From Clostridia bacterium (GTDB taxonomy: Bacteria; Bacillota; Clostridia; UBA1212; UBA1255), in assembly GCA_017560765.1 (NCBI GenBank), contig JAFZEI010000055.1, positions 1-59,048 of the forward strand: a stretch of DNA of 59,048 nucleotides. The letters are read 5' to 3'. How positions within the stretch are numbered: the stretch's first letter is position 1; every line of letters starts with the position of its first letter. Below the pieces are notes generated by a model, which was not told where the DNA came from, searched no databases, and was given only the letters and a program-made list of their open reading frames with translations. The position numbers were made by a program, and so were the translations under genes. This document shows positions 1 to 59,048 of the stretch, one piece after another.

Positions 1-486
1 GGCGCACATTGTATGAATTGATAAAATAGAGAGACTGTAATACAACACCTCTCCTCCCACCGTCTGATGGGCTTTATTAGCGAAACCGTTTGCAGAAATA
101 TTTTGCCTGTAAAGTTCGATTGTTTTCTCGAAAATGTTCATCTCAACATTCTGTACCTCCGACGCGTGCAAAATCATACACTCTACAAACACAGAAAGCA
201 CTGTCACAAGCAAGCATGCAATAGCAATTATAAGAATATGAATTTTTCTTTGATCCTTTCTCTGTACAAAATACAGATAAAAAGCGTACGAAGACATTCC
301 CACAAGCAGATAGAAAATTCCTGTGACACTACCAATAAAAACGAAGTCAAGCAAAACACATATTGCCGCACCTAAAAGGGCTCCTAACAAAGAAAAAACA
401 AATGTGCGTGAAATCTTCATTTGTTTACTCTCTGATTTTTCTTTTTTTTGTTGTTCGAGCATAGCTGTAGGATCTATAGAAAGCAT
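1..486 (-). CDS. Membrane protein, N-terminal part (runs off window start)
   Basis: The minus strand stays open from an ATG at 486 to the window edge, giving about 162 residues with no stop. The SD sequence AAGGAG lies 8 nt before the ATG. After a charged, Gln/Lys-rich cytoplasmic start of about 23 residues come at least three hydrophobic stretches (roughly residues 26-45, 47-64 and 77-95), then a more polar segment. This looks like the start of a multi-pass membrane protein. I do not recognise the family, and the missing C-terminus prevents a call. It is transcribed divergently from galactokinase, with a good promoter between them. Confidence 0.7.
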   Translation of the reverse strand, partial: MLSIDPTAMLEQQKKEKSESKQMKISRTFVFSLLGALLGAAICVLLDFVFIGSVTGIFYLLVGMSSYAFYLYFVQRKDQRKIHILIIAIACLLVTVLSVFVECMILHASEVQNVEMNIFEKTIELYRQNISANGFANKAHQTVGGEVLYYSLSILSIHTMCA

Positions 487-542
487 TACTTTTTCTCCTT
501 GATATTATCATTAAATTTTACGAGCATTTATAAAAAAAACGC

Positions 543-571
543 TGTACTAAATTCAAAAAATATTATATACT
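543..571 (+). promoter_or_regulatory. Possible promoter for galK
   Basis: A -10-like TATACT at 566-571 has a weak -35 (TGTACT, 543-548) 17 bp upstream. It shares bases with the minus-strand promoter, so the two divergent promoters may compete. The -35 match is poor. Confidence 0.3.
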
Positions 572-590
572 AGAATACCATAAAAGACAA
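562..590 (-). promoter_or_regulatory. Sigma-A-type promoter for the partial membrane protein
   Basis: On the minus strand TTGTCT (590-585) is followed after 17 bp by TATAAT (567-562). This places the start of transcription about 70 nt before the ATG at 486. It overlaps the putative galK promoter on the other strand. Confidence 0.5.
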
Positions 591-612
591 GTGAAAGAGG
601 TATGAATCAACT

Positions 613-1809
613 ATGATTACATCAAAAAAAATAGAAGAATTAAAGAATCTTTTTATAAAATACTACGGTGAATCTTCAGAAGAAATACGTTTCTTTACAT
701 CACCCGGCCGCGTTAATCTCATAGGAGAACACGTTGATTATTGCGGAGGACTTGTATTTCCTGCTGCGCTCACACTTTCAAGTGTTGCTGCAGTCAGACT
801 CAATAATTCCAACACTGTTAATCTTCGCGCAGATGATTTAGACGGACTTTATTCTTTCAGCCTTAGCAATACAGAGGCCGGCAAAGAACTTAAATGGGGC
901 AACTATCAAGCAGGCGTTATTCATTGGCTTATGGACAATGGTTACGAAGTTCGCGGAATGGACTTTCTCTTTACAGGAGATATTCCTTTCGGCTCCGGAC
1001 TTTCCTCATCTGCCGCTATTGAGCTTACAACTGCTGTGGCCGCAGCAAGCCTCTCTGCAAATTACAACGAGAAAGGTTATGATTTAATAAATCTTGCGCT
1101 TATAGGCCAAAAAGCCGAGCATACTTTCAGTGGAGTAAATTGCGGAATAATGGATCAATTTGCTTCTGCAATGGGTAAAAAGGACAATGCCATTTTGCTC
1201 GATTGCGCTACTCTTAACTACAAGCATGTGCCTTTAAATTTAGGCGAATATACACTCATTCTTGCCAATACGTGTAAAAAGCATGCCTTGGGTGCGTCTG
1301 CATATAACAAGCGCAGAGAAGAAGTTTCAGAAGGCCTCATAAGAATGAATAACATTCTTGGTACAAACAAAGAAAACCTTTGTGATTTTGCAGAGGATGA
1401 TTACATCAAGGCCGAGCCTTCCCTCCCCGCTGACAAGATACGTGACAGAGTAAAACACGTTATTTTCGAGAATCAACGTGTAAAAAAAGCTGTTGAGATT
1501 CTTGAGCAAGGCGATTTAATGGGCTTTGGAGAAATGCTTAAAGAAGCACATATATCTCTTCGCGATTTATACGAAGTTACAGGCTTTGAGCTTGATACAA
1601 TGTTTGATGTTGCGTGTCAAACAGAAGGTTGTATCGGTTCACGTATGACAGGCGGTGGTTTTGGCGGCTGTACAGTTAATATCGTAAAGAAAAGCGCCGC
1701 CGAGGATTTCATTAAATCCGTGGGCAGCGCATATGAGGCAAAAACGGGAATCACACCTGCATTCTATGTTTGTGACATCGGTGACGGTGCGAGAGAAATA
1801 AAAATTTAA
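613..1809 (+). CDS. galK: Galactokinase
   Basis: This 398-residue protein has the expected length and signatures of galactokinase, which phosphorylates galactose at C1 in the Leloir pathway. The galactokinase signature PGRVNLIGEH is at residues 31-40, the GHMP ATP-binding motif GSGLSSSAA at about 127-135, and the C-terminal GHMP motif TGGGFGGC near 345-352. AGAGG lies 12 nt before the ATG, a slightly long spacing. An earlier ATG at 602 opens only a four-codon reading frame whose TGA overlaps this start. No other Leloir gene is adjacent. The gene ends exactly where the convergent DJ-1 gene ends, with no room for an intrinsic terminator. Confidence 0.95.
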   Translation: MITSKKIEELKNLFIKYYGESSEEIRFFTSPGRVNLIGEHVDYCGGLVFPAALTLSSVAAVRLNNSNTVNLRADDLDGLYSFSLSNTEAGKELKWGNYQAGVIHWLMDNGYEVRGMDFLFTGDIPFGSGLSSSAAIELTTAVAAASLSANYNEKGYDLINLALIGQKAEHTFSGVNCGIMDQFASAMGKKDNAILLDCATLNYKHVPLNLGEYTLILANTCKKHALGASAYNKRREEVSEGLIRMNNILGTNKENLCDFAEDDYIKAEPSLPADKIRDRVKHVIFENQRVKKAVEILEQGDLMGFGEMLKEAHISLRDLYEVTGFELDTMFDVACQTEGCIGSRMTGGGFGGCTVNIVKKSAAEDFIKSVGSAYEAKTGITPAFYVCDIGDGAREIKI

Positions 1810-2376
1810 TCAATAAATTATTTGAGCTTTTACGGTTTCTGCTTCACTTTCCAAGCCTAAACCTTTAAGAATTTCAAATCCGAAATCTATTGCAGCGCCT
1901 GCGGAACGACCGGTTATTACATTACCGTCTCTTACCGCAGGCTCTTGTGTATATTCTCCGCAGGAATCCGGATTTATACATCCGGGGTAAGATGTGGCTT
2001 TTCTGCCCTCTAAAAGGCCAAGCTTTTCAAATGTACAAGGCGAAGCACAAATGGCGGCAATTACCTTACTTTTATTATAAAATGCCATAACAATCTCATT
2101 AACTCTCATATCATCACGAAGATTATGAGCATTAGGAAGTCCTCCCGGCAAAATAACACCGTCATAATCCTTGCTTATTTTATCGTAATCGTTGTCATTC
2201 ATATTATCAGGCAATATTTCATCTGCTATAAAATCAATATTATGTGCGCCTTTGAGGATATCGTGACCTGTTGTGCTGTAAATATCAACTGCCACACCTG
2301 CTCTTTTTAAAATATCAACAGGAGCAACTGCCTCAACTTCCTCAAAACCATTCGACAAAAGTACCATCATTTTCAT
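1810..2376 (-). CDS. DJ-1/PfpI family protein
   Basis: This 188-residue protein belongs to the DJ-1/ThiJ/PfpI superfamily of cysteine-dependent hydrolases, glyoxalase-like enzymes and chaperones. The N-terminus (MVLLSNGFEEVEAVAPVDIL) is the usual first strand and helix, with the conserved Glu near residue 15. The nucleophile elbow is AAICASP. The C-terminus carries a typical GFEILKGLG helix. AAAGGGA lies upstream of the ATG. It sits 20 bp after radA on the same strand and may be read through from it. The exact substrate cannot be told from sequence. Confidence 0.88.
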   Translation of the reverse strand: MKMMVLLSNGFEEVEAVAPVDILKRAGVAVDIYSTTGHDILKGAHNIDFIADEILPDNMNDNDYDKISKDYDGVILPGGLPNAHNLRDDMRVNEIVMAFYNKSKVIAAICASPCTFEKLGLLEGRKATSYPGCINPDSCGEYTQEPAVRDGNVITGRSAGAAIDFGFEILKGLGLESEAETVKAQIIY

Positions 2377-2396
2377 AGTTAATCAATCCCTTTCTT

Positions 2397-3770
2397 TTAT
2401 ATAATCTCATTCACAGACGATATAAATCTGATATTCTTTAAATTCTCCTCACTAAGCGCCTTCTTAATCGCCTCAGCGTTGCCCTTTGGCACCACGCATT
2501 TCTTAAAGCCCATACGGAATGCTTCACGCACACGCTTTTCGGCTTGACTGACGCTTCGTACCTCACCGGTAAGACCAATTTCACCGAAAACAACAGTATC
2601 TTGAGGAAAAACAACATTTCTGTAGGACGACATGATTGCAGCTGCAACAGCGGCATCAGCCGCAGGTTCGTAAATACGCATTCCTCCAATAACATTAACG
2701 TAAGCATCACAATCACACATTTTATAACCCGCTCTCTTTTCTAACACTGCAACAAGAAGTGAAATTCTGTTGTAATCAATTCCCGTTGCCATTCTTCTGG
2801 GGTTTGCAAGTGTTGAGTTTGAAACGAGAGCCTGCACTTCAAGGAGCATAGGACGTGTACCCTCTAATGTACAAACTACAGCAGTGCCTGCCACATCCTC
2901 AGGTCTGCCCTCAAGCATAGCTGCAGAAGGATTTATAACTTCGATAAGGCCTTCCTCACGCATTTCAAAAACACCGATTTCATTTGTAGAGCCAAATCTG
3001 TTTTTAACACACCTTAATATCCTGTATGCTTGGTGGCGTTCACCTTCAAAATAAAGAACTGTATCAACCATATGCTCCAAAACGCGAGGTCCTGCGATAC
3101 CACCGTCTTTCGTTACGTGTCCTATTATAAACACAGGAACATTCATTCCCTTTGCAATTCTCATCAACCTGCTCGTTATCTCTCTGACTTGGCTTACGCT
3201 GCCCGGAGCAGAAGCAATTTCATCATCATACACTGTCTGCACGGAGTCAATAACTATATAATCCGGCTTTATTCGTTCAATCTCGCTCTCAATGTTGCTT
3301 ATAAGTGTTTCTGAATAAATATAAAGCTTTTCAGCATCTACATTAAGTCTTTCTGCTCTCATTTTTATCTGCTGAGAAGATTCCTCTCCGGAAACGTACA
3401 GCACATTTCTGTTTTTTGCTATATTTCCGGATAGCATAAGCATCATAGTAGACTTACCTATTCCGGGGTCACCTGCGGCTAAAATAAGTGAACCTTTTAC
3501 AATTCCACCGCCTAAAACTCTGTCCAGTTCACCTATTCCCGTAGTTTCTCTTTCTGAAGACTCTGATGTAATATCCTTTAAAGTCTTTGCCTTTGTTTGA
3601 ACATGAACACCCTGAAAACCGAAAGAGTTGCCACCTGAACTTTTACTCTCAGATTTTATTTTTTCTTCAACAAAAGTATTCCAATTTTGACATCCGGGAC
3701 ATTTTCCAAGCCAGCCGCTTGATTCATAGCCACATTCCGTACAAAAATACACTGTTTTAGTCTTTGCCAT
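2397..3770 (-). CDS. radA: DNA repair protein RadA
   Basis: RadA is a RecA-like ATPase that acts on recombination intermediates. From the ATG at 3770 the protein has 457 residues. It has a four-Cys zinc finger (C10, C13, C24, C27), Walker A GDPGIGKST at about 100-108, the RadA motif KNRFG, and a C-terminal Lon-like domain. An in-frame GTG at 3788 would add MKWWQK, but the ATG gives the family's usual MAKTK start. The start overlaps the end of clpC by 14 nt, so translation is probably coupled. The clpC-radA order matches Bacillus, although ctsR, mcsA and mcsB are absent here. Confidence 0.95.
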   Translation of the reverse strand: MAKTKTVYFCTECGYESSGWLGKCPGCQNWNTFVEEKIKSESKSSGGNSFGFQGVHVQTKAKTLKDITSESSERETTGIGELDRVLGGGIVKGSLILAAGDPGIGKSTMMLMLSGNIAKNRNVLYVSGEESSQQIKMRAERLNVDAEKLYIYSETLISNIESEIERIKPDYIVIDSVQTVYDDEIASAPGSVSQVREITSRLMRIAKGMNVPVFIIGHVTKDGGIAGPRVLEHMVDTVLYFEGERHQAYRILRCVKNRFGSTNEIGVFEMREEGLIEVINPSAAMLEGRPEDVAGTAVVCTLEGTRPMLLEVQALVSNSTLANPRRMATGIDYNRISLLVAVLEKRAGYKMCDCDAYVNVIGGMRIYEPAADAAVAAAIMSSYRNVVFPQDTVVFGEIGLTGEVRSVSQAEKRVREAFRMGFKKCVVPKGNAEAIKKALSEENLKNIRFISSVNEII

Positions 3771-6261
3771 TTTCTGCCACCACTTCACCGTTTTTTACGG
3801 TAATAACAATATTTTTACTGTTTGACTCCAACATCATTGTTGAAACTTTATCTTCTATCTCATTTTGCAGCAATCTTTTAATAGGTCGCGCTCCGTATTG
3901 GGGCGTGTATCCCTTTTCTGCTATTAATTCCACAACAGCTTCTTCGACTTTTAGCTTCATACCGTTTGCGGCAGCACGTTTTTCAAGTTTATTGACGAGA
4001 ATAGATGTTATTTGCTTTATTTCACATTTAGTAAGCTGTTTAAAAACAAGGATATCATCAATTCTGTTTAAAAACTCAGGTTTAAATGTTTTCTTAAGCT
4101 CATCGTTTACATTCTTTTTCATTATTTCGTGCTTTTCAGCTTCGGAATGCTGTGTGAAGCCTAAAGTTTTTGGCTCTGAAATATTTCTTGCTCCCACATT
4201 GGATGTCATTATAACCACAGAGTTTTTAAAGTCTAATTTTCTTCCCTTTGAATCAGTTATTTGACCTTCATCAAGAATTTGGAGCAATATATTAAAAATA
4301 TCGGGGTGTGCTTTTTCTATTTCGTCAAAAAGCACAACAGAATACGGTTGATTGCGTATCTTTTTAGACAGCAACGGTTCGTCTGTAAAACCAACATATC
4401 CGGGAGGAGAACCAATGAGCTTCGAAACGCTTGCCGACTCCATAAACTCAGACATATCAAATTTTATCAAAGCAGCTTCGTCTCCGAAAAGTGCCTCTGC
4501 AAGCGCTTTACTAACCTCAGTCTTACCAACACCGGTAGGCCCCAAGAATATAAATGAGCCCACAGGTCTGTTAGGATCTTTAAGTCCTGTTCTGCCTCTT
4601 CTTATAGCCTTTGCCACAGCATTTACTGCATCGTCCTGTCCTACTACCCTCTCATGCATTATGCTTTCTATGTTTAAAAGTCTTTTACTCTCATCTAAAT
4701 CTAATTTTGTAAGCGGTACTCCTGTCCAGTTGGATACTATTTCTGTAATATCATTTTCTTCTACCGTAGGTATGTTGACATTTTCGCCGCTTAACTCTTT
4801 CTTTGCGTCGTTTTTACGCTTTTGTGATGTTAAAAATCTCTCTTCTTTATATAAAGCCGCCGCATCCTCAAATCGTCCTGAAAAAATTGCATCGTCAAGA
4901 TGTCTTCTCGTTTGTTTTAATTGTTCGTCTGAATTGTCGCTTTCTATCATAACCGGAGGCATTTTTTGAAAACTTTTATAAGAAGCAGCCTCGTCTATTA
5001 TATCTATAGCTTTATCCGGCAAAAATCTATCGTGTATATAACGCTTGGACAAATTCACTGCAGCTTTTATGGCATCATCTTTTATGAAAACATTATGATG
5101 CTTCTCATATACACCTTTAAGCCCACGCAGAATTTCAATCGTTTCTTCTTCGTTTGGCTCCTCCACATTAATAGGTTGAAATCTTCTTTCTAATGCAGGG
5201 TCAGACTCTATATACTTCCTGTATTCTCTAAGAGTAGTAGAACCAATAAGCTTTATGCTTCCTCTTGAAAGCTCAGGTTTTAAAATGTTAGCTGCATCAA
5301 GCGAGCCCTCAGCATTTCCCGTTCCGATTATTGTGTGAATTTCATCAAGGAAAAGAATCACCTTAGGATCTGCTTTTGCTTCTGCCAAAACTCTTTTAAA
5401 TCTTTCCTCAAATTCACCTCTGTATTTAGCACCGGAAACCATTGCAGATAAATCAATAGAAATAATGCGCATCTTTTTTAAATTGCCGCCTACATTTCCG
5501 TCTGCAATCATCTGGGCAAGGCCTTCCACAATGGCTGTTTTGCCAACACCCGGTTCTCCCACAAGGCAGGGGTTGTTTTTTGTTTTTCTGCCAAGCACTT
5601 GGAAAACTCTGTTCATTTCTTTTTCTCTGCCAATGATGATGTTCCTTGAGCCTTCTAAAGCTTTTCGTGTCAAATCAGTACCGTATTTTTCAAGGAATGA
5701 CATATTTTCTTCTGATTGTTTTTTTACAAAATCCACAGCCATCCTCTCCATAGGCGTCACATCTTGTCCTCCCCTATGTTTTTGAAGTTCAGCTGTAAAA
5801 TCATCTGTTTGTAAAGCATTTACAATATCTTTAAACAACATTGTAGGATCTACGCCTAAATCTATAAGCACACGTACTGCTATGCTGTCTACTTCTCTGA
5901 AAATAGTTACAAGAAGATGCTCTGTACCCACTTGGCTGTGTCCGTAATTTAAAGCTGTTTCTTTGCTTCTTCTTATTACTCTGTCACACGCAATTGTGTA
6001 AAACACTTCTCCTGTATATACATTTATACTCCCTGTTTGTTTATTTGTTAATCGACAAATAGCTTCGTGTATCTTTACAGGTGTAAGATTATTCTTTATT
6101 AGCACTGTTGCCGCAATACCTATAGGATCGAGACACAATCCGTAAAGTAAGTGTTCTGTACCAACAACATTGCTGCCCAACTCTTTTGCTTCTAATACAG
6201 CATACGAAAGGGCCGCTTGTGCTTTCTCTGTAAAATCTATATTTTCAAAATAACCTTGCAT
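3757..6261 (-). CDS. clpC: ClpC-type AAA+ unfoldase
   Basis: This 834-residue protein is an Hsp100 unfoldase that feeds substrates to ClpP. It has a double Clp N-domain (residues 1-150, with the repeat GTEHLL at about 34-39 and 112-117), AAA domain 1 (Walker A GEPGVGKT 235-242), a UVR-like middle segment (about 445-480) and AAA domain 2 (Walker A GPTGVGKT 574-581). The UVR segment and length mark ClpC rather than ClpB. AGGAGG precedes the ATG. The gene starts 8 bp after holA and overlaps radA. The usual partners ctsR, mcsA and mcsB are not beside it, so control by CtsR/McsAB cannot be assumed. A second Clp ATPase (ClpE-like) lies at 15885-18230. Confidence 0.93.
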   Translation of the reverse strand: MQGYFENIDFTEKAQAALSYAVLEAKELGSNVVGTEHLLYGLCLDPIGIAATVLIKNNLTPVKIHEAICRLTNKQTGSINVYTGEVFYTIACDRVIRRSKETALNYGHSQVGTEHLLVTIFREVDSIAVRVLIDLGVDPTMLFKDIVNALQTDDFTAELQKHRGGQDVTPMERMAVDFVKKQSEENMSFLEKYGTDLTRKALEGSRNIIIGREKEMNRVFQVLGRKTKNNPCLVGEPGVGKTAIVEGLAQMIADGNVGGNLKKMRIISIDLSAMVSGAKYRGEFEERFKRVLAEAKADPKVILFLDEIHTIIGTGNAEGSLDAANILKPELSRGSIKLIGSTTLREYRKYIESDPALERRFQPINVEEPNEEETIEILRGLKGVYEKHHNVFIKDDAIKAAVNLSKRYIHDRFLPDKAIDIIDEAASYKSFQKMPPVMIESDNSDEQLKQTRRHLDDAIFSGRFEDAAALYKEERFLTSQKRKNDAKKELSGENVNIPTVEENDITEIVSNWTGVPLTKLDLDESKRLLNIESIMHERVVGQDDAVNAVAKAIRRGRTGLKDPNRPVGSFIFLGPTGVGKTEVSKALAEALFGDEAALIKFDMSEFMESASVSKLIGSPPGYVGFTDEPLLSKKIRNQPYSVVLFDEIEKAHPDIFNILLQILDEGQITDSKGRKLDFKNSVVIMTSNVGARNISEPKTLGFTQHSEAEKHEIMKKNVNDELKKTFKPEFLNRIDDILVFKQLTKCEIKQITSILVNKLEKRAAANGMKLKVEEAVVELIAEKGYTPQYGARPIKRLLQNEIEDKVSTMMLESNSKNIVITVKNGEVVAENGKD

Positions 6262-6269
6262 ATTTCCTC

Positions 6270-7247
6270 CTACTGACCAATTGTTAAAAGTTCAAGGGCT
6301 GCATAGTCTTTTATAAGACCACTTTTTATCGACATATCCATTTCTTCACAAAGTTCTATTTTTGCTTTAATAAACTCTAAACTCATACGACCTGCTTGCC
6401 TGGAAAGTTTAGAAGCAGCAAAATCTTTTATACCAAGATACGAAGCAATTTCCGCATTGCCCGTACCCTCTGACATTAACTTCTTAACACTGTAAAGCTG
6501 CGACCACATTTTGCTCAAAACGGCTATTATCTTCACAGGCGGTTCTTTATCCTCCAAAAGCCCTTTCATAATCCTATAAGCTTTATCCGTATCACCGTTT
6601 GCCACCGCATCATTAAGATCAAACAACCTGGGACTGTAATGCATACTGCAAAGCAAATCTATGTGTTCCTTATTAATCTCGCCGCCTTGCGGTACGTAAA
6701 GTATTAATTTTTCAAGCTCTGTCATTAATCTTGAAATATCATCCCCAACGCCATCTATCATGTATTGCAGTGCAAAATCCGAAACAGTTCTGCCGGCTTT
6801 TTTTATTTCATAAGCCAAAACTTTTTTTATCTCTGCCGGGGACTGTTTCTTACATTGGAAAACAATTCCCTTTTCACATACTGTTTTATAAAGCTTATTG
6901 CGCTTATCGGCTTCAAACTCCTTAAAAACAATAACTGTATCGCTATTTTCAGCTATATCTACAAAAGACGTCTCGGTAGCCGCTTTAAACATACCGCTGC
7001 CACTTACCACCACAAGTTTTTTATCTCCAAACATAGACGTCGTTGCACATATAGACTCAATTTCCCTTACATCTGCATCTTGTCCGAAGAAATAACAATT
7101 CATACTGTCAACATCAAGCCTTGCGCGTATCCGACTTTCATATAAGTCTTTAAGATAACTTTCAGGGCCGTAAAAAAGGTATACGTTTTTAAGATCTTCA
7201 TTTTGAAGATGATTTTTTATTGCTTTTATGTCTTCAATTTCTGCCAT
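6270..7247 (-). CDS. holA: DNA polymerase III subunit delta
   Basis: HolA is the delta subunit of the clamp loader; it opens the sliding clamp during replication. The 325 residues fit the family length. The N-terminal part (VYLFYGPESYLKD) is the usual degenerate AAA+ fold without a functional P-loop. The middle and C-terminal helical regions, such as YSPRLFDLNDAVANGD and the following helices, match the delta collar. The start codon lies inside the 3' end of comEC (22-nt overlap), an arrangement often seen in Firmicutes. clpC follows after 8 bp. Confidence 0.88.
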   Translation of the reverse strand: MAEIEDIKAIKNHLQNEDLKNVYLFYGPESYLKDLYESRIRARLDVDSMNCYFFGQDADVREIESICATTSMFGDKKLVVVSGSGMFKAATETSFVDIAENSDTVIVFKEFEADKRNKLYKTVCEKGIVFQCKKQSPAEIKKVLAYEIKKAGRTVSDFALQYMIDGVGDDISRLMTELEKLILYVPQGGEINKEHIDLLCSMHYSPRLFDLNDAVANGDTDKAYRIMKGLLEDKEPPVKIIAVLSKMWSQLYSVKKLMSEGTGNAEIASYLGIKDFAASKLSRQAGRMSLEFIKAKIELCEEMDMSIKSGLIKDYAALELLTIGQ

Positions 7248-9412
7248 ACTCTTACAGTACCCTTTCTCATTGTGACTCTTATTGCCCCGGACAAATCGCT
7301 TCTGAAAATAGCGGCGCCTGCATTTTCCAGCGTTTTAAGAACTCTTTCTGACGGATGTCCGTAACTGTTATTTTTACCAACACTTATTATAGCATACTCA
7401 GGTGAAATAATCGAAATATTTTTGTCAAGTGTACCTGTATCAGCCCCATGATGAGCCACCTGCAAAACATCCGCCTCAGACCAAAACTTTCTTTCTGTCA
7501 AAAAGTTTTCTGTTTTCTCCTCAATATCGCCGGTAAAAATTGCTGTACCATCACTGTTTTCAGCTATCATTACCACTGATGCATTATTTAAATTATCTTC
7601 GTTTGATTCATTAACCGCCATTTTATTTAAATAAAAAGTAAGTCGTGTCCGACCTGATTCATACTGCATACTTTCCGATATTTGCATTATTTCTATACCG
7701 AACTTTTCTGCGATTTTGCACGCTTTCTTTATTCCCGTATCCTGAGGATTATCAGGTACCACCAGCACCCTTATTTTGTGTTCTTCTGCTACCTTCTCAA
7801 AACCTCCCGTATGGTCACTATGTCCATGTGTCAATAAAACAAAATCCAATTCCCCTACACCTTGCTTTAAAAGCAAAGCACTCACATCCACATCACCTTC
7901 ACCTGTATCAACAAGGCCGGCTATTCCGTCGCATTTATAAAGCACACTGAGCCCTTGACCTACATCAAAAAAGTGCACCTCTGTCCTACGGAATACTACT
8001 GCTTTCGTCGCTACAACGGCGATTATTACAGCAATTGTCAAAATGTAATTCTTTCTTAAATATTTAATAAATCTCTTATTAAAAAAGATTATTACGACCA
8101 AATAATAAAGCACTATTTCTGATTTACCCATTGATGGCACAGTACATAAGCCAAAAGGAGGAGGTATTCCCGAACCTGTTTCGGAAATAAAATTCAAACC
8201 TATCACAGCCACCGATGTTATTGCTGCCGACAATTTCATAAAAATCGCTCCCAAAGGCAAATAACCTAAAAGCCATATTCCTAAACCTGATACGCATATT
8301 GCTCCTGCAATTTTACTTGCAAAAAGAGTGGCTATTATTCCGATAAACGAAAAACTGTTAAAATACGTTACAAGCAATGGAAACAGCCCAATATTCACAC
8401 TAAGTCCCGAAGCCAACCAACGAGGCAAAGTACCAAAAGCAAACACTTTACAAGAAAGAATAGGCAACAAATAAAGCATAGAAGCAGCCGCACCGTAACT
8501 CAGTATAAAACCGGAATTAAAAAGTAAATACGGATTGTTCATAAGTTGCACTATACACGCAAAGAACAACGCATTTTGTCCCGAAGCAGGCTTTTTTAAC
8601 GCTTTTGCAGTAAGTAAATAACCGCTTTGCAACATTGCTCTCGTAACAGACGGAGAAAAATCCGCAATTGCAGCATACATCACTAATACCAAAACAGAAA
8701 TTGCACTTCTGGCAGAGTAATGGACGTATCGCCTTGAAAGCATTTTCGTCACTGCCCATTGTACAAAGCCCACATGCATTCCGGAAACGGCCATAACGTG
8801 AGATATTCCCGTATTTCTGTAAGCTTCTTTGTTGCTTGATGATATACCACTCGTATCACCTGTTATAATTGCCATGGCAACACCCGTCTTTTCCTTGCCG
8901 ATATTTCTTGACAGAGTGTTTTTTATGCTGTTTCTGATGTCTGCTGCAAGCAAAGTAACATTTTTTCTTTTATTTAATATTTTAATACTATTATCCTCCG
9001 GCGTAATTATATATTTGATTTTTTGACTTGCCAGATATTTTCTGTTATCAAAATCCCCAAAATTCGATGCCGTTTCAGGCACTTTGACATAATTTCCCGG
9101 AGTATAAATTCTTATATACGCACCCTTTTCTAATACACTTTTAATTTTTTCACTTTGTTTATACGTATATAACATTATTTTTTCCTGTTGTAAAAAATCG
9201 CCTTTATATATAAAAATCAGCTGATTTTCTTTACATTTACATGAATTATACACAAAGCCATCTATGTACTCACAGGAAAACAATTCACCTTCGTACAGAT
9301 TATCACAGCTCTGAGCATCGGTAAAAAGCAGAACTTTAATAATCGATACAGAAAGTACAATACACAGCACAGTCGGAAAAAACATTTTCCCGACTGTCTT
9401 TTCAAAATTCAC
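7226..9412 (-). CDS. comEC: ComEC/Rec2 DNA uptake channel
   Basis: ComEC forms the membrane channel that passes single-stranded DNA into the cell during natural transformation. The 728-residue protein has an N-terminal TM segment and an OB-like extracellular domain containing several cysteines. A multi-helix competence domain follows (about residues 170-450, including TGISHVMAVSGMHVGF). The C-terminal metallo-beta-lactamase-like domain has THGHSDHTGG and a later HHGADTGT. The start is a GTG overlapping the TGA of spoVAE. No other late competence gene is in the window, so uptake ability cannot be judged. Confidence 0.92.
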   Translation of the reverse strand: MNFEKTVGKMFFPTVLCIVLSVSIIKVLLFTDAQSCDNLYEGELFSCEYIDGFVYNSCKCKENQLIFIYKGDFLQQEKIMLYTYKQSEKIKSVLEKGAYIRIYTPGNYVKVPETASNFGDFDNRKYLASQKIKYIITPEDNSIKILNKRKNVTLLAADIRNSIKNTLSRNIGKEKTGVAMAIITGDTSGISSSNKEAYRNTGISHVMAVSGMHVGFVQWAVTKMLSRRYVHYSARSAISVLVLVMYAAIADFSPSVTRAMLQSGYLLTAKALKKPASGQNALFFACIVQLMNNPYLLFNSGFILSYGAAASMLYLLPILSCKVFAFGTLPRWLASGLSVNIGLFPLLVTYFNSFSFIGIIATLFASKIAGAICVSGLGIWLLGYLPLGAIFMKLSAAITSVAVIGLNFISETGSGIPPPFGLCTVPSMGKSEIVLYYLVVIIFFNKRFIKYLRKNYILTIAVIIAVVATKAVVFRRTEVHFFDVGQGLSVLYKCDGIAGLVDTGEGDVDVSALLLKQGVGELDFVLLTHGHSDHTGGFEKVAEEHKIRVLVVPDNPQDTGIKKACKIAEKFGIEIMQISESMQYESGRTRLTFYLNKMAVNESNEDNLNNASVVMIAENSDGTAIFTGDIEEKTENFLTERKFWSEADVLQVAHHGADTGTLDKNISIISPEYAIISVGKNNSYGHPSERVLKTLENAGAAIFRSDLSGAIRVTMRKGTVRVWQKLKT

Positions 9413-9786
9413 TGTTTTTTACTCTTTGGCTTTGATATGAGAGATGCTATCAATGCCAATAAAATTGCTGTTACAATACCCGACGCCACATCTGCAAGTC
9501 CTCCGGTAAATATCCCTCTGAAACCAAATTCATCTACAGCTTTAAATACTCCCTTACACAAAGAATATCCAAATCCAAGTAAAGGAATTGTTGCTCCAAA
9601 GCTTCCTATTTTTACCACATAATCGTATATACCTACTGCCGTAAGCACAACACCGGACACAACATATAACACAAGTATTCTGGCCGATGTAAGCTTTGTT
9701 TTATCAAGTAAAATCTGTGCTATGGTACATAATATACCGCCCACAGCAAAAACACCTAAATATTTAAGAAATATATCTACTGTCAT
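9409..9786 (-). CDS. spoVAE: Stage V sporulation protein AE
   Basis: SpoVAE is a small membrane protein of the SpoVA channel, which moves dipicolinic acid into the developing spore. From the ATG at 9786 it has 125 residues and four or so hydrophobic segments, with glycine-rich turns such as GFGYSLCKGV and GGLADVASGI. GAGGT lies 8 nt before this ATG; an in-frame TTG at 9804 overlaps that SD site and is unlikely to be used. It is the third spoVA gene downstream of sigF and touches comEC. It is related in fold to SpoVAC (10850-11323). Confidence 0.92.
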   Translation of the reverse strand: MTVDIFLKYLGVFAVGGILCTIAQILLDKTKLTSARILVLYVVSGVVLTAVGIYDYVVKIGSFGATIPLLGFGYSLCKGVFKAVDEFGFRGIFTGGLADVASGIVTAILLALIASLISKPKSKKQ

Positions 9787-9811
9787 AATTAATACCTCGG
9801 TCAAACTATTT

Positions 9812-10837
9812 TTATTGAGCCTCTATTGCGACGGCATGAGCTATCCCCGATATGCTCTCAGATTGTTTCACAGAAACAGGACTCATTAAAGCTCCTGTAC
9901 CTACAACGAGTATTCTTTTTAAATTCCCGCCTTGAAGCTGTTTATAAAAATAGCTTGCAAAAACAGATGCTATACAACCGCAACCACTGCCGCCGGAATG
10001 AGTCTTTTGCTTTATTGGATCAAATATCATTGCTCCGCAGTCTTGATGCCTAAAACAATTATTTCTTTCATCATAAAGGCTATATCCGTGCATATCCATC
10101 AATTCTCTCAACATGCCGCTGCCTGTCAAACCCAAATCACCTGTAATAATTGCATCATAATAGCTTGGCTCCAAACCCAAATCGGACAAGTGAGCAATTA
10201 TTGTATCTGCAGCCGCAGGTGCCATTGCTGCGCCCATATTATTTGCATCTGTTACATTAAAATCAGTTATCTTGCCAATAGTTACAGAAGTAATTACCGG
10301 TCCTCCCGATTGACTTGAAAGCCATAGTCCGGCAGCTCCGCTTACCGTCCATTGTGCAGTGGGAGGCCTTTGTCCGCCTTGTTCTACAGGCATACGGAAA
10401 GTTTTTTCTGCAGCACAAAAATTGCTTGAGGCCATACAGATTACATTATCCATTCCTCCGCTGTTTATCAGTAATGAACCGGTCACCATTCCCTCCGCAA
10501 TTGTAGAACATGCACCGAAAAGTCCCAAATACGGTACTCCGCTGTCTCTTAAACCAATAGATGATGCAATACATTGATTCATTAAATCTCCGGCTAATAT
10601 ACAGTCTATATCATCAGTTTTAAGTTGGATTTTCCTCATAAGTTTTTGAAAAACCGAACCTGTAAACTTTGCTTCTGCTCTCTCCCAGGACTTTTCATCA
10701 AAATCCTCATTCTGTACTTCATCAAAATAATCTCCCAAAGGACCCTCTTTTTCTCTTGGTCCTACTATCGCCGCTGTTTCTTTTATATATACTTTTCTAT
10801 CATTTGTATACGTCTGTTTTCCCTGCTTAGTTGACAT
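9812..10837 (-). CDS. spoVAD: Stage V sporulation protein AD
   Basis: SpoVAD is the soluble SpoVA component that binds dipicolinic acid on the spore inner membrane. Its fold is like that of thiolases and ketosynthases. The 341-residue protein has the family's thiolase-like GACSTIAEGM segment, the AGDLMNQC motif and the C-terminal GSGCGCIASVFASY segment. AGGAG precedes the ATG. It lies 12 bp downstream of spoVAC and 25 bp upstream of spoVAE. Confidence 0.95.
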   Translation of the reverse strand: MSTKQGKQTYTNDRKVYIKETAAIVGPREKEGPLGDYFDEVQNEDFDEKSWERAEAKFTGSVFQKLMRKIQLKTDDIDCILAGDLMNQCIASSIGLRDSGVPYLGLFGACSTIAEGMVTGSLLINSGGMDNVICMASSNFCAAEKTFRMPVEQGGQRPPTAQWTVSGAAGLWLSSQSGGPVITSVTIGKITDFNVTDANNMGAAMAPAAADTIIAHLSDLGLEPSYYDAIITGDLGLTGSGMLRELMDMHGYSLYDERNNCFRHQDCGAMIFDPIKQKTHSGGSGCGCIASVFASYFYKQLQGGNLKRILVVGTGALMSPVSVKQSESISGIAHAVAIEAQ

Positions 10838-10849
10838 AATATTGCTCCT

Positions 10850-11323
10850 CTATTTTATAAGATAATAAATAAAGCCGGCTATAACCGAAGCCGCAGTCCC
10901 ATAAACTATTACAGGACCTGCCACTTGAAACATCTGTGCTCCTACGCCAAGAATAAAGCCCTCGCTTTTATATTCCATAGCAGGCGAAGTTATTGAATTT
11001 GCAAATCCCGTTATAGGCACAATAGTGCCTGCTCCGGCAATATTTCCTATTTCATCATACACATTAAAAGCAGTCAGCAAAACACCGACAAAGACCATAA
11101 ACATTACTGTAAGCGCCTTGGCATTTTCCTCTGTTAATGTACCAAAAATCTTTTGTGCCGTACTACTGATAATAATATCATGAAACAATTGTGCAATTAT
11201 GCATATCAGCCCACCGAAAACAAATGCAAAAAAACAATCTTTAATAAGTCCTGACTTTTTGGAATATCTATTTGTCATTTCGCTGTATTTCTTTTCGGTA
11301 AGTTTGTTAAGATGATTACTCAT
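10850..11323 (-). CDS. spoVAC: Stage V sporulation protein AC
   Basis: SpoVAC is a membrane protein of the SpoVA complex, described in Bacillus as a mechanosensitive channel. The 157 residues hold a polar N-terminus (residues 1-25) and about four to five hydrophobic stretches, including FAFVFGGLICIIAQ, and the conserved PITGFANSI loop. AGGAGG lies 6 nt before the ATG. It starts 33 bp after sigF, so the spoVA trio may be read from the sigF operon and from a forespore promoter that I could not locate. Confidence 0.94.
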   Translation of the reverse strand: MSNHLNKLTEKKYSEMTNRYSKKSGLIKDCFFAFVFGGLICIIAQLFHDIIISSTAQKIFGTLTEENAKALTVMFMVFVGVLLTAFNVYDEIGNIAGAGTIVPITGFANSITSPAMEYKSEGFILGVGAQMFQVAGPVIVYGTAASVIAGFIYYLIK

Positions 11324-11356
11324 AAATACCTCCTAAAAATAATCATGAGTATTGTT

Positions 11357-12118
11357 TCATCTTTCTGTTAGTTTTATGCGCATTTTAATTAATATCTTTT
11401 TCTCCATACGCGATACTTGTACTTGAGAAATGCCAAGTCGATTTGCAATTTCTGTCTGCGTCATATCGTTAAAATACCTGAGTTGTATTATTTTCTTTTC
11501 ATTATCATTTAAATCCTCCATTGCCCTATCCAGTGCAATTTTGTCAAGAAGCCTTTCATATCCGTGATTATCCCCATCATCGGATTGTAATATCCTATCG
11601 ATTAGAAATTCTGTGTTGGCAGAATTTTCATCTACAGGTGCATAAATCGATTCCGGGATTCTGGCTGCTTCAATTGCCATTATTATATCTTCTTTTTCTA
11701 CCTGCAAAGCCTCTGCTATTTCGGAAACAGGCGGCTCTCTAAAGTTTCTGCGTTGTACTTCTTCTACATACGCTTTAATTTTAAATCCCAATTCTTTTAC
11801 AGTTCTTGAAACTTTTACCGGTCCTTCATCTCTTAAGTACCTGCGTATTTCTCCTGCTATCATAGGCACCGCATATGTAGAGAAGCATACGTCAAAACTC
11901 AAATCAAAATTTCTTATTGCTTTTATCAATCCTATAGAGCCTATCTGAAAAAGATCCTCAGAATCTGTACCTCGGTTTAAATACCTTTTCACTACGCTCC
12001 TTATTAGTCCTGTATTATCTTCATATAATTCTTTCTGTGCTGCATTACTTTCTTCGTCGTTACCGCATTGAACCGTTTTGATAAGTTCTTTTACTGCGGT
12101 ATCGTCGTATTTTCGCAC
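11357..12118 (-). CDS. sigF: Sporulation sigma factor SigF
   Basis: This 253-residue sigma-70 family protein is SigF, the first forespore sigma factor. Region 2 includes DLFQIGSIGLIKAIRNFD. Region 3 follows, and region 4 ends with the helix-turn-helix IANRLGISQVQVSRMEKK. SigG would be the alternative, but the gene lies directly after spoIIAA and spoIIAB, the SigF-specific regulators. The start is a GTG preceded by GGTGG, inside the last 28 nt of spoIIAB, which would keep levels of the sigma factor and its inhibitor linked. spoVAC, AD and AE follow. Confidence 0.95.
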   Translation of the reverse strand: MRKYDDTAVKELIKTVQCGNDEESNAAQKELYEDNTGLIRSVVKRYLNRGTDSEDLFQIGSIGLIKAIRNFDLSFDVCFSTYAVPMIAGEIRRYLRDEGPVKVSRTVKELGFKIKAYVEEVQRRNFREPPVSEIAEALQVEKEDIIMAIEAARIPESIYAPVDENSANTEFLIDRILQSDDGDNHGYERLLDKIALDRAMEDLNDNEKKIIQLRYFNDMTQTEIANRLGISQVQVSRMEKKILIKMRIKLTER

Positions 12119-12597
12119 AGATTATCACCACCGAATATTTTAAACAAACGAATTTCTGTACCTTCACCCACAATAGACTGTACACTAAACCCGTCACAAA
12201 AGGACTCCATAATTGTAAAGCCCATACCGGAGCGCTCCATTTCAGGAGAAGATGTATATAATGGTTCTCTGGCTTTTTCTATATCCTCAATACCGCAACC
12301 CTCATCTGTTATACCGACTTCTATTGCATTTTCATATAAAATACACTCAAATTTTATAATACAAGCTTCTTTTTTCTTATTGATTTTACCGTATCCGTGT
12401 ATAATGCAATTTGTTACTGCTTCGCTAACGGCAGTTACAATATCCGACAACTCATCTATGGTCGGATCAAGCTGTACTGCCATAGCACTTACTAAAGACC
12501 TTGCCAGTTTTTCATTACAGGATTTTGCGCTGAATTCTGCGTTTAATCTGTTAATTTCTTTACTGTTACACATATCACAAAACATACTTTCACTCAT
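12091..12597 (-). CDS. spoIIAB: Anti-sigma F factor SpoIIAB
   Basis: SpoIIAB binds and holds SigF inactive, and it phosphorylates SpoIIAA. From the ATG at 12597 it has 168 residues, slightly longer than usual because of an N-terminal segment rich in Met and Cys. The Bergerat ATP fold shows the N-box EAVTNCIIHGYG, the G1 box DEGCGIED and the G2 box SGMGFTIMESF. AGGTG lies 6 nt before the ATG, and an in-frame GTG three codons upstream is less likely. It lies 20 bp after spoIIAA and overlaps sigF. Confidence 0.94.
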   Translation of the reverse strand: MSESMFCDMCNSKEINRLNAEFSAKSCNEKLARSLVSAMAVQLDPTIDELSDIVTAVSEAVTNCIIHGYGKINKKKEACIIKFECILYENAIEVGITDEGCGIEDIEKAREPLYTSSPEMERSGMGFTIMESFCDGFSVQSIVGEGTEIRLFKIFGGDNLCENTTIPQ

Positions 12598-12617
12598 ATA
12601 TAACACCTATCCTTTCT

Positions 12618-12944
12618 TTAAACGGCATCGTGAATACTTTCGCATTTTTCTATAAATTGGAAAACTCCTGACATTTCCAGAATACGCGTAGCATTGGGGT
12701 TGTTGCAAATAATCCACGCCTTGCCGCCCAACGCTTTTACTTTCTTATATCTGCCCATAAGCATTCCTATACCTGAGCTATCCATAAATGACAATCCGTT
12801 AAAATCAAACAGTATATCTCTGACCGGCGGCTTAATAAGCTCCGAATCAATCCTAATTCTTATTTCATCTGCAAAATGGTGATCAAGTTCACCGGAAACT
12901 TTAACTATCAACAAATTTCCGGTCTTTGCTAATTCAAATTTCAT
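12618..12944 (-). CDS. spoIIAA: Anti-anti-sigma factor SpoIIAA
   Basis: SpoIIAA is a STAS-domain protein which, when dephosphorylated, frees SigF from SpoIIAB. The 108 residues from the ATG at 12944 match the family. The switch motif FMDSSGIGMLMGRYK holds the phosphorylatable serine, by alignment Ser57. GGAGG lies 7 nt before the ATG, while the longer upstream frame has no good SD. No spoIIE phosphatase gene is in this window. The upstream gap carries a strong palindrome (12986-13005). Confidence 0.94.
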   Translation of the reverse strand: MKFELAKTGNLLIVKVSGELDHHFADEIRIRIDSELIKPPVRDILFDFNGLSFMDSSGIGMLMGRYKKVKALGGKAWIICNNPNATRILEMSGVFQFIEKCESIHDAV

Positions 12945-12985
12945 TGTATTATCCTCCTTTAATTTGAGTACAGGTTCATAATACA

Positions 12986-13020
12986 ATTATTTCCCGGGAA
13001 ATAATCAAATCCGGGAAATA
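12986..13020. promoter_or_regulatory. Perfect 20-bp palindrome plus half-site upstream of spoIIAA
   Basis: ATTATTTCCCGGGAAATAAT at 12986-13005 is a perfect palindrome. The half CCGGGAAATA (12994-13003) recurs at 13011-13020, 17 bp away. On the minus strand the palindrome lies between TTGATT (13008-13003) and TATTAT (12983-12978). That is a possible promoter with a long 19-bp spacer. No SigH-like or Spo0A-box sequence was recognised here. It looks like an operator for an unknown factor. Confidence 0.5.
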
Positions 13021-13037
13021 TTCTAAAACAAAATTTT

Positions 13038-13904
13038 TTATTGATTTACATTGATATGGCCGGCCATTTCTTCTAATTTTTTCAGCCTGTGCGCAACGCC
13101 TGATTTACTGAGTACGGGAACAAGCAGCATTCCTAACTCTTTTAGGCTCAAAGATTCATTTTCTACTCGCAATATTGCAATTTCTTTAAGCTGCTCCGGC
13201 AGCGTTTCAAAGGTTGCTGTTTTCATAAATGACGAAAGTAATGCTGTCTGCCTTGCTGCTGCCGCCACTGATTTATCTAAATTTGCATTATCGCAATTCA
13301 TCATCCTGTTGGCATCACTATTGCCCTTTTTTATAATATTTCTGTTTTCAAACTCCAACATTGCACCAACAGCGCCTATGTGTGCCAAAAAATCAGAAAC
13401 TCCGTTTATGCTTTTTATGTAAACGACTTCTCTGTCGTTTCTTTTGGTGACATTATACGGAATACCGCACTGATACAGCTGCTTTTTGCATATTTCCGCC
13501 GCCAAGTTATTTTTAAAAGCTATTTCTGCTCTTGCAGGCTTATCCGGCGACGCAATGTATCCGGAATACAAAAAGCAACCTCTCAAAAAAGAATTACTGC
13601 AACAAAATTTGCTTTGCTCTTCATTATAGCAAACAGAATTCCCACGATAAATCTCCACTCCGTAGCAAATGCCGGTTTTCTTGTTTTTGCAAAAATATAC
13701 TCTCTTTTCAAACCCAATCGACTTTGCTTTTGAAGCCAAACCGTTTATCCTGCGGACTAAATTTTTATCTTTTAATTTAAAATTATTCTCCCCATGCATC
13801 AAAAGAAATGCGGAAAGCTCGGCTGCCGCGCAACATTTTGATTTAATATCAGAAACAATAAGTTGTTGTTTTAGCTGTGAAGAATAACTTGAATTTTGTT
13901 GCAT
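13038..13904 (-). CDS. whiA: DNA-binding protein WhiA
   Basis: WhiA is a conserved Gram-positive DNA-binding protein linked to division and, in actinobacteria, sporulation. It joins a LAGLIDADG-like N-terminal domain to a C-terminal helix-turn-helix. The family segments SSQLKQQL near the start, CFLRG-type FLRGCFLYSGYI in the middle and SKSGVAHRLKKLEEMA at the end are all visible. The ATG at 13904 gives 288 residues and the usual start. An in-frame GTG at 13916 would overlap the upstream gene, and neither start has a clear SD. In Bacillus it sits with rapZ (yvcJ) and yvcK, but here it follows helD. Confidence 0.9.
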   Translation of the reverse strand: MQQNSSYSSQLKQQLIVSDIKSKCCAAAELSAFLLMHGENNFKLKDKNLVRRINGLASKAKSIGFEKRVYFCKNKKTGICYGVEIYRGNSVCYNEEQSKFCCSNSFLRGCFLYSGYIASPDKPARAEIAFKNNLAAEICKKQLYQCGIPYNVTKRNDREVVYIKSINGVSDFLAHIGAVGAMLEFENRNIIKKGNSDANRMMNCDNANLDKSVAAAARQTALLSSFMKTATFETLPEQLKEIAILRVENESLSLKELGMLLVPVLSKSGVAHRLKKLEEMAGHINVNQ

Positions 13905-13905
13905 T

Positions 13906-15888
13906 TTAATTATCACATTCTTTTTTTATCACAAGTAACTCATGCATAGCTCTTGTACATGCCGTATACATCATATCTGCCGGCATATCCCACACTATGG
14001 CAAAATCATATTCCAATCCTTTAGCAATATATAAGGGCAGAACTTTAAAGTTGACCTTATTGCTTACGAAACATTCCTTTTTAATACAGCCCTCAAATTT
14101 ACGTGCCTCTGCTCCGCTGCGACAAATTACCGCAATGTTTTCGTATCCCTTTTCTATTGCCTGTTTTATATACTTTTGTGCCTCAAATGCTGCCTGTTCG
14201 GTATTTTCTGCCTTTATTTCAACAGGAGAACAGCCTTCACGCACACAATTTGTTTCTGTATTTTGACTTTGATATTTAGACGCATATTCAACAATCTGAC
14301 GTGTAGAGCGGTAATTTGTATTAAGCTCATACGTTCTGAAAGGTCTTTTTTTAATAATGCTTTTAATATCCTTTACAAAGTTGCCTTGATTTCCCATTAT
14401 TTTCTGATTGCAATCTCCTACAAAAAGCATATTAGAGCCTTTATATACGATTTTGAGAAGCTCTATATAAACAGGCACATAATCCTGAGCTTCGTCTGCA
14501 ATAATATAAAAATTATTTACAGCTATATCAGGTTCATACAAAGCCACATATATAATAGCCACGGCACAAGCATCCTCCCAAGAGTCATTTGCAGGTGCAT
14601 AATCAGCAATCTCAGGATATACGCTGTACATCTTTCTGTATAAGACAGGTGCAGACATAGACATAAGCATAAAATCAAGCTCCATTTTGATTTTCTCTAT
14701 CAACTCGGGAGTTCTTATTTTGTTTTGTTCTGCCACGAACACAGCTATTTTCTCTGTTCTTTGCATTATTGGCAAGTCGGAATACGTAGAATAAAACAAA
14801 TCATGCAGAAGCTCAGCAGGAACTTTTCTGCCGCCGTCATCATCCAAATCAAGATCCTCTGCCATAAAAATATTCTGTCTCAGATACTTTACGTATTCTG
14901 CTACTTTATTACGAAAATCCATTGTGGATTTATACTCTGCCAAGCGTTTATAACCGATGCTTTCAGGAGTGCTGCTTTGAATTATTTCTTGCTGTGAAAG
15001 TCTGTCTGTAAATTTATAATCCTCTAAATCTTTAAGCGCATACTGTATTACGTCTTCAAACAGAAACTCTTTTACACTTTCTTCTCCTAATTCCGGCAAA
15101 ACTGACGAAATATATTCTGAAAACACACTGTTCGGAGAAATAATTGTCACTTCTCCGTGTTTCAGTCTATCTCTGAAAGCATAAAGAACGTATGCAACTT
15201 TATGAAGGGCAATAGAAGATTTTCCGCTGCCTGCACAGCCCTGTATAACAGCGATTCCTTCAATGTAATCACGTACAATTTTATACTGTTCTTTTTGAAT
15301 AGTCTGCAATATTGTTTTCATGTGCGTATCAGAGTTTTGATTAAGCACTTCGCACAGCATTTCATCATCGGAAGGCATTCCGATTTCTGTGCTTTTAATC
15401 AATTTACCGTCCTTGAAAACATATCGCTTTTTCTTAAGCAAATCGCCCTCAATAACACCTGCAGGTGCGGAAAAATTAGCTTTGCCGGGCTCTGCTTCAT
15501 AATACAGTGACGCAACCGGCGCACGCCAGTCTGTAGTCACTATAGCACCTGTTTCCGGTTGGCGCAGTGTGTGAATACTAAGATAATAATTTTCTTCCTC
15601 GTCTTCACCTTTTTCTTTAAATGTAAAGCCTGCAAAATACGGTTCTTTTAACTGCTTTCCCAAACGTGCCACAAACTGAAGCGAATACGCATATGCATTA
15701 GTATCCAAAAGCTCATTCTCAAGCAAGTCTTTCTTTTCATCATCCTTAAGCTCATTGAAATAGTCGTTAAAATACTTTCTTTCTTCAAGAATATTTTCAC
15801 GACGCATTTTTAGATGTGCAAGCTCAGAATCAATACATTTTTTTACTACTTCAAGTGTTTCTCTGACATGCTTTTCTTCGTTGTTCAT
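13906..15888 (-). CDS. helD: HelD-type RNA polymerase-recycling helicase
   Basis: This 660-residue protein is a superfamily 1 UvrD/Rep-like ATPase of the HelD group, which binds RNA polymerase and releases it from stalled complexes. The HelD-specific coiled-coil start spans residues 1-80, the DWRAPVASLYYE motif 120-131, and Walker A GCAGSGKS 217-224. The Walker B-like ADEAQDY and a C-terminal helicase segment with MMYTACTRAMHEL follow. The ATG overlaps the clpE stop by 4 nt (ATGA), so the two are translationally coupled. whiA follows at once. Confidence 0.9.
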   Translation of the reverse strand: MNNEEKHVRETLEVVKKCIDSELAHLKMRRENILEERKYFNDYFNELKDDEKKDLLENELLDTNAYAYSLQFVARLGKQLKEPYFAGFTFKEKGEDEEENYYLSIHTLRQPETGAIVTTDWRAPVASLYYEAEPGKANFSAPAGVIEGDLLKKKRYVFKDGKLIKSTEIGMPSDDEMLCEVLNQNSDTHMKTILQTIQKEQYKIVRDYIEGIAVIQGCAGSGKSSIALHKVAYVLYAFRDRLKHGEVTIISPNSVFSEYISSVLPELGEESVKEFLFEDVIQYALKDLEDYKFTDRLSQQEIIQSSTPESIGYKRLAEYKSTMDFRNKVAEYVKYLRQNIFMAEDLDLDDDGGRKVPAELLHDLFYSTYSDLPIMQRTEKIAVFVAEQNKIRTPELIEKIKMELDFMLMSMSAPVLYRKMYSVYPEIADYAPANDSWEDACAVAIIYVALYEPDIAVNNFYIIADEAQDYVPVYIELLKIVYKGSNMLFVGDCNQKIMGNQGNFVKDIKSIIKKRPFRTYELNTNYRSTRQIVEYASKYQSQNTETNCVREGCSPVEIKAENTEQAAFEAQKYIKQAIEKGYENIAVICRSGAEARKFEGCIKKECFVSNKVNFKVLPLYIAKGLEYDFAIVWDMPADMMYTACTRAMHELLVIKKECDN

Positions 15889-18230
15889 ATTATTGTAATC
15901 TCACCTTTATTATCAAGCACTACTTGGACATTGCTACCCTCACCGATTTTGCGAAGTAAGAATAATTCTGCCAACTCATCTTCGATTTTCTTTTGAATTA
16001 ATTGACGAAGAGGTCTTGCTCCGTATTTTTCATCATAGCCATTTTCTGCCAAATAATTGTATACACTATCCTCAATTGTAATTTTTATTCCCTTGTCATT
16101 ACATTGAGATATTACATCCTTCATCATAATCTTAGAAATTTCAACGAGATTTGCTTTTGAAAGAGTATTAAATACAACGATTTCGTCAACTCTGTTTAAA
16201 AACTCAGGTCTGAAAATCTGTTTAAGTGCATCTGTGGCATGTTCTTTTGCTTGTGACCTACTGTCAGATGCAAAGCCTATACCGTTGTTTTTAGCAGATG
16301 TACCGGCATTAGATGTCATTATTATTACAGTATTCTCAAAATTTACTGTTCTGCCCTGACTGTCTGTTAATCTGCCGTCATCAAGAATTTGCAAAAGCAT
16401 ATTAAACACATCGGGATGTGCTTTTTCTATTTCGTCGAAAAGCACGACTGAATACGGTCTGCGGCGTACCCTTTCCGTAAGCTGTCCTGCCTCGTCATAA
16501 CCTACGTATCCCGGAGGTGAGCCTATCATTTTGGATGCCGTATGCTTCTCCATATATTCTGACATATCAAGACGTACAAGTGCATCCTCTGTGCCGAAAA
16601 GCTCGATTGTAAGCTGCTTAACAAGCTCTGTTTTACCTACGCCTGTAGGTCCTACAAATATAAATGATGCAGGCTTAAAATGACTTCTGAATCCTGATCT
16701 GCTTCTTCTGATTGCCTTTGATATTGCAGAAACAGCCTCATCTTGACCTATTACATTGCATTTTATCCTATCGCCCAAGCGCATAAGCTTTTCTGCTTCG
16801 TCCTCTGTCACTCTTTGAAGCGGAATTCCCGTCCACGTTTCCACAACCTTGGCTATATCCTCATAAGTCAAATCAATGTATTGCTTTTCTTCCATTTCTG
16901 CAAGTTGCGATTGATTAAGCGCCAAAGCACTTTTTACTTCTGCAATTTCTTTAAAGGATGCCATTTGTTCTTCTTCTGTTGTCGATTCTTTTGCCTCTAA
17001 CTCAGCAATTTTATCATTTTGTTCTGCAATTTCCTTTTTCTTAGCTGCTATAAGCGGTAACATTTTATTCCTGAGATTTGCCCTTGAAGCCGCCTCATCT
17101 ACTACGTCAATTGCCTTATCCGGCAAAAATCTGTCAGTGATGTATCTTTCTGCCATTTTAACGGCATCTTCAAGCAATGTATCGCTCATACGAACTTTAT
17201 GATATACCTCATAATGTACTTTTATACCCTTTAATATTTCTAATGTTTCTTGAACAGAAGGTTCATTTACAAACACAGGTTGAAAGCGTCTTTCCAGGGC
17301 ACTGTCTTTTTCTATGAACTTTCTGTATTCTTTTAATGTTGTAGCGCCTATTACTTGTATTTCGCCTCTGGAAAGTGCAGGTTTTAATATGTTTGCCGCA
17401 TTCATGGAGCCTTCTGCCTCTCCTGCGCCCATTATATTGTGAACTTCATCTATAACAAGAATTATGTTACCTGCTCTTTTTACCTCATCAATAAGACCTT
17501 TCATTCTTGCTTCGAACTGTCCTCTGAATTGAGTACCGGCTACCATTGCTGTAAGGTCAAGTAAATGCACTCTTTTATCAAGAAGCTTTTCGGGTGCTTC
17601 TGCGCGGCTTATTCTTAATGCCAATCCTTCTGCAATAGCTGTTTTACCCACACCGGCCTCGCCTATAAGCACAGGGTTGTTTTTTGTTCTTCTGTTAAGA
17701 ATTTGAACTATTCTTTCTATCTCTCTGTCTCTGCCGACAATGTTATCTATACCGCCTAATTTTGCTTTCTCTGTCAAATCCACACTGTACATGGATAAGA
17801 ATTTAAATTGCGGCTTTTCTTTTTCTTTTTTTCTATCACCGTTTTTACCGTTTTGCTTTGCTTCTGCTTGTGACTTTTGCGCAGCAAAGAACTCATCGGG
17901 AGGCATCATGGAACCACCCATATTACCAAAAAGCTTAAATAAATTAGGAGTATTTGTGCCCGAAGGGGTGTCCTCTGCAGAATTACTGAGATTATCATCA
18001 ATATCTTCTCCGAGACTTTCTAGCATCGAGTCCATACTCTCTGTCATATTCTCAAGGTCTTCATCAGAAATACCCATTTTATCTAAAAACTGTGTTACCT
18101 GTGGCAAATTCATCTTTTTAGCACAAACGAGACACAGTCCTTTATTTACCTGCTGCCCTTTATTGTCTATCTGTGTTATAAAAACCGTTGCTATTCTTTT
18201 ATGGCACACACTGCACAATTCTCCGTTCAT
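15885..18230 (-). CDS. clpE: ClpE-like AAA+ unfoldase with N-terminal zinc finger
   Basis: This 781-residue Hsp100 protein has two AAA domains (first Walker A GEAGVGKT 190-197; second GPTGVGKT in the C-terminal half) and a coiled-coil middle region rich in Glu, Lys and Gln. Instead of the double Clp N-domain it begins with a McsA-like zinc finger (C6, C9, C33, C36), which is the mark of ClpE. It then has a Met/Ser-rich linker (about residues 50-140). ClpE works with ClpP on misfolded proteins. It overlaps uvrA and helD by 4 nt each, so it is built into a DNA-repair/transcription operon. No CtsR box was recognised. Confidence 0.88.
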
Positions 18231-21013
18231 TTTAACAACCCTTTCAAATAATATCCCGTATAGGATTTGTCACATTTAATTATTTCCTCAGGCGTACCGG
18301 CGAAAATAACATTTCCGCCACCGTTACCGCCCTCCGGACCCATATCTATTATATAATCAGAGCATTTTATCAATTCTAAATTATGCTCTATAACAACAAC
18401 AGTATTACCATTGTCTACCAGCTTTTGTAAAATCTCCACAAGCTTTCTCACATCATCTGTATGAAGTCCCGTTGTAGGCTCATCCAGCACATAAAACGTT
18501 TTTCCCGTGCTGACCTTTGACAGCTCTGTGGCAAGCTTTACTCGTTGTGCTTCTCCTCCGGAAAGCGTGGTTGAAGGCTGTCCCAGCTTTATATACCCTA
18601 AACCAACCTCCTGCAGCGTAGAGATTTTTCTCTGTATCGTCGGAATATCCTTAAAAAACTCCACTGCATCATCTACCGTCATATCGAGAACATCAGAGAT
18701 ATTTTTCCCTTTGTATTTGATTTCCAATGTTTCTCTGTTGTATCGTTTTCCTTTACATACCTCACAAGGCACGTATACATCCGGCAAAAAGTGCATTTCT
18801 ATTTTTTTGATACCGTCTCCGTCACAAGCTTCGCATCGTCCACCCTTAGTATTAAAACTGAATCTGCCGCTTTTATAACCTCTTGCTCTGCTCTCCGGTA
18901 CTAAGGCAAACAAATCTCTTATAGCTGTAAATACTCCTACATACGTCGCAGGATTTGAGCGTGGTGTCCTGCCTATCGGAGACTGATCAATACAAACAAG
19001 CTTATCTATATTCTCCCTGCCCTCTATGGCCTTATATGAACCATCAGTGCAATATTCTTCGCCTATGCCTTTTACAAGCACTTGATTTACCAATGAGCTT
19101 TTTCCCGAGCCGGAAACTCCCGTCACGCAAATAAACTTTCCCAAGGGAAAATCTACGTTAACATTGCGTAGATTATTTATTTTAGCACCTTTTACGGTAA
19201 GTTTCAAATTGTTTCCGTTTCGTCTGGTCTGAGGTACTTCTATTTTCTTTTTACCGCATAAATACTGGCCTGTAATCGAATCCTTGCAATTCATTATTTC
19301 TTCCGGTGTGCCGGCTGCAATAAGCTCACCTCCGTGCACTCCTGCGGCAGGACCAATATCCACTATATAATCTGCTTGCCTCATCGTGTCCTCGTCATGC
19401 TCTACAACAATTAATGTATTACCTAGGTCTCTCAGGCCTTTTAATGCATTCAGCAGCTTATCGTTATCCCTTTGATGGAGTCCTATACTTGGCTCATCAA
19501 GTATATACAACACGCCCATAAGACCTGCCCCTATCTGTGTTGCAAGTCTTATTCTTTGCGACTCTCCACCTGACAGAGTACCCGAAGAACGTGAAAGTGT
19601 CAAATATCCCAAACCTACATTTTTTAAGAAGCCCAATCGCCCTTTTAATTCTTTGACAATAGCTTCTGCTATTATTGTTTTTTCTTGAGACAGCTTAAGG
19701 TTATTTACAAACTCCAAAGCCGCGTCCACCGACATTTCCGTAAACTCTGCAATATTTTTACCGCCCACAGTGAACGAGAGGGCATTTTCGTTCAGTCTTC
19801 TGCCTCCGCAGTGCGTACACACAGACTCTGTCATGTAATATTCTAAAGGATACATCTCTATATGACCTTGCATTTTACGTTGATATCTTGCATCAAGAGA
19901 TGATATCAATCCTTTATAACTTTCCCCGTCTCCGCAAATAATAATATCTTTTATATTATCAGGGTATTCGGCGAATTCTGTGTGCATATCAAATTGATAT
20001 TTCTTACTTAATTTTTCTATTATCTCCATTCTTTGTGATATGTTATAATCAAAAAGCATGGCCATTCCCAAATCATAAAATGTTCTGTGACCTATTCGCC
20101 CTGCAAAAAAACTTTTTTCAAACTGTTGAATTCTGCCGATTCCCGCACATTTCGGACATGCTCCCATAGGGCTGTTAAACGAAAACAGCTTAGGTGATAC
20201 CTCGGGCAAGCTTATGCCGCAATCGGGACATGCGTAATTACTGCTGAACATTATATCATAAGCCTCACTCTTTTCGCTTATATCAGATGCCGGTTCTGTA
20301 ACATTAGCTATTGCGATACCTGCTGCCAATGACAGTACCACCTCTAAAGAGTCGCTTATTCTGCCTTGCAAGCCTTCTCTTATAACGATTCTGTCCACAA
20401 CAACGTCAATATGGTGAATTTTATATCTGTCCAGTGTTATTTCCTCATCCAAAGGATAAATATCACCGTCAATACGTGCCCTTGAGTAACCTTTTTTTCT
20501 TAATGTTTCGAGTAATTTTGTATACTCACCTTTTCTTCCTCTTACCACCGGTGCCAGCAGTTGCACTTTGCTGCCTTCGGGCAACTGTAAAATACGGTCT
20601 GTCATTTGATCTATTGTCTGAGTAAAAATCGGCTTGCCGCATTTTGGGCAGTGCGGGTCTCCCGTTCTGGCGTACAAAAGTCTGAGGTAGTCGTAAATTT
20701 CCGTAACGGTACCTACTGTTGAGCGCGGGTTTTTAGAGGTAGTTTTCTGGTCTATGGAAATTGCCGGCGAAAGTCCGTCAATTCTGTCAACATCAGGCTT
20801 CTCCATCTGGCCTATAAACATTCGCGCGTAGGAAGACAATGACTCCATATATCTTCTTTGCCCTTCTGCGTAAATCGTTTCAAAGGCTAACGATGATTTT
20901 CCCGAACCGCTCAATCCGGTAAGCACCACGAGCTTGTCTCTGGGAATTTTGACATCTATATTCTTTAAATTGTTTTCTCTGGCTCCGTATACGGAAATAT
21001 ACTCTTCTTTCAT
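18227..21013 (-). CDS. uvrA: Excinuclease ABC subunit A
   Basis: UvrA recognises bulky DNA damage and loads UvrB in nucleotide excision repair. The 928 residues hold two ABC ATPase modules. Walker A motifs are GLSGSGKS (33-40) and GVSGSGKS in the second half, and both LSGGE signature motifs are present ([12 protein letters not shown] and [12 protein letters not shown]). CxxC zinc modules include [14 protein letters not shown] and CEACDGDG. It lies 15 bp after uvrB and its stop overlaps the clpE start. Confidence 0.97.
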
Positions 21014-21028
21014 GTTTTTCTCTCTTTT

Positions 21029-23104
21029 CTACTGAATTGCCTTCAAGGTTCTTATTGTATCTCGTATCATAGCTGCTTCTTCATATTTAAGCTCTCCTGC
21101 AGCCTCTGCCATTTTAAACGTAAGTTTTTCTATAAGCGTATCAAGCGGCATATTTTTCTCTTCTTCTGTTAAATTCATAACGTTTTTTAGTTTTGTTTCC
21201 GGAGCTTTATTACCTATTCTCCTGCCGTTTTTATCCACTCCGCCTGCGGCAATATCTTTTATCACATCGCCGGAATTCTCTTTTATTCTTGTAGAGTCTA
21301 TAACATCTCGTACACTCTTTACTACTGACTTCGGGATAATATTATGCTCTTTGTTATATTCGCTTTGAATTTTTCTTCGTCTGTTTGTTTCTTTTATTGC
21401 ATAATCCATAGACTCTGTTATATCGTCAGCATACATTATTACTCTGCCTTCTACGTTTCTCGCAGCTCTGCCCACCGTCTGAATAAGAGATGTTTCACTT
21501 CTTAAAAATCCTGCCTTGTCCGCATCAAGAATAGCTACCAAGGATACCTCAGGTAAATCAAGTCCCTCCCTTAAAAGGTTGATGCCTACCAACACATCGA
21601 ATTCGCCCGTTCTGAGGTCTTTGATTATTTCCATTCTCTCTATAGATTTAATATCAGAATGCAAATACCTGACTCTGATGCCCACATTCGAAAGGTACTC
21701 TGTAAGGCTCTCTGCCATTTTCTTTGTTAATGTTGTAACAAGAACTCTTTGATTCTTCTCTGTAACCAAACGAATTTCACCTATCAAATCATCAATTTGT
21801 CCCTCTACCGGCCTTACAACAATCTCCGGGTCTATAAGTCCCGTAGGTCTGATAACTTGCTCTACCACCTCAGAAGCGCGCTCTTTTTCGTATTTTGCAG
21901 GAGTTGCGCTGACATATATTATTTGATGAATCTTGTCCTCAAATTCATTAAATTTCAATGGTCTGTTGTCAAATGCGGAAGGCAACCTAAAGCCATATTC
22001 TACCAAAGCTTCTTTTCTGGCTCTGTCTCCGTTATACATTGCTCTTACTTGGGGAATGGTTGCATGTGACTCGTCTATAAACATTAGAAAGTCCTCCGGG
22101 AAGTAATCCATCAGTGTATACGGTGCGCTACCCGGTGCTCTGCCGCTTATATGGCGTGAATAATTTTCTATGCCGCTGCAGAATTTGGTTTCTTTCATAA
22201 GCTCCATATCATATCTTGTGCGCTTTTCAAGTCTGTATGCTTCAACTTCTCTGCCCTCGGCTTTTAATTGCTTAACACGTTCTTCCATTTCTTCTAAAAT
22301 GCCTGCAATGGCTCTGTCCATTTTTTCGTCTGTTGTGGCATAATGCGAAGCCGGAAAAATTGCGGCATGGGAAAGTGCGGCTTTTACAGTATAGTTGAGC
22401 GCGTCACATTCCGTAATGCGGTCAATTTCGTCTCCGAAGAACTCAACTTTTATGATGCTGTCGCTGCTTTCCGCAGGACGTATACTTAATGTATCTCCGT
22501 TTATACGAAATGTTCCTCTGCCTGAAAAATCTCCTGTATCTCTTGTATAATTCATAGATACAAGCTTTGCTGCCGCATCTCTTATTTCCATGTGCATACC
22601 CGGCCTTAATGAAAGCATAAGGTCTGTATAATCCTCCGGATCTCCAAGTCCGTAAATACATGAAACACTGGCTACAATAATAACGTCGCGCCTTTCAAAA
22701 AGTGCTGCTGTTGCGGAATGTCTCAGTCTGTCTATTTCGTCGTTTATGCTTGAGTCTTTTTCTATATACGTGTCTGATGCTGCTATATAAGCTTCAGGTT
22801 GATAATAGTCATAATATGAAATGAAAAATTCTACGGCATTATTTGGGAAAAATTCTTTGAATTCACTGCAAAGCTGCGCTGCAAGTGTTTTATTGTGTGC
22901 CAATATAAGCGTGGGTCTGTTCATTTTGGCTATAATATTAGCCATTGTGAATGTTTTACCGGAGCCTGTAACGCCAAGAAGAATTTGTTCTTTTAAACCA
23001 CTTTCCAAGCCGTCAACAAGTTTTTCTATTGCCTCCGGCTGGTCTCCCGTAGGTTTAAAAGGCGATACTAATTCGAATGCTTTCTGCTCGTATAACTCTG
23101 CCAT
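21029..23104 (-). CDS. uvrB: Excinuclease ABC subunit B
   Basis: UvrB is the damage-verifying helicase of nucleotide excision repair. From the ATG at 23104 it has 691 residues, with Walker A GVTGSGKT at 44-51 and the beta-hairpin region [11 protein letters not shown]. The helicase motifs include QTVGRAARN, and the C-terminus ends with a UVR segment. The open frame extends 29 codons further up, through the -10 box of the promoter, so that extension cannot be real. GAAGGA lies upstream; an in-frame GTG three codons earlier is an alternative start. I see no LexA-type operator in the upstream gap. Confidence 0.97.
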
Positions 23105-23161
23105 TTTTGTCACACATCCTTCCCCTGCTTTGCTTTGAAAAGCAAATTTGATTGAATGAGT

Positions 23162-23191
23162 ATTATACCACAAATAATATAATAACAGCAA
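23162..23191 (-). promoter_or_regulatory. Promoter for the uvrB-uvrA-clpE-helD-whiA run
   Basis: On the minus strand TTGCTG (23191-23186) is followed after 18 bp by TATAAT (23167-23162), with TGG directly before it giving an extended -10. Transcription would start about 50 nt before the uvrB ATG. Confidence 0.6.
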
Positions 23192-23282
23192 CCGAAATAT
23201 ACCATGCCGCGTTTTGTACTTTTTCTACGGAAAAGTTTCTCTCACCTCAAATTTTGTTAATGATTTTTTCAAGTACTTTTCT

Positions 23283-23311
23283 TTGACTGTACTCTGTAAA
23301 AATGTTATTAT
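23283..23311 (+). promoter_or_regulatory. Promoter of the LuxE/LuxC-type operon
   Basis: TTGACT (23283-23288) is followed after 17 bp by TATTAT (23306-23311), a near-consensus housekeeping promoter. It gives a leader of about 35 nt ending in the strong SD GAGGAGG before the ATG at 23352. No clear operator repeat is seen. Confidence 0.65.
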
Positions 23312-23351
23312 TTAATTACTTTCAAACTCACTTTGAGGAGGTTAATTAACT

Positions 23352-24470
23352 ATGACAGCAAGACAACAGCTAATAGAACTTCACGATGTTTATGATCATA
23401 AGGGTTCATCGGACATTTTCTTGGAAGCAATGCGTGATTGTATCAAGCATCACATTAAAAATAATCAGTTTTTTAGACAATATATGTCAAAAGAAGGATT
23501 TGATCCCGACACATTGCAAGCTGAGGATGATTTAAAAAGGATTCCCTTTATACATGCCAACTTCTTTAAGAAATACGAGGTACTCAGCGTACCGCGTGAA
23601 GATATAGTTTTTTATGCCACAAGTTCAGGAACAACAGGTCAAAAAAGTCAGATGTTTTTTGATAAAGACTCAAACGACTTCGGCAATGCAATGATAAAAA
23701 ACGAATTCAGATATTTTAACTTTTTATCAGACGAGTTGACCAATTATCTGCTCTTTACATACGAACCTGCTCAAACGAGTAAAAATTTGGGAACTGCACA
23801 AACAGATATGGGCTTACTTCAATATGCGCCTGTAAACGACACTTTCTTTGCACTCAGATATAATGGACAAGGTCACGATTTTGATGTTTACGGCACCATA
23901 AATGCACTCGAAGAATATGAAAAGCAAGGTCGTCCCGTTCGTATTTTCGGTTTCCCATCTTTCTTGTATTTCACACTCAAACAAATGAAAGATATTGGTC
24001 ACAGACCTCTCAAACTTAACAAAAAATCCATGACAATGCTCGGCGGCGGATGGAAAGGCTATGCCGATAAACAAATACAAAAATCAGAGCTATATGCACT
24101 TGCAGAAGAAATGCTCGGCATTCCGGAAGCAAATTGCCGTGACGGATACGGTTCTACCGAACATTCCGTACCATATTTTGAATGTCCGCACCATCACTTT
24201 CATATACCGGTTTACAGTAGGATGATAATCCGTGACGTAGAGACATTAGAGCCGCTTCCCTACGGAATGCCCGGTTTTGCCAACTTTATTACGCCTCACC
24301 TTATGAGTGTACCCGCAATTTCCGTACTTATGGGAGACATGGCTGTTTTACATGCTCCCGAAGAATGCGAATGCGGCATTCAAACTCCATATATGGAAAT
24401 AATCGGCAGAGCAGGTACAAGCAAAGGCAAGAGCTGTGCTATAACGGCAAGCGAACTTTTAAAACGCTGA
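23352..24470 (+). CDS. LuxE-type acyl-protein synthetase
   Basis: This 372-residue protein resembles LuxE, which adenylates a fatty acid and moves the acyl group to its own cysteine before LuxC reduces it. The ATP-binding loop SSGTTGQKS is at residues 91-99, and a GYGSTEHS-type motif follows in the second half. Two Cys/His-rich spots (ECPHHHFH and ECECG) may bind metal. Cys362 lies in GKSCAITASELLK at the C-terminus, where LuxE carries its acyl-accepting cysteine. It is the first gene of a five-gene operon, with GAGGAGG before the ATG. No luciferase genes accompany it, so the acid substrate is unknown. Confidence 0.85.
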   Translation: MTARQQLIELHDVYDHKGSSDIFLEAMRDCIKHHIKNNQFFRQYMSKEGFDPDTLQAEDDLKRIPFIHANFFKKYEVLSVPREDIVFYATSSGTTGQKSQMFFDKDSNDFGNAMIKNEFRYFNFLSDELTNYLLFTYEPAQTSKNLGTAQTDMGLLQYAPVNDTFFALRYNGQGHDFDVYGTINALEEYEKQGRPVRIFGFPSFLYFTLKQMKDIGHRPLKLNKKSMTMLGGGWKGYADKQIQKSELYALAEEMLGIPEANCRDGYGSTEHSVPYFECPHHHFHIPVYSRMIIRDVETLEPLPYGMPGFANFITPHLMSVPAISVLMGDMAVLHAPEECECGIQTPYMEIIGRAGTSKGKSCAITASELLKR

Positions 24471-24483
24471 GGAGGTTGTTTTT

Positions 24484-26949
24484 ATGGACGTTATTATTAA
24501 GGGTAAAAGAATACAAACAGACAAAAACAATTGTCTTAATAATGTAAACGAATGGATAAACGAAACACTATCACAAGACACTTTAAACGTAAGACGAGTA
24601 ATAAAAGCACTTGACGAATTGGGACAATATTTGATAAATAACAAAGAATTCCTTCTTCCCGAATTGTGCGAGTTAGGTTTTTCAACAGAGGAAGCAATTC
24701 AAATAAAAAAAGATTCTCTCGGTGTTTTGTCGGCCGATGAACTATTTAAAAAGATAAAAAGAGAGCTCGGCGGTATGCCGTTTGAAATCAACAGGTTAAG
24801 CTCTCGCGAAGACGAGTTCGAAGGATGGATGCCTGTAGGTGTTTTAGGTCACGTAACCAGTTCAAACGATGCTATGCTTCCATTTTTCAGTTCGGTTGAA
24901 GGTATTTTAACAGGCAACATTAACATCATAAAAACAGCTTCGACAGCACGAAAAGTGGCCATGACTATGATTGAAAAATTATGTGAGATTGACGAGACAT
25001 TGGCACCGTACTTTTATGTTTTCCCGTTTTCTTCAAAAGACGAGGCACTTTTAAAGGAAATGTTTGCACTTTGCAACGCAGTTGCTGTTTGGGGGTCTGA
25101 CGCTGCTACATCAGGCGTACGTAAACTCGCACCTGCCGGGGTTAAAATTATAGAATGGGGCAGCAGAATAAGTTTTGCATATTTTACAAAAAAAGGATAT
25201 ACAAAAGAAGCACTAAAAGGATTGGCAGAAGACGTGTGTGTCAACGACCAACAAGCTTGCAGCGCACCGCAAGTTGTTTATTTCGAAGCAGATAATAAAG
25301 AAGATCTCATTTCTTTTGCCGAAAGCTTTATGCAAATACTTCAAGAGGTATCTGACACATATCCTCTTCACCCCATGTCTCAAGCAGAGCACGCTGAACT
25401 TACGACTCAAAAACAACTTTGCTACTTAGACGAGATAATGGGCAAAGGGAAATTAATAGATGGCAAAGGTTGTCGAATCTTTGTAAGATTTGACGAGGAA
25501 TTGTGTGCATCTCCCCTTTTCCGTACTATTATTGTAAAACCAATTAAAAGAAATAATTTGATATCAATTTTAAGACCTTTTCGTTCTTATTTACAAAGTG
25601 TAGGTCTTGCGTGTGGCAAAGAAGAAATAGCACAATTAAGCAACCTCTTATACGCGGGTGGCGCAAGTAGAATTACCGAACCCGGACTAATGATGGGCGG
25701 TTACACAGGAGAGCCTCACGACGGAGTTCGTGCGATGACACAGTATCTCAAACGAGTAAGTCTTATTAACAACAATCTTCCCAAAGGCAGTATGTCTTTA
25801 TCTGAAATGCGCCCGATGGATATCGCGCCTTTTGAAAAAGGCACACCTCTTATGAACAAAAGCGACTTCCCTCAAATGCGCGAAATTTCCGACAAAGGTT
25901 ATCTTGTGTTAAAAAGCGGTGGCAGTTCAGGTAAGGCAAAATACGCACCGCACTCATATGACGATGCACAAACAACATACGATGAAACTGCACGCTTCAT
26001 AATAGCCGCAGGAGTAGATCCTAAAAAAGACATCTGTATGAATCTTTTCTATTCAGGTGGACTTTATGGCGGTTTCATAAGCATATATGAAGCATTAAAA
26101 AAAGCAGATGTCATACAGCTTCCCATGACTGCACAAAGTGATACAGAATTTGTAGTACAGGAAATAATTGCTAATAATGTAAATTTAATTATGGGTATGC
26201 CCACTTACATTCTTAAACTCTTCAGCGAGCAAAAAGAAGCTCTTCAAGAATATGCTCATATAGAAACAGTATTATACGGCGGCGAACATTTTGATCCTGC
26301 ACAAATAACATATTTAAAAGAAACATTCAATGTTCAAAGAGTTGCCTCACTTGTTTACGGTTGTAACGAAATAGGTTCTATGGGATATGTTTGCGAGCAT
26401 TGCGAAGGCAGCATTCATCATGTTGTTGCTACAAAATACCTTGAAATACTTAAATTAGACAAAGACGAGCCAGTTGAGCCGGGTGAAATCGGCAGATTGG
26501 TATGGACACCAAGAGATCAAGAAAACATCGAAATCAAGCGATACGAGATAGGCGATTTAGGCCGTTTTATCAATGAACCTTGCAAATGCGGCAGATTGGC
26601 GCCTCGTTTCGAGCTTTTGGGACGCTTTGGTGACATTTTTAAGTTTGCCACAAATTATGTCAATTACCAAAACATAAAAGCTATTTTCGCCAAAGAAATC
26701 GGCTATACGGGATGGCTTCAAATAGTTCTCAGCTACAACACCAAGGACAGCATGGAGATTCGCGTAGAAGATAATATTTCCGTATCCGAAGCAGAAACTC
26801 TCAGCGTATTAAAAGCGCACTCCCCCGAAGTTGCAGAAACACTCGATGACAACACCGGCAACATCAGAATAATCAAACAAAGCAAAGATACTTTTGAGCT
26901 CAGCACAGGCGGCGGCAAAGTCAGAAGTGTTATAGATTTGAGAAAATAA
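24484..26949 (+). CDS. LuxC-type acyl reductase fused to a PaaK-like adenylating domain
   Basis: This 821-residue fusion joins two activities. Residues 1 to about 430 look like LuxC, an aldehyde dehydrogenase-like reductase that turns a thioester into an aldehyde with NADPH. They include GHVTSSNDAMLPF and the nucleophile motif QACSAPQ with Cys259. Residues about 440-821 look like a phenylacetate-CoA ligase type (PaaK/CapK) adenylating domain, with the P-loop SGGSSGK at 478-484, YGCNEIGSMG, RYEIGDLGRF (686-695) and CKCGR. It starts 13 bp after the LuxE gene behind GAGG. The fusion suggests that activation and reduction occur on one polypeptide. The adenylating half is paralogous to the protein at 30013-31260. 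Confidence 0.85.
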   Translation: MDVIIKGKRIQTDKNNCLNNVNEWINETLSQDTLNVRRVIKALDELGQYLINNKEFLLPELCELGFSTEEAIQIKKDSLGVLSADELFKKIKRELGGMPFEINRLSSREDEFEGWMPVGVLGHVTSSNDAMLPFFSSVEGILTGNINIIKTASTARKVAMTMIEKLCEIDETLAPYFYVFPFSSKDEALLKEMFALCNAVAVWGSDAATSGVRKLAPAGVKIIEWGSRISFAYFTKKGYTKEALKGLAEDVCVNDQQACSAPQVVYFEADNKEDLISFAESFMQILQEVSDTYPLHPMSQAEHAELTTQKQLCYLDEIMGKGKLIDGKGCRIFVRFDEELCASPLFRTIIVKPIKRNNLISILRPFRSYLQSVGLACGKEEIAQLSNLLYAGGASRITEPGLMMGGYTGEPHDGVRAMTQYLKRVSLINNNLPKGSMSLSEMRPMDIAPFEKGTPLMNKSDFPQMREISDKGYLVLKSGGSSGKAKYAPHSYDDAQTTYDETARFIIAAGVDPKKDICMNLFYSGGLYGGFISIYEALKKADVIQLPMTAQSDTEFVVQEIIANNVNLIMGMPTYILKLFSEQKEALQEYAHIETVLYGGEHFDPAQITYLKETFNVQRVASLVYGCNEIGSMGYVCEHCEGSIHHVVATKYLEILKLDKDEPVEPGEIGRLVWTPRDQENIEIKRYEIGDLGRFINEPCKCGRLAPRFELLGRFGDIFKFATNYVNYQNIKAIFAKEIGYTGWLQIVLSYNTKDSMEIRVEDNISVSEAETLSVLKAHSPEVAETLDDNTGNIRIIKQSKDTFELSTGGGKVRSVIDLRK

Positions 26950-26970
26950 CAATAAGAAAAGGTTTTATTT

Positions 26971-28605
26971 ATGAATGATAAATATTTGTACAAACACAAT
27001 CCTATAGTTAAGCGAATATTTTTATCAATGCTCGCCCCTACTATTTTGATGAATTTGACAACCGCGATAGGCTCTGTTGCCGATACAATTATCATCGGGC
27101 AGTATTTAGATGATTTATCGCTGTCCGTTGTTACTTTTGCGACACCGATTTTCATGTTAATAAATACTTTCGCGGCACTTTTTGCCGTCGGAGGATGTAT
27201 CACAATGAGCATCGATGCCGGTAAAGGAGATAAAAAATCAGCCAATCAAGCATTCAGCTTATCCATCGAGCTGCTCTCTTTTATCGGTATTTTGTTTTTT
27301 TTCGCAGGTACATTTTTTAGCAATACCATTACCGGTTGGCTTGGTGCCAGCGGCGAAGTTTTCGGTTTGGTAGAACAATATTCACGTATTATTCTTATAG
27401 GCGGACCAGCTTTTGTTATAAATATCGGTTTGGCTTTTTTTGTACGTAACGATGGTCGTCCTACTCTTTCTATGATCGGAATGTTTTCTTCGATTATAGT
27501 GGACATCATTCTTAATTTTGTTTTTGTCGGCTATCTCGGCTACGGTGTATCAGGTGCGGCTTATTCGACTGTAATCGGTCAAATTGTGAGTATATCAATT
27601 ATCGCTACTCATTTCTTTTCCTCTGTAAATACATTAAAGTTCTATTTTACCTTAAATAAAAACATATGCCGTGTTATCAAAAACGGTGTAAGCTCTGCTC
27701 TCAATTTTGTTTATCAGTTTTTGATAATTCTTATTATGAACCATATTTTGGTAAAACTGGCTCCTGCAAACGGTGTTATTATTTATACCGTGGTATTTAA
27801 TTTATCTACCGTTTCACTTTCTGTGTTCGAAGGCATAAGCCAGACAATTCAGCCTATGATAAGTACATACTTTGGTGAAAAAAGCTTCAAAAACATTAAG
27901 GCAACACTTCGCTTGGCATTTATTACAATTTTGGTTATTTGCGGCAGTGTTACTCTCCTTTTGGAAATTTTCCCGCAGCTTGTCCCTATTATTTTCGGTA
28001 TTGATGATAGTGTTTTGATTCAAGAGTCCGCGGTAGCTGTTCGTATTTTTGCTACAAGCATGATAATAATGACGATTAATGTCGTTATCGGTTATTACTT
28101 ACAATCTACCGAAAAAACAACACTTTCGACAATTTTAGTCAGTCTGCGCTCTTTTGTTTTTTTACTTAGTTCAACCATTATTTTGGGGTTAATCTTTGGT
28201 ATAAACGGTATATGGACTTCATATACCATCGCAGAAGTATCAGCTTTCATTTTTATCGTATCTTTTCTCAGTGCAAAAAAAGCAAAAAACAGTATAAAAA
28301 CAGACGAAAACGGTATATACTGTTTAACCTTTAATTGTTCTGAAGACAAGTTAGAAGATTTTATATCATATGCGGAATCTTTCATTAAAAAAAATAATTT
28401 TTGCACAGAAGTTTGCGACAACGTATCCCATTACTTATCTATGCTAAAAGAATTTAGCGTTATTAAAAACAGTAAATTTATTGAAATTGAAATAAATAAT
28501 ATTGATAACAAAATCATTATCAGAGACAATCTAAAACGCACAACAATATCCGAAGATGCTCCGGTACTCGGATGGAACAGATTGTGTATTAAGCAAGGAG
28601 AATAA
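26971..28605 (+). CDS. MATE-family exporter with degenerate HATPase-like tail
   Basis: Residues 1 to about 445 form a twelve-helix MATE multidrug/metabolite exporter (N-terminus KRIFLSMLAPTILMNLTTA; family motif DTIIIGQYL). About 97 further residues follow (448-544). They resemble the anti-sigma-factor ATPase domain found at the end of some clostridial MATE proteins: the RDN-type strand IIIRDNLK is visible, but the N-box acidic residue and asparagine are not. The tail is therefore probably not an active kinase. The gene starts 21 bp after the reductase fusion and 2 bp separate it from the next gene. It probably exports the operon's product, but this is inferred from context only. Confidence 0.85.
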   Translation: MNDKYLYKHNPIVKRIFLSMLAPTILMNLTTAIGSVADTIIIGQYLDDLSLSVVTFATPIFMLINTFAALFAVGGCITMSIDAGKGDKKSANQAFSLSIELLSFIGILFFFAGTFFSNTITGWLGASGEVFGLVEQYSRIILIGGPAFVINIGLAFFVRNDGRPTLSMIGMFSSIIVDIILNFVFVGYLGYGVSGAAYSTVIGQIVSISIIATHFFSSVNTLKFYFTLNKNICRVIKNGVSSALNFVYQFLIILIMNHILVKLAPANGVIIYTVVFNLSTVSLSVFEGISQTIQPMISTYFGEKSFKNIKATLRLAFITILVICGSVTLLLEIFPQLVPIIFGIDDSVLIQESAVAVRIFATSMIIMTINVVIGYYLQSTEKTTLSTILVSLRSFVFLLSSTIILGLIFGINGIWTSYTIAEVSAFIFIVSFLSAKKAKNSIKTDENGIYCLTFNCSEDKLEDFISYAESFIKKNNFCTEVCDNVSHYLSMLKEFSVIKNSKFIEIEINNIDNKIIIRDNLKRTTISEDAPVLGWNRLCIKQGE

Positions 28606-28607
28606 TT

Positions 28608-29990
28608 ATGTTTACAGGAAAAATTTGTTCAATATCTATACTCAACAAAAAATTTTACTTAAATGCGGTTAATGGTTTTTTAGAGTCACTTGCCGATAAT
28701 CACAAAAGCAAAAACAACGAAAGATTTTTAAATTTCAAAGAAGCTGTTATTAAAATACTTGAACTTAGAATAGATAACGCCTACCCGGGATGTGACGGAA
28801 TAATAAATATCGATATGTCGCTTACCGAAGATTATATAGAAATTTCCATAAACGACAAAGGTGTTCCATGTTGGATAGATGATTTCAAAAGTGAAAAAGT
28901 TGATTCTATCGGTATGGAAAATTTAGGTAAAGACGGCCAGCGAATTTTTGTAAGAATGTATATGCTGAACATGATTGTATTTAAAGAACCTGATCCATTC
29001 CCTGAAATGCAAGTATTGGACACAAACATCTCAATAAAACGTGTCGAAACAGAAAAAGATGTTCTCGAAGCAATCAGATGTATTTACAGCGAATACGGAT
29101 ATTCATATTCTTATCAAAAGTTTTATTATGTTGAAAGTTTTATGAATGCTATCAAAAAAAAGGAAATAATGTCATTTTTGGCAGTTAACGAGCATGGTCA
29201 AACAGCAGGTCATTTCGCACTTTTATTTTCTGATAAATTCAAGAATATGCCTGAAATTTCCACGGTTGTTACTCGAAAAGAATTCCGCGGCTTAGGTTTA
29301 TTTGCAAAATTTATGGATTATAGCATTGAACTGGGAAAAGCGAACAATTTCCGTGCATTGATGGGGCAACCCGTAGCCTTTCATTCCATGTCTCAAAAGG
29401 CTTTTATAAAGGCCGGTTTTACTGCCACCTCCCTATTACTTTCATATATAAATGCCGAAATCGAAAGTGAATATAACAAAAACAAACAGAGAATGGATTT
29501 ATTTGCCGCTGTAAAAATTCTTGACGAATCAGCTTGCGGTGTGATTTATCCTCCCGAAGAAATAAAATCTTTTATAGAAAATATACTGACAAAAGCAAAT
29601 TACAATTATCAAATCGGTGCTAAGGCGGCAAAAGCAAAAGAAACTCAAATCAATGTCCATACCAGCCGACACTTAAAAATGACGAGAATCATTCTTTCTG
29701 CGGCTGATGATTTTTTCGAAAGAGTATTAAGAGAGACAGTAAAAGACTCTATAAAAAATAAACTTGATATGATAGAACTTATGATTTCTCTTAACACCCC
29801 GAGCTGTGAATTTGCTTATAGAATTGCAAAAAAATGCGATTTTAAAATTTCGGGAATTCTCCCGGGCAGTGAAATAGCAGATTATATTATAATGCAATTA
29901 CTGCTTGCATCAGATTATGATTATGACAGTTTGATTGCTGTAGGCGATTATGAAGATCTCAAAAATGAGATTATTGACTTAAACAAATAA
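28608..29990 (+). CDS. HATPase-like domain fused to GNAT acetyltransferase domain
   Basis: This 460-residue protein starts with a region like the RsbW/SpoIIAB ATPase fold (residues 1 to about 135). It has a G1-like motif NDKGVP (82-87) and a GKDGQRIF segment, but the N-box reads EAVIK where Asn is expected, so ATP/Mg binding is doubtful. A GNAT N-acyltransferase domain follows (about 140-285), with the acetyl-CoA loop FRGLGLF at 226-232 and the FIKAGF motif. The C-terminal 160 residues are alpha/beta and unassigned, possibly a second GNAT-like fold. It starts 2 bp after the MATE gene. It could modify the operon's product or sense it; neither can be shown from sequence. Confidence 0.78.
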   Translation: MFTGKICSISILNKKFYLNAVNGFLESLADNHKSKNNERFLNFKEAVIKILELRIDNAYPGCDGIINIDMSLTEDYIEISINDKGVPCWIDDFKSEKVDSIGMENLGKDGQRIFVRMYMLNMIVFKEPDPFPEMQVLDTNISIKRVETEKDVLEAIRCIYSEYGYSYSYQKFYYVESFMNAIKKKEIMSFLAVNEHGQTAGHFALLFSDKFKNMPEISTVVTRKEFRGLGLFAKFMDYSIELGKANNFRALMGQPVAFHSMSQKAFIKAGFTATSLLLSYINAEIESEYNKNKQRMDLFAAVKILDESACGVIYPPEEIKSFIENILTKANYNYQIGAKAAKAKETQINVHTSRHLKMTRIILSAADDFFERVLRETVKDSIKNKLDMIELMISLNTPSCEFAYRIAKKCDFKISGILPGSEIADYIIMQLLLASDYDYDSLIAVGDYEDLKNEIIDLNK

Positions 29991-30012
29991 TTTTAGTGTA
30001 GGAGAAACAAAA

Positions 30013-31260
30013 ATGAGTGTAAAAATATATTCCGCAGAAGAAATAATACAATATGCAAGAAAGAATTCAAAATATTACGCTGAATTATACAGAGACATAC
30101 CTGAGAATGCCTGCCTTACTGATTTACCTTTGATTGTACAAGATGACTTTTGGGCCAATTGCGATAAAAACGGATATTGTGTTGCGACTCGTGAGCAAAC
30201 AGACGGACAAATTTTTAAAAGCGGCGGTACTACAGGCAATCCTAAATATTCCCTCTATACTGCAGAAGAGTGGCAAACAATGTGTGAGTGCAGCGGTGCT
30301 GTATTAACACGAGGAGGTCTAAAAAACGGTATGAAAATCGCAAACCTTTTCTATGCTGGCGGTCTTTATGCAAGTTTCTTGTATACATACAGTATGCTCT
30401 ATTTTGCCTCTGCAAAAACTCTTGTGTATAACTTATCAGGAAATATTGATATTGAAGAAATTGTCCATACCATACACGATCACAAAATCAACTGTATTGC
30501 AGGACTGCCGTCAATACTTACTAAAATTGTTTCATATATTGAAGAAAATAATATGACCGGTTTTGCTGTTGATACGATATATTTTGCCGGCGAAACACTT
30601 TATCAAGACCAAAGAGATAAAATCAGCAATGCTTTTGGCAGAAACATTGATTTTAAATCGATTTTTTATGCGTCCAATGACGGCGGCCCGATCGGTTACT
30701 TTACAACCGATTGCGGATTCAATGAGCACAGAGTAATGTCCGAACTTACAATTTTAGAGTTAATAGACCCCGACACAGGTGAAATTATTACTGAAATGAA
30801 TCGTCCCGGCGTTATATATATTACTTCTCTTTTTAAAACTCTAATACCTCTTATTCGTTATCCTGCGGGAGATATCGGTGAATACACCGAACCAGAAGGC
30901 AATCCCGACCGTAAATTCAGAATTCTCGGCAGAAGCGATGTTGCTGCCAGAGCCGGCTATGTTTCTCTGTATTATCAAGATATAGGCAGCATTTTAAAGA
31001 AGTGCGGTATAGACTATTATTCATATCAAATCATCTCAAAACGCAGTGAAAAAGATTACTTCGTTTTCAGAATAGCTGCTCCGAAACAGGGCGATACGGA
31101 TAAATTTATTGATATGCTTCTAAAAGAACGTTCATTTTTAAAAGATGCTCTTGACGACGGTACATTAAACTCCCCTGTTGTGGAATGGTGCAAACCTACC
31201 GATTTGGACTACAACCCACGAACAGGAAAGCTTAAATCTATAATTGATATGAGAAAATAA
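30013..31260 (+). CDS. PaaK/CapK-like adenylate-forming enzyme
   Basis: This 415-residue protein belongs to the phenylacetate-CoA ligase-like branch of adenylating enzymes. The P-loop SGGTTGNPKYS is at residues 70-80, NLFYAGGLYASF and YFAGETL follow, and RYPAGDIGEY is the adenylate-binding motif. It is a paralogue of the C-terminal half of the LuxC fusion: both have NLFY(S/A)GGLY, and both end in similar K-(V/L)-(R/K)-S-(V/I)-I-D-(L/M)-R-K tails. Canonical PaaK proteins are slightly longer. It closes the operon 22 bp after the GNAT gene, behind GGAG, and ends 6 bp from the convergent M14 gene. Confidence 0.83.
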   Translation: MSVKIYSAEEIIQYARKNSKYYAELYRDIPENACLTDLPLIVQDDFWANCDKNGYCVATREQTDGQIFKSGGTTGNPKYSLYTAEEWQTMCECSGAVLTRGGLKNGMKIANLFYAGGLYASFLYTYSMLYFASAKTLVYNLSGNIDIEEIVHTIHDHKINCIAGLPSILTKIVSYIEENNMTGFAVDTIYFAGETLYQDQRDKISNAFGRNIDFKSIFYASNDGGPIGYFTTDCGFNEHRVMSELTILELIDPDTGEIITEMNRPGVIYITSLFKTLIPLIRYPAGDIGEYTEPEGNPDRKFRILGRSDVAARAGYVSLYYQDIGSILKKCGIDYYSYQIISKRSEKDYFVFRIAAPKQGDTDKFIDMLLKERSFLKDALDDGTLNSPVVEWCKPTDLDYNPRTGKLKSIIDMRK

Positions 31261-31266
31261 TTCTGA

Positions 31267-32583
31267 TTATAAATTAGCTGCCTCAACAGCTGCCAAAGAC
31301 ATCAAAGGCTCATTAGCCCTATAAATAGTATCAAATTGAGCTACAGACAAAGGATTTATACCGATGCCGCATTCAATGGTATATCCGGGGCGATTGTTTT
31401 CTTGTATAAACCAATCCTTGTACCCGGCATAGCCTGATTCTGTCGGTGTTAATTCAAGAGAATATCCACTTGCTTCGGATAATTTACGCCCTATTTCAAG
31501 AGAACCCTCAGGCTCATAGTCAAGATATTTCCAGAAAATAACATTACCTTGCGTATGATAAGATAATGTCAATTTAAAGGCATTCCGACGGGTAAAATTG
31601 CCCAAAGCAACGCTTTCCGCCTCAGAAAAAGCAAAAGGTCCCACATAGTCCCGCGGACCGGGCAAATTATATCCTTGTGCAAACTTAATTTCACGTGCCT
31701 GTTCCCATCCGGCAGGATAATTAAGATTCAAATCGACGCCTTTTATATTAGCCTTCCACCCTGTCGGGAATTGAATATTCGGATAATTTTCTGAAAGTTT
31801 TTTTGCTGATTTATATATATCACTGTCTTTGTCAAAGTAACCGTTTACCAAATCCACTCCATCAGGATTAACCATTGGTACAATGTGGATTCGACACAAA
31901 TCATAAATGGTTTTGGCATTATAACCACCAACATCACCGCCAAAGGCATAAGCCTTAGCTAATTTCTCAATATATTTAAGAACCACAGGTATTGTTATCC
32001 ACTCGTTTGCGTGGTGTGATGCATTATACATAACACTTGTATTACCCTTGCCAAAAGTAATGCAGTATAAACCTCTCCCCAACTCACTGTTCCCTATAGT
32101 ATAACTCTCCAAAAATGGATATCGGGCAATAATCCCTTCTATAAACAAAGACATTAGCTCCCATGTATATGAAATTTCACCGTAAGTAACTGTATTTTCT
32201 CCGTTATAAAAGCCTAACGGGACATTAATTATCGCCCCAATCGGTAAATTATTAGGCGATATATTCGGATTAGCAACGCTGATAGCTTGCGAAGAAGTGC
32301 CGTAACGTCTTGAAATTTTATAAAAGGTGTCACCGGACTCAATCCTGTATCTTAAAAAGCCCGTAATGTATGGCAGCAACTTTTTCCATGTAGCCGCACC
32401 TACCACACCGTCAACAGTAAGGCCGTTGTCTCTTTGAAATTCTCTCACAGCTAAATACGTGCTCTCCCCAAAAACACCGTCAATGCCCTTGTTCCTACCT
32501 TTTATGTTGTAACCTGCTCGTAAAAGAGCAAGCTGAAGCATTTCCACTTGCGGGCCTTTGTCACCGCGTCTTAATAATATCAT
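31267..32583 (-). CDS. M14 gamma-D-glutamyl-diamino acid endopeptidase (sporulation type)
   Basis: This 438-residue enzyme should cut the peptide of peptidoglycan between D-Glu and the diamino acid. It has a peptidoglycan-binding domain (residues 5-70, with DGVFGESTYLAVREFQ), a LysM domain (about 79-122) and an M14 zinc carboxypeptidase domain. Zinc ligands H191 and E194 lie in HHANE, the third ligand H343 is in SYHTQG, and the catalytic E404 is in TIECG. No signal peptide is present, as in the sporulation endopeptidases ENP1 and YqgT, which act in the mother cell. AGGAGG precedes the ATG. A SigK-like promoter may lie upstream. Confidence 0.9.
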   Translation of the reverse strand: MILLRRGDKGPQVEMLQLALLRAGYNIKGRNKGIDGVFGESTYLAVREFQRDNGLTVDGVVGAATWKKLLPYITGFLRYRIESGDTFYKISRRYGTSSQAISVANPNISPNNLPIGAIINVPLGFYNGENTVTYGEISYTWELMSLFIEGIIARYPFLESYTIGNSELGRGLYCITFGKGNTSVMYNASHHANEWITIPVVLKYIEKLAKAYAFGGDVGGYNAKTIYDLCRIHIVPMVNPDGVDLVNGYFDKDSDIYKSAKKLSENYPNIQFPTGWKANIKGVDLNLNYPAGWEQAREIKFAQGYNLPGPRDYVGPFAFSEAESVALGNFTRRNAFKLTLSYHTQGNVIFWKYLDYEPEGSLEIGRKLSEASGYSLELTPTESGYAGYKDWFIQENNRPGYTIECGIGINPLSVAQFDTIYRANEPLMSLAAVEAANL

Positions 32584-32617
32584 GCTAAAGAGCCTCCTGA
32601 TAAAAATAACTCTTTAG

Positions 32618-32645
32618 TATTATATGCACCGGGATAATTAGACGT
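32618..32645 (-). promoter_or_regulatory. Possible mother-cell (SigK-like) promoter
   Basis: On the minus strand AC (32645-32644) is followed after 17 bp by CATATAATA (32626-32618). This fits the relaxed SigK pattern AC-N16/17-CATANNNTA. The box also contains TATAAT, so a housekeeping promoter is possible, but no -35 TTGACA-like sequence is at the right place. Confidence 0.3.
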
Positions 32646-32658
32646 ACTGATATACGAA

Positions 32659-34383
32659 TCAATTAAATTCTATCTCAAAACCATCTTGCTGAGATATTTC
32701 CTTAAGCAAATCCACAGCACTGTCAAAGCTGTCCGCAACAGGTTTTTGTGTTTGCTCATCAGAAACAGCAGCAAATCCATTTAAATCATCATTTTTTGTG
32801 GCATAAACCACACGAAGCGACATACCATATGCTGTAGTTGCACTTTCCGAAAGAATGTCCGTCGCATCCTTTTTCACAATCATGTCTTTAACAATTGAAT
32901 TTGCAAAAACAAGTATCAAATTGCCCTTCCCGTCAAGCACGCCGCGACTGTTAATTTTTATCAAAGCCGCCAAAGAGGCTTGGCCCTTACCTGAAACATT
33001 CGAAAGGAAATCCTTCCAATCAAGCTCGTCAGATTCTGTTATGCCTGCTACGGGATTCTTCTTTACCGTTTCCTTTTTTATCGGCTCTGCTTGTGTTTCC
33101 TGCTTCTTGGGCAGGGGTTTCTCTACCTGCTTCTCTACCTGTTTCTCTGTCGGAATTTCTACAGACCTCTCTTCAACTATTTGAGGTTGACTTACGGAAT
33201 GTCTTTCTGCTGTTCGAATGCCTGTCCTTACAAGGTCAGAAAGTCTTTGCTCCAACGCAGAAATCCTTTGAGAAACAGAAGCTTCGGATTCATCCCATTT
33301 CCTGTCACACAAAGCGAGCATACCTGCTTCAAACAGTATTTTTCTCTGCAAAGCCCACTTCAAAGAGCTGTCCAGCTTTGAAAGCTCTTTTACCATTAAA
33401 GTTAATTCTTCTTTGTTAGTATCGTTTGCTATTTCTTTTAATAAATTCATGCTGCTCGGAGTCTCATAAATCATGCCCTCAGGATTTTTAATAGTTAAAA
33501 TAACCAATACATTTCTGAAAATCTGCATAAGTTCTGCAATAAAATCCGAGGGATCTCTGCCCTCAGAGAACAATACGGAAACTTGGCGCAAAATTTCGGC
33601 CCCATCCGAATGGATAATATTCTGTGCAAACTTCTCAACAAACTCCTTGTCAATTGAACCTGTAGCTGCCCTTGCTGCAGAAAGAGTAAGATTGTCTGAA
33701 CAAGAAGCCAAAGTTTGGTCAAGAAGGCTTATGGCATCACGCATGGCACCATCTGATTTTTGTGCAAGAAAAGCAAGCGCAGGAAGCTCATACGACAGCT
33801 CCTGTTCCTTGCAGATTTTCTCTAATCTGCCTATAATTCCCTCTTGCGAAATTCTCTTAAAATCATATCTTTGGCAACGTGACAAAATTGTAACCGGCAA
33901 TTTATTAGGCTCTGTTGTTGCCAAAATAAAAATAACATTCTCCGGAGGCTCCTCGAGAGTTTTAAGCAAAGCATTAAAAGCTCCTGTCGAAAGCATGTGA
34001 ACCTCATCTATTATAAATACTTTGAATTTTGCAATTGATGCAGCATAAGCAGTTTCTTCAATAATCGCTCTAATGTTATCAACACCATTATTTGAAGCAG
34101 CGTCAATTTCCGAAACATCAAGTATTTGCTGATTTAATATATTGCGACAAACATCGCACTCATTACAAGGGCTGCCGTTTTGAGGATTAAGACAGTTAAC
34201 TGCTCTTGCAAAAATCTTTGCCATAGTTGTCTTACCCGTTCCTCTTGTACCGCAAAAAAGATATGCATGGGCAATTCTGCCGGACATAACAGCATTTCTT
34301 AAAACCGTTACAACCGGGCTCTGTTCTACAACCTCTTCAAATGTCATAGGTCGCCATTTCCTGTACAGTGCCATATAAGCCAT
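32659..34383 (-). CDS. dnaX: DNA polymerase III subunits gamma and tau
   Basis: DnaX is the ATPase of the clamp loader. The 574-residue protein starts ALYRKWRPMTFEEVV. It has Walker A GTRGTGKT (45-52), a zinc module with C64, C73, C76 and C79, the DEVHMLS Walker B and the SRC box (LSRCQRYDFKRI). A Pro/Lys/Glu-rich tau linker begins near residue 400, followed by a C-terminal domain. I saw no frameshift slip signal of the A-AAA-AAG type that would make a separate gamma form. AGGAGG lies 9 nt before the ATG. The SRP RNA gene lies directly upstream, the common Firmicutes order. Confidence 0.96.
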   Translation of the reverse strand: MAYMALYRKWRPMTFEEVVEQSPVVTVLRNAVMSGRIAHAYLFCGTRGTGKTTMAKIFARAVNCLNPQNGSPCNECDVCRNILNQQILDVSEIDAASNNGVDNIRAIIEETAYAASIAKFKVFIIDEVHMLSTGAFNALLKTLEEPPENVIFILATTEPNKLPVTILSRCQRYDFKRISQEGIIGRLEKICKEQELSYELPALAFLAQKSDGAMRDAISLLDQTLASCSDNLTLSAARAATGSIDKEFVEKFAQNIIHSDGAEILRQVSVLFSEGRDPSDFIAELMQIFRNVLVILTIKNPEGMIYETPSSMNLLKEIANDTNKEELTLMVKELSKLDSSLKWALQRKILFEAGMLALCDRKWDESEASVSQRISALEQRLSDLVRTGIRTAERHSVSQPQIVEERSVEIPTEKQVEKQVEKPLPKKQETQAEPIKKETVKKNPVAGITESDELDWKDFLSNVSGKGQASLAALIKINSRGVLDGKGNLILVFANSIVKDMIVKKDATDILSESATTAYGMSLRVVYATKNDDLNGFAAVSDEQTQKPVADSFDSAVDLLKEISQQDGFEIEFN

Positions 34384-34417
34384 TTCCCATGTCCTCCTAA
34401 ATACAATAAATCAAAAA

Positions 34418-34553
34418 AGTTCGGCTCTCAAGGGTACAGCCGGAAAGGATACGGCACACAGAGGGCTTCGCTTACCGCTGCTTCCTTCCGGACCTGACGG
34501 GGTTCACAAATTTCTGTTGCGTATGTCCCGGCTGCACCTTTGAAAGCCGAACT
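34418..34553 (-). ncRNA. ffs: Signal recognition particle RNA (4.5S type)
   Basis: The minus strand encodes the conserved SRP RNA domain IV, with CAGGTCCGGAAGGAAGCAG at 34496-34478, flanked by long complementary arms. The 5' AGTTCGGCTTTCAAAGG arm pairs with the 3' CCCTTGAGAGCCGAACT arm. The RNA binds Ffh and directs membrane proteins to the translocon. The ends are set from the limits of the terminal stem, giving about 136 nt, the short form without an Alu domain. Confidence 0.95.
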
Positions 34554-34559
34554 TGACTT

Positions 34560-34588
34560 AGTATAACCCATTTTTATTTTAAAAGCAA
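34560..34588 (-). promoter_or_regulatory. Promoter of the SRP RNA gene
   Basis: On the minus strand TTGCTT (34588-34583) is followed after 17 bp by TATACT (34565-34560). The predicted start is 6-7 nt later, matching the 5' end of the RNA stem. Confidence 0.6.
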
Positions 34589-34589
34589 T

Positions 34590-35351
34590 TTAATTTTTAT
34601 ATTTATCAAAATCCGAAGCATATTCCAGAATAACAATATAAGAGTTACCTTCTGCCATAAGTATAAGAGATTCAATCATTTTATCCTCCGGTATGGCTAC
34701 GCAACCGGCAGAAGACTTTGCTGTATCACTTGTACAATGAAGAAAAATCGCGGCACCACGTCCCGGTACTGCAGGATTAACATTAAAATTTATCATTGTA
34801 CAATAATTATAGACACCCACATAATCTATTAAATGTTCAGAACCGGCAGGGCTCCATGAAGAAGGCATCTCACTGCCCTTTACAAGCTGATTATATGTAG
34901 GAAATCTTGAGTCACCGCTCCAATAGTGGTCCTCATTCACTTTTATATATTCAGCATTTAACCACATCGGTTTATTTTTAATACCAAACTTCTCGCCCAG
35001 TGAATATACTCCTCCCGGTGTGGTTTTTGAGCCGGCTCGCCTTTTCGTTGCATCCGTAATTACACCATTAGCACCAAGATAGCCTTTTGTATTAAATTCT
35101 TCTACCCACCTGCCTGCATAATTTGCGTATGCATAAAAGTTGCAAGAGGTATAACCTGCATCCTTTACCACAACGAACACCGTATCTGCGTCCTCTGCTA
35201 TACTAAGCGACGGAATATCCGCGCCGAATCTGCCCTCGTCGCCATACCCAAAGTAGCATAAAAAATTCCGTCCGTTTGTGCCATGGCAAACAAGAACAAC
35301 AGCAAGTAAAAGAAAGCAAACAAATATTTTTTTAGCTCTTAAAAGTTTCAT
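34590..35351 (-). CDS. L,D-transpeptidase family protein (YkuD fold)
   Basis: This roughly 253-residue protein has an N-terminal basic/hydrophobic segment (LLRAKKIFVCFLLLAVVLV), which is a signal peptide or anchor, so it acts outside the membrane. The catalytic pattern HCTSDTAKSSAGC (H205 and C217 from the ATG at 35351) is that of YkuD L,D-transpeptidases, which make 3-3 cross-links in peptidoglycan or act on related substrates. The ATG lies one base after the stop of the upstream PIN-like gene and has no clear SD of its own. Translation may therefore depend on the cassette upstream. Confidence 0.85.
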   Translation of the reverse strand: MKLLRAKKIFVCFLLLAVVLVCHGTNGRNFLCYFGYGDEGRFGADIPSLSIAEDADTVFVVVKDAGYTSCNFYAYANYAGRWVEEFNTKGYLGANGVITDATKRRAGSKTTPGGVYSLGEKFGIKNKPMWLNAEYIKVNEDHYWSGDSRFPTYNQLVKGSEMPSSWSPAGSEHLIDYVGVYNYCTMINFNVNPAVPGRGAAIFLHCTSDTAKSSAGCVAIPEDKMIESLILMAEGNSYIVILEYASDFDKYKN

Positions 35352-35352
35352 A

Positions 35353-36318
35353 TTATGCTTCACGTCCAATCAAATCAATTTTTTCATTCGCAAAGATCAT
35401 TTCAACAGCTTCCTCAATTGAAATCTTCTTTTCCACCGATTGAAACGGAAGGTTATTTCTGATAACCAATTTAACCGTCTCACCCATTATTTTTCGTAAT
35501 GAATCCAGAACTTTTTCTTTTGAGTCAAGGATTCTTTCACTAACCATATATTGAACCATCGAAAAAACAGTTATACTTCCAAATCGGCAAACCATATTAG
35601 AATACGATGTCTGTAAGGACTTATTCATTCTTGCAATCGCCCCCAAATCATGTGAACAAAAAATAAATTCATTCCGTGATGATCCTTGAGTTAACTCAAA
35701 TATAAAGAAGAGTGAGATAGCGATTAATTCTTCCGCCATACTATCTTTGCTCGTTTTTACATTTTTTAAATATACTATTATGTCCTTAACAAACGAACCT
35801 GTATCAGGAATGTTAAATCCCATCTCTTGAAACCCGTAATAAGGCATCCTGCAATCTGTTCTGATTCTTCCTGCCAAAGATAAGTTTGCTATGTTATCAT
35901 GTATCAGATTTGAAAAACGCCTATTCCAGGCCTCTGCAGAATATGACATATAAGGTCGAATATTCTCACAAATTTTCTCTTCTTTCAGCAAAAGCAAAGA
36001 AAATCCATATTCAGACATATTACAAAAAAACTTCTCATTCTTTTCTTGTAATTTATTCTCTATCGAATCTTTAAGTTCATACAAAACAAGTTCTGTTATT
36101 ACAAAAACTATTTTGGATTTTTCCTTTCCTCCTGCAATTTTTTCAAAAGCTTTTAACAAATCCTCTGTTTCAAAATTAAAAAATTTAGTAACAAAGCACG
36201 TATCTAAAAAAATTATCTTTTCCGCCCGTAAAATTGAAGCAATTACTTTTTTTTGATTAGTTTCAAATAAATCTCCGGAAGCAGATATCATATCAGAAAT
36301 ACAATCCGCAACTGTCAT
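35353..36318 (-). CDS. PIN-like domain protein, possible RNase toxin
   Basis: I do not recognise this 321-residue protein as a named family, but it shows the acidic pattern of a PIN-type nuclease. D39 lies in IIFLDTCFVTK, E81 in TELVLYELKD, E196/E197 in AEELIAISLFF, and D224 in FCSHDLGA. PIN proteins usually cut RNA and often act as toxins. The length is about twice that of simple VapC toxins, with an added C-terminal helical part. GGGAGG precedes the ATG, which overlaps the stop of the ImmA/IrrE gene (TAATG). It is the third gene of the XRE-ImmA-PIN cassette. Confidence 0.6.
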   Translation of the reverse strand: MTVADCISDMISASGDLFETNQKKVIASILRAEKIIFLDTCFVTKFFNFETEDLLKAFEKIAGGKEKSKIVFVITELVLYELKDSIENKLQEKNEKFFCNMSEYGFSLLLLKEEKICENIRPYMSYSAEAWNRRFSNLIHDNIANLSLAGRIRTDCRMPYYGFQEMGFNIPDTGSFVKDIIVYLKNVKTSKDSMAEELIAISLFFIFELTQGSSRNEFIFCSHDLGAIARMNKSLQTSYSNMVCRFGSITVFSMVQYMVSERILDSKEKVLDSLRKIMGETVKLVIRNNLPFQSVEKKISIEEAVEMIFANEKIDLIGREA

Positions 36319-37172
36319 TACGCTTCCTCCCTCACATAGAGATATGCGTTTCTCAATCCTTCCAGACGATATTCTAAATCTTCAAGTGTTATTAGGCCTC
36401 TTGCTACATTTTTCTCACCAATTTTTTTGGCTTCATCAAATAATTTTTCAAAATCATCTTCTCCGGTTGGCTCCATTATTGAAACATCACCCTTACGCAT
36501 AGGCATATTTCTAAATAATTCTTTCTGCTTTTCTTCACTATTGTTTTTCAGTAAAATATTCATCAGTAAAGAATCCCCGGTATCAAAGATATCCAACTCA
36601 TAACACCTTATTACCACTGACATATATGTGGTCTGGTAATAACTCATTAACGCGAAAACAGTAATCAATTCATGAATATATGGATGCTTCTGTTCTTCCT
36701 CTATCGGCACTCTCTTTTTTTCTAATAAACCAACCACAGATTTTACATCTTCTGTCGGCATAATAACTGCACCTGCAAATGCATTTGCCATTTGTTCTTC
36801 TTCTATTTCATCATAGTTATTCAAATATAAATCAGCTGTGTTCCCGGTGGAATTATTTTGAACCAAAACATGATATAATTCATGTGCAATTGCAAAATTA
36901 TTATTTGCCAAGCTTTTTGATGTGTTTAGCACTAAGTAATTTGAATTATTAAATCTAAGCTGAAATGCCCCAATTTCTTTACTTTTCATCGGGATACGCA
37001 AAAACTTATATCCTTTGTTATCGAAAATCAATTGTGCTAACGTCTGCATATCTGATATAACTACCGGATTTTGTCTTCCAATACTATCATAAAAGATATT
37101 CTTTGCAGTTGATATTTCTTTACTATGCGATTTATTAAATTCCAATATTTTATATAACTTTTCTTTATCCAT
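36318..37172 (-). CDS. ImmA/IrrE family metallopeptidase
   Basis: This roughly 284-residue protein has the zinc motif HELYH (residues 101-105 counted from an upstream TTG at 37184) in AIAHELYHVL. It is followed by the distal acidic site EEEQMANAFAGAVIMP typical of M78 peptidases. ImmA/IrrE proteases cut partner XRE-type repressors after DNA damage or other signals. The natural partner here is the XRE protein just upstream (37214-37552). The start is uncertain: the ATG at 37172 has AGAGGG very close, and the TTG at 37184 has GGGG at a better distance. The C-terminal third carries no motif I know. Confidence 0.88.
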   Translation of the reverse strand: MDKEKLYKILEFNKSHSKEISTAKNIFYDSIGRQNPVVISDMQTLAQLIFDNKGYKFLRIPMKSKEIGAFQLRFNNSNYLVLNTSKSLANNNFAIAHELYHVLVQNNSTGNTADLYLNNYDEIEEEQMANAFAGAVIMPTEDVKSVVGLLEKKRVPIEEEQKHPYIHELITVFALMSYYQTTYMSVVIRCYELDIFDTGDSLLMNILLKNNSEEKQKELFRNMPMRKGDVSIMEPTGEDDFEKLFDEAKKIGEKNVARGLITLEDLEYRLEGLRNAYLYVREEA

Positions 37173-37213
37173 AATCCCTCTCAAAAAATCCCCGGCAACT
37201 ATAGGTAACAGAA

Positions 37214-37552
37214 TTACATTTCAACCATTGTCAGTGCATCATAAAAACGAAACATTTCAACTAATTTGTCAGCTGTCTTTTTATCGTCTTCCGCTAATGT
37301 TCCCGCAAAAAAAGCCAATCGCCCATTATCTTCAAATTTTCTATATTCCTTCACAGAATCACTAAGAAAATATGTCATCTCATGTCCTAATGCTTTAGCT
37401 AAAAACTCAGCTTCTGATTCTTTTAATTCTATTGTTCCATTGAGTACTTTACTCACCCTGCTTTTTTCCCATCCTGTCATAAGAGAAACGTAAGTTTGCC
37501 TAATGTTTCTAACATCCAAATAGATTTTAACGTTTTCAATAAACTTGCTCAT
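37214..37552 (-). CDS. XRE-family helix-turn-helix regulator
   Basis: This 112-residue protein has a Cro/CI-type helix-turn-helix in its first 60 residues (IRQTYVSLMTGWEKSRVSKVLNG). The C-terminal tail of about 50 acidic and aromatic residues could bind a partner. GGAG lies 9 nt before the ATG. It heads a tight cassette with an ImmA/IrrE protease and a PIN-like protein, so it is probably the repressor/antitoxin and protease substrate. The role is inferred from the arrangement. Confidence 0.85.
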   Translation of the reverse strand: MSKFIENVKIYLDVRNIRQTYVSLMTGWEKSRVSKVLNGTIELKESEAEFLAKALGHEMTYFLSDSVKEYRKFEDNGRLAFFAGTLAEDDKKTADKLVEMFRFYDALTMVEM

Positions 37553-37574
37553 CTTTTATCACTCCATCCAAACA

Positions 37575-37597
37575 ATTATACACTAGCACTCGCACAG
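37575..37597 (-). promoter_or_regulatory. Probable -10 and GTG direct repeats before the XRE gene
   Basis: On the minus strand TATAAT (37580-37575) lies directly after GTGCGAGTGCTAGTG, in which GTG recurs every 6 bp. No good -35 is found 16-18 bp upstream. The repeats could be an operator for the XRE protein overlapping its own promoter. Confidence 0.4.
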
Positions 37598-37622
37598 CAT
37601 ATCACAATTTACGTCCCAAATC

Positions 37623-37667
37623 AAGCGTATTGTTGCCGTAAAAGCAACTTTTGTTTTCTTTACGCTT
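37623..37667. repeat. Nested inverted repeat, possible hairpin
   Basis: AAGCGTA (37623-37629) pairs with TACGCTT (37661-37667). Inside lies GTTGC (37632-37636), which pairs with GCAAC (37644-37648). The inner hairpin is followed on the plus strand by TTTTGTTTT, like an intrinsic terminator, although no plus-strand gene precedes it. It may be a protein-binding site or a relic. Confidence 0.4.
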
Positions 37668-37870
37668 TAATTTTACACCATTTCCTTGGTATTTTCAATG
37701 ATTTTTTCATTTTTTGCAACTTTTTATATAAAGCATTTTTTCGTCATACTACAGGTAAAATTAGCAATCTTACTTTTCTCCATATTATTTCAATCTTTAT
37801 ATTGTATTATTCTATAGATTATTTGTTACCCAAATCAAACAAAATTTTTCTGTATTTTTTGTCAAATGAA

Positions 37871-37900
37871 TTGACACAAAGGCTTTTACAATGTTATATT
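37871..37900 (+). promoter_or_regulatory. Promoter of the PHP phosphatase gene
   Basis: A consensus TTGACA (37871-37876) is followed after 18 bp by TATATT (37895-37900). This places the transcript start near 37907 and rules out the upstream ATG at 37891 as the protein start. Confidence 0.65.
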
Positions 37901-37953
37901 TGCTCGTAACACATCACTGTTTTACGTTTATAATCACACAAGAAGGTTTTTAT

Positions 37954-38730
37954 ATGCTTATAAATTTGCACACTCATACATTCCGTTGCCATCATGCAGC
38001 AAAAGAAAGCGAACGTGAATATATAGAAAACGCCATTGTTTCAGGGATTAAAACGCTTGGCTTTTCCGAGCATATCCCCTGTCCCTTCCATGACGGTCAC
38101 GAATCGGGTTACCGCCTTTTTAAATCCGACATAAATGATTATTTCGATACATTGCACCGATTAAAAGAAGAATATGAGAAAGATATTAATATTCTAATCG
38201 GCTTTGAAGCAGAATACTATCCCAAATATTTTAAAGATATGCTTGATTTTGTATCGCCTTTTAAGCCGGAATACTTAATATTGGGACAGCACTTTACGTA
38301 TAACGAAGAAGACGGTTTTTACTGCGCTCTGCCTACGGAAAGTGACGATGTAATTGTAAATTATGTAGACCAAGCTTTAGAGGGGCTTTCCACAGGAATG
38401 TTTACTTATTTGTGTCACCCTGATTTAATAAATTATACGGGAAATGACGAGATATACTATACACAAATGAAAAGGCTTTGTGAGGGCGTAAAAAAAATGG
38501 GATATCCTTTGGAGTTTAATTTTTTAGGTTGGAGTACAAATCGTCCATACCCCTGCAAGCGTTTTTTTAAAATAGCCGCAGAGGTAGGAAACGATATTAT
38601 TTTAGGTTGCGATGCCCATAATCCAAAAGCTTTACTAACAAAAGAAACAGAAAAAGAAGCTTTATCTTTTCTTAAAGAATTTGATTTAAAGCCCTTAGAC
38701 AAATTTAAAATAAATTACCTGAAATGGTAA
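37954..38730 (+). CDS. hisK: PHP-domain histidinol-phosphatase family protein
   Basis: This 258-residue PHP-domain hydrolase starts with the metal-binding motif NLHTHTFRCHH. It has further PHP motifs: SEHIPCP, GFEAEYYP, GQHF, CHPDLINY and CDAHNP. Family members release phosphate from histidinol phosphate in histidine synthesis. No other his gene is nearby, so a different phosphoester may be the substrate. AGAAGG lies 8 nt before the chosen ATG. It ends 3 bp from a convergent gene. Confidence 0.8.
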   Translation: MLINLHTHTFRCHHAAKESEREYIENAIVSGIKTLGFSEHIPCPFHDGHESGYRLFKSDINDYFDTLHRLKEEYEKDINILIGFEAEYYPKYFKDMLDFVSPFKPEYLILGQHFTYNEEDGFYCALPTESDDVIVNYVDQALEGLSTGMFTYLCHPDLINYTGNDEIYYTQMKRLCEGVKKMGYPLEFNFLGWSTNRPYPCKRFFKIAAEVGNDIILGCDAHNPKALLTKETEKEALSFLKEFDLKPLDKFKINYLKW

Positions 38731-38733
38731 AAA

Positions 38734-39168
38734 TTACAAAAAATCCCTAATATCAATAATTAGTTTTTCTTCTAAATTTATAAGCCGCTTTGTGATATCT
38801 TTTGATTTTTCATCAGCGGCTTCATATTCATTAAGATATTTATTAAGAGATTTTACTCCCATATTGCAACCATCTGTCATAAGATCTGCGATGGTTTTAT
38901 CAGATTCATTCATGGCCATTTTAAAATTCGTCTTAAACCAAGACATTCCTTTCGCCATAGCCGCCGGATCTTTTCCCTCGTCTTGAAATCTGTCCAGCTC
39001 TTTTTGTATTTCTGTTTTTAATTTTTCGTGTTCTGCCCTGCAATCCTCAAGAAGCTTTTTAAGCTCATTTGAACGTACATATTCCAAAACATCCTCTATA
39101 GAAGACACACCCATTTTAACTCCGGCATCACATTCCCGAAGAAGTCTTATTGTATCTTGTTCAATCAT
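38734..39168 (-). CDS. Conserved helical-bundle protein, function unknown
   Basis: This 144-residue protein is almost entirely helical and charged, with a ferritin-like pattern of helices. It begins IEQDTIRLLRECDAGVKMG and has a central GMSWFKTNFKMAMNESDKT segment and DGCNMGVKSLNKYL. I recall similar uncharacterised proteins in many clostridia but no assigned function. AAAGG lies 12 nt before the ATG and falls in a hairpin (39182-39203). Confidence 0.75.
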   Translation of the reverse strand: MIEQDTIRLLRECDAGVKMGVSSIEDVLEYVRSNELKKLLEDCRAEHEKLKTEIQKELDRFQDEGKDPAAMAKGMSWFKTNFKMAMNESDKTIADLMTDGCNMGVKSLNKYLNEYEAADEKSKDITKRLINLEEKLIIDIRDFL

Positions 39169-39181
39169 TCAAAACTACAAC

Positions 39182-39203
39182 CTTTCAATATTTTTATTGA
39201 AAG
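39182..39203. repeat. Short hairpin before the helical-bundle gene
   Basis: CTTTCAAT (39182-39189) and ATTGAAAG (39196-39203) form a perfect 8-bp stem with a 6-nt loop. On the minus strand it ends with AAAGG, the likely SD of the next gene, so it could limit translation or mark the 3' end of the ybaK transcript. There is no long U tract. Confidence 0.4.
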
Positions 39204-39234
39204 TATTTCTCGCAGCAGTTTATTTTATTCATTT

Positions 39235-39705
39235 TTATTTTGTCAAATCAGCCAATTGAGGATTAACAGCTTTAATCAAAGAGTCAGGTGACATCATAAC
39301 TTGATATCCGACTCTGCCACCCGAGAAGCAAATTTTATCAAAAAGTATTGCCGTCTCGTCAGTGAATGTTTTAAATTGCTTTTTCATACCTATAGGAGAG
39401 CATCCTCCGTGAATATATCCTGTAAGCGGTAGCAGCTGCTTTTGCGGTATCATTTCTATTGCTTTTTCTCCTGCAATCTTTGCTGCCTTCTTTAAATCCA
39501 ATTCTCCGTTAGAAGGTATCATAAATACATAATGTTCACCTGTTTTACCCACGGTTACAAGAGTTTTAAAGACAGCCTCCGGTTCTTGCTTACACGCTTT
39601 TGCAACCTCAACAGCATTTACAAGCTCAGGATTATAAGCAAAGTGTTCGTATTCGATTCCCCACTCGTCCAAAAGACGCATAACATTTGTTTTTTCGTTT
39701 TTCAT
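39235..39705 (-). CDS. ybaK: YbaK/EbsC-type aminoacyl-tRNA deacylase
   Basis: YbaK proteins remove wrongly loaded cysteine from tRNA-Pro. From the ATG at 39705 the protein has 156 residues. The family segments VMRLLDEWGIEYEHFAY, EPEAVFKTLV, YVFMIPSNGELDLKKAAK and YIHGGCSPIGMKKQF are all present. GAGGT lies just before the ATG; the in-frame upstream start at 39735 overlaps this SD region. It is divergent from egsA. Confidence 0.92.
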   Translation of the reverse strand: MKNEKTNVMRLLDEWGIEYEHFAYNPELVNAVEVAKACKQEPEAVFKTLVTVGKTGEHYVFMIPSNGELDLKKAAKIAGEKAIEMIPQKQLLPLTGYIHGGCSPIGMKKQFKTFTDETAILFDKICFSGGRVGYQVMMSPDSLIKAVNPQLADLTK

Positions 39706-39790
39706 ATCAACCTCACGGATAATTCTAACTCGCATTAAATACTACCATAAAAAACTTTACAGCTCAACTTAAATGTGCTGTAAATGACGA

Positions 39791-39819
39791 TTGATTCTGC
39801 TTGACAACTTAGTTATAAT
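39791..39819 (+). promoter_or_regulatory. Promoter of egsA
   Basis: TTGATT (39791-39796) and TATAAT (39814-39819) are 17 bp apart. A TTGACA at 39801-39806 lies between them but has no fitting -10 of its own. The transcript would start near 39826, about 38 nt before the ATG. Confidence 0.65.
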
Positions 39820-39863
39820 TTACATATGTAATGAATACTTCACACAAAAAGGAGTCATAAAAC

Positions 39864-41129
39864 ATGGATATAAACGAATTGCTCAAAGGTTTAGAATGCA
39901 GTTGCGGCAAAAAACACGAATGTGCCATTAAATATGTTTTCGCAGATAATAATGCAGTTTCACACTTGAAAGATATATGCAAAGAATTTAACCATATTCT
40001 CATTGTAGCTGACGAGAATACATATAAGGTTGCAGGAAGCAAAACAGAGAAATATCTTTCCGACAAAAACATTTCTCGTCAAATCTTCCCGGGAACGAGC
40101 ATTTTGATTCCAAACGAATCAGCCATCGAAGCAGTTCAAAACAAGCTGAATGATATAGACCTTATAATCGGTATCGGCTCCGGTGTTATTCAGGATTTAT
40201 GTAAATACGTTTCCCACAGCAGCGGCATTCCGTATTACATAGTGGCAACAGCGCCTTCAATGGACGGTTACGCTTCTTCCGGTGCTGCAATGATTACAGA
40301 CGGAATGAAAGTGACCTACTCCGCAAAAGTGCCGGACGCTATTATTGCGGACACATCAATTTTAAAAGATGCGCCTATGGAAATGATCAAAGCAGGCTAC
40401 GGAGATATAATAGGCAAATATTCTGCCTTAAACGACTGGAAGCTGGGCAAAATTGTAAACAATGAATATTTCTGCCCCTATGTGTACGATTTAACGTATG
40501 ATATGTTAAAAAAAGTATTGCCTCTTGCTAAAAGTCTACTTAAAAGAGACGAAAAAAGCATCCAAATATTAACAGAAGCACTAATTCTTGTAGGAATTGC
40601 CATGAGCTTTGCCGGCAATTCGCGCCCTGCTTCGGGAAGTGAACACCACCTTTCCCACTTTTTTGAAATAACAGGAATAATTGACAATACGGAATATCTC
40701 CCCCACGGCATTGATGTGGTATTTTCTACTGCTATCACTTCAGAAATAAGAGAAAAGATTCTTAAATCTGATTTCCCAAAAACACAATTTGTAATCAATC
40801 CAAAAACTTACAAGACAGAAATGGAAAGAACTTACAAAAGTGTCAGTGCCGGTTGCATACAATTGCAAGAGAAGCTGGGCACATACAAAGAGCAGCGTAC
40901 TTTAATTTATAAAGAAAAAGAATCAGAAATCAAAGAAATATTGGCAGAATGTCCCGCAAGAGAAGATATAGAAAAAATTCTTTCAGAAATTGAATTGGAT
41001 ATTAAAGATTTCTATAAAACTTATTCAAAAGAAAAAATAAGCGATGCCATACACTTCGCAAAAGATTTAAAGGACAGATATACTGTCCTTTGGATGTACT
41101 ATGATATGTTCGGATTAGAAGAAATCTGA
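39864..41129 (+). CDS. egsA: sn-glycerol-1-phosphate dehydrogenase
   Basis: This 421-residue protein belongs to the G1PDH/AraM family, which reduces dihydroxyacetone phosphate to sn-glycerol-1-phosphate with NAD(P)H and a metal. The cofactor-binding segments GIGSGVIQDLCKY and ATAPSMDGYASSGAAM, and the metal-binding GSEHHLSHFFE and LPHGIDV segments, are clear. AAGGAG precedes the ATG. Glycerol-1-phosphate is the archaeal lipid stereoisomer; in Bacillus AraM feeds PcrB. No PcrB gene is seen. The convergent glp genes lie next door, so a link with glycerol phosphate metabolism is likely. Confidence 0.92.
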   Translation: MDINELLKGLECSCGKKHECAIKYVFADNNAVSHLKDICKEFNHILIVADENTYKVAGSKTEKYLSDKNISRQIFPGTSILIPNESAIEAVQNKLNDIDLIIGIGSGVIQDLCKYVSHSSGIPYYIVATAPSMDGYASSGAAMITDGMKVTYSAKVPDAIIADTSILKDAPMEMIKAGYGDIIGKYSALNDWKLGKIVNNEYFCPYVYDLTYDMLKKVLPLAKSLLKRDEKSIQILTEALILVGIAMSFAGNSRPASGSEHHLSHFFEITGIIDNTEYLPHGIDVVFSTAITSEIREKILKSDFPKTQFVINPKTYKTEMERTYKSVSAGCIQLQEKLGTYKEQRTLIYKEKESEIKEILAECPAREDIEKILSEIELDIKDFYKTYSKEKISDAIHFAKDLKDRYTVLWMYYDMFGLEEI

Positions 41130-41145
41130 CAAATACCCCCTTATA

Positions 41146-41703
41146 TTATAAATGCCAAAGCTCTTCTTTACCGGTGGACACAGCAAAAGCCCCATTGCTT
41201 AATGCACCGGTAACCTCTTGCTTTGTTTCTATAAGTCCGCCTGCAATAACAGGTGTACCGCAACGAGAAAATCTTTTTATAACTTTCCCCACCACACCCG
41301 GCATCATCTCCACAAAATCAGGACCGGTAGACGGTAAAATTTCCGCAATATTGTCAACGCCTTGTGAGTCATAAATAAAAAATCTTTGCACTGTAATAAG
41401 TCCAAAATCCTTTGCAGCCTTAATAAGCGAAGTTTTTGTACTCAAAATACCATCCACGCCGGAGCGTGCAAGGAACTCTATTCCAAATCTGTCTTTGCCT
41501 ATCCCTTCAGCCAAATCAATATGCACGAAAAGGTATTTCCCCGCCTTATGTGCAGCCTCAATCTGTTCTTTTATTGATAAAATTTTAGCCCCCAGCAAGA
41601 AAATAACACTTACATTGGATTGTAAAGCTTTATCAAAATTTTTGTCCTTAGCCGCAGCGATTATAGGCGACACCTCAAGACAGGTATAAATTTTATGCTT
41701 CAT
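41146..41703 (-). CDS. glpP: Glycerol-3-phosphate-responsive antiterminator GlpP
   Basis: GlpP binds glycerol-3-phosphate and then the leader of glp mRNAs to prevent early termination. From the ATG at 41703 it has 185 residues. Family segments are VIFLLGAKI, LFVHIDLAEGIGKD, RSGVDGILSTK, VDNIAEILPSTGPDFVEMMPG and PVIAGGLIETK. GGGAG lies 11 nt upstream; the frame continues upstream without a clear SD. It is the last gene of the minus-strand flavoprotein operon. The hairpin leader at 44854-44915 is the natural target. Confidence 0.92.
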   Translation of the reverse strand: MKHKIYTCLEVSPIIAAAKDKNFDKALQSNVSVIFLLGAKILSIKEQIEAAHKAGKYLFVHIDLAEGIGKDRFGIEFLARSGVDGILSTKTSLIKAAKDFGLITVQRFFIYDSQGVDNIAEILPSTGPDFVEMMPGVVGKVIKRFSRCGTPVIAGGLIETKQEVTGALSNGAFAVSTGKEELWHL

Positions 41704-41778
41704 AAGGTTTAATTCTCCCTTTAAAATAAAATCATATTCTTTGCTTATTTTAAAGTCATAAAATCCTACAGTCAATAT

Positions 41779-42129
41779 TTATCTGTCAATATTCTTTGTT
41801 GCGATGACTTGTGTGCCGAAAACATCCTCTAAAATAACATCGCCTATGGAAACAGGCGCACAAACCTCCGCCCCTCTTATAAGCTCCATAGTCTCAAATA
41901 TTTTACCTTTCGGAATAGGCTTAACCGTTTTAACGCTCACCATACAATTGCACTTATTGGAAACCCTAACCATAGAAGTAACTGTACGAGTTGGATTTAA
42001 ACATTCATCCGTAGCATACTGCTTGCCTCTTTCGCAAGTATTGCCATTAACACAAACAATGCCTTCGTTTATTTCTGCCGTCAAAGAGCAGCCTTTAGGA
42101 CAAATAATACACGTTATATTTTTTATCAT
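41779..42129 (-). CDS. DUF1667 cysteine-rich protein
   Basis: This 116-residue protein has an N-terminal cysteine cluster (C7, C10, C14 in CIICPKGC, then further cysteines near 26, 32 and 43). This pattern suggests an Fe-S or zinc site. DUF1667 proteins are found with paired FAD oxidoreductases in clostridial glycerol-3-phosphate operons and may pass electrons. The start overlaps the stop of the flavoprotein gene by 4 nt, so the products are probably made in step. Confidence 0.88.
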   Translation of the reverse strand: MIKNITCIICPKGCSLTAEINEGIVCVNGNTCERGKQYATDECLNPTRTVTSMVRVSNKCNCMVSVKTVKPIPKGKIFETMELIRGAEVCAPVSIGDVILEDVFGTQVIATKNIDR

Positions 42130-43373
42130 ACTTCCTCCAATTCAACAGTAATCGGTTCTGTTATATTATTAAGTAAATCAGCCTTTATTGTAATCTTTTC
42201 CATTTCTCCCGGTGCAGCCTTAATACGAACTGCTTTTGCAAGAACATTTTCACTGCTCTTAACTGTAAATCTCACCTTGCCATAGGGCTTGGTCACACGC
42301 AAAAACAAAGAAACATCTTTCCCCGTTCCCGTATTTACTCTTTGGGGCAATACATAGCGCACACCGTTTCCTGCCTCTGTGCATACGGAATCTCCCTTGC
42401 AGCCGCCATTTAGTATGTATTGCGCAGCGCCGTTTCCGGCAAGCTCCGCCTCGTCGGAAACATAGTCAACCAAGTCATGTACCTGGAGCACATTTCCGCA
42501 GGCAAAAATGCCGGGCACAAGTGTTTGCCTGTTTTCATCTACTATGGCACCATTTGTAATATTATCTATGGGAATACCTGCTTCTTTTGTCAATTCGTTC
42601 TCCGGAATAAGTCCAACCGACAACAAAAGAGTGTCACAAGCTATAAACCTTTTTGTATTTTCTATAATCCTGCGATTCTCATCAACTTGAGCGATTGTAA
42701 CACCTTCTAATCTCTTTTGTCCGTGAATCTCGGCAACCGTGTGGCTAAGATACAAAGGAATATTATAATCTTCAAGGCATTGAACTATATTTCTTGTAAG
42801 ACCGCCGCTGTATGGCATTATCTCGCAAACAGCCTCAACTTTTGCGCCCTCCAATGTCATTCTGCGAGCCATAATCAAACCGATGTCACCCGAGCCTAAA
42901 ATAACAACCTTCTTACCTACTGAGTAACCCTCGCAATTCATAAGCTTTTGCGCTGTACCTGCACTGTAAATGCCGGCCGGACGTGTACCGCATATATTCA
43001 AAGCTCCTCGGCTTCTTTCTCTGCAGCCCATTGCAAGTATAACAGCCTTAGCCTGTATCTTGAGAATTCCGCTACTACCTTGTGCTGTAACAATTTTGTC
43101 GGCAGTCAGGCAAGTTACCATCATATCGTTGTATATTGTAATATTTCTCTCTCTTACTTTTTTCTCATACACAGAAGCGTATTCCGGGCCTGTAAGCTCT
43201 TCTCCCAGCTTGTGAAGACCAAAACCATTGTGAATACACTGCTGCAATATTCCGCCGAGAGAGGCATCTCTGTCAATAATAACAACATCCTTAACTCCGC
43301 TGTCGTATGCCGCTACTGCTGCAGCCATACCTGCAGGACCACCGCCTACAATTACTAAATCATGTTTTATCAT
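42126..43373 (-). CDS. FAD/NAD(P)-dependent oxidoreductase (glp operon)
   Basis: This 415-residue flavoprotein has two dinucleotide-binding motifs: VIVGGGPAGMAAA near the N-terminus and VILGSGDIGLIMARR near residue 160. It also has the FAD motif GIFACGNVLQVHDLVD. It resembles the nitrite reductase/thioredoxin reductase-like partner of GlpA-type dehydrogenases. It is sandwiched between the GlpA-like protein and DUF1667 with a 16-bp gap and a 4-nt overlap. The likely role is to move electrons from glycerol-3-phosphate oxidation to NAD(P) or another carrier. Confidence 0.85.
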   Translation of the reverse strand: MIKHDLVIVGGGPAGMAAAVAAYDSGVKDVVIIDRDASLGGILQQCIHNGFGLHKLGEELTGPEYASVYEKKVRERNITIYNDMMVTCLTADKIVTAQGSSGILKIQAKAVILAMGCRERSRGALNICGTRPAGIYSAGTAQKLMNCEGYSVGKKVVILGSGDIGLIMARRMTLEGAKVEAVCEIMPYSGGLTRNIVQCLEDYNIPLYLSHTVAEIHGQKRLEGVTIAQVDENRRIIENTKRFIACDTLLLSVGLIPENELTKEAGIPIDNITNGAIVDENRQTLVPGIFACGNVLQVHDLVDYVSDEAELAGNGAAQYILNGGCKGDSVCTEAGNGVRYVLPQRVNTGTGKDVSLFLRVTKPYGKVRFTVKSSENVLAKAVRIKAAPGEMEKITIKADLLNNITEPITVELEEV

Positions 43374-43389
43374 ATCCTGCTACCTCCTA

Positions 43390-44826
43390 TTAAAGCCTGC
43401 CTGTAAGCTGCTCTGAACCGTTACCTTTTTTAGTTACAGCTTGAAGCTCTGCACCATTTTCTTCTGCTAAGATTTTCATAACATTCGGCATACAGAAACC
43501 GCCTTGGCATCTTCCCATACCGGAACGCGTTCTGCGCTTAACGCCATCAATATCTAATGCAATAGGATTTCGCCTTATGGCATCACGAATTTCACCTTCG
43601 CTTACTTTTTCACATCGGCACACAATTTTGCCGTATTCAGGATGAAGCTTTATATACTCAGACTTTTCCTCATCAGACATATTACGAAAAGCATGTGGAT
43701 TTTCTCTGCTTCCGTTCCAATCCTTTTTTAACTCCAGTTCTATATTGCAATTTTCTTTTATAATTCCGGTAACGTATTTTGCTATTGAAACGCAAGAAGA
43801 AAGTCCCGGCGAATCAATTGCCGCAACATGAATGAGACCTTGAACTTTTTCTGATGCCTTAATAATAAAATCACCTGTTGTTTCTGATGAACGAACACCT
43901 GTAAAAGACGTAATAACTTGTCTGAAATCAACAGAGGGGACTGATTTTTTTGCATATTCTATTACTGTATCTATTCCTTTTTGTGTTATATTTTTATCAT
44001 CAGGTGTATCCACTTTTGCTGCAGTAGGTCCTGTTAAAAGATTATTATCAACCGTTGGAGAAACAAGAATTCCTTTTCCGTTTTCGTTCGGCACTTGGAA
44101 AATTGTATGACTTACACGGATGCCTTCGCTCTTATCCAACAACAAATATTCCCCTGCACGAGGAATTATTTTAAAGAATCCGTCGCCTGCCAATTCAGCG
44201 ATTTTATCAGAAAACGCCCCGGCGCAATTTATAAAAAATCTGCCCTTAACTTGTTCTTTTGCAGAAGAATTAATTACAAAAATATCATCTTCTTTAATTA
44301 TTTCAGATATTTCAAAATTTCTTTTTAATTCGGCTCCGTTATCCATGGCATTACCTACTGCCGCTATAGTTAATTCATACGGACATATAATACCTGCGGA
44401 CGGAACAACGAGTGCACTAACCACTTTTTCTGAAAGATTAGGCTCAATCTTACGTGCTTCATCACCTGAAACAATAGACATTCCCTCTACTTTGTTTTCT
44501 ATTCCTCTATCGTACAGCATTTGCAAATGTTCTGCTTCTGTTTCGGAAAAGGCCACAACCAACGAACCGTTTTTCTTATACGGCACATGCAAATCCTCTG
44601 CTGCTTGATATAATAAATCAACGCCCTCCACATTCATTTTAGCCTTTAATGTACCGGGATGCGGATCAAATCCTCCATGTACAATTCCGCTGTTAGCCTT
44701 AGACGCTCCCATTGATACATCGTTTTCTTTTTCTAAAATACAAACAGATATATTGTAGCGTGAAAGTTCACGAGCCAACATACCACCGATAACACCTGCA
44801 CCGGCAATGATAAAATCATATACCAT
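43390..44826 (-). CDS. GlpA-like glycerol-3-phosphate dehydrogenase
   Basis: This 478-residue flavoprotein has the FAD-binding motif IIAGAGVIGGMLARELSR at residues 5-22 and the DAO fold of GlpA/GlpD enzymes. It includes NSGIVHGGFDPHPGTLKA and SSCVSIAKYVTG. The C-terminal BFD-like domain has the four cysteines of a [2Fe-2S] site (CRCEKVSEGEI then GRCQGGFC), as in anaerobic GlpA. It probably oxidises glycerol-3-phosphate to dihydroxyacetone phosphate. GAGGA lies 6 nt before the ATG. The gene is the first of the operon and lies after the attenuator-like leader. Confidence 0.88.
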   Translation of the reverse strand: MVYDFIIAGAGVIGGMLARELSRYNISVCILEKENDVSMGASKANSGIVHGGFDPHPGTLKAKMNVEGVDLLYQAAEDLHVPYKKNGSLVVAFSETEAEHLQMLYDRGIENKVEGMSIVSGDEARKIEPNLSEKVVSALVVPSAGIICPYELTIAAVGNAMDNGAELKRNFEISEIIKEDDIFVINSSAKEQVKGRFFINCAGAFSDKIAELAGDGFFKIIPRAGEYLLLDKSEGIRVSHTIFQVPNENGKGILVSPTVDNNLLTGPTAAKVDTPDDKNITQKGIDTVIEYAKKSVPSVDFRQVITSFTGVRSSETTGDFIIKASEKVQGLIHVAAIDSPGLSSCVSIAKYVTGIIKENCNIELELKKDWNGSRENPHAFRNMSDEEKSEYIKLHPEYGKIVCRCEKVSEGEIRDAIRRNPIALDIDGVKRRTRSGMGRCQGGFCMPNVMKILAEENGAELQAVTKKGNGSEQLTGRL

Positions 44827-44853
44827 AAAACTTCCTCATTTCTTCAAAATTGC

Positions 44854-44915
44854 ATAAAAAAAGAGACGCGAAAAAAATGCCATCTAATGATGTGCACTAT
44901 TTATCCCGTCTCTCC
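44854..44915 (-). promoter_or_regulatory. Leader attenuator with U tract, probable GlpP target
   Basis: On the minus strand AGAGACG (44913-44907) pairs with CGTCTCT (44868-44862), followed by seven or more T residues. Inside is a second hairpin, TGC-A-CATC-ATTA-GATG-GCA (44896-44878). The stem can grow by two G-U pairs. The whole unit lies between the promoter and the glpA-like start, so it should stop transcription unless relieved. glpP in the same operon makes GlpP the expected regulator. Confidence 0.75.
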
Positions 44916-44945
44916 AAATCTCCACGGATATTAAATTACCGTTAA

Positions 44946-44974
44946 ATTCTACTATACTCCGAAATACATGTCAA
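44946..44974 (-). promoter_or_regulatory. Promoter of the glp flavoprotein operon
   Basis: A consensus TTGACA (44974-44969) is followed after exactly 17 bp by TAGAAT (44951-44946) on the minus strand. It predicts a leader of about 113 nt carrying the attenuator hairpin. Confidence 0.8.
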
Positions 44975-44987
44975 GCTATCAATATAA

Positions 44988-45857
44988 TTAAAGGAAATCA
45001 TTAATGTTGTAATCCGGAACAGCATCATATTTTGAAACAACGTATCCTGCTACTTTCGCAGCATAATCTAAGCAAAACTGTATATCCTTTTTATGGAAAA
45101 ATTGATATACAAAAGCAGCAGAAAAGCTGTCACCTGCACCAACAGTTGAAACAACTTTTACTTTTGGCGATTGGCATTCAAATGTAATACCATGTTCGCA
45201 TTCATAACAAAATGCACCATCAGCACCCAAAGTAATTATTATCAATTTTAACCCTGAATACTTTTCTTTAAGCAGCTCTGCAAACTTTTTATATCCCACA
45301 TTACTGCCTACTGATAATAAATCTGCAACTATATGTAATTCTTCAAGACTAATTTTTAATATTGTTGCATGATTTGCACAAAAGGCAACTGATTCGCAAG
45401 TATAAAAAGGTGCTCGTATATTAATATCAACAAAAACATGCTCAAATTTTTGTTTCTTTAAAAGTTTGTCAAGGGATTCCTTATTATATTTGTCGCGCAA
45501 AGCTAACGTACCAAAATACAACAAGTCAAACTCCTGATTAATATTTTCACAATCAATATAATCGTATGCAACATTCTTTTTTAAATCATAGCACGGCACA
45601 GCATTTTCATCGAGTGTCACTAAACACTTTCCTGTTTCTTTGCTGTCATGAATATTTATGTAATCTGTATAAATATTCCATTCTTTAAGTTTAGCTAACG
45701 CTTCACTTCCAAAAATATCATTTCCCAAAGCCGACAGCATGTACGTCTTTGCTCCGTGTTTTGCAAGATGAGCCGCAAAATTAAGTGATGCTCCTCCAAT
45801 ATACTTTTTATCAGAATATATATCCCACAAAATTTCTCCAAATGATAAAACTTTCAA
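44988..45857 (-). CDS. Fructokinase, PfkB family
   Basis: This roughly 289-residue PfkB/ribokinase-family enzyme should phosphorylate fructose released by the GH32 enzyme upstream. The N-terminal FGEILWDIYSDKKYIGGASLNFAAHLAKHG is interrupted by the GGA substrate motif. The C-terminal catalytic motif TVGAGDSFSAAF holds the base Asp. GGGGG lies 8 nt before the TTG at 45857, which gives the usual MKVLSFGE start; a TTG at 45872 would overlap the GH32 stop. A copy of the last 32 codons, 28 of 32 residues identical, occurs as a scar at 50097-50195. Confidence 0.87.
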   Translation of the reverse strand: MKVLSFGEILWDIYSDKKYIGGASLNFAAHLAKHGAKTYMLSALGNDIFGSEALAKLKEWNIYTDYINIHDSKETGKCLVTLDENAVPCYDLKKNVAYDYIDCENINQEFDLLYFGTLALRDKYNKESLDKLLKKQKFEHVFVDINIRAPFYTCESVAFCANHATILKISLEELHIVADLLSVGSNVGYKKFAELLKEKYSGLKLIIITLGADGAFCYECEHGITFECQSPKVKVVSTVGAGDSFSAAFVYQFFHKKDIQFCLDYAAKVAGYVVSKYDAVPDYNINDFL

Positions 45858-45862
45858 GCTTT

Positions 45863-47416
45863 TTACCCCCAAATAGAGTCTAAAGAATAAATTTCTACAT
45901 CTTTTAATATTATACTTTCACCTGCTTGAATAGTTAAATACGGAATATTAAAATCGCTTACTGTATTTTTATTTAAGCAAGACAAGAATATTTTTCCTCC
46001 ATCTGCAAAAATTTCCATACTGCATTTATCAACAAGAATTGTTATATCCAATCCACTTTCTGTTAAAGAAACAGGTGCAGCACAATCTCCTATACTCATT
46101 TTGTTTTGTGCTAAATCAAAACAAATATTTCTGCCAAATACACTAACAGTCAAACTTCCCTTTTCAATAAATTCACTTTTTATTTTTATCAACTGTGCAC
46201 TGTGCATTAATTTTTCTTTAAATATTGCTTCTGCTGTAATATTAACATTGCTGTAAATCTTTGTTGTTTTGTAAATATTTTCTATTTCTTTTACAGGATT
46301 TGCTTCAAGATAATATGTTTCTTTATATTTACTGAGAGACATTTCCATCGGAATTCCCATCTGCCCTTTAAAATTATATGTCGGCAAACCCCATCTGTCC
46401 CAAACCATTCTAACTATTCTGCCGCATGGTAAATTGCTGAAAGACTGACCTGCATAAGCCGCCGTTCCGTAATGGAGTGATAATACAGATTGTTCTGCTA
46501 CAAACTTTCCGTTTTCAAAATTACCTACTAAGTACTTATCGTGAGCTCCTATTATAATCCATTTGCGGTTGCCTTCACTATCACAAAGCGGAAAAATATC
46601 CGGACATTCGTTATCACCTTGTATCTGTATTTGCTGTATTTCTTCCCATTCTACAAAATCATCAGACTTAAATAGACAATAAAGGTCTCTTGTTAAATAC
46701 AAAACCATAATATAACATCCTAACTCATCACAAAAAACAACTTTCGTATCGCGATTAGCTTCTATTATATGTGGAATCACCGGCTCTTTTCCATAAGGAA
46801 TTATGCTTTTAAAATTGTCAACAGAATAAGACATCTGCTGACAAAAAGGATTAGTTGTTGTATAAAACAGCAATGCACTTTTGTTGTTGCCGTTATTTTT
46901 GCCGAGGAGATTTTTATCGTCTAAAACTGCACAACCCGAAAACATAGCTCCACGCTTATCAGGAAAAAGTGCAATATCTTTTTCTTCCCAATGGATTAAA
47001 TCACGGCTTTCTGCGTGTCCCCAATGCATATTTTCCCAATTTGGCTCGGCAGGATTGTACTGGTAAAACATATGGTATACACCATCCAAATATATAAGAC
47101 CGTTAGGGTCATTAATCCAACCATTTTTCGTTGTGAAATGGACAAATGGACGCATAGGTTCATTATACAAATTCTCAATGTTCATTTCGTCTGCCGTTTG
47201 ATAAAAAAGCTCCATTTCAGGCTCAACCGAAATTTCAATTTGCTCCCCTATAAATCGTGACACATCAATATAAGCGTAAAAATCAGGATTGCAATTATCT
47301 AATTTAATATTAAGTTGATATACCATTTCATTATCTTTTTTAAATATTAAACTTTTTTTAACAGACAACGTATTTACAGGAAAAATTAAATATTTATTTT
47401 TTATTTCGATTTTCAT
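45863..47416 (-). CDS. GH32 beta-fructofuranosidase (sucrose/fructan hydrolase)
   Basis: This 517-residue enzyme belongs to glycoside hydrolase family 32. The nucleophile is D103 in WINDPNG, and the acid/base is E270 in ECPDIFP. The third conserved Asp is D223, in RDTK rather than the usual RDPK. FSGCAV and FYQYNP motifs are present. About 90 residues precede the catalytic domain, longer than in sucrose-6-phosphate hydrolases. No signal peptide is seen, so it acts on imported sugar. GGAGG precedes the ATG. It pairs with the fructokinase gene, but no transporter or regulator is adjacent. Confidence 0.92.
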   Translation of the reverse strand: MKIEIKNKYLIFPVNTLSVKKSLIFKKDNEMVYQLNIKLDNCNPDFYAYIDVSRFIGEQIEISVEPEMELFYQTADEMNIENLYNEPMRPFVHFTTKNGWINDPNGLIYLDGVYHMFYQYNPAEPNWENMHWGHAESRDLIHWEEKDIALFPDKRGAMFSGCAVLDDKNLLGKNNGNNKSALLFYTTTNPFCQQMSYSVDNFKSIIPYGKEPVIPHIIEANRDTKVVFCDELGCYIMVLYLTRDLYCLFKSDDFVEWEEIQQIQIQGDNECPDIFPLCDSEGNRKWIIIGAHDKYLVGNFENGKFVAEQSVLSLHYGTAAYAGQSFSNLPCGRIVRMVWDRWGLPTYNFKGQMGIPMEMSLSKYKETYYLEANPVKEIENIYKTTKIYSNVNITAEAIFKEKLMHSAQLIKIKSEFIEKGSLTVSVFGRNICFDLAQNKMSIGDCAAPVSLTESGLDITILVDKCSMEIFADGGKIFLSCLNKNTVSDFNIPYLTIQAGESIILKDVEIYSLDSIWG

Positions 47417-47459
47417 TATCAAACCCTCCATTAGTACAAAAAGGATACATCATGTCAAA

Positions 47460-47468
47460 ATTATAACA
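47460..47468 (-). promoter_or_regulatory. Extended -10 promoter for GH32-fructokinase pair
   Basis: On the minus strand TGTTATAAT (47468-47460) is a perfect extended -10. The -35 region is weak. The start lies about 35 nt before the GH32 ATG. Confidence 0.5.
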
Positions 47469-47583
47469 TACTCAAATGATTATTAGAAGAAAAATATTTA
47501 TGTTGCACTGCAAACAGCTCCCCTAATCGCTATGGTAATAACCATTCTATTTGCGGCTTTAAGCTAACGTTAGGAAGTTCCCG

Positions 47584-48720
47584 TTAATCGTACAGTTCCC
47601 AAGCCTCGCTGTCTGCACGTGTATAATCAAAATAATCAAACAGTTCAGAAAAACCATACTGAGATGCGTAGTTAGCCGAACTTCCGTAAACTGCATTGGG
47701 AAATACAATCCATTTTGTGCCCCATTTGTCAATATTTTCAACTGTCAGCGAAACACGGTCTACAGCGTTTTCACTTTCACTGAAAATCTGACTGATATCA
47801 TTCAAATCGTCTCCCAAAAGCATCGCAATATGATGTGAGGAAAGATTGACTGTTTCCGGATAGGCAGTTGATTCCTGTGCCCTTTCGCCTGTATTCACAA
47901 TGCCTCCTTCTGCAATTCCCCTGCGAACCCACTCTTTACTGGAGCCGTTTAATTTTGTATCGTTTACAACTAAAATTGCATTCTTATTGTAATTCACAGC
48001 ATGCGAATCATTTATCGGAAAACCAAGTCTTGCCATAGATTCCATAGTAATGTCGTATATTGTCTTTCCAAATACATCAAATGTAGACGATCCAATCACT
48101 GTGCCATCGCTTTTTTTATATCCTTCTTGACCGGCATAGCCGTTTTCACTCAATTTATACCCCTGGTCATAACGATTAGTAACATAAAACAAAGCAATAC
48201 CGTTCTCTACGCAATGATTAGCAAATTGCACTGCACCCGGAAGTGCTGTACATCCTAAACTCTGAACAAAATCCGTGAATGCTTTGTTTGTCCATTCTCC
48301 GTTTTTGCCAAGAATATTGGCCGTATAGTGAACACCATCTACCAATGTATCATCAATATCACAAACAACTGCCACTTGTTTTCCTTCAAAAGTCAGCTTG
48401 CGCTGTCCGTCAGTTTCAACCCATTGATATCCTTGCTGAGCGTCGTCAGCAAGTGCAACCATATCATCAATATTAGTCTGTGCAATATTGAATCCCTGCA
48501 TCATCAATGCATGTGCCTCAGCGCTCATCTGCCAAGCTGCAGCGCCGACCATATACTCATAATCAGGATTTGATGCATAGCCGGTAGGAGTAGAAGTTTC
48601 CGGCTCTGAATACATTCCATAACCGATACCGATTCCCGCAAAGAGCAGGATCACCGCCGAAAGGATACATATTACCACACATACAATCGGTTTCTTTAGA
48701 CAATCTTTTTTTGAATTCAT
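47584..48720 (-). CDS. HAD-family acid phosphatase / 5'-nucleotidase, membrane-anchored
   Basis: This 378-residue protein has an N-terminal TM segment (about residues 11-36), then an extracellular HAD phosphatase domain of the class B/C, lipoprotein e(P4)-like group. The DxDxT motif is CDIDDTLVDG (D121 nucleophile, D123). The later motif LLGDDLNDIS holds two more acids, which completes the four-Asp site. It should remove phosphate from nucleotides or other monoesters outside the cell. The ATG at 48720 is chosen because the longer frame reads through a TGATATAAT promoter. It is divergent from a tyrosine phosphatase-like lipoprotein. Confidence 0.85.
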   Translation of the reverse strand: MNSKKDCLKKPIVCVVICILSAVILLFAGIGIGYGMYSEPETSTPTGYASNPDYEYMVGAAAWQMSAEAHALMMQGFNIAQTNIDDMVALADDAQQGYQWVETDGQRKLTFEGKQVAVVCDIDDTLVDGVHYTANILGKNGEWTNKAFTDFVQSLGCTALPGAVQFANHCVENGIALFYVTNRYDQGYKLSENGYAGQEGYKKSDGTVIGSSTFDVFGKTIYDITMESMARLGFPINDSHAVNYNKNAILVVNDTKLNGSSKEWVRRGIAEGGIVNTGERAQESTAYPETVNLSSHHIAMLLGDDLNDISQIFSESENAVDRVSLTVENIDKWGTKWIVFPNAVYGSSANYASQYGFSELFDYFDYTRADSEAWELYD

Positions 48721-48757
48721 TTTGATTTCATCCCACTTTCGAACAAGTTTTGATTGC

Positions 48758-48766
48758 ATTATATCA
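48758..48766 (-). promoter_or_regulatory. Extended -10 promoter of the HAD phosphatase
   Basis: On the minus strand TGATATAAT (48766-48758) matches TGnTATAAT. The start of transcription would be near 48751, about 30 nt before the ATG at 48720. Confidence 0.55.
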
Positions 48767-48804
48767 TATTCAGCGAATTGTTTGTATGTTTGATTATTTA
48801 ATAT

Positions 48805-48833
48805 TTGCATTATGTTCGCTGTTAAATTATAAT
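48805..48833 (+). promoter_or_regulatory. Promoter of the tyrosine phosphatase-like lipoprotein
   Basis: TTGCAT (48805-48810) and TATAAT (48828-48833) are separated by 17 bp. The leader to the ATG at 48885 is about 45 nt. Confidence 0.65.
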
Positions 48834-48884
48834 GGATATATCAATAAGCGTTTTACATAATCTTTACAGAAAGTAGATGTTCCC

Positions 48885-50018
48885 ATGAATAAACTTATCA
48901 GGAAATCTATTGCAATCCTTGTCCTATGTGTGCTGGTTCTGAATCTGAGTTCCTGCTCTCTAACTGAGAAGCCCTCTGGCAATGCGGGAGCGGTTCACGC
49001 AACCGTTATTGAAATTGAAAAACACGGCCATGCCGTACTGGATATCACCACAGCCGATTTTACCGATACCGGATACGCACTTGGCGATATTGTCTGCGTA
49101 CGTTTTGGGTCGTATAAAGCGGATATGCCTTTTTTTGATGGGTATTATTCAAATCCCGGTGCAGTTATGCTCCGCGGATCAGCTCCTGAAGAAAATATCG
49201 CAATATGCATTAACTACGGTGACTTTTCTGCTAAAACAGGAATAGCACTTGGTGACACCGTCGAGATTACTTTGGCAGAAAAAGCAGGAATGCTGGCATT
49301 ACAGGAGCTTTGTTCACAGAAGTACAGCAATGATCGTGCCGACTATTCCGACGATGTTACATTCGCCAATTTCCGCGCTGTAACAATAGGTCACATCGGC
49401 AATGGAAAACTGTATAGAACAGCATCTCCAATCAATAACGAAAACGGTCGTGCCGGATATGCCAACGATCTCATTGCCTCTGTAAATGTAGCTACGATCT
49501 TAAATCTCGCCGATTCTATCGAGGAAATAGAAGAATATTATAAAGCTGAAGATTTTGACTCAGAATATTACCGCACTCTCTACGAATCAGGAAAAGTAGC
49601 GGCACTGGAATTGACTGCAGACTTCTTCTCTGATAAATTTGCCCGTTCTATTGCCGATGGATTAAGTTTCCTTGCTCATAATACGCCTCCGTATTGCGTA
49701 CACTGCACAGAGGGTAAAGACAGAGCCGGCTTTGCAGTCATGCTGTTAGCCGCATTGATGGGTGCAGAGCTTGAAGAAATCATCGATGACTATATGCTCA
49801 GTTTCTATAATTACTACGGTATTGATAAAGAGTCCGAGCCTGAACGATATGAGGCTGTTCTTAACAACAATCTGCTTGTAATACTATACCATGTAACGGG
49901 TGTAAATACATACGAAGAGTTGTTACAAGTTGATTTAGAATCCGCAGTAACGAAATATTTACTTGACGCAGGTATGGAGGAAAACGATATCCTTACTTTA
50001 AAGGAGAAACTGCGCTGA
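48885..50018 (+). CDS. Secreted tyrosine phosphatase-family lipoprotein
   Basis: This 377-residue protein has a lipoprotein signal peptide ending in the lipobox LSSC (Cys24). A beta-rich segment follows (about residues 35-130), resembling the SAM hydroxide adenosyltransferase C-terminal fold (GDIVCVRFGS, GIALGDTVEITL). The C-terminal half is a Y_phosphatase3-type domain with the CX5R loop HCTEGKDRAG (C274, R280). Members of this family act on phosphotyrosine or phosphoinositides, or on other phosphoesters. It shares a divergent promoter region with the HAD phosphatase, so both probably work outside the cell. A strong terminator follows. Confidence 0.85.
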   Translation: MNKLIRKSIAILVLCVLVLNLSSCSLTEKPSGNAGAVHATVIEIEKHGHAVLDITTADFTDTGYALGDIVCVRFGSYKADMPFFDGYYSNPGAVMLRGSAPEENIAICINYGDFSAKTGIALGDTVEITLAEKAGMLALQELCSQKYSNDRADYSDDVTFANFRAVTIGHIGNGKLYRTASPINNENGRAGYANDLIASVNVATILNLADSIEEIEEYYKAEDFDSEYYRTLYESGKVAALELTADFFSDKFARSIADGLSFLAHNTPPYCVHCTEGKDRAGFAVMLLAALMGAELEEIIDDYMLSFYNYYGIDKESEPERYEAVLNNNLLVILYHVTGVNTYEELLQVDLESAVTKYLLDAGMEENDILTLKEKLR

Positions 50019-50040
50019 TTTCATTCCTTATAATAACAAT

Positions 50041-50074
50041 ATGACAGGGGCCGAAAAGTCCCTGTCATTATTTT
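50041..50074 (+). terminator. Intrinsic terminator after the tyrosine phosphatase gene
   Basis: ATGACAGGG (50041-50049) and CCCTGTCAT (50060-50068) form a perfect 9-bp stem with a 10-nt loop, followed by TATTTT. It lies 22 bp after the stop codon. Confidence 0.85.
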
Positions 50075-50096
50075 AATCAATACCGACATCATAAAA

Positions 50097-50195
50097 TTAA
50101 AGAAAATCAATAACATTGTAATCCGGAACATCATCATATTTTGAAACAACGTATCCTGCCACTCTTGCAGCATAGTCCAAGCAAAACTGTATATC
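50097..50195 (-). pseudogene. C-terminal scar of a second PfkB fructokinase gene
   Basis: Read on the minus strand, 32 codons and a stop match the end of the fructokinase at 44988-45857 (DIQFCLDYAA...PDYN...DFL), with 28 of 32 residues identical. The match breaks off at 50196, and nothing of the other 250 residues is found. The DUF4143 ATPase stop lies 17 bp further on, suggesting that the rest was replaced by an insertion or lost by recombination. Confidence 0.85.
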
Positions 50196-50211
50196 CACTT
50201 CGAGTCTTTCA

Positions 50212-51465
50212 CTAAAACTCTAGACTATCTGAATTAAGCAGAAAATATTTCATCCCCATAATTACAAAGCCTTCCTCATTTCTCCAAGGCTTTTTCGTTC
50301 CATTTACTATCACAATCTTCTTAAATGAATCGGGAATATTTCTAAATGAATTGAGTTCCTGTGTCTGCTTTTCTTCAGATGTCATGTCATATGCCACCTG
50401 AATGTAATATCTCTGACTTCCACGATTGACTACAAAATCAACTTCAAACTGCTTTCGTGTCGTTTTCCCTTCATCATTTTTTGTATATACATCTACAACA
50501 CCAACATCCACATTATATCCTCTGATAAGCAGCTCATTATAAACAATATTTTCCATAATATGGGTAGGTTCCTGCTGTCTAAACTTCAATCTGGCGTTTC
50601 TAAGTCCTACATCCGAAAAATAGTATTTCAGATGTGCTCCCACATATTTTCTGCCTTTAATATCATATCTGTCAGCTTTAGATATCAAAAATGCCTCCAT
50701 AAGATAATCTATATGGTTGGATATGGTTTTATTGCTGTAATTGATACCGCGTTCACTTTTAAATGTATTTGATATTTTAGTTGGATTAGTAGGAGCTCCT
50801 ATCGCAGAAGCAAGAATATCTACCAAAGTATCAATCTCATCAACATTTTGAAGCTTATTTCGTTCTACAACATCCTTAATATAAACATTTGCGAAAATAT
50901 TTTTTAGATACTCCGCCTTTTGACGTTCCTCAGAGAACTGTGCCACCTGTGGCAAACCACCATATATCATATATTCTTCCCAAGCATCATCATAATCTCC
51001 ATCGAAAGCTGCATAGAACTCCGCAAAGGACAACGGATAAATTCTGATTTCATCTCCTCTGCCTCTAAATTCAGTTACAATATCGCTAGATAAAAATTTA
51101 GAGTTACTGCCGGTTACATATACATCGATATTACTGATGCGAAGCAAGCTGTTTAACACTTCTTCAAATCGTGGCATAAACTGTACTTCATCTAAAAGCA
51201 AATAATAATTTTGATTATCTTTTATTGCATCTTTAATATATTGATAACACATTTTTGGTTCCCTTAACTCCTCATTTTCAATACCATCTAAGGCAATCTC
51301 TATGATATGTTCGTTGTCTACACCACTCTCCAGTAAAAATTTCTTAAACAATACAAATAACAAGAATGATTTTCCACATCTTCTGATTCCCGTGATAATC
51401 TTTATCATGCCATTATTTTTTCTTATTTTTAACTGTTCAAGGTATACATCTCTTTTAATCTCCAC
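50212..51465 (-). CDS. DUF4143-type AAA ATPase
   Basis: This 417-residue protein is an AAA-like ATPase of the group with a C-terminal DUF4143 domain. Walker A is GIRRCGKSFLL, Walker B LLLDEVQ, and sensor-like motifs TGSNSKFL and IYPLSFAEFY follow. The C-terminal part has the PD-(D/E)XK-like pattern FEVDFVV then YYIQVAYD, in which a Gln takes the Lys position. Function is unknown; such genes are common in accessory regions and are often transferred. The GTG at 51465 has AAGGAG 7 nt upstream and is preferred over the longer frame. Its 3' end abuts a fructokinase gene scar. Confidence 0.85.
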   Translation of the reverse strand: MEIKRDVYLEQLKIRKNNGMIKIITGIRRCGKSFLLFVLFKKFLLESGVDNEHIIEIALDGIENEELREPKMCYQYIKDAIKDNQNYYLLLDEVQFMPRFEEVLNSLLRISNIDVYVTGSNSKFLSSDIVTEFRGRGDEIRIYPLSFAEFYAAFDGDYDDAWEEYMIYGGLPQVAQFSEERQKAEYLKNIFANVYIKDVVERNKLQNVDEIDTLVDILASAIGAPTNPTKISNTFKSERGINYSNKTISNHIDYLMEAFLISKADRYDIKGRKYVGAHLKYYFSDVGLRNARLKFRQQEPTHIMENIVYNELLIRGYNVDVGVVDVYTKNDEGKTTRKQFEVDFVVNRGSQRYYIQVAYDMTSEEKQTQELNSFRNIPDSFKKIVIVNGTKKPWRNEEGFVIMGMKYFLLNSDSLEF

Positions 51466-51573
51466 ACTACCGCTCCTTATTTTTGTGTATATACACATTT
51501 TTTAGTAATCAAAATTATACCATCTGTCATCAATTTAATCAACACCAACATTTAACATTTCGAATATGCAAAT

Positions 51574-51615
51574 AGACGAGTGTAAATATGTAATTCACAC
51601 TCGTCTGTTTTGTTT
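51574..51615 (+). terminator. Hairpin with T-rich tail, possible terminator or IS end
   Basis: AGACGAGTGT (51574-51583) and ACACTCGTCT (51597-51606) form a perfect 10-bp stem with a 13-nt loop, followed on the plus strand by GTTTTGTTT. No plus-strand gene precedes it. It may mark the edge of a lost element. Confidence 0.45.
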
Positions 51616-51756
51616 AGTGGGTTTCTGCTTTACTTTCTATTGAGTCGCTTGGTCGCCCATTGTCTGAACTGTGTGCCACGCAAAGATTTTACACGATATC
51701 TATACCTCTCGTTCGCAGTAGAAATGATATAAATGTTAATATAAACATGCACAAAA

Positions 51757-51936
51757 ATGAGGATTTTTATGGAAAACAATAATTTAAAATTAAACAAATC
51801 AGAGATTGCAAGGCAGTTGAATGTCGATAGACGAACCGTCGATAAATATCTGAATGGATTTAACAAAAGTAAGCATCGTAGCAAGCCATCAAAGTTGGAT
51901 TCATACAAAGAAATCATTCAAGAACTGTTGAATTCG
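51757..51936 (+). pseudogene. istA: IS21-family transposase istA, N-terminal fragment
   Basis: About 60 codons match the start of IS21 IstA: NKSEIARQLNVDRRTVDKYL is its helix-turn-helix, followed by KPSKLDSYKEIIQELLNS. After that the frame continues into unrelated sequence and stops at 52005. The catalytic DDE domain and istB are missing, so this is a remnant. The fused open frame should not be read as a regulator. Confidence 0.8.
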
Positions 51937-51956
51937 ACTAACAGTGCCTACATACC

Positions 51957-52095
51957 AGTTGTAATTCTCGGGCTGCTGTCGTGTCAAAATTTCATCTTTC
52001 ATTAAATTCCATACACATATTCTTTTTGGATCAGGCGAAAAACGTTTAAGATACATCCTTGGAACATAATGCTGATTTTTAACTTTCCCACTCAT
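51957..52095 (-). pseudogene. DUF4238 protein, N-terminal fragment
   Basis: On the minus strand the frame from ATG 52095 begins KVKNQHYVPRMYLKRFS, the typical DUF4238 start, and continues for about 45 residues. It then runs into the antisense of the istA fragment. The gene was probably broken by the IS21 insertion. DUF4238 proteins are usually about 250-300 residues; their role is not established. Confidence 0.75.
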
Positions 52096-52142
52096 AGATT
52101 CACCTCATCGTTTATCTTCTGATTACCAACAGCAACTGTTAT

Positions 52143-53189
52143 TTATTTTAATCTGATATAGCAAGTTGACTTGCCTTTTCCCTCGCGTTTCAGTTCGCCG
52201 GAAGCTACCATTTTACGAAGAGCTCCTTCTACTGAACTAAGGCTAAGCGTAGGACACAATTCACGTATATCCTGCTTATTAAAGCGTCCTATCTTATTCA
52301 TAGTAGCTTTGCGTACCATATCTATAGCAGGAAGCTTTTCTTCAACAATAGCAAATCGGTCTCCAAAGTCTTTGTACGCTGCCAGAACTGTTCCAAGAAG
52401 ATACTTGATAAACGGAACAGCATCCTCTGTTCCTTCGTGCCAACCATGCTGTGAGCGACGAAGCGCATCATAATACAAATCTTTATTCTTAGCAATTTTC
52501 GCTTCTAACGAAATGTATTTACCCACAAAAAAACCACTGCGATACAATAACAATGTAGTAAGCAATCGACTCATTCTTCCGTTACCGTCATTAAAGGGAT
52601 GAATACAGAGGAAATCATGAATAAAAATCGGTATAGCTATTAAAGGCTCCAATTCCATATTTCCGATAACACGGTTATATTCATCACAAATTTTATCTAA
52701 TGCCTCAGGTGTTTCAAAGGTCGCAAGAGGCGTAAACAAAACCTCTGTATGTCCGTCAGGATAAGTTGCACTAATATAATTCTGTACATTCTTTGTCTGT
52801 CCGGCCATAGGGTTATTCATATGGCTATACATGATCTTATGAAGTTGAAGTATATAATTGCGGGACAAAGATATCGCATCAAAGCTTTCATGAATTATCG
52901 AAAGCACATCACGATAACCGGCAATTTCCTGCTCATCACGGTTTTTGGGTGTAGTCTTTTCTTCAACTAACTGCTTAATGCGAGTATTGGTGGTAACTAT
53001 ACCTTCAATCGCATTGGAGCTTTGCGTACTTTGAATTTTTGCAATCTCAACCAACTTTTCCAATTCTTCCGGACGTTGCTTGAGATAAAGTTCTTGCTTT
53101 CCTGCCTCTTTATATATTGCGGCAATAAGTCCTAAAATCTCAGAATCCCATTTTTGATCTTTGATAACAGAGTAATTAAAAGGTCTCAT
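52143..53189 (-). CDS. Fic-domain AMPylator-type protein with inhibitory motif
   Basis: This 348-residue protein has the Fic active-site motif HPFNDGNGR at residues 197-205, complete with the catalytic His. Near the N-terminus, SNAIEG (58-63) matches the inhibitory motif (S/T)xxxE(G/N), in which Glu62 blocks ATP. This makes it a self-inhibited class II Fic enzyme. The C-terminus (about 290-348) is a winged helix, as in Fic-HTH proteins that may bind DNA. It should AMPylate, or similarly modify, protein targets. GGAGG precedes the ATG. The promoter lies in a perfect inverted repeat, and autoregulation is plausible. Confidence 0.92.
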   Translation of the reverse strand: MRPFNYSVIKDQKWDSEILGLIAAIYKEAGKQELYLKQRPEELEKLVEIAKIQSTQSSNAIEGIVTTNTRIKQLVEEKTTPKNRDEQEIAGYRDVLSIIHESFDAISLSRNYILQLHKIMYSHMNNPMAGQTKNVQNYISATYPDGHTEVLFTPLATFETPEALDKICDEYNRVIGNMELEPLIAIPIFIHDFLCIHPFNDGNGRMSRLLTTLLLYRSGFFVGKYISLEAKIAKNKDLYYDALRRSQHGWHEGTEDAVPFIKYLLGTVLAAYKDFGDRFAIVEEKLPAIDMVRKATMNKIGRFNKQDIRELCPTLSLSSVEGALRKMVASGELKREGKGKSTCYIRLK

Positions 53190-53208
53190 TCCCTTAGCCT
53201 CCTTTTCT

Positions 53209-53246
53209 TTCCCTTATATTATATCCGTTTATAAGGGAATAATCAA
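53209..53246 (-). promoter_or_regulatory. fic promoter inside a 10-bp inverted repeat
   Basis: On the minus strand TTGATT (53246-53241) and TATAAT (53223-53218) are 17 bp apart. The arms TTCCCTTATA and TATAAGGGAA (53230-53239 and 53209-53218 on the plus strand) are a perfect inverted repeat 11 bp apart, spanning the spacer and the -10. This is a classic place for a repressor. Confidence 0.7.
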
Positions 53247-53360
53247 CAATTTGTTATGAACTTTCGTTTTCAAAAAATCACGTAGCAACTGTTTCATAGC
53301 AACAAATGAACCTATTTTGGCTTCTTTCTGATTTTTAATGTTTTTATATAAGAAATATGC

Positions 53361-53384
53361 CGGGATTTTGGTCTTTGAATCCCG
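53361..53384 (-). terminator. Hairpin after spoIVB
   Basis: CGGGATT (53361-53367) pairs with AATCCCG (53378-53384) across a 10-nt loop. It lies 15 bp after the spoIVB stop. The following tract on the minus strand is only partly T-rich (ATATTTCTT), so termination may be moderate. Confidence 0.6.
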
Positions 53385-53398
53385 ACACACTCGTTACC

Positions 53399-54496
53399 TT
53401 ATGATGCGTCTTTTTTTGCCTGCTCTTCTGCTACTAAATTTGCCGTCTCCAGCATATTTTCAATAAAGATTCCATATCCCCGCGTTGGATCATTTACCAG
53501 CACATGTGTCACCGCACCAATCAGTTTCCCTTCTTGAATGATGGGACTTCCGCTCATTCCTTGAACTATTCCGCCGGTACATTCCAGCAATCTCTTATCG
53601 GTCACCCTTAAATTAAAGCATTTTGTTCCATCAGTGCTTTCCTTGTTAATCTGAGTTATTTCTATCGAGTATTTTTTAACTTCACCATCAGGAGCAGAAG
53701 TCATAATATAAGCATTCCCCTTGTGGATTTCCGAGTTGTTTGCCACTGCAAGTCTGCAGAATTCCGTAGAATTACTTACGCCCTCCAATTTATCAATGTG
53801 TCCAAATATCCCCTGCTCACAGTTTATACGAACATCACCTATATCTGTGTCATTTTCTCTGAAGAAGCCCCTCAGTTCACCGGGAGAGCCTGCAACGCCT
53901 TTTTTTATGCCTGTGATTTCCGCAGCTTTTAAACATCCTCCGGAAATATCATACGGTTCTCTCCCGTCTGAAATTGCATGTCCCAAGGCTCCGTACATAC
54001 CGGATTCTTCGTCAAAAAAAGTCAAAGTGCCGATGCCCGAAATGCTGTCTCTGCCCCAGATACCAAGCTTCAATTCATTTGTTTCAGAATCTTTATTGAG
54101 TGTTACATCTTTTTCAAATTTGCCTTGAGAATTTTCTAAAGACAATAATATTTTTGGTTCCGTGCAATTCTCTAAAACATCTTGCATATCATCAATACTG
54201 TTAATACATGCACCGTTAATGCCGATGATTCTATCGCCTTCTTTAAGTCCTGCCTCTTTTGCAGGAGAAAAATATTCGTTATTTTCTGTCGTATAGCCAA
54301 TGAAGCCTGTTATAATAACCCCGTGAGATTTAAGGCGTATTCCCACAGGAGTTCCGCAAACAACAACATAACGAGTTTTATCGCCATGATTATTTTTTAA
54401 ACTGTTTTTTGCGGAAACAGAATAACTGCCGCGTCCCAAAAGACATATTGTCAGAAAAAAAACAATAACAGCTTTGTTTTTATAAGATGTCTTCAT
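53399..54496 (-). CDS. spoIVB: SpoIVB signalling peptidase
   Basis: SpoIVB is the serine peptidase secreted from the forespore that triggers SigK processing in the mother cell. From the ATG at 54496 it has 365 residues: a TM/signal segment, a PDZ domain (about residues 80-140, GLKEGDRIIGING) and an S55 peptidase domain. The catalytic-Ser motif is GGIVQGMSGSP (first Ser of SGS, Ser315), followed by GAVTHVLVNDPTRGYGIF. GGGAGG lies 9 nt before the ATG. Downstream, where spo0A usually follows, is the fic gene instead. Confidence 0.93.
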   Translation of the reverse strand: MKTSYKNKAVIVFFLTICLLGRGSYSVSAKNSLKNNHGDKTRYVVVCGTPVGIRLKSHGVIITGFIGYTTENNEYFSPAKEAGLKEGDRIIGINGACINSIDDMQDVLENCTEPKILLSLENSQGKFEKDVTLNKDSETNELKLGIWGRDSISGIGTLTFFDEESGMYGALGHAISDGREPYDISGGCLKAAEITGIKKGVAGSPGELRGFFRENDTDIGDVRINCEQGIFGHIDKLEGVSNSTEFCRLAVANNSEIHKGNAYIMTSAPDGEVKKYSIEITQINKESTDGTKCFNLRVTDKRLLECTGGIVQGMSGSPIIQEGKLIGAVTHVLVNDPTRGYGIFIENMLETANLVAEEQAKKDAS

Positions 54497-54524
54497 AAGT
54501 GTCAACCTCCCTTACAATTTTCTG

Positions 54525-54547
54525 AAAAACCGCTTTTAAAAACGCGG
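54525..54547 (-). terminator. Probable terminator between recN and spoIVB
   Basis: On the minus strand CCGC (54547-54544) and GCGG (54533-54530) enclose a T-then-A stretch that can extend the stem. Five T residues follow (54529-54525). It lies between the recN stop and the spoIVB start, consistent with separate sporulation control of spoIVB. Confidence 0.45.
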
Positions 54548-54602
54548 CGCTTTTCGTAATGTAAGTTATCCTCAAAGCTGTTTTTATATACTGTTACAAT
54601 AT

Positions 54603-56315
54603 TCAATTAGACCGAAATTTGGCAATCAATTCTTTGGCATGAACTGCTGTTATCTCCGACTCGGAATCACCATCAAGAAGCCTGGAAACTTCTTTAATTT
54701 TTTCGATTTCATTTAAATTTTTAACTGACGTTACTGTAGTATTATCTGCAAATTCCTTACTTATATAAATATTATTATCTGCAGCCGCTGCAATCTGTGC
54801 ATGATGCGTAACACAAATTACCTGATGCTTTTCAGCTATCGTTTTTAATTTAACAGCAACGCTTTTGGCAGCCTTGCCACTTATTCCCGTATCAATTTCA
54901 TCAAAAATTAATGTTGAAATTTTATCTGCATCGGCAAGTATGGTTTTTATTGCAAGCATTATTCTTGAAAGCTCACCGCCTGAGGCAATTTTTGCCAGCG
55001 GTTTTAGCGGTTCACCGGGATTTGCAGAAATTAAAAATTCAACATTGTCCAAGCCTTCAGCCCCGAATTTATAATAACCATTATCGTCTTTTTCATCATT
55101 AAAATTAATTTCTGCTTCAAATTTTGTTTTACTCATCTCAAGACTTTCAAGTTCTGACATGATTCGTTCTGCCAAATGCTTGGCTGTTTTTACTCTCGTA
55201 AAATTCAAATCTTCACAAACAGTCCTGAGTTCTTCATTACTTTCTTCAAGTTGCTTTAATATTTCCTTTACTTTATCCTCTGCACCAATAAGCTCATCAA
55301 GCTTATTTTGTACATCTGCTTCATAATCAAGTATTTCTTGAACCGTCGCTCCGTATTTTCTTTTTAATTTATTGATTGTATTTATTCTTTCTTCTGTCTG
55401 TTCAAGCTGACCTTTATCAAAAAATACATTTTCTGACAAAACTCGCAATTCAGAAGATATATCTTCCAATAAATAGGAAACCTCTTCTATTCTCGCAAAA
55501 ACTTCTGCATAATCAGGCGAGTACGATGTAATCGATGACATTGAAGCTCTTGCTTCTGCTATCCTGTCGCATACGGAAATATTCTCCCCATAATCTCCGC
55601 CTTTAATTATTTCCCTCGCAACATTTAAAGCTTCTGCAATTTTTTCACTGTTAAGCAAAATATTACGTTTCTCTGCCAGCTCTTCATCTTCTCCTACGTA
55701 TAAACCGGCGGTTTGAATCTCGTCAATTTGAAAATTATATAAATCTGTAAGGCGTTCTCTTTCTTTTGGATCTCCGGAAAAGCTATTAAGCGAACTGTAA
55801 AGCTTTTTAAACGCTCCGCATTGAATCTCGTATTTTTTCTTTATTTCTGATATCTCTTCGCCTCCGTATGCATCTAAAAGACACACATGGGCACTTGTAT
55901 TCATAAGTGATTGGTTTTCATTTTGACCATGAATATCAATCAGCAAATCACCTATCTGCCTTAAGACAGAAACGGCTGTAAGTCTGCCGTTAATGCGACA
56001 AACATTCCGTCCCGAAACGGAAAGCTCCCTCTGCAAAATAAGCGAACCGTCCTCCTCCGGCTCTATGCCTATTTCCATCAAACAGTCATTTACAGCTTGG
56101 CTGTCTGTGTAAAACATACCCTCAACAAATGCCGTTTCACAACCGGCTTTTATAATCTCTCTTGATGTTCTAAAGCCTAACATGCACGATATGGCATCTA
56201 TAATAATTGACTTTCCGGCGCCTGTTTCTCCTGTCATGCAGTTCATACCGTCAGTAAATTCCACTGTCAATTCATCTATCAACGCAATATTTTTTATACG
56301 AAGCTGCATCAGCAT
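54603..56315 (-). CDS. recN: DNA repair protein RecN
   Basis: RecN is an SMC-like ATPase that acts early in double-strand break repair. The 570 residues show Walker A GETGAGKS (29-36), long central coiled coils (about 150-370), the signature ASGGELSRIMLAIK, Walker B TLIFDEIDTG and the C-terminal HHAQIAAAAD. The ATG at 56315 has GGTGG 8 nt upstream; a second ATG lies two codons later. It follows argR by 15 bp, the usual clostridial order. Confidence 0.95.
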   Translation of the reverse strand: MLMQLRIKNIALIDELTVEFTDGMNCMTGETGAGKSIIIDAISCMLGFRTSREIIKAGCETAFVEGMFYTDSQAVNDCLMEIGIEPEEDGSLILQRELSVSGRNVCRINGRLTAVSVLRQIGDLLIDIHGQNENQSLMNTSAHVCLLDAYGGEEISEIKKKYEIQCGAFKKLYSSLNSFSGDPKERERLTDLYNFQIDEIQTAGLYVGEDEELAEKRNILLNSEKIAEALNVAREIIKGGDYGENISVCDRIAEARASMSSITSYSPDYAEVFARIEEVSYLLEDISSELRVLSENVFFDKGQLEQTEERINTINKLKRKYGATVQEILDYEADVQNKLDELIGAEDKVKEILKQLEESNEELRTVCEDLNFTRVKTAKHLAERIMSELESLEMSKTKFEAEINFNDEKDDNGYYKFGAEGLDNVEFLISANPGEPLKPLAKIASGGELSRIMLAIKTILADADKISTLIFDEIDTGISGKAAKSVAVKLKTIAEKHQVICVTHHAQIAAAADNNIYISKEFADNTTVTSVKNLNEIEKIKEVSRLLDGDSESEITAVHAKELIAKFRSN

Positions 56316-56330
56316 TCAAAACACCACCAT

Positions 56331-56777
56331 TCAAACTAAATTTTTCAATGTATCAACAACATTACCTGCATATTCTTCTGTACGGCAAACTATCAAAAGC
56401 GCATCATCACCTGCGATTGTGCCAAGTGTTTCCGAAAGGTTTAATGAGTCTATGGCAGAGGCTACCGCTTGTGCCATACCGGGCAAAGTTTTCACAATAA
56501 CCAGATTATTAGCAAAATCAGCAGACACAAATCCGTGTGCAAAAACGGGCATAAGCTGCTCCGGAATAGTAAGCGCACCGCCTGTCAACGGAGCGTATTT
56601 CGTTTTTTTTGTTTTTCCCTTAACTTTTACAAGATGAAGCTCCTTAATATCCCTTGAAACAGTTGCCTGCGTTGCAGTATATCCTCGCGCCGAAAGCTGT
56701 TCAAGCATTTCCTCCTGAGTTTCTATTTCTTGTTCCTTGATTATATTTAATATTGCATTTTTTCTCTTATTCTTCAT
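56331..56777 (-). CDS. argR: Arginine repressor ArgR
   Basis: ArgR represses arginine synthesis genes with arginine as corepressor. From the ATG at 56777 it has 148 residues. The winged helix-turn-helix has TQEEMLEQLSARGYTATQATVSRDIKEL, split here by the wing, and the C-terminal trimer domain holds GTIAGDDALLI with the arginine-binding GDD. AAAGGG precedes the ATG. The start overlaps nadK by 11 nt; a longer upstream frame lies inside nadK. Confidence 0.94.
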   Translation of the reverse strand: MKNKRKNAILNIIKEQEIETQEEMLEQLSARGYTATQATVSRDIKELHLVKVKGKTKKTKYAPLTGGALTIPEQLMPVFAHGFVSADFANNLVIVKTLPGMAQAVASAIDSLNLSETLGTIAGDDALLIVCRTEEYAGNVVDTLKNLV

Positions 56778-57636
56778 GAAGTACCCTTTCTCTTCTCTCT
56801 GACGCTTTTTTGCGAAGTGCCTCATAAAAGTTCGGCGGATCAATTCTTATTATTCGCACTTTTTTGTCACCTTTTGCGCAAATAAGCTTACCCTTTTCCG
56901 GGAACTGAATATTTGCATACCCGTCTGCAGTCACAAACATTTGGTTGTGGGCTCTGCACATTTCCATTTCAATTTTACTCGTACTCCTTGCCACAATAGC
57001 TCTGCCGTCAATATAATGAGCACAAATCGGCGTAACTACAATAATATCGTTTCCCGGTTCAACTATAGGGCCTCCGGCCGAAAGCGAATACGCTGTGGAA
57101 CCTGTCTGTGTAGCTACAACAATACCGTCACACGGATATGTATCAACCAGCGCACCGTTTATAAACAAGTTAATATACGCAACTTTTGCAAGAGTACCTC
57201 TTGTTAAAACGCAATCGTTTATTGCTGTTGTTTTATAAAGTGTTTTGCCCTCAGAATTTTCTATTTGAACTCCCAACGTCATTCTTTCCTCGATTACATA
57301 TTCACCCTTCACAAGACGCCTCACAGTATTGTCCATATCATTCTTATCAAACTCTGTAAGAAGTCCCATTGTACCAAGATGAAATCCCAGCACAGGTAAA
57401 TCTCTTTTCATCGCAACAGCAGCGGTTTTAAGAAAAGTGCCGTCACCGCCTATGCTTATAAGCAAGTCAACATCATCGGTGGCTGCATCATGAAAATAAT
57501 CACCACTATCTACTACGTTCCACTTTTTGCCGTCGATATTTTCTTCTGCGCTTATTTCTTCAATTTTTTTCTTTAAAAGTTGTACGTAATGCACACTTTC
57601 TTTTTTTCTTTTATTGTACAGCAATCCAACTGTCAT
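56767..57636 (-). CDS. nadK: NAD kinase
   Basis: NadK phosphorylates NAD to NADP. The 289-residue protein has the GGDGT motif at 63-67, the NE/D-type motif AINDCVLTRG, and the glycine-rich TGSTAYSLSAGGPIV segment. It lies between tlyA and argR, as is typical for clostridia, and shares an 11-nt overlap with argR. Confidence 0.95.
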   Translation of the reverse strand: MTVGLLYNKRKKESVHYVQLLKKKIEEISAEENIDGKKWNVVDSGDYFHDAATDDVDLLISIGGDGTFLKTAAVAMKRDLPVLGFHLGTMGLLTEFDKNDMDNTVRRLVKGEYVIEERMTLGVQIENSEGKTLYKTTAINDCVLTRGTLAKVAYINLFINGALVDTYPCDGIVVATQTGSTAYSLSAGGPIVEPGNDIIVVTPICAHYIDGRAIVARSTSKIEMEMCRAHNQMFVTADGYANIQFPEKGKLICAKGDKKVRIIRIDPPNFYEALRKKASERRERVLHEE

Positions 57637-57671
57637 TCTACTACACCGCCGGTAAAAATTTTATACACAAA

Positions 57672-58409
57672 TTATACATCAATTTGTTTTGTTCGTCTAC
57701 TTACGCAAATAAATTCTGTATTTCCGTCTCCGCCCTTTACGGGAGATTCGCATACACCTATTAATTCAAAACCATTTTGTTTCATATACAGCGTTATATC
57801 CTCTACTGCTTTTTGAGCAGCCTTGGAATCTTTTACAACTCCTTTTTTATTCAGCATCCTCCTGCCCACCTCGAATTGAGGCTTAATGAGTACCACTGCA
57901 AAACCATCTTCTTTTAAGAGCCTGCAAATATGAGGAATGATTATTTTTACGGAAATAAACGAAACATCCGTCACCGCCAAATTATAAGTTCCCTCTCCCA
58001 CACTAAAATTTCTTATATCTGTTGACTCATACGATATAACTCTTTTATCACTTTTTATTTTTTCTGCCAACTGGCCGCGCCCTACGTCAACCGCCGCAAC
58101 AGAGGCGATATTCCGTCTCAAAAGTACCTCAGAAAATCCACCTGTAGAGGCCCCTATATCAACAGCATTCATTCCGCTTACATCAAGCCCATACTTTTCC
58201 AGTGCATATTCTAATTTGAGCGCACCTCTGCCCACATACGGAATGGGATCCTCCCCACATTCCACAGCGTCCGAAGCCTCATTTACTTCGTAAGATGTCT
58301 TTGTGATTAGCCTGCCGTTGACTTTTACACAACCCTCTTTTATTGCTCTTGCGGCTCTTGTTCGGCTATCATATATATTTTTCTCTGCAAGATACGCATC
58401 CAGTCTCAT
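57672..58409 (-). CDS. tlyA: TlyA-type rRNA 2'-O-methyltransferase
   Basis: TlyA methylates cytidines in 16S and 23S rRNA. The 245-residue protein has an N-terminal S4 RNA-binding domain (residues 1-60, MRLDAYLAEKNIYDSRTRA) and an FtsJ-like methyltransferase domain. The SAM motif AVDIGASTGGFSEVLL and the catalytic Lys in VVLIKPQFEVG are visible. It overlaps dxs by 4 nt, so the two are coupled. Confidence 0.92.
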   Translation of the reverse strand: MRLDAYLAEKNIYDSRTRAARAIKEGCVKVNGRLITKTSYEVNEASDAVECGEDPIPYVGRGALKLEYALEKYGLDVSGMNAVDIGASTGGFSEVLLRRNIASVAAVDVGRGQLAEKIKSDKRVISYESTDIRNFSVGEGTYNLAVTDVSFISVKIIIPHICRLLKEDGFAVVLIKPQFEVGRRMLNKKGVVKDSKAAQKAVEDITLYMKQNGFELIGVCESPVKGGDGNTEFICVSRRTKQIDV

Positions 58410-59048
58410 AATTTCCTCAAAATCGTTTTCATTATGCCCACACTGTCCAACCCTATTTCACTGTAGAGCTCTTCGATACTTCCGTGGTCTATTGGTGTTT
58501 CGGGTACGGAAATCATCTCAAAGCGTGTATTTATTTCATTTTTTTGAAGTAACACAGCAATATTTGAGCCAAAACCGCCATTTGGAACACCATCCTCTGC
58601 AGTAAAAATAACGTCAGGAGCAAAATCTTTTATACAAGATAAGATTCCGCTTTCATCAAGAGGCTTTAGAAATCTTCCATGAAATACCGTTACATTACAC
58701 ATATCAGAAAGGGCTTCTGCTGCTTTTATACAATTACCTGTTATCTGTCCTAAAGAAATAATTAAAACGTTTTTATTCTCTTTATGTGAAACATTGCTGT
58801 AAAGTACAGCGCCTTTACCATATTCCACCTGATTTCTATCTATTATTGTACTGTTACCGTCAAAAGAATCTTTTGCCGGATATCGAATTACAAAAGGTCC
58901 CGGCAAAACATTTTCCTTTGTAATTCTCAGCATTTGCCTTAATTCCTCACCGCAACATGGCGCACAAACAGAAATTTCCGGAACAGAATTCAAATAAGAA
59001 ATATCATATATACCATGATGTGTTTTGCCGTCTCGGCCTGAAACCCCC
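58406..59048 (-). CDS. dxs: 1-deoxy-D-xylulose-5-phosphate synthase, C-terminal part (cut by window end)
   Basis: Dxs makes the first intermediate of the MEP isoprenoid pathway. The minus-strand frame is open to the window edge, giving about 213 residues. The first visible residues (SGRDGKTHHGIYDISYL) match the pyrimidine-binding domain motif DGPTHQG of Dxs, with His-His in place of His-Gln. The C-terminal transketolase-like domain follows, with FAPDVIFTAEDG and NGGFGSNIA. The N-terminal two-thirds lie outside the window. It is the first gene of the dxs-tlyA-nadK-argR-recN string. Confidence 0.9.
   Translation of the reverse strand, partial: GVSGRDGKTHHGIYDISYLNSVPEISVCAPCCGEELRQMLRITKENVLPGPFVIRYPAKDSFDGNSTIIDRNQVEYGKGAVLYSNVSHKENKNVLIISLGQITGNCIKAAEALSDMCNVTVFHGRFLKPLDESGILSCIKDFAPDVIFTAEDGVPNGGFGSNIAVLLQKNEINTRFEMISVPETPIDHGSIEELYSEIGLDSVGIMKTILRKL

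Follow-up and report, generated by a model that had tools for sequence, protein, structure and literature searches.

Gene content of the operon

The window, meaning the whole 59,048-nucleotide stretch of clostridial DNA that was analysed, carries five open reading frames at positions 23352-31260, all on the + strand in its ORF listing. They are separated, in order, by gaps of 13, 21, 2 and 22 bp and form a five-gene operon. Its features are listed below under the leup gene names that the homology described in the next section supports.

23283-23311, + strand: sigma-70-like promoter, TTGACT-17-TATTAT with an extended -10 TG (consensus match only)
23352-24470, + strand: LeupA homologue, LuxE family, 372 aa (PF04443, E 1.8e-39; LuxE 7xc6_E, E 3e-21)
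24484-26949, + strand: LeupB homologue, a fusion of LuxC and a PaaK-like adenylation domain, 821 aa (Pfam, NCBIfam and PDB)
about 24586-25746, + strand: LuxC reductase part of LeupB (LuxC, E 8.9e-81), with catalytic Cys259
about 25828-26946, + strand: PaaK-like adenylation part of LeupB, with P-loop SGGSSG and Lys812
26971-28605, + strand: MATE exporter, 544 aa (PF01554, E 2.9e-29)
about 28288-28602, + strand: extra C-terminal domain of the MATE protein (last about 105 residues), with secondary structure strand-helix-helix-strand-strand, an RsbW-like order
28608-29990, + strand: LeupD homologue, RsbW/SpoIIAB-fold domain followed by a GNAT domain and a second GNAT-like half, 460 aa
about 28617-28967, + strand: degenerate RsbW/SpoIIAB-fold domain of LeupD (fold match)
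about 29022-29543, + strand: first GNAT domain of LeupD (GNAT fold, Z about 13)
30013-31260, + strand: LeupC homologue, stand-alone PaaK-like adenylating ligase, 415 aa, with P-loop SGGTTG and Lys406

The putative promoter scores 10/12, which places it among the best sites of the region, and it is the sole one of those that bears the TG. A GAGGAGG ribosome-binding sequence precedes the first ATG, that of the leupA homologue. This layout is the one given in the initial annotation, which described five co-directional genes with gaps of 2-22 bp behind one good promoter and assigned them to the LuxE, LuxC-adenylation, MATE, HATPase-GNAT and adenylating-enzyme families. The HATPase assignment is borne out by fold and by homologues rather than by Pfam. 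The annotation had also remarked on the lack of luciferase genes, and the ORF listing and Pfam/NCBIfam scans indeed place none of luxA, luxB and luxD among the five operon genes. Pfam and NCBIfam likewise detect, in the five proteins, none of the carrier-protein and condensation domains that produce nonribosomal (NRPS-made) peptide aldehydes.

On its 5′ side the operon is flanked by a divergent gene, named uvrB from its sequence. A convergent gene at 31267-32583 (- strand), 6 bp past the operon end, encodes an M14 carboxypeptidase with LysM and peptidoglycan-binding domains and is probably unrelated to the operon. Further downstream lies a bacterial small SRP RNA gene (34435-34533, - strand).

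The residues expected to carry out catalysis are strongly conserved across the family. Cys364 of the LuxE protein (LeupA) is present in 99 of 99 sequences, as are nearly all positions of that protein's P-loop; in the alignment with authentic LuxE (7xc6), Cys364 pairs with the C-terminal Cys. Cys259 of the LuxC part of LeupB is found in all 102 sequences, and each PaaK-like domain keeps its C-terminal lysine throughout (Lys812 in LeupB, 99/99; Lys406 in LeupC, 90/90).

Homology to leupABCD and conservation of the gene set

A literature search on LuxC/LuxE gene sets returned no relevant description. The combination of three adenylating domains, a carboxylate reductase and an acetyltransferase led us to suspect the pathway of leupeptin, which is acetyl-Leu-Leu-argininal. 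Li et al. in 2020 reportedly described its gene cluster, leupABCD, in Klebsiella, Photorhabdus and Xenorhabdus. Coordinates and primers for leupABCD of Klebsiella have been published (PMC8283571), and a MIBiG entry for the leup leupeptin cluster is cited elsewhere (PMC10548850).

Primers leupA_f and leupB_r both match one locus, L128, exactly and lie 1,235 bp apart, the size of the published amplicon; L128 was taken as the Klebsiella leup reference from this primer match together with a genus search. At L128, leupA_f falls in the LuxE gene and leupB_r in the LuxC-adenylation fusion. These positions identify leupA as the LuxE gene, leupB as the fusion, leupC as the PaaK-like ligase and leupD as the GNAT gene. 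An earlier reading of the primer spacing, with leupA as the GNAT gene, was rejected on the same grounds. With 8691 taken as the likely LeupA start codon and 2864 as the LeupD stop, the genes span ~5,828 bp against 5,831 bp published, and an MFS gene adjoins the L128 leup genes, matching the published transporter. The fusion is carried by 14 of the 392 genomes of the family to which L128 belongs.

Three of the four biosynthetic proteins in the window align readily with their L128 counterparts: LeupA at 46% identity (E 2e-118), LeupB at 34% over 751 aligned columns (E 5e-151) and LeupC at 36% (E 2e-77). LeupD is more distant. BLASTP recovers 26% identity over part of the first GNAT half (E 2e-7), and a profile match extends across both halves (probability 98.7, E 2e-16). 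This distance, and the extra domain that LeupD bears, were counted against the leup reading. The window nevertheless holds a LeupA with a C-terminal relay Cys, the LeupB fusion, a LeupC ligase, a LeupD GNAT protein and an adjacent transporter, of the MATE type. Judged by sequence, the operon is thus a member of the published leupABCD cluster type plus an exporter. The initial annotation could put no established name to this combination of genes, a statement that no longer holds, since the primer match and homology equate the set with an already characterised cluster.

With the LuxC-adenylation fusion as query, tblastn recovered full-length homologues from Streptomyces and Salmonella plasmids; where these were annotated, LuxE, PaaK-like and GNAT genes lay next to them. 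When GTDB genomes were scanned with a profile built from six sequences, 453 fusion relatives came up, the best 80 of which were kept. These best 80 of 453 span Bacillota, Fibrobacterota, Bacteroidota, Pseudomonadota, Bdellovibrionota, Actinomycetota, Elusimicrobiota and other phyla, and 60 of them have at least 5 kb on each side of the fusion. Among these 60 flanked loci, LuxE occurs in 59, a second PaaK-like gene in 57 and a GNAT gene in all 60; the complete set of LuxE, fusion, PaaK-like and GNAT genes is found in 56, across many phyla, a count that is silent on LuxC without the fusion, as the loci were picked through the fusion itself. Such recurrence indicates that the grouping is more than chance, and the neighbourhood search that had been suggested with the fusion as query finds the genes regularly together rather than rarely. 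LeupA adjoins LeupB in nearly all loci. Six further loci, five of them clostridial and one from Fibrimonas, share the window's order A-B-MATE-D-C; gene orders are approximate for GC-rich loci, where ORFs were read stop to stop.

In trees of both the fusion and the ligase, the window falls in the same clade of Clostridia, mostly from ruminant gut, with Fibrimonas nearby. A long branch separates this clade from the enterobacterial leup clade. Within the source genus the fusion is present in two of five genomes. In the other carrier (L015) it follows asd-dapA-dapB rather than uvrB, and in two non-carrier genomes the neighbours of uvrB differ.

Several related loci show departures from the usual cassette. 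Two Salmonella conjugative IncF plasmids carry a leup-like cluster (L009, CP054717.1, 8251-14414; L011, CP053580.1) with a truncated MFS-type exporter remnant of 121 aa upstream, and the GNAT gene of L011 is broken into two frames. E. coli matches to the Salmonella cassette were rejected as merely an insertion-sequence end. Near the leup-like cassette of L028, a 1,385-aa protein (2616-6770, - strand) has an N-terminal LuxE domain and a remainder without clear family. At L014 (15178-17517), a 435-aa ORF and an APH-like kinase ORF, both outside the usual cassette, lie between the cassette and MATE genes. A Chloroflexota plasmid (L013, CP069395.1, 4877-7278) carries LuxE beside a LuxC that lacks the adenylation domain, possibly a simpler relative of the cassette. 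Viral contigs scanned for the fusion and for the leup primers gave no match. A LuxC-like reductase is encoded at 12870-14108 of MT835565.1, a human-faecal record from a phage collection named Bacteriophage sp.

The added domains of LeupD and the exporter

The N-terminal domain sets the window LeupD apart. It has no Pfam match to HATPase and gives weak RsbW matches in NCBIfam. In an AF2 model (pLDDT 87), residues 5-120 match RsbW (6m37) with Z 14.9 and an rmsd of 2.1 over 111 aligned residues, and the same domain matches SpoIIAB with Z near 14. A HATPase is also detected at the N-terminus of LeupD homologues from the window's own group, several Proteobacteria and Bacteroidota. The N-box (E..N), which binds ATP and Mg, is lost in the window and in the whole clostridial clade and is canonical in most proteobacterial relatives; this loss makes kinase activity unlikely in the window's clade. 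We infer regulation of LeupD by its RsbW-like domain. Nine relatives (L014, L023, L030, L032, L033, L038, L048, L062 and L073) have a SpoIIE gene near the cassette, and in three of them, L014, L023 and L048, a STAS gene adjoins it; neither gene is adjacent to the window operon. A SpoIIE-HATPase and STAS pair elsewhere in the source genome was discounted as generic and unlinked to the operon.

Residues 12-445 of the third gene product match the MATE fold (Z 38.7). Its C-terminal extension was considered as a second HATPase because the order of strands and helices is the same, but sequence comparison lends this no support (hhalign probability <1%).

Proposed pathway, alternatives and known systems

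From gene content, conservation, leup homology and the intact catalytic residues we infer a product, an order of steps and an assignment of each ligase to a bond. The operon is very likely a clostridial leupABCD-type cluster for the synthesis and export of an N-acylated peptide aldehyde, either leupeptin or a close relative. The steps proposed here draw on general knowledge of lux and ANL enzymes. LeupD, the GNAT protein, would acetylate the first amino acid. LeupC and the C-terminal half of LeupB, whose PaaK-like domains are most likely amide ligases, would each activate a carboxylate by adenylation and close one amide bond. LeupA would then adenylate the completed peptide acid and load the peptide onto its Cys364, from which the LuxC half of LeupB would receive it on Cys259 and reduce it with NADPH to the aldehyde, leaving export to the MATE protein. 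Two amide bonds and one reduction fit the count of three adenylating domains. The scheme also draws on older cell-free work on leupeptin, which reportedly found that acetyl-leucine is made first, that an ATP-dependent synthetase then builds the peptide acid, and that this is reduced with ATP and NADPH. Identity to the characterised type is just 34-36% for LeupB and LeupC, and their clade sits on a long branch, so the residues that are joined may differ from those of leupeptin.

A bolder extension of this scheme is put forward tentatively: the gut Clostridia would make a peptide aldehyde other than leupeptin, and the RsbW-like domain of LeupD (relatives have SpoIIE and STAS genes close by) would tie the acetylating first step to partner-switching signalling. 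We know of no such peptide-aldehyde pathway under partner-switching regulation.

Within the leup reading, the working product could be a pyrazinone signal derived from the cleaved peptide aldehyde rather than the aldehyde itself. Leupeptin and its pyrazinone are produced from leup clusters in Klebsiella and Photorhabdus, and the leupeptin-derived pyrazinone is reported as an autoinducer and a histamine H4 receptor agonist (PMC11480411). However, the cassette has no protease gene linked to it, and the adjoining M14 gene lies on the opposite strand, outside the conserved set. We consider such a signal unlikely here, though it fares better than the readings that follow.

The initial annotation had proposed that an aldehyde, or else an alcohol or amine derived from it, is made and exported as a small molecule; in that reading, as taken here, the aldehyde would be fatty or aryl and the PaaK-like domains would form CoA esters. 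This accommodates the LuxE/LuxC chemistry, the PaaK similarity and the exporter, but all four biosynthetic genes are homologous to the leup genes for a peptide aldehyde, and two amide bonds, a single reduction and an N-acetylation would account for the three adenylating domains and the acetyltransferase. An aldehyde pathway with an acyltransferase, an exporter and no luciferase thus stands, the aldehyde being very likely; fatty aldehydes, and the alcohols or amines they could yield, are improbable beside an N-acylated peptide aldehyde, the most likely product.

A decaying, non-functional copy might be suspected from the lost N-box and the patchy occurrence in the genus (two of five genomes), but the five frames are open, every catalytic residue is intact and the N-box loss is common to the whole clostridial clade, so that decay appears very improbable. 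Least probable of all is a role of the LuxE/LuxC set in modifying a surface glycan or flagellin: LuxE/LuxC-like genes of glycosylation islands may have such a role, and papers on flagellin glycosylation reportedly mention LuxC/LuxE, yet among the operon's ORFs Pfam and NCBIfam detect no glycosyltransferase, sugar or carrier-protein genes, and the LuxC-adenylation fusion and ligase mark the leup family.

To judge from its sequence, then, the leup-type operon is real, conserved and meaningful, and differs from the published type in exporter, gene order and LeupD architecture. What is new is a clostridial branch, mostly from ruminant gut, with MATE in place of MFS, a different order, a degenerate RsbW-fold domain on LeupD and SpoIIE adjacent in several relatives. 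Inhibitors of the leupeptin type act against trypsin-like and cysteine proteases, and the clostridial branch would imply that strict anaerobes of the gut may carry the same chemistry. In Klebsiella the leupeptin-derived pyrazinone modifies the output of siderophores and is an activator of a human histamine receptor (PMC11480411). A testable idea of how the pathway might be switched comes from the HATPase-LeupD fusion and from the nearby SpoIIE gene of several relatives. Across many phyla, genes with no annotation beyond 'acyl-CoA reductase' or 'acyl-protein synthase' can be read as leup genes where the fusion and its partners occur.

Among the closest known systems is the leupABCD cluster of Klebsiella, Photorhabdus and Xenorhabdus, which, like the window, unites LuxE, the LuxC-adenylation fusion, a PaaK-like ligase, a GNAT protein and a transporter in one operon. 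The window operon has a MATE rather than an MFS transporter, the order A-B-MATE-D-C rather than A-B-C-D, an RsbW-fold domain on LeupD and 34-46% identity for LeupA to LeupC. The leup-like clusters of Streptomyces and of Salmonella plasmids share the same four biosynthetic genes, but have an MFS exporter or none intact, a LeupD without HATPase and another gene order. The fatty-acid reductase of luxCDABE has the LuxE and LuxC families with their relay cysteines in common with the window, whereas the operon lacks luxA, luxB and luxD, fuses LuxC to an adenylation domain and scores far under the NCBIfam cut-offs for true LuxE and LuxC. Finally, RsbW/SpoIIAB anti-sigma kinases resemble the N-terminus of LeupD in fold, and SpoIIE and STAS genes lie near the cassette in some relatives; in contrast to these kinases, the LeupD domain is fused to an acetyltransferase, has lost its N-box and belongs to an operon without linked SpoIIE or STAS.
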